This document shows positions 1-21,948 of a stretch of DNA of 21,948 nucleotides, one piece after another. A program made the position numbers and the translations under genes. The notes below the pieces were generated by a model. The model worked only from the letters and a program-made list of their open reading frames with translations. It did no database searches and was not told the origin of the DNA. The first letter of the stretch is position 1; each line of letters opens with the position of its first letter. Where the stretch lies: positions 1 through 21,948 of IMG/VR virus record IMGVR_UViG_3300032006_001108; one strand, written 5' to 3'. Origin of the DNA: a virus.

Positions 1-2
1 TA

Positions 3-482
3 GGAGGACAAGAGAGTGCTGAGTTAATTTCAGATGACCAAAATGATTTAACACAAGTACCATCAAGAATTATGTCCGTTTACATTGACCATGAATCGTG
101 GTATAATAAAGGCTGGCCAGCTGATCCCGAAGATAGTAGTGCTAAAAGTCCTACTCCATTTGCTGATTGGCAGAAATATTATGCAACTCAGGCTTTAACA
201 AGGTATGAGTTTTTGAAGAATCAATATGCTACTGTTCAGATTGCTGGTAATTCTGGTATTTGTGCAGGAGATTTAGTTGATCTTAGATTGTCAAATAAAC
301 TGCCAGCAGAGGCTACAAAAGATGAACCATTTGATAAAGAGAGTAGTGGAGTGTATCTCGTTGAAGAGGTTACACATGAATACGCTAAACTTGAAAATGC
401 AAATGGTCGTTTTATCACAACCTTAAGACTTATGCGTGATTCTTTTGGTATGAAGGATAGAATTTCTACCCATGGCCAATAA
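3..482 (+). CDS. Baseplate hub protein, gp27-like, C-terminal part (5' truncated)
   Basis: The frame is open to the left edge and the first full codon is at 3, so the Met at 72 is probably internal and the true start lies outside the window. About 159 residues are visible. The C-terminus has the pattern of phage hub proteins of the gp27/late-control-D type: a loop reading AGDLVDLRL (release from a binding surface), then SGVYLVEEVTHEY, then a final strand GRFITTLRLMRDSFG. I know this pattern from the closing beta domain of tail hub proteins. The gp5-like gene two positions downstream supports the call, because gp27 and gp5 form one hub complex in T4. Gene order agrees, but I could not align it to T4 gp27, which is very divergent. 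It could be another baseplate protein with the same closing fold. Confidence 0.55.
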   Translation, partial: GGQESAELISDDQNDLTQVPSRIMSVYIDHESWYNKGWPADPEDSSAKSPTPFADWQKYYATQALTRYEFLKNQYATVQIAGNSGICAGDLVDLRLSNKLPAEATKDEPFDKESSGVYLVEEVTHEYAKLENANGRFITTLRLMRDSFGMKDRISTHGQ

Positions 483-507
483 ATAATCTTACCACCGTAA
501 TAAAATT

Positions 508-765
508 ATGGCACAAATCAAACACGATTTAGATCATGAAGTTTACTTTGATCCAAAGGATCATAAGGAGCATACTAATCATGGTATGCATGAGTATTCT
601 GAAGAGGATTTAAAAACTTCACACGCTTACTATGAGGAGTATCATAAAAATGATGATCCTGAGACAGGTATTAATGATTACCATCTCAGACATCAGGATA
701 AGCAACTAGATCAGTATTGCGATAATCATCCTGATGCTTTTGAATGTAGAGTATATGACGAGTAA
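508..765 (+). CDS. Small acidic, His-rich hypothetical protein (85 aa)
   Basis: This 85-residue protein is not one I recognise. It is very rich in His, Asp, Glu and Tyr, with few hydrophobic residues, for example the runs EVYFDPKDHKEHTNH and YYEEYHKNDDPE. It has no signal peptide or membrane segment. It has two Cys near the C-terminus (QYCDNHPDAFECR), which might pair or bind metal together with the histidines. It sits 25 bases after the hub gene and 3 bases before gp5, so it is very likely co-transcribed with them and may be a minor baseplate component or chaperone; that is inference from position only. No convincing ribosome binding site was seen upstream of the ATG. The coding call rests on its length, its tight fit between two real genes and the lack of any competing frame. 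Confidence 0.75.
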   Translation: MAQIKHDLDHEVYFDPKDHKEHTNHGMHEYSEEDLKTSHAYYEEYHKNDDPETGINDYHLRHQDKQLDQYCDNHPDAFECRVYDE

Positions 766-768
766 TTA

Positions 769-3606
769 ATGGATCAATTAGCATCACAACTGATACCAAC
801 CAATAGAGTTGGTAATGATGGATTCAACTGGTGGGTTGGTCAGGTGGAGGAATCTGCCTTACACCACGAGAATAAGAACATTAAGGGTGGTGCTAGATAT
901 AGAGTTAGAATAGTAGGAGATCATCCTAAAGATCCTGAGACTTTACCAACATCGGAACTTCCTTGGTGTCATGTAATGATGCCAGTTAATGTTCCTTTTA
1001 TGCCTGGTAACACTGCTGGAGCACATCCACAGTTACAGAAGGGATGTTGGGTCATTGGATTCTATCTTGATCCAGATAGACAGAAACCGATCATTATGGG
1101 GTCTATTGGACAGACCCCAGGTGCTACAAGTAAAGTAGTATATTCGAGACCTGATGATTATCCATTCACTACGGCAATTCCTAGTGATGATATAAATGTG
1201 GCTAGTGAAGGTGTAGTTCAGAAGGAGAATGTAAAAGGTGAACAGACTGACCTTGCAAATCTTAATAGAACTACTGGTCTTTTAGATTCAGGTAAAGAAG
1301 ATACTGGTAGTGATGTAGTCAGTTCCTCTACAAAGCCTGGCCGTAATACTTTAACTGTACTCAAAGACGAGAGTTGGTGTCAGAGTGTAGCAGAGAAATG
1401 TGATAAGGTAGAATTTAAGAAGGATTTAAAATTTTATATTGCAGAATTTCTAGAAGAAGTTCAGAATAATAATGGAAAGATAGGTACGTATCTTATTGAT
1501 AGAGTAACAGGAAAACTTTTTGATGCTAAGGGTGTTGCTAGAAAGTATATTAAGAAGGTAATGGCGGTTATCAAGAAGTTTATCGCTAAGATTAAGGGAT
1601 TTATAATAGGTAAATTAAAAGAAGCAGTAAAATGGCTTACTGAAGCAATAATGCGTCCTGATGATAAAGGTAATGCATTAACTCCAGTTACTAAGTTCTT
1701 TAATAAACTACTGAAGGACTTAGGATGTTCAATGGCAGATATTGGTGATCGTTTGATGGAATGGTTAACTAATGTTTTGATGAGTTATGTTGAGCAAATT
1801 TATCGTTCTGTTGCTTGTCAGATTGATTCATTAGTCAATGGTATTCTTTCCAAATTGTTTGATTTATTGAATAATCTATTAAATTCAATATTAGGACCAT
1901 TACAGGCGATTCTTGGGGCAATTGCAGCTCCACTTAACATCATTGGTGGTGCTATAAACTATGTTCTTAATCTTTTAGGTATTACTTGCACTGGACCTGA
2001 CAGAACATGTCAGCAGTATTCTAAGGTATGTGTTGATGGTGTTAAAGTTGATGAAACAGATGCAGATGAAGAAGATAAAAATTGGTTGGATAATTTATTA
2101 GATAGTATTGATAATTTATCTCCTTCAACTGGAGAAGATTATACACAGTATGTTTGTGATGAAGCATATACTGGTAAACCATTAACAGTTACTACTGTTG
2201 GATTTGTTGGTGGATTACCATTACCAAATGGAGGTGGATCTACACCAGAAAAACGAAAAATTAGATATTCTATAGATGATATTACGGTAACTGAAGGAGA
2301 TTTTGCTAAATTTACAGTTACTAGAAGTGGATATACAGATATAGCATCATCTTGTACATGGAAGACACTTAAAGAGCAAGGTACTGCTACTCCTGGTGTA
2401 GATTATATTGCAGATGATGGTATTGTTGGATTTGCTCCTTATGAGACTACTAAAGAAATTGAAATAAGAACTTTGTATAATGTTGAATCGGAATTAGAAG
2501 AAGATTTCTTTGTATATCTTAAGAAGAGTACTCCTGGAGCAGGTAGTAAGATAGGAATTAATTTTGTTAAAAATCTTGGTAAGTGTACTATTATAGAGAA
2601 ACGGATTAAAGAGAAGGGTGATCCTTATACACCAAAACCATCAGATCCTGGTACATTATTAGATCTTGTTGATTGGCCTGTTAATGAAGAGATAGAAGAA
2701 GTAGGAACATCACAAACATATGCTGTTGCTGCCAATAGAACTACTGTACCTGAAGATGAATTTGTAATATACACTATTTCTACTACTAATGTAGAAAATG
2801 GTACTGTTCTTTACTGGACTCTTAGTGGATCAAATATTACTTCTCAAGATATTATTGGTGGAGAATTATATGGATCTTGTGTAGTTAATGATGGGAAATC
2901 TTTCGTAACAGTTGGTATAGCAGAAGATAATCAAGTTGAAGAGGTAGAAACATTAACATTTACTCTTAATGGTACTGGTGCTTCAGTTGATGTCTATATT
3001 ACTGCTGGTGATAACAGTCTTTCTGATTTTGATGATGGTGAAGGAGAAACAGCAGAGAATCAATATCAAGAATTTAATTTACCTACTGTAGGTAATGTAA
3101 TAACTGATGGTAATGGTAGTATTATTGATATTCCAATAGATCAAACTGGATCTCCTTGGGAAGAACCACCATATGTCTTTGTTTCTGGTGAAGGAATAGG
3201 AGCAATTGCCACTGGATTGTTAGATGAGAATGGGTATCTTACAGAAATTCGTGTCAAGAAAGGTGGTTATGGATATAAGATAAATGATCCTGAGTCGAAT
3301 GGTGTTCGCTGTATAATAGATTCCTTTACTGTTATTAGACCAGGTAGCAATTATACAGAGAAGCCAGTTGTTTATGTTAATGGAGAAACAGATGTTGCAG
3401 AAGCAATTATTAATGAAGATGGATTCCTTATAGGTGCAAGAGTATTGAGAAGAGAATTAACATTTGATGAATATCCTGAAGTTAGAGTTATTGGTTCAGG
3501 AGCAGGTGGTAAATTAATACCATCACTTAAATGTCTAAGTACCAATGAACTGGCCACAGTTGGTGCTACTAAGATTGGTACTGGCCGCTACGTTGATTGT
3601 CCATAA
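769..3606 (+). CDS. 5: gp5-like baseplate hub protein with OB fold and Calx-beta domains, no lysozyme domain
   Basis: A 945-residue tail hub protein. Residues about 19-115 match the T4 gp5 OB fold in order: FNWWVGQVEES, GGARYRVRIVGDHP, SELPWCHVMMPV, then GCWVIGFYLDPDRQKPIIMG; T4 gp5 has NWFVGVVED, GRVRVRVVGLHP and EKLPWMSVIQP. The T4-lysozyme-like domain that should follow is absent. Instead there is a Lys-rich amphipathic stretch (about 257-294) and a long hydrophobic, helix-forming stretch (about 344-407, near 1800-1990). Residues about 498-610 form a Calx-beta domain (VTEGDFAKFTVTR, GVDYIADDGIVGFAPYE, ESELEEDFFVYL). A second, weaker one covers about 647-745. Residues about 770-945 carry three divergent copies of a unit like GGYGY ... 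YVNG. The gene starts 3 bases after its neighbour and shares its final base with the next ATG. The protein probably sits at the tail tip; loss of the lysozyme domain appears usual in cyanophages but I cannot verify that here. Confidence 0.88.
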   Translation: MDQLASQLIPTNRVGNDGFNWWVGQVEESALHHENKNIKGGARYRVRIVGDHPKDPETLPTSELPWCHVMMPVNVPFMPGNTAGAHPQLQKGCWVIGFYLDPDRQKPIIMGSIGQTPGATSKVVYSRPDDYPFTTAIPSDDINVASEGVVQKENVKGEQTDLANLNRTTGLLDSGKEDTGSDVVSSSTKPGRNTLTVLKDESWCQSVAEKCDKVEFKKDLKFYIAEFLEEVQNNNGKIGTYLIDRVTGKLFDAKGVARKYIKKVMAVIKKFIAKIKGFIIGKLKEAVKWLTEAIMRPDDKGNALTPVTKFFNKLLKDLGCSMADIGDRLMEWLTNVLMSYVEQIYRSVACQIDSLVNGILSKLFDLLNNLLNSILGPLQAILGAIAAPLNIIGGAINYVLNLLGITCTGPDRTCQQYSKVCVDGVKVDETDADEEDKNWLDNLLDSIDNLSPSTGEDYTQYVCDEAYTGKPLTVTTVGFVGGLPLPNGGGSTPEKRKIRYSIDDITVTEGDFAKFTVTRSGYTDIASSCTWKTLKEQGTATPGVDYIADDGIVGFAPYETTKEIEIRTLYNVESELEEDFFVYLKKSTPGAGSKIGINFVKNLGKCTIIEKRIKEKGDPYTPKPSDPGTLLDLVDWPVNEEIEEVGTSQTYAVAANRTTVPEDEFVIYTISTTNVENGTVLYWTLSGSNITSQDIIGGELYGSCVVNDGKSFVTVGIAEDNQVEEVETLTFTLNGTGASVDVYITAGDNSLSDFDDGEGETAENQYQEFNLPTVGNVITDGNGSIIDIPIDQTGSPWEEPPYVFVSGEGIGAIATGLLDENGYLTEIRVKKGGYGYKINDPESNGVRCIIDSFTVIRPGSNYTEKPVVYVNGETDVAEAIINEDGFLIGARVLRRELTFDEYPEVRVIGSGAGGKLIPSLKCLSTNELATVGATKIGTGRYVDCP

Positions 3607-4703
3607 TGGCTACTATTACAAAAGTTGCAGATCCTAAAACTCCTAATGAGACCCAAACTCTTAAGGATGCTCCTAAAATATCTACTGCGTGGAAAGGACA
3701 CTTTAGTAGATCTGAAATTAATGAATATCTTTTACCTGGCAAAGATAGAACTTCGACTCTCTTGAGGATATGGGGTCCAGCAGAGGGTGGTGCTAGGATT
3801 AAGATGGATGATATTGGAGGTATCGCCCTTATTTGTGGTAGACACGATGCAGGATATGGTAATGGTAGTGGAAGATTGAATATAAAATCACATGGAGGAT
3901 TGTGGAAAAATGAAGGCACTCTTCATATATCTTGTAACCAAGAAGATAGTGGTGCTTCAAAAAAAGATAAAAATGGTGAAGCTAAGACTGATAAGGATGC
4001 AATAAATGTAAAAATTGAATCTGGTAATTATACAGAGGTAACAAATGGTGGACAAAGATATATTGAGGCAAATATAGTTCATATCAAGGCCATAGATCAA
4101 TTAATATTAGAAGGTGAAAATGGTATTAGAATGATTACAGGAGGTGATATAGTAAGATCTGCAACAGATGAAACGAATATAGTTGATAATAAGATGGATC
4201 TCATCTTTGGACAAGATTTAAAAACAGGTGTTAAAGAAAACACAACTATTTCTTTCGATCCTCGTGCTACTCAAACAGTTCTTACTCCAGGTCATTTAAA
4301 CCATAAGATCCTTGGAGATTATAAGCTTTGGGTCGCTGGTAATTATCAACATTGGACTGCTGGATTGCAACCTGGCACAAAACTTATAAAAAATGCTCCT
4401 GCTTCTGTTGATATTAGGTCATTCTTAGATGACCTTAAAATAAAGGCACAGAAAGGCATAGAAATGATAACGGATACTGGAGGGATAGCAGCAGAAGCAA
4501 AGGAAGGAGATATTGATATCCTGACAAAAGAAGGTGATATGAACTTTGGAAGCACTGGAGATGCTAGAATAGAATCTACATCTGGAGACTTGACTCTAAA
4601 AGGAAAGGAGACAACATCCATTTCTGGTAAATCTGTAGAAATTGATTCTACAGATGGTGATGTTAAGATCGCTACAACAGGTGGTATTATTAAGTTGAAC
4701 TAG
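3606..4703 (+). CDS. Beta-rich tail spike or needle protein, gp5 C-terminal-like
   Basis: A 365-residue protein beginning MATITKVADPK. The ATG at 3606 overlaps the gp5 stop (TAATG), which favours it over an in-frame TTG at 3597. The C-terminal third (residues about 285-365) is a run of short glycine- and aspartate-turned strands such as GDIDILTKEGDMNFGSTGD, SGDLTLKGKE and GDVKIATTGGIIKLN. This is the pattern of triple-stranded beta-helix needles such as the C-terminus of T4 gp5 and VgrG spikes. The N-terminal part has RIWGPAEGGARIKMDDIGG and a Gly-rich segment I cannot assign. Translational coupling to the gp5-like gene, which lacks a needle of its own, suggests this protein supplies the missing membrane-puncturing tip. 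The fold and role are inferred from sequence texture and gene order. Confidence 0.7.
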   Translation: MATITKVADPKTPNETQTLKDAPKISTAWKGHFSRSEINEYLLPGKDRTSTLLRIWGPAEGGARIKMDDIGGIALICGRHDAGYGNGSGRLNIKSHGGLWKNEGTLHISCNQEDSGASKKDKNGEAKTDKDAINVKIESGNYTEVTNGGQRYIEANIVHIKAIDQLILEGENGIRMITGGDIVRSATDETNIVDNKMDLIFGQDLKTGVKENTTISFDPRATQTVLTPGHLNHKILGDYKLWVAGNYQHWTAGLQPGTKLIKNAPASVDIRSFLDDLKIKAQKGIEMITDTGGIAAEAKEGDIDILTKEGDMNFGSTGDARIESTSGDLTLKGKETTSISGKSVEIDSTDGDVKIATTGGIIKLN

Positions 4704-4727
4704 TGTGCCAGTTGATAAACTGTCACA
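4704..4727. repeat. Inverted repeat (hairpin) just after the needle gene stop
   Basis: TGTGCCAGTT at 4704-4713 and AACTGTCACA at 4718-4727 are complementary at 9 of 10 positions, with one C/T mismatch and a GATA loop. The hairpin begins on the first base after the TAG stop at 4701-4703. It is followed by a G run (4729-4734), not a T run, so it is not an ordinary intrinsic terminator. It may protect the 3' end of the baseplate mRNA, mark a processing site, or bind a protein. Confidence 0.7.
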
Positions 4728-4763
4728 AGGGGGGTTGTCCGATCCCGAAGAAAATGTTAATAT

Positions 4764-4771
4764 TATAAATA
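4764..4771 (+). promoter_or_regulatory. T4-type late promoter (TATAAATA)
   Basis: An exact TATAAATA box, the consensus read by the T4-type late sigma factor gp55 with sliding clamp gp45. In T4 the box is centred at -10, which would put the start near 4777. The next gene on this strand is the exported protein at 4920, so the transcript would carry a leader of about 143 nt. It lies in a gap between genes and the same exact box recurs before the giant gene, so chance is less likely. Confidence 0.7.
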
Positions 4772-4776
4772 ACTTG

Positions 4777-4919
4777 AGTGGAGGCAACTTCACACAACTT
4801 AATAATAGACAAAGGCCCGAAAGATCGTACCCTGCGTTGAATGAAAACAGATCCCATGTCGAGGGACTCTATCATCCGCAGGATTTTTTTATTCTTGCGA
4901 GACACTCAAAAACACAAAC
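4777..4919 (+). other. Long 5' leader or non-coding spacer before the exported protein gene
   Basis: About 143 nt between the predicted late transcription start and the ATG at 4920. It looks richer in GC than the neighbouring genes in places (for example around 4813-4882). Near its end, ATCC at 4874-4877 and GGAT at 4881-4884 could form a 4-bp stem followed by seven T residues at 4884-4890, too weak to call a terminator. No clear Shine-Dalgarno sequence precedes 4920. A GTG-started frame crosses it from 4705 to 5001 but I do not believe it is a gene. The region may hold a structured leader or a small RNA. Confidence 0.4.
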
Positions 4920-5306
4920 ATGTCAATCAAATCAACAATCGCTGCTGTTGCAGCATCTCCATTCCTACTCGCTGGTGCAGCTTTTGCTGGTCCATACGTG
5001 AATGTTGAGAGCAATATCTCATATCCTGACGGAGACTACTCTGCAGCTACTACTGATCTTCATATCGGTTATGAAGGACAAGCTTCTGAGAAAGTTGCAT
5101 TCTATGTACAAGGCGGTCCTGCTTTCACAGCAGTAGACGGAACTGATGGTTCTGAAGGTGAACTATCTGGAAAAGCAGGTCTTAGTGTCGCTGCTACAGA
5201 TTCTCTAGGAATCTACGGTGAGCTTTCAGGCATTACTGACGAAGATTCTTCAGGTGACGATATCGTTAACTGGGGTGCTAAAGTTGGTGCTAAGTTCACA
5301 TTCTAA
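4920..5306 (+). CDS. Exported small beta protein, outer-membrane-protein-like (128 aa)
   Basis: The first 23 residues form a classic Sec signal peptide: MSIK, then a hydrophobic core rich in Ala and Leu, then AFA as a likely cleavage site before GPYVNVES. The mature part (about 105 residues) is made of alternating strands separated by Gly/Asp turns, including DLHIGYEG, KVAFYVQGG, LSVAATDSLGIYGEL and WGAKVGAKFTF. The final Phe and alternating pattern resemble the C-terminal beta signal of outer membrane proteins, though 105 residues is small for a complete barrel. The gene stands alone between an exact late promoter and a strong terminator, so it is probably made in quantity late in infection. 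I do not recognise a named family. It could be a host-derived porin-like protein, a surface-modifying protein (for example superinfection exclusion), or a secreted virion component. Confidence 0.8.
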   Translation: MSIKSTIAAVAASPFLLAGAAFAGPYVNVESNISYPDGDYSAATTDLHIGYEGQASEKVAFYVQGGPAFTAVDGTDGSEGELSGKAGLSVAATDSLGIYGELSGITDEDSSGDDIVNWGAKVGAKFTF

Positions 5307-5327
5307 ATTCACAGAGTGAATGATATT

Positions 5328-5354
5328 AGGAGGGGTTGCGACCCCTCCTTTTTT
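5328..5354 (+). terminator. Strong rho-independent terminator
   Basis: A perfect 9-bp stem, AGGAGGGGT at 5328-5336 and ACCCCTCCT at 5341-5349, encloses a TGCG loop and is followed by a T run through 5354. It lies 21 bases after the stop of the exported protein gene and should end its late transcript. Confidence 0.93.
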
Positions 5355-5364
5355 ATGCTATAAT
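5336..5364 (+). promoter_or_regulatory. Sigma70-type promoter with extended -10, overlapping the terminator
   Basis: TATAAT at 5359-5364 is a perfect -10 box, preceded by TG at 5356-5357 (TGCTATAAT, an extended -10). Exactly 17 bases upstream is TTGCGA at 5336-5341, matching 4 of 6 positions of TTGACA and formed by the terminator loop and its flanking bases. The predicted start is near 5371, about 15 bases before the ATG at 5386. Host-polymerase promoters of this kind drive early genes in T4-like phages, so the accessory cluster may be expressed early although the structural genes around it are late. Confidence 0.7.
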
Positions 5365-5385
5365 TTCTCCAGCGTTAAATATAAT

Positions 5386-5541
5386 ATGCTATCAGATGCA
5401 CTAATTGAAGCATTGCGTGATGTTAGAGGTGGCCTTCGTGTTGCCCTAGCACAAGCAGCAAAGGATGGAGATATTGAAACAATCAATAAAATAACTAATC
5501 TACTAACAGATGTAGTAACTCTACAGGAGAAGGGAACATAA
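5386..5541 (+). CDS. Small hypothetical protein (51 aa)
   Basis: This gene encodes 51 residues starting MLSDALIEALRDVRGG. An upstream in-frame ATG at 5320 would place the terminator and promoter inside the gene, so the ATG at 5386 is preferred. The protein is predicted to be mostly helical, with two amphipathic helices (LIEALRDVRGGLRVALAQAA and IETINKITNLLTDVVTLQ). The second could form a short coiled coil. It has no Cys and no membrane segment. It is the first gene after the sigma70-type promoter and shares one base with the next start codon (TAATG). The strong AGGAGA at 5525-5530, inside this gene, serves the next one. I do not recognise a family. Confidence 0.78.
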   Translation: MLSDALIEALRDVRGGLRVALAQAAKDGDIETINKITNLLTDVVTLQEKGT

Positions 5542-5678
5542 TGACAAAAAGAACATATACTATAGAAAAGAAGAATCCACAACACAATCAAGTTTGGGAG
5601 TGGGAAGAAACTCCAGAACTATTGGAAGCATTGCGTGTATTAGAAAAATCTTCAAAGGCAGTAAAAGAGGATGAATAA
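5541..5678 (+). CDS. Small hypothetical protein (45 aa)
   Basis: This 45-residue protein begins MTKRTYTIEKKNP and ends in a charged tail, VKEDE. It contains VWEWEETPELLEALRVLEKS, a Trp- and Glu-rich patch followed by an amphipathic helix. The ATG overlaps the previous stop by one base and is preceded by AGGAGA at 5525-5530 with 10 bases of spacing. Its own stop overlaps the next ATG by one base. This chain of overlaps, each with a ribosome binding site (AGAGG at 5666-5670 for the next gene), is the main evidence that it is translated. It is soluble and acidic overall; its function is unknown. Confidence 0.72.
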   Translation: MTKRTYTIEKKNPQHNQVWEWEETPELLEALRVLEKSSKAVKEDE

Positions 5679-5836
5679 TGATTATAGTTTTTATAATCGT
5701 AGGCATTCTTTTTGCCTTAGTAGGAGTAGGAATCTGGTTTACTTTTGGGCCAGGTAAAAAGGATGTTAGAGATCCTATAGCAGAACATGCTAAAATGCAT
5801 GAATTAGGTATTGCACACGGACATAGCAAAAAGTGA
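5678..5836 (+). CDS. Small single-pass membrane protein (52 aa)
   Basis: A 52-residue protein with one N-terminal membrane segment (residues about 2-23, IIVFIIVGILFALVGVGIW). A short polar tail follows: FGPGKKDVRDPIAEH, then a His-rich end (AKMHELGIAHGHSKK). The ATG shares one base with the previous stop and is preceded by AGAGG at 5666-5670. By the positive-inside rule the Lys/His tail would face the cytoplasm. The four histidines could bind metal or simply be charged contacts. The gene ends in TGA at 5834-5836, overlapped by the GTG start of cpeT, so the two are translationally coupled. I know of no named family for it. Confidence 0.75.
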   Translation: MIIVFIIVGILFALVGVGIWFTFGPGKKDVRDPIAEHAKMHELGIAHGHSKK

Positions 5837-6354
5837 ACGAATTCTTATCATTATTAGAGGGTGTCTTCTCAAATAAAACACAAGCACAGTGTCATCCAAC
5901 ACGCTATGCTCATATTTGGGTGACATACAAAAAAATTAGTGAGAATAGATATTATGGTGAACAGGCATATAATTATATGAGGCAGAGACCTTATTTACAG
6001 TATGTCATTGATATAGTTGAGGATAATGGTACGTTTCGTACAAAGAATCACGAGATCATCAAGACTCCTGAGAGATATTGTAATGGTGCTAATGTAGAAG
6101 AGATAACAGACGAACATTTAAGATTCCGTGAGCATTGTGATTTAGTTTTTAGAAAGGTAGGACACAATAGATATGAGGGTGGTACAGAAGGATGCAAGTG
6201 TTATGTTGATTGGGGTGGAAAGAAAACTTATATCATTAATCAAATAAGATTAGATGAGAATGAGTTACATATACTAGATACAGGTAAGGATGTTAATACA
6301 AACCAGAGAGTCTGGGGTTCTGAATACGGGTATCTTAAATTTGTGAGGCAATAG
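5833..6354 (+). CDS. cpeT: CpeT/CpcT-family phycobiliprotein lyase-like protein
   Basis: This 173-residue protein matches the T-type phycobiliprotein lyase family, which binds linear tetrapyrroles such as phycoerythrobilin in a beta-barrel pocket and attaches them to antenna proteins. Recognisable parts are the N-terminal LLEGVFSNKTQA, HPTRYAHIWVTYKK (residues 21-34), NRYYGEQAYNYM (38-49), the middle RFREHCDLVFRK, and RYEGGTEGCKCYVDW (113-127). The length is close to that of the family. Translation starts at GTG 5833, overlapping the previous TGA by 4 bases; there is no better ATG until residue 49. Such genes are widespread in cyanomyoviruses. A phage homologue has been reported to bind phycoerythrobilin without clear lyase activity, so the role may be bilin handling during infection. 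Confidence 0.88.
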   Translation: MNEFLSLLEGVFSNKTQAQCHPTRYAHIWVTYKKISENRYYGEQAYNYMRQRPYLQYVIDIVEDNGTFRTKNHEIIKTPERYCNGANVEEITDEHLRFREHCDLVFRKVGHNRYEGGTEGCKCYVDWGGKKTYIINQIRLDENELHILDTGKDVNTNQRVWGSEYGYLKFVRQ

Positions 6355-6356
6355 TA

Positions 6357-6710
6357 ATGCCAATTAAAGACAAGGAAGCAAATAGGAAATATCAAAGAGA
6401 GTGGGCTAGAAAAAACGGGAAGACAAAGAGAAAGAATCAAGTTGGTCATAGGAGGAGAAAACAGATGGTGGATGAGGCCAAGTCTCATCCATGTGTTATA
6501 TGCAATAAGCAGTATCCAGTGGAAGTTATGGAACTTCATCATATAGATCCTGCTTCTAAGATATCTACTATATCTCAGTTGCAATGTATCGCATCTTATG
6601 CTAAACTCAAAGATGAGATAGATAAGTGTGCTCCCTTATGTGCAAATTGTCACAGATTACTTAATCACGGTTATGTCGATTTACCAGAACTTATCTTATT
6701 GCCATCATAG
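6357..6710 (+). CDS. HNH endonuclease
   Basis: This is a 117-residue free-standing HNH nuclease. The N-terminus is strongly basic (EANRKYQREWARKNGKTKRK, then HRRRKQ), suited to DNA contact. The nuclease core has a zinc site of two Cys pairs, C46/C49 (HPCVICN) and C95/C98 (LCANCH). The catalytic motif ELHHIDP has H61-H62, and CANCHRLLNHG carries N97, H99 and H104. GAGG at 6345-6348 gives a good ribosome binding site, 2 bases after cpeT ends. The last ten bases, including the TAG stop, lie inside the tRNA-Thr gene. Small nucleases of this type in phages are often homing or intron-like mobile genes, and this one may have targeted the tRNA locus. No intron remnant was seen. Confidence 0.88.
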   Translation: MPIKDKEANRKYQREWARKNGKTKRKNQVGHRRRKQMVDEAKSHPCVICNKQYPVEVMELHHIDPASKISTISQLQCIASYAKLKDEIDKCAPLCANCHRLLNHGYVDLPELILLPS

Positions 6711-6771
6711 CACAGTGGTAGTGCAGGGCTTTTGTAAAGCCAAGGTCGGGGGTTCAAATCCCTCTGATGGC
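6701..6771 (+). tRNA. tRNA-Thr (anticodon UGU)
   Basis: A 71-nt cloverleaf without an encoded CCA end. The acceptor stem is GCCATCA (6701-6707) with TGATGGC (6765-6771). The D arm is GCAC/GTGC around AGTGGTA. The anticodon arm is GGGCT - TTTGTAA - AGCCA with anticodon TGT. The T arm is GGGGG - TTCAAAT - CCCTC. The outermost anticodon-stem pair is a G/A mismatch and the T stem has one G/T pair; all other pairs are canonical. It decodes ACA. The first ten bases also encode the end of the HNH protein. Confidence 0.92.
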
Positions 6772-6776
6772 ATATT

Positions 6777-7286
6777 ATGAAAATAGCATATAACGTCTTA
6801 AGTCGAGAATTACTTGACGATTGCTTAGATAGTTTAAATGAAATGATACCTCAGCAATGTTGGTCTTCCAGTAATATGATATGGAAGCCACATTTGAAGC
6901 AGGGGTTAAATGGTAGTTGCTTAACATCTCTTGTTCCGCATGATTTAAACTTAGAAATACAACGTGAAATTAGAAGATATGTCCCAGAACATACCAAAAT
7001 AATGTCACAATATTATATTTGGCAACCTAACTCTGGTATCGCTATTCACGATGATGAACATCATATATTTGGTGCTACAATTTATTTGAATCAAGACTGG
7101 CATCCCAATGCTGGAGGATGGTTTATATGGGCAGATCAAGGTACAGAAAGATCTGGAATTTATAAGGCCATATTACCAGAGTTTAATTCTATGGTAGTAA
7201 ATGACAATTCAGAACCACATTTGGTTACTTCTGTTTCTCCAGATACACCAGATTTTAGGTATACAATACAAATATGGGGTGATTAA
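6777..7286 (+). CDS. 2OG-Fe(II) oxygenase family protein
   Basis: A 169-residue protein with the iron and 2-oxoglutarate sites of the double-stranded beta-helix dioxygenases. The HxD motif is H91-D-D93 (GIAIHDDEH), the distal iron ligand is H148 (SEPHLVTSVSP), and R161 (FRYTIQIWG) is the likely 2OG-binding arginine. Between them lies FGATIYLNQDWHPNAGGWF, the usual strand leading to a GG turn. The size and motif spacing fit the short P4H-like oxygenases common in cyanomyoviruses. It should couple 2-oxoglutarate and oxygen to hydroxylation of an unknown substrate, possibly a protein or nucleobase. The gene begins five bases after the tRNA, and a tRNA T-arm-like sequence lies just after its stop. 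Confidence 0.87.
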   Translation: MKIAYNVLSRELLDDCLDSLNEMIPQQCWSSSNMIWKPHLKQGLNGSCLTSLVPHDLNLEIQREIRRYVPEHTKIMSQYYIWQPNSGIAIHDDEHHIFGATIYLNQDWHPNAGGWFIWADQGTERSGIYKAILPEFNSMVVNDNSEPHLVTSVSPDTPDFRYTIQIWGD

Positions 7287-7322
7287 CGGTTCAAATCCAT
7301 AGTAGTTAAAATTTTAGAACCG
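7287..7322. repeat. Inverted repeat CGGTTC/GAACCG with a T-arm-like segment
   Basis: CGGTTC at 7287-7292 and GAACCG at 7317-7322 are perfect inverted copies with a 24-base, AT-rich loop. No T run follows, so it is a poor terminator. Within it, GGTTCAAATCC at 7288-7298 is identical to the tRNA-Thr T arm at 6751-6761, so the two copies flank the oxygenase gene. The 11-base motif is common to many tRNAs and may be a leftover of a decayed tRNA. Confidence 0.5.
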
Positions 7323-7346
7323 AAGTCGTGTTAAGGGATTTACTGG

Positions 7347-7354
7347 TATAAATA
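7347..7354 (+). promoter_or_regulatory. T4-type late promoter (TATAAATA) for the giant gene
   Basis: An exact TATAAATA box in the 104-base gap before the giant frame. With T4 geometry the transcript would begin near 7360, leaving about 30 bases before the ATG at 7391. Position and exact match together make this a good call. Confidence 0.85.
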
Positions 7355-7368
7355 AATCGAGAGATCTT

Positions 7369-7413
7369 ATGACGACGGCTCGGACGAATTATGCCATTAA
7401 CAAGACTGGATAA
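7369..7413 (+). CDS. Possible 14-codon leader ORF overlapping the giant gene start
   Basis: ATG at 7369 opens a short frame reading MTTARTNYAINKTG, which ends at TAA 7411-7413. It begins 22 bases before the giant gene ATG at 7391 and overlaps it in another frame. GAGAG at 7359-7363 is a better ribosome binding site for this ATG than anything before 7391. It could be a leader peptide that couples translation into the giant gene, or a chance frame. The evidence is only the ribosome-site geometry. Confidence 0.25.
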   Translation: MTTARTNYAINKTG

Positions 7414-10400
7414 CCTGATTACTAGTAAAACAGGTAAGTATCTATATGTTTCACCAGATGATTTTAACGCAACAGATGCGTTATCAAACAGAGGTAACTC
7501 CCCAGTAACTCCATTTAAGAGCATCCAGCGTGCTTTTATTGAGATTGCTAGGTATTCATATCTACCAGGTTTCGACAACGATAGATTTGACCAATTTACT
7601 ATAATGCTGATGCCTGGCATCCATTATATTGATAACAGGCCAGGTCTTGCAGATACTAGTGATATTGATGTATTTGGTTTTGATCAAGCAAATAATGCTT
7701 GGACAGATAATTCTATCTTAGATTTATCTAATCCTGATAATATCTACTATAAGTTTAACAATACTGAGGGTGGTGCAATCATTCCTCGTGGATCTTCTCT
7801 TGTTGGTTACGATCTTCGTAGAACTACATTACGTCCATTGTATGTTCCCGATCCAGCATCTTTATTATCTCCACGTACTGCATTATTCAACGTAACTGGT
7901 GGTTGTTATTTCTGGCAGTTTACTATTAAAGATGGTCAGACAACATCTGAATCTCCTCTTTATAATGCTTCAGCAGGTACTGGTGAAGTTTACTATGATC
8001 CTACAGATTTCACTAAGAAAACTGCTCCTAATTATTCTCACCATAAACTAACTGTATTTGAATATGCTGATTCAGAAGAGTTAGGTCTTTATTATAGAAA
8101 GATTGCTAAGGGATTCTCTGCATATCAACCTACTATTGATGATCCAGGTGAATTTGATCAGAGAGTTCAAGAGAACAGAATTGTTGGTCCTCTATCTGAC
8201 TCTCGTGTTATTGAGTCTTTAAAGTTTACTGATAGTACTACTGATCCTTCTATTCCTCCTTCAACAACAGAAATTGAAGTAACAACTAAAGTTGATCATG
8301 GTTACTTCCAAGGCCAGTTTGTTGGTATTTCTAACACAGAAATTGATGATGTACTTGAAGGTATATTCCCAATCACAAAGATTGATCAGAATGATACTCG
8401 TAAGTTCATTTATGAAGTTCCTGTTATAGCAACTGCTATCGGAACTAATATAGTATCTGGTCAGACAATAAGTGTAGATACTACTCCTGCATTAGGTCAG
8501 AACGCACAGACATTAGCAGAAGTTGACTCTGTTGAATCTGCTTCTCCATACGTCTTTAACTGCTCCATCCGTTCAACATGGGGTATTTGTGGTATCTGGG
8601 CTAATGGTCTAAAAGCAACTGGATTTAAGTCAGTTGTTATTGCACAGTATACTGGTGTATCACTACAGCAAGACGACAGATCATTCATTAGATATGATGA
8701 GTATTCAAATACTTGGAACCAAGCATCCTTAACAGATGCATTTGCAACAGTACCTTACCACACTAAGGGTGATTCATATTGGAAGGATGACTGGAGAAAC
8801 TTCCACGTTCGTGCTTCAGAAGATGCATTCATTCAGTGTGTTAGTATCTTCGCTGTTGGTTATGCTGATCACTTCCTAATGGAAAGTGGTGGTGATATGA
8901 GTATCACCAACTCTAACAGTAACTTTGGTAATACATCTTTACATGCTATTGGTCATAAGGGATTCTCCTTTAACCAAGATAAGGGTGGATATATTACTGA
9001 TATTATTCCTCCTCAACAGGTTGTAGATAGTGCTACTAATGTAGAGAAGATTCAATATTATACTGTTGATATTCAAGGAACAATTCAAAATCCTACCAAC
9101 TATACTAAGTTATTCTTAGGTAGTGAGGATATTATAGACCCATTGACTCGTCCTGCTGCAACAATTACAGGATATAGACTTGGTGCTAAAACAAATGAAA
9201 AATTAAACGTAAAACTTGAGAAAGGTGCTGTTGGTGATGAGTTCTTTAATGTAACTCTAGAACCAACAGGTTTTGTTAAGTATATCGCTAAAGGATCTAT
9301 ATTAAATCCAAGTGGATATGCTATTAATAATGTATATGCTGACGCTGCTAACTTGATTGAAAGCAACAGACGCATGATCCAAGAAGAGGTATTCGGATAC
9401 ATTCTTGAGAAATACCCAGATCTAAAAAATATTTCCTATGTAAATCCTGGCCTAGACCCTGCTGCAAATAGATATGCAGATGCTCGTGATCTAATTCAGG
9501 CAAACCGTCAAGAGATTGTTAATTCTGCATGGCAGAAGACGGTAGATACATATCCTGCACATTCTTCTGCTGAAGATAAGTGTAAGAGAGACATTGGATA
9601 TGTTGTTGATGCTATCTCAGAAGATTTAAGAGATGGTGGTAACGCTAATATTATAGAAGCAACAAAGACATACTTTGATGGTAGTGGAAATGCTATCGCA
9701 AATGGTGTAGTTGGTGAAGAAAGAGAAGCAGTTTATGCTTTCAATAGAGCAAGAGATTTATCTAAGCAAGCAATCGCTAATCTGTTAACAGTAACAGATG
9801 AGACTATTACTATTGACCCTGCTAATGCTATCAGTGCTTCATATACTCCAACTAATGCAGTATATGATCCTGCTACAGGTGACTTAGTTCTAACAGTTGT
9901 AGGGCATGGTTATACTGTACTTGATACACTTAAGATTTCTAGTGATTCATTGACATTTACATGTGCAATGGATAATAATGTATCACAGAAGAAATATCCT
10001 CGTGTATCAGATCCTGCATATGATAAGAAGTTAGCAATCAATTCAGTTACTAGTGATACACTTACTGTTAATATTGGTGCATCACCTATAGTTAACTATG
10101 ATGTTTCTAATGCAGTATATAATGAAGCAAGTGGTGAGATGGTTCTCACAGTTGGAACACATAATTTAGATTCTGGTAGTTCCATTAAGTTAGCAGATAA
10201 CTCACTATCATTCACATGTACTAAGGATGGTAATAGTGTAGCACAGTCATATCCACGTCCAGGAACTGATCCTGCTGCTAATACTGCAATAGCAATTACT
10301 GGTGTTGGATCTTCTAACATAACAGCAACAAATGCAACTTATACTCCTTCTACAGGAGCATTGCAATTAACTGTTGCTGGTCATGGTATTACTGCTCCAA

Positions 10401-13400
10401 CTACAGGAACTGTAACTGCTGCAACATATACACCATCATCAGGTGCATTAGTATTAACTATTAGTAATCATGGATTTAAGAATGGTGATCAGATAAGGAT
10501 CGCAGATAATTCTTTATCATTCACATGTACTAAAGACGGTGGTGCTCAACAGAAAACATATCCAAGATCAACTGACCCAGTTAGCAACAAGTGGATACCA
10601 ATTTCAAATGTAACTACGAATACATTTGAGGTTAATGTTGGATCTACAACTCTTGGAGATTTTCCACATACATTCCAATCAGGAACTGCTGGTGGTGTTG
10701 AGAAAGCAAATGGTGCAGTTAAATTAGATGATGGATCAATCACATTTAGTTGTGCTAAGGATAATAATGCTACCAACCATGCATATCCTAGATCATCTGA
10801 CCCTGCTAGTGGTCAGTGGTTACCAGTTTCTAACGTATCAACAAATACATTTGAAGTTAACATTGGTGTTTCTTCTGATGTATCTGCTCATACATTTGTA
10901 TCAGCAGTATCCAATGGTATTAAGAAACAAGATGGTACTATAACAATTAATGTTGGTGCTGCTGCTTCTGTTGGAGATCAGTATGCACATACATTCGTAT
11001 CTGCTACTGCTGGTGCTGTAATTTCTGGTGGTGCATATGCACATACATTTGTAAGTGCAGCAACTAACTCAGTTACTATCTACGCAGATAGAATTACAAG
11101 TTCTGCTAGTCGTAATAAGGATGCTAGAAACTTAATCATAGCAAACAAAGATTATATTCTTGATGGTGCTGTTGCTGAGGTAGCAGTATATCATCCAGAT
11201 TACTATAGTCCTGGAGATACACAAACTAATTCACAATCACGATTTGGTGATGCATTTAGATTCATCCGTCGTAACAGTAAGGAGATTAAGGATAAGGCCA
11301 TAGCACAAATTACTATGGATCATCCTGATTTCTACTTCCCTAACGATGCAGAAACAGATGATGGATCAAGATTTGCTGATGCATATCGTTTGATTATGCA
11401 AAACAAAGACTGGATCGTAGATCGTGGTCTTGGTAATATTGCAGTACAACATCCAGATTTCTATCATACTGGAGATGCTGCAACTACTCCATCTTCCAGA
11501 TTTGCAGATGGTTATCGTTTAATATTACAGAACAAAGCTTCTATTATCAATACAGTATGGGCCAATACTCTTACTGCATATCCTAATCATGTTCAGTATG
11601 AAGATAAGTGCAGAAGAGACACAGGTATATTCATAGATGCTATTGCTCTTGATGTATTCATGGGTGGTAACAGATATGCACGTAAGTTTGCATCTAGTTT
11701 CGGTAACTCACTATCTGGTGAAGAGACAGAAGCAAATTATGCATTCAACCAAGCAAGGGATCAGATGCAACTTGCTGCTAGTAACCAATTAGCAGTTCAG
11801 GATCTTACCCTAACTTCAGGTCCAGCAGATTATATTGCTGGTGGTGCTAATGTTCCTAATACAGATCCAGCAGCTTGTGCTGATGTAAGGAATGCAATCG
11901 CAACTCTTACAACTATTGTAACTGATGTTATTAGTGCTGGTAACTTGTCTGGTCTTCCAGCAGAAACCAGTTATGTTAGTGAGTTAGGTGAAGTTAAGTG
12001 TCGTAGAGACCTTGAGATCTTCGTTGAATCTCTTGCTCTTGACTTATTCATTAAAGGTAATGAGTACACATATAGATTTGCTGCTGAGTACTTCCAGAAT
12101 GCTACTACACCTATAACAAATGGTGTTGAGGGTGAAGAGGCAGAAGCAAATGCTGCTTTTGCTCAAGCAAAAGAAGAGATGAAGAAGGCGGTTACTAACC
12201 AACTCTTCGTTAAAGATTTAACTATTGTAGATAAGGCACCTGGATCTGATTATGGTGAGAATGATGAAAAGAGATTCACACCAACAGATGCATCATATAA
12301 CCCAACTTCAGGCGATCTTGTATTAACTATCGCAGGTCATGGATTAACTACAGGTGATTGCATTAACATTGCTGAGAATGGATTAACATTCACATGTGGA
12401 ATGGATGGTAATGCAAGTCAGAAGACATATCCTACATCTGCAAGTTCAAATTATGAGAAGTATGTTCAGATAACCACTATAACAGCTGACACCATCACTG
12501 TAAATATTGGTGGTGCTGGTGCTGATCAACAGTGGACACCAAGTAATGCTACTTATGATCCTGCTACAGGTGATCTTGTACTAACAATCGGTACTCATGG
12601 CCTAGCAGTTGGTGAAGGAATTGTCATTGAGAATGACTCTTTGACCTTTACCTGTGCTATGGATGGTAATAGTACTAACAAGACATATCCTCGTGCTGGT
12701 ATTGATGAGTATTCAGGTAAGTCTGCTACTATTACAGCAGTAGATTATACTAATGGTACTATCACAGTTAATATTAATGCTGCTGGTAGTAATAGAGACT
12801 TCACTCCTACTGATGGTACATACGAACCTTCAACTGGTATCTTAACATTAAATATTGGTCAGCATGGTATCGGTGTTGGTAGAAGTATTGTTCTTAAAGA
12901 TAATTCATTGACATTCAGTTGTGGATTTGGTGGCGGTGGTAATGGATCATATCCAAGACCAGGCACTGACCCTTATGCTGGTAAGTCAATTCTAATTACT
13001 AATGTTGGTGCTACTCAGCATACAGTAACTAACGCAGCATACACAGCTGCAACTGGAGCACTAACTCTTACAATTCCTACACATGGATTCTCAAATGGCG
13101 ATTACGTTAAGATCGCTGATAATTCTTTGACATTCACATGTGATAAGGATAATAATTCAAGCACACATACTTATCCTCGTACTAGCGATGCTGCTAGTGG
13201 TAGATGGTATGCTGTAAGTAATGTAACTGCTAACTCCTTCGATGTTAACGTTGGTGCAGCAGGATCATTCGGTCAATTCAATCATACATTTGTATCTGCT
13301 ACTTCAAATGGTGTAGACAGACAAGATGGTTGGATCACAATGAACGTTGGTGTTGGTACTGGTAGTAACAACGAAGCACATACTTGGGTTTCTGCTTCTA

Positions 13401-16400
13401 CTGATGCTGTTGAGTTCAGACCAAATACAACTCATACATTTGTAACTGCTTCAAATAATGCAATTAAGCATCTTCCACAAGCAACTCATACATTTGTAAG
13501 AGCTGCTACTGATTCAGTTATCTTTGGTGCTAATACAGATAACTCAATTAATACTCAGTATAACTGTGCTGATGTACAAGCAACTATTGATACTCTAGGT
13601 ACTATTGTAACAGATATCATTACTGCTGGTAATCTTAACTCTCTACCAAAAGAGATCAACAATGGATCTGGTGGAGTACATGAGAGTAAGTGTTTCAGAG
13701 ATATTGGAATCTTTATAGATGCTGTTGCTACTGACTTGTATACCACTGGTAACAAGCATACAAGAGCATTTGCACAACAATACTTCTCTGATACAACAAC
13801 ACCTATCCTTAATGGTTTTGTTGGAGAGCAGACTCAGTACACAACTGCTCTTAATGCTGCTGTAACTCAAATGAGAAACGCAGTTACTCAGTCAATGTAT
13901 GATAAGGATTTAACTATCACTGCTGATAATGCTCCTGGATCACCTTATGGCCAGACTCAGCAACAGTTTACTCCTTCTACTGCAACTTATGATCCTGCTA
14001 CAGGTGACTTAGTTCTAACCATGAATGCTCATGGATTAAGTGTTGGTAATAGAGTTAATATTGCTACTGGATCTCTTACATTCAGTTGTAACTATCAAGG
14101 AAGTGTAGGACAACAGAGTTATCCTCGTTCCAGTGACCCTGTAAATGGAGCATATATTGAAATTACTGCTGCTGATGCTAATACTATCACAGTTAATGTT
14201 GGTAGAGCTAAGTTTACAAATGAAGTTCATACATTTGTAAGTGCATCTGCTAATGCAGTTACGTTTGCTGGTAATACATCTAATCAGTACAATGATGCTT
14301 TATGTTCTGATGTTCAGTCAGCAATCGTAACACTTGGTACTATTGTAACAGATGCCATTACTAATGGTACTCTTGCTGGTATGCCAGTAGAGAACGCAGG
14401 AACATTCTTAACAGGTGAAGCCAAGTGTCGTAGAGACATGGGTATCTTCGTTGATGCTGTTGCACAAGACTTATGGTTCGGTGGTAATGAATTTACTATC
14501 GCTGCTACTAAGGAGTACTTTGATGGTAACACATTACTAGGTAATGGTGTTCAAGGAGAAGTTGATCCAGTGATCACAGCATTCAAACGTGCTGCTGATT
14601 TGATGAATCGTTCTCTTAACAACCTATACTATGTTAAGGATACAACAATCACATTAGATCAGGTTGGAGAACCAGCAATAGTCTCTAACATGCACGCTGA
14701 TGCACATGATCTAATCCGTACAAATAAAGAATTTATTGCTAGAGAAGCATATGAAAGAATGAAGGTAGATTTCCCTTCATATACTCCTTCTGCTGGCAAC
14801 ACAATGCAGGATTGTTTAGATGATATCTATGATGTCTTAAGAGAAGTTACATGGGATGTTAAGTTCGGTGGTAACAGTAAGACATATGATGTTGCTGAAG
14901 GATTCATTACTAATGAGTTTGGTGGAGTTAACTACACAACAGTTATTGAAGACGATAGAAGAGATGAGATCGTTCGTGTTTATGAGTATGTTAGCAGCAT
15001 TGCAATAGAAGTTCTTAACAACCTAACAGTTAGTGTTAATGGTAACAACCCATTAACTCAGACTAAGGATCTAACAATCGTAGAAGATTGGGATCTACCT
15101 GCTAACTTACCACATTGCGGTTCAGTTGTTGCTGATGTTGATACATTAATTGGTATCCTTATACAGTCACTTGGAACTACAACTGGTGGTGTTGGTAATC
15201 TTTCTGGTATCGTTAGAACTGCTGCTGGTTATGATGCAGTAACAGATCATTACAACCACACATTTGTTAGTGCTACTTCTAGTGGAATAACAATAGTTTC
15301 TGGTGGATCATTAACTGCTACTAATGCAACTTATACTTCACAGTCTGGTGATTTAGTTATCACTGCTGCATCTCATGGATTAAGTAATGGTGATAAGATA
15401 ATCATCACTAACAATTCATTGACATTCACATGTGATAAGGATGATAACTTCTCACAACATTCATATCCTAGAACAACAGATCCTGTTTCTGGTAAGGAAA
15501 TAGAAGTATCTGGAGTTACTACTGATACATTCACAGTTAATGTTGGTGCAGGTGGAGTTGGTAGAGTAATTTCATCAACATCTGATCCAGCATATGATAC
15601 TGCATTGCCAGTTAGTGCTGTTGATGCAACTTCAATTACTCTTAATGTTGGACCTTCTCCTGATAAGTCAGTTCATACATTCTTGAGTGCATCTACAGGT
15701 GCAGTAGTTTCAGGTGGTAACTATCCTCATACATTCTCACATGCTGCTAAAGGTGCATTAATTGCTGGTGGTGCATATGCTCACACATTTGTATCTGCTA
15801 CAACTGGTGCTGTATCATCTGGTGGTAACTATACACATACATTCATATCTGCTGTTAATAATGGAATCACAGCAAATACGGGTACTCAATACACAGTAAC
15901 GGGTGCTGCATATGATCCTGCTTCAGGTGATATTTCATTCACAAGTGTAGGCCATGGATTATCAACTGCTAATACTATTACCATTGCTGATGGTGCATTA
16001 ACCTTCAGTTGTGATATGGATAATGATGTTAGTCAGCATGTATATCCACGTTCAACAGACCCTGCTTCTGGACAATCACTAGCAATTACAAGTGTAACTA
16101 CAGATACATTTACAGTTAATGTAGGTTCATCACCTATCGTTCAGTTTAATGTAAGTAGTGCAACTTATAATCCTGCTTTAGGTGATCTAGTATTAACTAT
16201 TGGTGCTCATTCATTAGCAGTTGGTACAAGCATTAAGATTGCTAACAACTCATTGACATTCTCTTGTGAGATGGATGGCAATACTGCTAACAAGACATAC
16301 CCTCGTGTAAGTGATCCAATTGCTGATGAGGCAGTTACAATTACTGCTGTTACTGGAACAACAATCACAGTTGATGTTGGTACAACACAAGAAGTTAAGT

Positions 16401-19400
16401 ACGATATTTCAGACGCAACTTATGATGCTGGACTTGGAAGATTAACATTAGATATTGGAACACACGATCTAATGATTACAGATGGTGTGAAGATTGCTAA
16501 TGATTCATTGTTCTTCTCTTGTGGAATGGACAATAACGAGACTGTTAAGTCTTATCCAAGATCAACAGATCCAATATACAATACATCACTTGAGATTACA
16601 AATGTAGACAAGACATTCCATACAGCAGGAGCTGGTACAGCATATGATCCTGCAACTGGTGTCTTGACCATTGGAATGGCAAATCATGGATTCAATGCTA
16701 CAACATATGATACTGTAACTAATGGTTCTTATGATGCTGCTGCTGGTCAGTTAGTTCTTACAATTCCTAATCATACTTACAGAAATGGTGATAGGATAAG
16801 AATTGCAGATAACTCACTAACATTTGAGTGTAGTGCTGCTACTGGTACTCATACATTTGTAAGTGGTGTTGCTGATGCTATCTCATCTGGTGCATCTAAC
16901 TTCACAGCACAGGCTGGTACAACATACAATCCTGTCAGTGGTGATATGCAGATCACTCTTGGTACTCACAGTCTTACAACTGCTAACACAATTCAGATTG
17001 CAGATGGTGGTATTACATTTACTTGTGATGCTGACAATCATGCAACTAATCATTCATATCCAAGATCAACTGACCCTGTATCTGGTACAAACATTGCCAT
17101 CACTGCTGTAACTGCTACAACTATTACAGTTAACGTTGGTATTGCTAATCCAACAGGTAATGCTAAATCATATCCTCGTGCTGCTGATCCTGTAAGTGGA
17201 AGATGGTTATCTGTTACTAATGTAACTGCTAATACAATTGAAGTTAATGTTCTATTAGGTACTCCATCTACTAACTCTTCAGTACATACATTTGTATCTG
17301 CTGTTGCTAATGGAATTGAGAAGGCAAATGATTCTATTAAAGTATTTACAGATTCTCTTACATTTACATGTTTGAAGGATGGTAATACAGTACAGAAGAC
17401 ATATCCTAGAGCATCTGATCCAATAGCGAGTAGAGCGTGGTTACCTATCTCTAATGTAACACAGAATTCATTTGATGTGTTCGTTGGTAAAGGTGGTCCT
17501 AATGCTCAGTTTGATCATACATTTGTATCTGCAACAAGCAATGGAATTTGGAGACAAACTGGTAAGGTTTGGGTTAACGTTGGAACTACCACAAATGTAG
17601 AGCATACACCTACTGCTGCTGATTACAATCCAACAACAGGTGAATTGGTACTAACTATTGGTTCTCACTCACTAACAGTAGGTGAGAGTGTTAAGTTAGG
17701 AACTGAATCCTTAATCTTTACATGTGCTACAGATAATAATGCTACTAAACATGCTTATCCAAGAGCAGCAACGATAACACATCCAAGTACATATGCCTTT
17801 GGTAATTGTTCTGATGTTCTTGCTACTGTTGATACCTTGATTGGTATTGTTGGAGACGCATTGAAGGCAGGTACATTAGACACTCTACCATCACTAAGCA
17901 GTGGTGAGTGGGATTGTGCTAACGTTCGTGGTACAATAGAAACATTATATGACATCATAACAGATTCTATTACTGCTGGTAATATCAGTGGCCTACCTAC
18001 AGTTAATAAAGGAGACTTTACTCTTAACAGTGAGTCATCTAAGTGCTTCCGTGATATTGCATTCATCACAGATGCTGTTGTTAATGACTTAAGACTTGGT
18101 GGTAACATTAATAGTGTTCAGGCTGGTGAATCTTACTTCGTTGGTAATAACCTAGACTTCATTGATGCTGAGAAAGCAGAAACTATTGATGCTTACAACT
18201 ATGTTGGATCAGTAGCAACTGCTGCTATGAGGAACTTTGATGTTCTTGTATTCAATTGCTCTACTGATCAGACAGCTATAGTTGATGTTGGTGATACAAG
18301 AGGTATCATCATTGGTATGAGTGTTACTGAGTATGATGAGACTGGTGTATCACCTTATGTCAATGGTGCATTACAACCTGGTGCAACACCAATTTATACT
18401 AACATACCAGAAGGAACATATGTTAAGAGAATTGTTGATAATACTAAGATTGAACTTGGTGTTATCAATTCTAGATTAATTACTGGTAACACAGTCAATA
18501 CTTTACAAACAAGTAGCACAACTAATCTATTCTTTGCATTCACTAAAGGTGCATGGGCTGATACATTACCTCAAACAGATACATCTATCACTCAGGATAC
18601 AACAACTGCTCCTGGATCTTTACAGTGTGCAAGTACAGCTGCTGCTATCGACACATTGATAGGAGTATGTACTACAATTATTAATAGTGGTGTTGGATCA
18701 GTTACTCGTCAAGAACAGACAGTTAATACTGCATTACTTGCTTCCAGAGCAACAGTATTCACTATTGATACAACTGGTACTGGTTCATCTAATGCTCACG
18801 ACTTCGAGACTGGAACTCCCGTAAGATTGGTTCCAAGACCCCGTTTCGATACAGTCACACAGAAGTATGTTGAGGTTGATAAGAGACTTGTTAGACTACC
18901 TAATGGATTCTCTACTAACCAAATCTACTATGTAATTGCTCCAGGTAGAGTTACAGTACCAGAAAATTATAATGGTACTACATTCTTCAATGGTAGTGAT
19001 CAAACCAAGTTGATGCTTGCAACATCAAAAGAAAATGCTGCTGCTGGTATCTACATCTATGCATCTGAAACTGATGCTATTGATCCTGATGTTGAGATTG
19101 ATATCTATCAGTTTGTTCTTGATGATAAGTACGATCTTCACACATATAAGTGTGAGTTAACTAATGCAGTTAATGCTGGTATTGAAACTGATATTTCAAA
19201 TATCTTTGATAAGCCATCTGCATCTACTACTCCTCATAGAGTATTCTTTAGAGGAATTGATGGTGGTGACTTACCTTTAGTTGCTACAACATATGTTAGT
19301 GGTAATAATTCAGCAGTTGCAGATCTTGCTACTGGTAGACTTAATGGTAAGACAGAGTTCTATGCTCGTTACCAAAATGCTAAGGTATTTACCATCCATG

Positions 19401-21948
19401 AAACACATGCTGATGCTATTACTGGAGCAAATCCAATAACATTCCAGTCTGGACAAACATTATCATTTAATGTATTTGCTAACAAGCGTAGAAGTCCATT
19501 CCAGTTTGAACCTGGATTCACTGATAATGTAACTACAACTGGTAAGTGGTATGTTCAGACTAAGGATGAGCATACAAGCAGCGATAATATATTCTGGAGA
19601 ATTCATCAGAATGATTATGCTGATAGACCTAAGACCACTGACATGTGGTATGAGCGTCTTAAGGATGTTCGTGAGGCAGATGAAAGAACATACAAGTTAC
19701 GTTATGTTATTCCTAAGTATCTTGAGAACGCAAGAGATCCTATCAATGGATTTGTTATCAAGACAAGAACTGACGATACTCGTAAGATAATTCCACAGAA
19801 GATCTTATTGAAACCTGTAAGTGGTAACCAATTTGGTGCTAGGTTCGAGAACCCAAGACAAGCAGGTGAATATATTGGATACACTGATACAGACTTTACA
19901 TCCAATAACTTAAACAAAGATCTTGCATATGATCCATATAGAAAGGATCTAACTGGTGCTGGTATTGATTACCGTGCATTTATTCGTACAACCAGTGGTA
20001 TTCAGGCCACAATTCAGGGTGCTCGTTATGTAGCAGATCAATTAGATAATTCTATCAATTATCTTGAACTAACTGTTTATGACCATGCAGTTGACATTGT
20101 TAACTATCCTGGATTAAGAAACGATAAGTTTACAACAGTTAAGATCACTGCTCCTCAAGGTGGAGACTTTATAACCAGTAAGACACAGAGTATTACTGCT
20201 AACCAAATTGAATGGACTGGTAATTCATCTGGACTTGGTAATATACATGGCTACTACTCAGTTGGAAGTGACCATTACCTAATTCTGAAAAATTTACGCG
20301 GCGGAAAATTAGAGTTCTCAGAATTCACTCAAACTAGATTCACTCAAGGATCTGTATTCGCTGATATGGTAGAGGATCAGGACTTTGGTAAGTCATTACC
20401 ACTTAAGACCTTGATCGCTAAGGGATATCCTGAGTATTACTATAAGCAAGATGGTGCAAATGTTTACACTATTACTCCTGGTGATACTGTAACTGACAGT
20501 GCTGGTGTTCAATACTATGTTGAGTCTGTTACTGATGCTGGTATCATTGATGATACATTCTACATCTTTGGTTATGAGACATTACAGAAACGTATCGCAG
20601 GTCAGCAAGATGGTGTTTACTATCTAACTTGCTTACGTGGTAACATGTCACCATTCCCAACTGGTGCTGGTGCTGGTGGAAACTTCCAGAGATTCAAGTT
20701 CTCTCAGCCAGTTAGCAAACTATATCCTCTAAACTACAGAAACGATCCTCTCTGGTTTAAGAACTCAGGTACAACAAACGAAGAGAAAAATCTATATGCT
20801 AATTTAATTGATCCACCTCAAGCGTTCTCTGCTGCTGATAACTATACTCATGGTTTAGTTACAGTTAACGACTATAAGAACTCTGTAACAAGAGAAGGTG
20901 TTGAGGATCTAATTAAACAACCTGCTTTCATTGAGAACACATATACTGGTTCTAATAAGATTCAGGCACAACTTGGTAATGCAACCTCTGGATCAGAAGA
21001 TAGATTAATTCCTATCGCTGGTAACAGTACAGTTCTATCAGATCAAAGATACTACGTTGAATTACGAAGACCATCTATCGCAAGAGCAGGTAACCACACG
21101 TTTGAATACCTTGGTTTTGGTCCAGGTAACTACTCAACTGGTCTACCAGCTAGACAGGAAGTAGTTCTAACACCAGAAGAAGACTTCTATGCTCAGTCTA
21201 AGAAGCAAGATGGTGGTATTGTATTCTACACTGGTATTAACTCACAAGGTGACTTGTACATTGGTAATAGAAGAATCAATGCTATCACAGGTGAAGAAAC
21301 ATTTATAGATGCTGCTACATTACAAGATGATGGAGATAAGGATGATGTAATTGGAAGTCTAGTTACTACCTTTGACACCCCTGTAACATTCAACCAGAAT
21401 ATTACAGTCGTTGGTGGAGAAGGAACACTACCTAATACATTTGAATCTCCTCTAATTGTATCTGTACAGGATAATGATCTAACACAGGAACGTCATGCTG
21501 TTATTGTTCGTTCTAATGTATCATCTGTTGATCCTGTAACACAACTAGAACAAGATGAGTCATTAAGTAGAACTGCATTCACTCCACCAACTAAGGGTGA
21601 TATTCAGATCAGTAAGAACCGTGTTAATGCTGCTATCTTTGGATTTAATGCCAGAGGTAATGGTCAAGAGTACATGTTCCAGACACATACTGGTGGTACT
21701 GGTTCTCTTCCATCTAATATGACACCAAACAATAGTGATTTGGTTGGCAACCCTGGTGGAACTAGACTTGCTAGTGAACAATACACCATGTATGGTAATG
21801 TTTTACCAAGACCAGGTGATGTTTTACTCAAAGGTAAGGAAGTAGGAAGAACTGGTTCACTTGGATGGATATATGCAAACTACTATGAACCAATTGCTGA
21901 TACAAGTATATTCACTATTGAGTTTATTAATTCTGGAAGTCTAGTTAA
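7391..21948 (+). CDS. Giant modular virion structural protein, VrlC-like (3' truncated, at least 4852 codons)
   Basis: One frame runs from ATG 7391 to the right edge with no stop; the upstream in-frame TGA at 7370-7372 and the late promoter at 7347 fix this start. Residues 1 to about 640 are non-repetitive and begin MPLTRLDNLITSKTGKYLYV; they include GIWANGLKATGFKSVVIAQY, VRASEDAFIQCVSIFAVGY and MESGGDMSITNSNSNFG, which read like beta-helix turns. Residues about 640-3780 are built from five shuffled repeat families annotated separately. From about 3780 onward the protein is non-repetitive, Tyr- and Asn-rich, and includes GDIQISKNRVNAAIFGFNAR. No enzyme motif, signal peptide or membrane segment was seen. 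Composition is dominated by Thr, Ser, Gly, Ala, Val and Asn. The best guess is a very long tail or surface fibre, as annotated loosely as VrlC-like in cyanomyoviruses; that label is from memory. Confidence 0.85.
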   Translation, partial: MPLTRLDNLITSKTGKYLYVSPDDFNATDALSNRGNSPVTPFKSIQRAFIEIARYSYLPGFDNDRFDQFTIMLMPGIHYIDNRPGLADTSDIDVFGFDQANNAWTDNSILDLSNPDNIYYKFNNTEGGAIIPRGSSLVGYDLRRTTLRPLYVPDPASLLSPRTALFNVTGGCYFWQFTIKDGQTTSESPLYNASAGTGEVYYDPTDFTKKTAPNYSHHKLTVFEYADSEELGLYYRKIAKGFSAYQPTIDDPGEFDQRVQENRIVGPLSDSRVIESLKFTDSTTDPSIPPSTTEIEVTTKVDHGYFQGQFVGISNTEIDDVLEGIFPITKIDQNDTRKFIYEVPVIATAIGTNIVSGQTISVDTTPALGQNAQTLAEVDSVESASPYVFNCSIRSTWGICGIWANGLKATGFKSVVIAQYTGVSLQQDDRSFIRYDEYSNTWNQASLTDAFATVPYHTKGDSYWKDDWRNFHVRASEDAFIQCVSIFAVGYADHFLMESGGDMSITNSNSNFGNTSLHAIGHKGFSFNQDKGGYITDIIPPQQVVDSATNVEKIQYYTVDIQGTIQNPTNYTKLFLGSEDIIDPLTRPAATITGYRLGAKTNEKLNVKLEKGAVGDEFFNVTLEPTGFVKYIAKGSILNPSGYAINNVYADAANLIESNRRMIQEEVFGYILEKYPDLKNISYVNPGLDPAANRYADARDLIQANRQEIVNSAWQKTVDTYPAHSSAEDKCKRDIGYVVDAISEDLRDGGNANIIEATKTYFDGSGNAIANGVVGEEREAVYAFNRARDLSKQAIANLLTVTDETITIDPANAISASYTPTNAVYDPATGDLVLTVVGHGYTVLDTLKISSDSLTFTCAMDNNVSQKKYPRVSDPAYDKKLAINSVTSDTLTVNIGASPIVNYDVSNAVYNEASGEMVLTVGTHNLDSGSSIKLADNSLSFTCTKDGNSVAQSYPRPGTDPAANTAIAITGVGSSNITATNATYTPSTGALQLTVAGHGITAPTTGTVTAATYTPSSGALVLTISNHGFKNGDQIRIADNSLSFTCTKDGGAQQKTYPRSTDPVSNKWIPISNVTTNTFEVNVGSTTLGDFPHTFQSGTAGGVEKANGAVKLDDGSITFSCAKDNNATNHAYPRSSDPASGQWLPVSNVSTNTFEVNIGVSSDVSAHTFVSAVSNGIKKQDGTITINVGAAASVGDQYAHTFVSATAGAVISGGAYAHTFVSAATNSVTIYADRITSSASRNKDARNLIIANKDYILDGAVAEVAVYHPDYYSPGDTQTNSQSRFGDAFRFIRRNSKEIKDKAIAQITMDHPDFYFPNDAETDDGSRFADAYRLIMQNKDWIVDRGLGNIAVQHPDFYHTGDAATTPSSRFADGYRLILQNKASIINTVWANTLTAYPNHVQYEDKCRRDTGIFIDAIALDVFMGGNRYARKFASSFGNSLSGEETEANYAFNQARDQMQLAASNQLAVQDLTLTSGPADYIAGGANVPNTDPAACADVRNAIATLTTIVTDVISAGNLSGLPAETSYVSELGEVKCRRDLEIFVESLALDLFIKGNEYTYRFAAEYFQNATTPITNGVEGEEAEANAAFAQAKEEMKKAVTNQLFVKDLTIVDKAPGSDYGENDEKRFTPTDASYNPTSGDLVLTIAGHGLTTGDCINIAENGLTFTCGMDGNASQKTYPTSASSNYEKYVQITTITADTITVNIGGAGADQQWTPSNATYDPATGDLVLTIGTHGLAVGEGIVIENDSLTFTCAMDGNSTNKTYPRAGIDEYSGKSATITAVDYTNGTITVNINAAGSNRDFTPTDGTYEPSTGILTLNIGQHGIGVGRSIVLKDNSLTFSCGFGGGGNGSYPRPGTDPYAGKSILITNVGATQHTVTNAAYTAATGALTLTIPTHGFSNGDYVKIADNSLTFTCDKDNNSSTHTYPRTSDAASGRWYAVSNVTANSFDVNVGAAGSFGQFNHTFVSATSNGVDRQDGWITMNVGVGTGSNNEAHTWVSASTDAVEFRPNTTHTFVTASNNAIKHLPQATHTFVRAATDSVIFGANTDNSINTQYNCADVQATIDTLGTIVTDIITAGNLNSLPKEINNGSGGVHESKCFRDIGIFIDAVATDLYTTGNKHTRAFAQQYFSDTTTPILNGFVGEQTQYTTALNAAVTQMRNAVTQSMYDKDLTITADNAPGSPYGQTQQQFTPSTATYDPATGDLVLTMNAHGLSVGNRVNIATGSLTFSCNYQGSVGQQSYPRSSDPVNGAYIEITAADANTITVNVGRAKFTNEVHTFVSASANAVTFAGNTSNQYNDALCSDVQSAIVTLGTIVTDAITNGTLAGMPVENAGTFLTGEAKCRRDMGIFVDAVAQDLWFGGNEFTIAATKEYFDGNTLLGNGVQGEVDPVITAFKRAADLMNRSLNNLYYVKDTTITLDQVGEPAIVSNMHADAHDLIRTNKEFIAREAYERMKVDFPSYTPSAGNTMQDCLDDIYDVLREVTWDVKFGGNSKTYDVAEGFITNEFGGVNYTTVIEDDRRDEIVRVYEYVSSIAIEVLNNLTVSVNGNNPLTQTKDLTIVEDWDLPANLPHCGSVVADVDTLIGILIQSLGTTTGGVGNLSGIVRTAAGYDAVTDHYNHTFVSATSSGITIVSGGSLTATNATYTSQSGDLVITAASHGLSNGDKIIITNNSLTFTCDKDDNFSQHSYPRTTDPVSGKEIEVSGVTTDTFTVNVGAGGVGRVISSTSDPAYDTALPVSAVDATSITLNVGPSPDKSVHTFLSASTGAVVSGGNYPHTFSHAAKGALIAGGAYAHTFVSATTGAVSSGGNYTHTFISAVNNGITANTGTQYTVTGAAYDPASGDISFTSVGHGLSTANTITIADGALTFSCDMDNDVSQHVYPRSTDPASGQSLAITSVTTDTFTVNVGSSPIVQFNVSSATYNPALGDLVLTIGAHSLAVGTSIKIANNSLTFSCEMDGNTANKTYPRVSDPIADEAVTITAVTGTTITVDVGTTQEVKYDISDATYDAGLGRLTLDIGTHDLMITDGVKIANDSLFFSCGMDNNETVKSYPRSTDPIYNTSLEITNVDKTFHTAGAGTAYDPATGVLTIGMANHGFNATTYDTVTNGSYDAAAGQLVLTIPNHTYRNGDRIRIADNSLTFECSAATGTHTFVSGVADAISSGASNFTAQAGTTYNPVSGDMQITLGTHSLTTANTIQIADGGITFTCDADNHATNHSYPRSTDPVSGTNIAITAVTATTITVNVGIANPTGNAKSYPRAADPVSGRWLSVTNVTANTIEVNVLLGTPSTNSSVHTFVSAVANGIEKANDSIKVFTDSLTFTCLKDGNTVQKTYPRASDPIASRAWLPISNVTQNSFDVFVGKGGPNAQFDHTFVSATSNGIWRQTGKVWVNVGTTTNVEHTPTAADYNPTTGELVLTIGSHSLTVGESVKLGTESLIFTCATDNNATKHAYPRAATITHPSTYAFGNCSDVLATVDTLIGIVGDALKAGTLDTLPSLSSGEWDCANVRGTIETLYDIITDSITAGNISGLPTVNKGDFTLNSESSKCFRDIAFITDAVVNDLRLGGNINSVQAGESYFVGNNLDFIDAEKAETIDAYNYVGSVATAAMRNFDVLVFNCSTDQTAIVDVGDTRGIIIGMSVTEYDETGVSPYVNGALQPGATPIYTNIPEGTYVKRIVDNTKIELGVINSRLITGNTVNTLQTSSTTNLFFAFTKGAWADTLPQTDTSITQDTTTAPGSLQCASTAAAIDTLIGVCTTIINSGVGSVTRQEQTVNTALLASRATVFTIDTTGTGSSNAHDFETGTPVRLVPRPRFDTVTQKYVEVDKRLVRLPNGFSTNQIYYVIAPGRVTVPENYNGTTFFNGSDQTKLMLATSKENAAAGIYIYASETDAIDPDVEIDIYQFVLDDKYDLHTYKCELTNAVNAGIETDISNIFDKPSASTTPHRVFFRGIDGGDLPLVATTYVSGNNSAVADLATGRLNGKTEFYARYQNAKVFTIHETHADAITGANPITFQSGQTLSFNVFANKRRSPFQFEPGFTDNVTTTGKWYVQTKDEHTSSDNIFWRIHQNDYADRPKTTDMWYERLKDVREADERTYKLRYVIPKYLENARDPINGFVIKTRTDDTRKIIPQKILLKPVSGNQFGARFENPRQAGEYIGYTDTDFTSNNLNKDLAYDPYRKDLTGAGIDYRAFIRTTSGIQATIQGARYVADQLDNSINYLELTVYDHAVDIVNYPGLRNDKFTTVKITAPQGGDFITSKTQSITANQIEWTGNSSGLGNIHGYYSVGSDHYLILKNLRGGKLEFSEFTQTRFTQGSVFADMVEDQDFGKSLPLKTLIAKGYPEYYYKQDGANVYTITPGDTVTDSAGVQYYVESVTDAGIIDDTFYIFGYETLQKRIAGQQDGVYYLTCLRGNMSPFPTGAGAGGNFQRFKFSQPVSKLYPLNYRNDPLWFKNSGTTNEEKNLYANLIDPPQAFSAADNYTHGLVTVNDYKNSVTREGVEDLIKQPAFIENTYTGSNKIQAQLGNATSGSEDRLIPIAGNSTVLSDQRYYVELRRPSIARAGNHTFEYLGFGPGNYSTGLPARQEVVLTPEEDFYAQSKKQDGGIVFYTGINSQGDLYIGNRRINAITGEETFIDAATLQDDGDKDDVIGSLVTTFDTPVTFNQNITVVGGEGTLPNTFESPLIVSVQDNDLTQERHAVIVRSNVSSVDPVTQLEQDESLSRTAFTPPTKGDIQISKNRVNAAIFGFNARGNGQEYMFQTHTGGTGSLPSNMTPNNSDLVGNPGGTRLASEQYTMYGNVLPRPGDVLLKGKEVGRTGSLGWIYANYYEPIADTSIFTIEFINSGSLV
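9335..9530 (+). repeat. Pair of helical repeats (DARDLIxxNRxxI type)
   Basis: Two copies of a helical motif, YADAANLIESNRRMI (Asp codon at 9341) and YADARDLIQANRQEI (Asp codon at 9479), are 46 residues apart. Each is followed by a loop containing a Tyr-Pro (EKYPDL, DTYPAH). This is the same family as the exact 43-residue array at 11117. Confidence 0.75.
9560..9800 (+). repeat. Helical module B1 (KCKRDIG type)
   Basis: The signature is EDKCKRDIGYVVDAISEDL, then GGN, then YFDG, NGVVGEEREAVYAFNRARDL. It is one of about seven copies in the giant protein; each has one Cys followed by an amphipathic helix, a GGN turn and a second helix pair. Confidence 0.75.
9863..10973 (+). repeat. Beta-module cluster A1 (about 4 copies)
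   Basis: About four copies of an 80-90 residue module. Each runs YxPxTGxLxLTIxxHG, then a strand IADNSLTFTC, a D-G/N-N turn, YPRxxDP, and finally ITxVTxxTxTVNVG. Cores lie near 9945, 10195, 10510 and 10737. Fragments of half modules occur at 10330-10470. Strand pattern suggests an all-beta domain. Confidence 0.8.
10988..11073 (+). repeat. 18-residue HTFVSA repeat, two units
   Basis: HTFVSATAGAVISGGAYA starts at 10988 and the next HTFVSA at 11042, exactly 54 bases later. This is the first tandem cluster of a short repeat that recurs about 17 times singly or in tandem through the giant protein. Confidence 0.8.
11117..11566 (+). repeat. Exact 43-residue (129-base) helical repeat array, four units
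   Basis: Four units whose aligned Asp codons fall at 11120, 11249, 11378 and 11507, each 129 bases apart. Consensus is RFADAYRLIxxNKxxI, a helix, then HPDFYxxGDxxTxxxS. The fourth unit runs into the B2 module. Helical solenoid-like spacing is likely. Confidence 0.85.
11567..12235 (+). repeat. Helical modules B2, C1 and B3
   Basis: B2 reads EDKCRRDTGIFIDAIALDV (near 11600). C1 reads ACADVRNAIATLTTIVTDVI, then AGNLSGLP (near 11872). B3 reads EVKCRRDLEIFVESLALDL (near 11990), followed by NGVEGEEAEANAAF and VKDLTIVDKAPGSDYG. C followed by B at about 40 residues recurs elsewhere. Confidence 0.78.
12275..13370 (+). repeat. Beta-module cluster A2 (about 4 copies)
   Basis: Cores GLTFTCGMDGN (near 12380), SLTFTCAMDGN (near 12640), SLTFSCGFGGG (near 12905) and SLTFTCDKDNN (near 13125), about 75-90 residues apart, each with the HG turn before and a YPR or YP motif after. 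The cluster ends in NHTFVSATSNGVDRQDG. Confidence 0.82.
13379..13537 (+). repeat. 18-residue HTFVSA repeat, three units
   Basis: His codons at 13379, 13433 and 13487 begin HTWVSASTDAVEF, HTFVTASNNAIKH and HTFVRAATDSVIF, exactly 54 bases apart. The first half of each unit is conserved and the linker varies. Confidence 0.82.
13558..13930 (+). repeat. Helical modules C2 and B4
   Basis: C2 reads NCADVQATIDTLGTIVTDII, then AGNLNSLP. B4 reads ESKCFRDIGIFIDAVATDLY, then FAQQYFSD and NGFVGEQ, ending YDKDLTITADNAPGSPYG. This is the same C-then-B order and KDLTI linker as at 11872-12235. Confidence 0.78.
13967..14217 (+). repeat. Single beta module A3
   Basis: One full module: FTPSTATYDPATGDLVLTM, HGLSVGNRVNIATGSLTFSC, YPRSSDP, then ITAADANTITVNVGR. 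Its bases 13988-14019 are identical to 9863-9894, a 32-base exact match between copies about 4.1 kb apart. Confidence 0.82.
14300..15220 (+). repeat. Helical modules C3, B5, one 43-type repeat, B6 and C4
   Basis: C3 is LCSDVQSAIVTLGTIVTDAI. B5 is EAKCRRDMGIFVDAVAQDL, followed by GGNEFTIAATKEYFDG. An isolated DAHDLIRTNKEFI (near 14699) is a 43-type unit. B6 (QDCLDDIYDVLREVTWDV, GGN) is degenerate. C4 (HCGSVVADVDTLIGILIQSL) is near 15113. Confidence 0.7.
15311..15655 (+). repeat. Beta module A4
   Basis: One full module (SLTFTCDKDDN near 15415, YPRTTDPVSG, VTTDTFTVNVG). A second partial closing half follows (SDPAYDTALPVSAVDATSIT), lacking its front strands, as if modules had recombined in the middle. 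Confidence 0.75.
15674..15868 (+). repeat. 18-residue HTFVSA repeat, four units
   Basis: His codons at 15674, 15728, 15782 and 15836 give an exact 54-base period. Units read HTFLSASTGAVVSGGNYP, HTFSHAAKGALIAGGAYA, HTFVSATTGAVSSGGNYT and HTFISAVNNGI. This is the longest run of the short repeat. Confidence 0.88.
15887..17777 (+). repeat. Beta-module cluster A5 (about 7 copies)
   Basis: Cores near 16000, 16255, 16505, 16815, 17010, 17355 and 17710 carry ALTFSC, SLTFSC, SLFFSC, SLTFEC, GITFTC, SLTFTC and SLIFTC. The copy at 16815 is cut short and runs directly into HTFVSG. An extra YPRAADPVSGRW half module lies near 17170. The last copy ends in YPRAATITHPS before helical modules resume. Confidence 0.82.
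17800..18720 (+). repeat. Helical modules C5, C6, B7 and C7
   Basis: C5 is NCSDVLATVDTLIGIVGDAL, C6 is DCANVRGTIETLYDIITDSI then AGNISGLP, and B7 is SSKCFRDIAFITDAVVNDL then GGN. After a non-repetitive insert of about 130 residues, C7 (QCASTAAAIDTLIGVCTTII) begins near 18621. This marks the end of the repetitive part. Confidence 0.72.

Follow-up and report, generated by a model that had tools for sequence, protein, structure and literature searches.

Analysis of the window (the whole stretch of DNA studied here, an entire virus record of 21,948 bases) indicates that its giant gene most probably encodes a tail-fibre-type protein of a T4-like marine cyanophage, with conserved ends and, between them, an insertable and shuffled array that holds captured structural or binding modules of phycobiliprotein fold; we give this reading a probability of roughly 0.8. 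Judged by sequence profiles, both ends are those of a known, conserved cyanophage tail-fibre protein, and the giant protein is a variant of that fibre family with an added shuffled array. Family names and gene context would place it in the virion.

The gene begins with an ATG at 7391 and runs as one frame of 4852 codons, with no stop, to the window edge, where it is still open (7391..21946, forward strand). The last 716 residues are identical (100%, rounded) in two other IMG/VR contigs, whose open frames have 5693 and 6145 codons, and the stop found in the longer contig sets the full-length protein at about 6,140 residues. The single frame of at least 4852 codons claimed by the first-pass annotation is borne out by the window and by the near-identical contigs that carry the same frame, and extension of the contig to the stop, which had been proposed as a check, gave the end of the gene. 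Since other contigs carry this gene at 100% identity and named phages have homologues of it, an artefact is ruled out. Module-bearing open frames longer than the window's gene occur elsewhere, in P-RSM6 (8573 codons), P-TIM40 (7352) and P-SSM4 (7312).

The phrog_4527 profile matches both ends of the protein, with 1326 bits over residues 1-610 and 1714 bits over residues 3747-4852. The fixed N-terminal region (residues 1-640; 7391..9310, forward strand; phrog_529 and phrog_4527) is common to module-free fibres, and the fixed C-terminal region (residues 3641-4852; 18311..21946, forward strand), which matches the same two families, runs past the window end. In all nine phage fibres compared, the N-terminal region aligned from residue 1 to at least residue 544, with a break near residue 100 in both S-PM2 and Syn1, and the C-terminal region aligned whole or piecewise. 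The tail protein of S-WAM2 (AOV61722.1; phrog_4527 / phrog_529) is the product of the same gene, being 83% identical in the N-terminal 640 residues and 70% identical in the C-terminal region, and both have genes for a CpeT homologue, tRNA-Thr and endonucleases upstream. The two proteins differ in length (about 6,140 residues for the window, 4,759 in S-WAM2) and in the number of full beta units, of which the window has 16, S-WAM2 three, ACG-2014e two and the fibres of S-PM2, Syn1 and S-H9-1 none.

S-WAM2, ACG-2014e and S-H9-1 are colinear with the window protein over its residues 1-640 and 3641-4845, and residues 641-3640 (3,000 residues) form an insertion relative to module-free fibres. A comparison of module content among related phages, also suggested by the first-pass annotation, revealed that the stretch between the fixed flanks shrinks from 3,000 residues in the window to 1,579 in S-WAM2, 1,109 in ACG-2014e, 489 in S-H9-1 and 138 in S-PM2 and Syn1. 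Module-free relatives exist as well, since Syn9, P-SSM2, S-SM2 and P-HM1 carry pieces of both ends in single ORFs of 1,318-1,987 residues, and the module search in these fibre ORFs gave no match. S-PM2 and Syn1 have additional modules at about fibre residue 100, a position where the window has none, and therefore the fibre has at least two plug-in sites. In these two phages the phycobiliprotein-like insert covers fibre residues ~95-650, and residues 80-101 of the window align on either side of it, which is perhaps a short duplication. Modules of this kind are not confined to the fibre: P-HM2 has them in its giant protein gp7 and S-PM2 in the product of a second giant gene, and 37-41 of 41 modules matched each of four PHROG structural families.

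The giant gene adjoins baseplate hub genes. Upstream are two hub genes, one for a gp5-type baseplate hub (769-3606; Gp5_OB with Calx-beta) and another of hub type (3597-4703; DUF2345 type); a cyanophage outer-membrane-like barrel (4920-5306); a CpeT/CpcT-family bilin lyase homologue (5833..6354, forward strand; PF06206, E 7.4e-35); an HNH-like ORF, which at 20.8 bits falls slightly short of its cut-off; a tRNA-Thr gene; and a gene for a 2OG-Fe(II) oxygenase. The gp5-type hub is divided over the first two of these genes, the OB fold with its inserted Calx-beta lying in the first and the DUF2345-type part in the second; a Pfam search of both (E up to 0.01) gave no lysozyme domain. The motif TATAAATA, which we take to be the T4 late promoter consensus, lies upstream of the giant ORF at 7347..7354 (forward strand), and it stands 43-48 bases ahead of the start codon in all five genomes checked (window, S-WAM2, ACG-2014e, S-H9-1 and Syn1). 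Its count in the window, two found against 2.89 expected, is not above chance; the second copy is at 4764-4771, upstream of the barrel gene at 4920. The giant gene would probably be expressed late, in a T4-like marine cyanophage. The PHROG matches at the ends, the hub neighbours, the upstream motif and the variation in insert length all agree with the earlier proposal of a very long, expandable fibre, as far as a tail-fibre-type protein is concerned; what that proposal missed is the kinship of the helical modules with phycobiliproteins, their retained pigment-site cysteine and their occurrence in further giant phage proteins.

The array was resolved with HMMs that were built on units of the window itself and then iterated across the loci. 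The scan gave seven full helical modules, four half helical modules (helices A/B only), 16 full beta units and five partial ones, arranged as hHBBbBBhhhHHBBBBHBHHBbBBBbbBbBBH (H and h, full and half helical modules; B and b, full and partial beta units), all on the forward strand. A half helical module (9332..9448) is followed by full phycobiliprotein-like module 1 (9470..9796, CKRD at residue 731), which was modelled, by beta-unit cluster 1 (9842..10873), by three tandem half helical modules (11111..11494) and by full phycobiliprotein-like module 2 (11498..11800, CRRD). After these come full helical module 3 (11873..12214, CRRD), beta-unit cluster 2 (12275..13261), full helical module 4 (13562..13906, CFRD), a single beta unit (13967..14209), full helical module 5 (14303..14638, CRRD) and full phycobiliprotein-like module 6 (14690..15034, CLDD, with the Arg replaced). 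The array ends with one full and one partial beta unit (15311..15658), the last and longest beta-unit cluster, which includes partial units (15890..17842), and full helical module 7 (17912..18244, CFRD). Modules 1, 2 and 6 are of the AB type, and modules 3, 4, 5 and 7 have an alternative N-half with the same CxRD half. Thirteen HTFV-type (HTFVSA) repeats, counted by one sequence pattern, lie between units. The alternation of beta and helical clusters with half modules, which had been noticed earlier, was confirmed by the HMM scan, and partial units are present too; the earlier count of five repeat families is about right if these are taken as the AB-type full modules (three), the full modules with the alternative N-half (four), the AB halves, the beta units and the HTFVSA repeats.

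The highest DNA identity between any two full units is 0.716. In a comparison that excluded near-identical contigs, the nearest relative was found in another contig or phage for all 11 helical units and for nine of the 16 beta units; for the other seven beta units it was a unit within the window protein. The low identity between units and the nearest relatives elsewhere indicate that growth by duplication and recombination, as had been suggested, is plausible but old. Recent tandem duplication is ruled out by the same identity values and the pattern of nearest relatives.

Across the 13 beta units aligned (window 9842-17842), one Cys (TF[TS]C) is invariant and a YP pair is shared. The first unit of cluster 2 reached a pLDDT of about 80 in a joint model, and Foldseek and VIA returned weak matches to the beta-unit model. 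The beta domain of the K1F / phi92 endosialidase gave Z 6.0-6.2 and 2.0-2.1 Å over 71-72 residues (three best chains), a weak likeness from which we make no claim, since chains of ubiquitin-activating enzyme and of phage tail tubes had similar Z (5.8-6.0). The best match of the beta-unit profile against the PDB was at 0.013, among assorted proteins, and in a Pfam search with the 13 units any one family appeared in at most two. The beta units probably represent a second filler family that was expanded in some lineages.

For the helical modules, sequence comparison and predicted fold together make a convincing case for kinship with phycobiliproteins. A Pfam search with the whole window ORF (E up to 0.1) matched the Phycobilisome family (PF00502) alone, at 1.4e-7 and 32.1 bits (cut-off 22.2), and none of the four end pieces of the protein had a Pfam match at E up to 0.01, in line with the earlier remark that no catalytic motif is visible. 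When the seven module pieces were searched singly, three matched PF00502 (one above the cut-off) and the four pieces with the alternative N-half did not. The piece 11093-11830 scored 24.6 bits, over the 22.2 cut-off, with its best stretch in the first of the three tandem half modules, and single modules scored 14.6-18.4 bits, under it. Among 41 diverse modules, Phycobilisome was found in 30 at E up to 0.1, and every other family once. A six-frame PF00502 scan of the window gave nothing above the cut-off, the best match being module 6 (17.9 bits), and at E 10 the same scan also matched four of 14 control genomes (one of them above the cut-off), namely Synechococcus elongatus, the sole one expected, and three others including E. 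coli.

Searches against the PDB pointed to the same family. With one module, phmmer found phycocyanin in 10 of 11 matches (E 0.022-1.3), the remaining one being a transketolase; a 41-row profile gave 142 matches (best 1.3e-5), of which the best 60 are all phycobiliproteins. Comparison by hhalign with two cyanobacterial phycocyanin alignments, which had been separated by means of a simple motif and are not cleanly alpha versus beta as the second retains alpha-like sequences, gave probabilities of 94.6-96.0 and E from 6.5e-8 to 4.8e-9 with C(x)RD in register, over 61-67 columns only (helices A/B to E).

The structure of AB-type module 1 was predicted by AlphaFold2 from a 34-row alignment (pLDDT 89.1, pTM 0.81), with helices at 4-18, 20-34, 36-62, 66-72 and 91-109, and the predicted model has the phycobiliprotein core fold. 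Among the best 50 Foldseek rows (E 0.014-0.17, none at 0.001 or better), 49 are phycobiliproteins, and so are 49 of the best 50 VIA-align rows (2.0-3.5 Å over 103-114 residues), whose Z of 11.6-12.4 must be read against a Z of about 13 attainable by chance for helical models, so that the fold alone is no proof of kinship. The exception in each list is one entry titled just "Bacterial fluorescent protein". BFVD gave 14 matches with E no higher than 0.001, and the nine named ones are Synechococcus phage proteins. A joint model of module 3, of the alternative type, with a beta unit was poor, its helical part reaching a pLDDT of about 45.

The AB-type model aligns from phycobiliprotein residue 23-33 onward, the modelled piece beginning at the A helix. 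We take the modelled helices to be A, B, E, F' and G, with no counterpart of the N-terminal X/Y helices or of the C-terminal H helix. In phycobiliproteins the X/Y helices serve alpha-beta pairing. As the modelled piece has no X/Y helices and a bilin is only putative, the modules are classed, on the predicted structure, as phycobiliprotein-like and not as phycobiliproteins. They share with the phycobiliproteins (PF00502; phycocyanin alpha and beta) the core fold, the profile match and a conserved Cys, with Arg and Asp in most; they differ in the helices mentioned, in standing serially in one chain and in belonging to a phage gene of structural type. The core-membrane linker (ApcE / LCM) likewise holds a phycobiliprotein domain inside a larger multi-domain protein, but it is cellular and has one such domain plus linker repeats, and no Pfam match to linker-repeat families was found in the window ORF. 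We found no earlier description of a phage structural protein with a phycobiliprotein domain in the open-licence literature that we searched.

The Cys of the modules aligns with Cys-84 of phycocyanin, and they thus have an attachment cysteine of the Cys-84 type. In phycobiliproteins the Arg and Asp of CxRD contact the bilin. The seven full modules of the window read, in order, CKRD, CRRD, CRRD, CFRD, CRRD, CLDD and CFRD, that is, Cys in all seven and CxRD in six. Across loci, 796 module rows were reduced to 487 with the Cys, Arg and Asp columns and enough length, and to 126 after thinning at 70% identity; in this non-redundant set Cys is kept in 118, Asp in 121, Arg in 96 and all three in 96, and the Cys is among the most conserved of 113 alignment columns. 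Of the AB-type rows with the Cys, 140 of 167 (not de-duplicated) have no second Cys inside the matched part and therefore no disulphide within the module. The alternative-type modules have an extra Cys just ahead of the matched part (ACADV, NCADV, LCSDV; window 11876-11878), and a disulphide between it and the CxRD Cys is possible.

The retained Cys, Asp and full CxRD, and the second Cys absent from most AB-type rows, favour an alternative in which the modules are working biliproteins and the fibre is pigmented, with bilin put on the Cys by host lyases such as CpcS, by self-loading or by a phage CpeT. A further point in its favour is that, of the 23 records with modules, 19 have CpeT, and of the six module-free ones none. 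These 29 records, searched with the module profile and PF06206, comprise 19 with modules and CpeT, four with modules only, six with neither and none with CpeT only. They were picked by module matches (13), by DNA similarity to the window (one), by CpeT matches (five) and by our own choice (10), and among the last P-HM1 was already a module match and HTVC008M is a Pelagibacter phage. Lineages are shared among the 29 records, and the module-free cyanophages may represent few lineages. The co-occurrence thus comes from a biased sample and follows lineages, and we reject it as proof of a pigment link, as the Cys is retained independently of CpeT: in the fetched stretches it is kept in 82 of 93 modules of CpeT-positive phages and in 11 of 13 of CpeT-negative ones. 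P-SSM4 has CpeT but the Cys in none of its three modules, and B23 has no CpeT yet shows CxRD in five of five. The full CxRD is present in just 54 of the 106 modules of the fetched stretches (46 in CpeT-positive and eight in CpeT-negative phages). A bilin reductase was detected in six of 18 module-bearing and two of five module-free records (eight of 23 searched), with no clear association, and its presence in the two module-free phages also speaks against this alternative.

The lyase type does not fit well either: the T-type lyases are described for Cys-155 and not for Cys-84, one passage naming Cys-155 as their target (PMC2327270) and another Cys-153 (PMC10452541). For Cys-84 of most phycobiliproteins the acting lyase is given as CpcS, and LCM as self-loading, in a passage of the former source (PMC2327270), and by analogy host CpcS or LCM-like self-loading could take the place of CpeT for a putative module pigment. 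Taken together, we consider it unlikely that the modules are working biliproteins. The broader proposal, that many marine T4-like cyanophages would carry a putative virion pigment as bilins at the Cys of fibre modules, and that some cpeT, pebS, pcyA and ho1 genes would serve the particle and not the host antenna, is more doubtful still.

The low identity, the short aligned stretch and the readiness with which helical folds match could also mean that the similarity is convergence upon a generic five-helix module, with CxRD arising by chance. Different sequence searches gave one family, however, and the hhalign controls failed, with five column-shuffled profiles at 0.1-0.34% and one reversed profile at 5.0% (against the first of the two alignments). 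Between the Cys and the GG pair, the alignment with phycocyanin alpha is ungapped. Convergence is accordingly very improbable.

The distribution of the modules is that of cyanophages. A tblastn search with one module matched 359 of 50,697 phage records, 358 of them named Synechococcus, Cyanophage or Prochlorococcus and one "Marine virus", and the best 20 named phages by DNA similarity to the window are all Synechococcus phages. A profile search found no modules in HTVC008M, the Pelagibacter phage, which belongs to the Kyanoviridae. The module profile had no match at E up to 1e-6 in 386 cyanobacterial genomes, which shows just that no phage-like copy stands out, since host phycobiliprotein-sized frames score about 1e-5 to 1e-4; a scan of genome contigs with one module likewise gave no relative. 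Two contigs, titled as MAGs of Bifidobacterium breve and Prochlorococcus marinus MIT 9215, encode phycocyanin alpha and are likely mislabelled or from contaminated bins. A fold that is the host protein's, and matching records that are cyanophages by name bar the one unassigned, would suit modules that mimic phycobiliproteins and attach to some part of the host machinery (a linker, a lyase or a subunit of the antenna) in infection instead of building the fibre, but this is a remote prospect, as the modules stand in repeated arrays within tail-type giant proteins and are present in P-HM1 and P-HM2, phages of Prochlorococcus MED4, a genus described in a passage of one source as having no (standard) phycobilisomes (PMC2984593).

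We thus favour a tail-fibre-type protein whose conserved fibre ends enclose an array of small domains, shuffled and insertable. For the helical domains the most likely origin is a phycobiliprotein of cyanobacteria captured by a phage ancestor, and they most likely act as stackable structural or binding parts that determine how long the fibre is and what surface it presents, with a presumably mechanical or adhesive role. Reuse of an antenna-protein fold as a building block repeated along a viral fibre would show strikingly how a metabolic protein of the host can become virus structure. The conserved Cys of the pigment site additionally raises the question of pigment on the virus particle. A passage of one study states the puzzle of what advantage bilin genes give to cyanophages of Prochlorococcus, a host with no standard phycobilisomes (PMC2984593); a pigmented fibre, if true, would be a concrete candidate answer to it.
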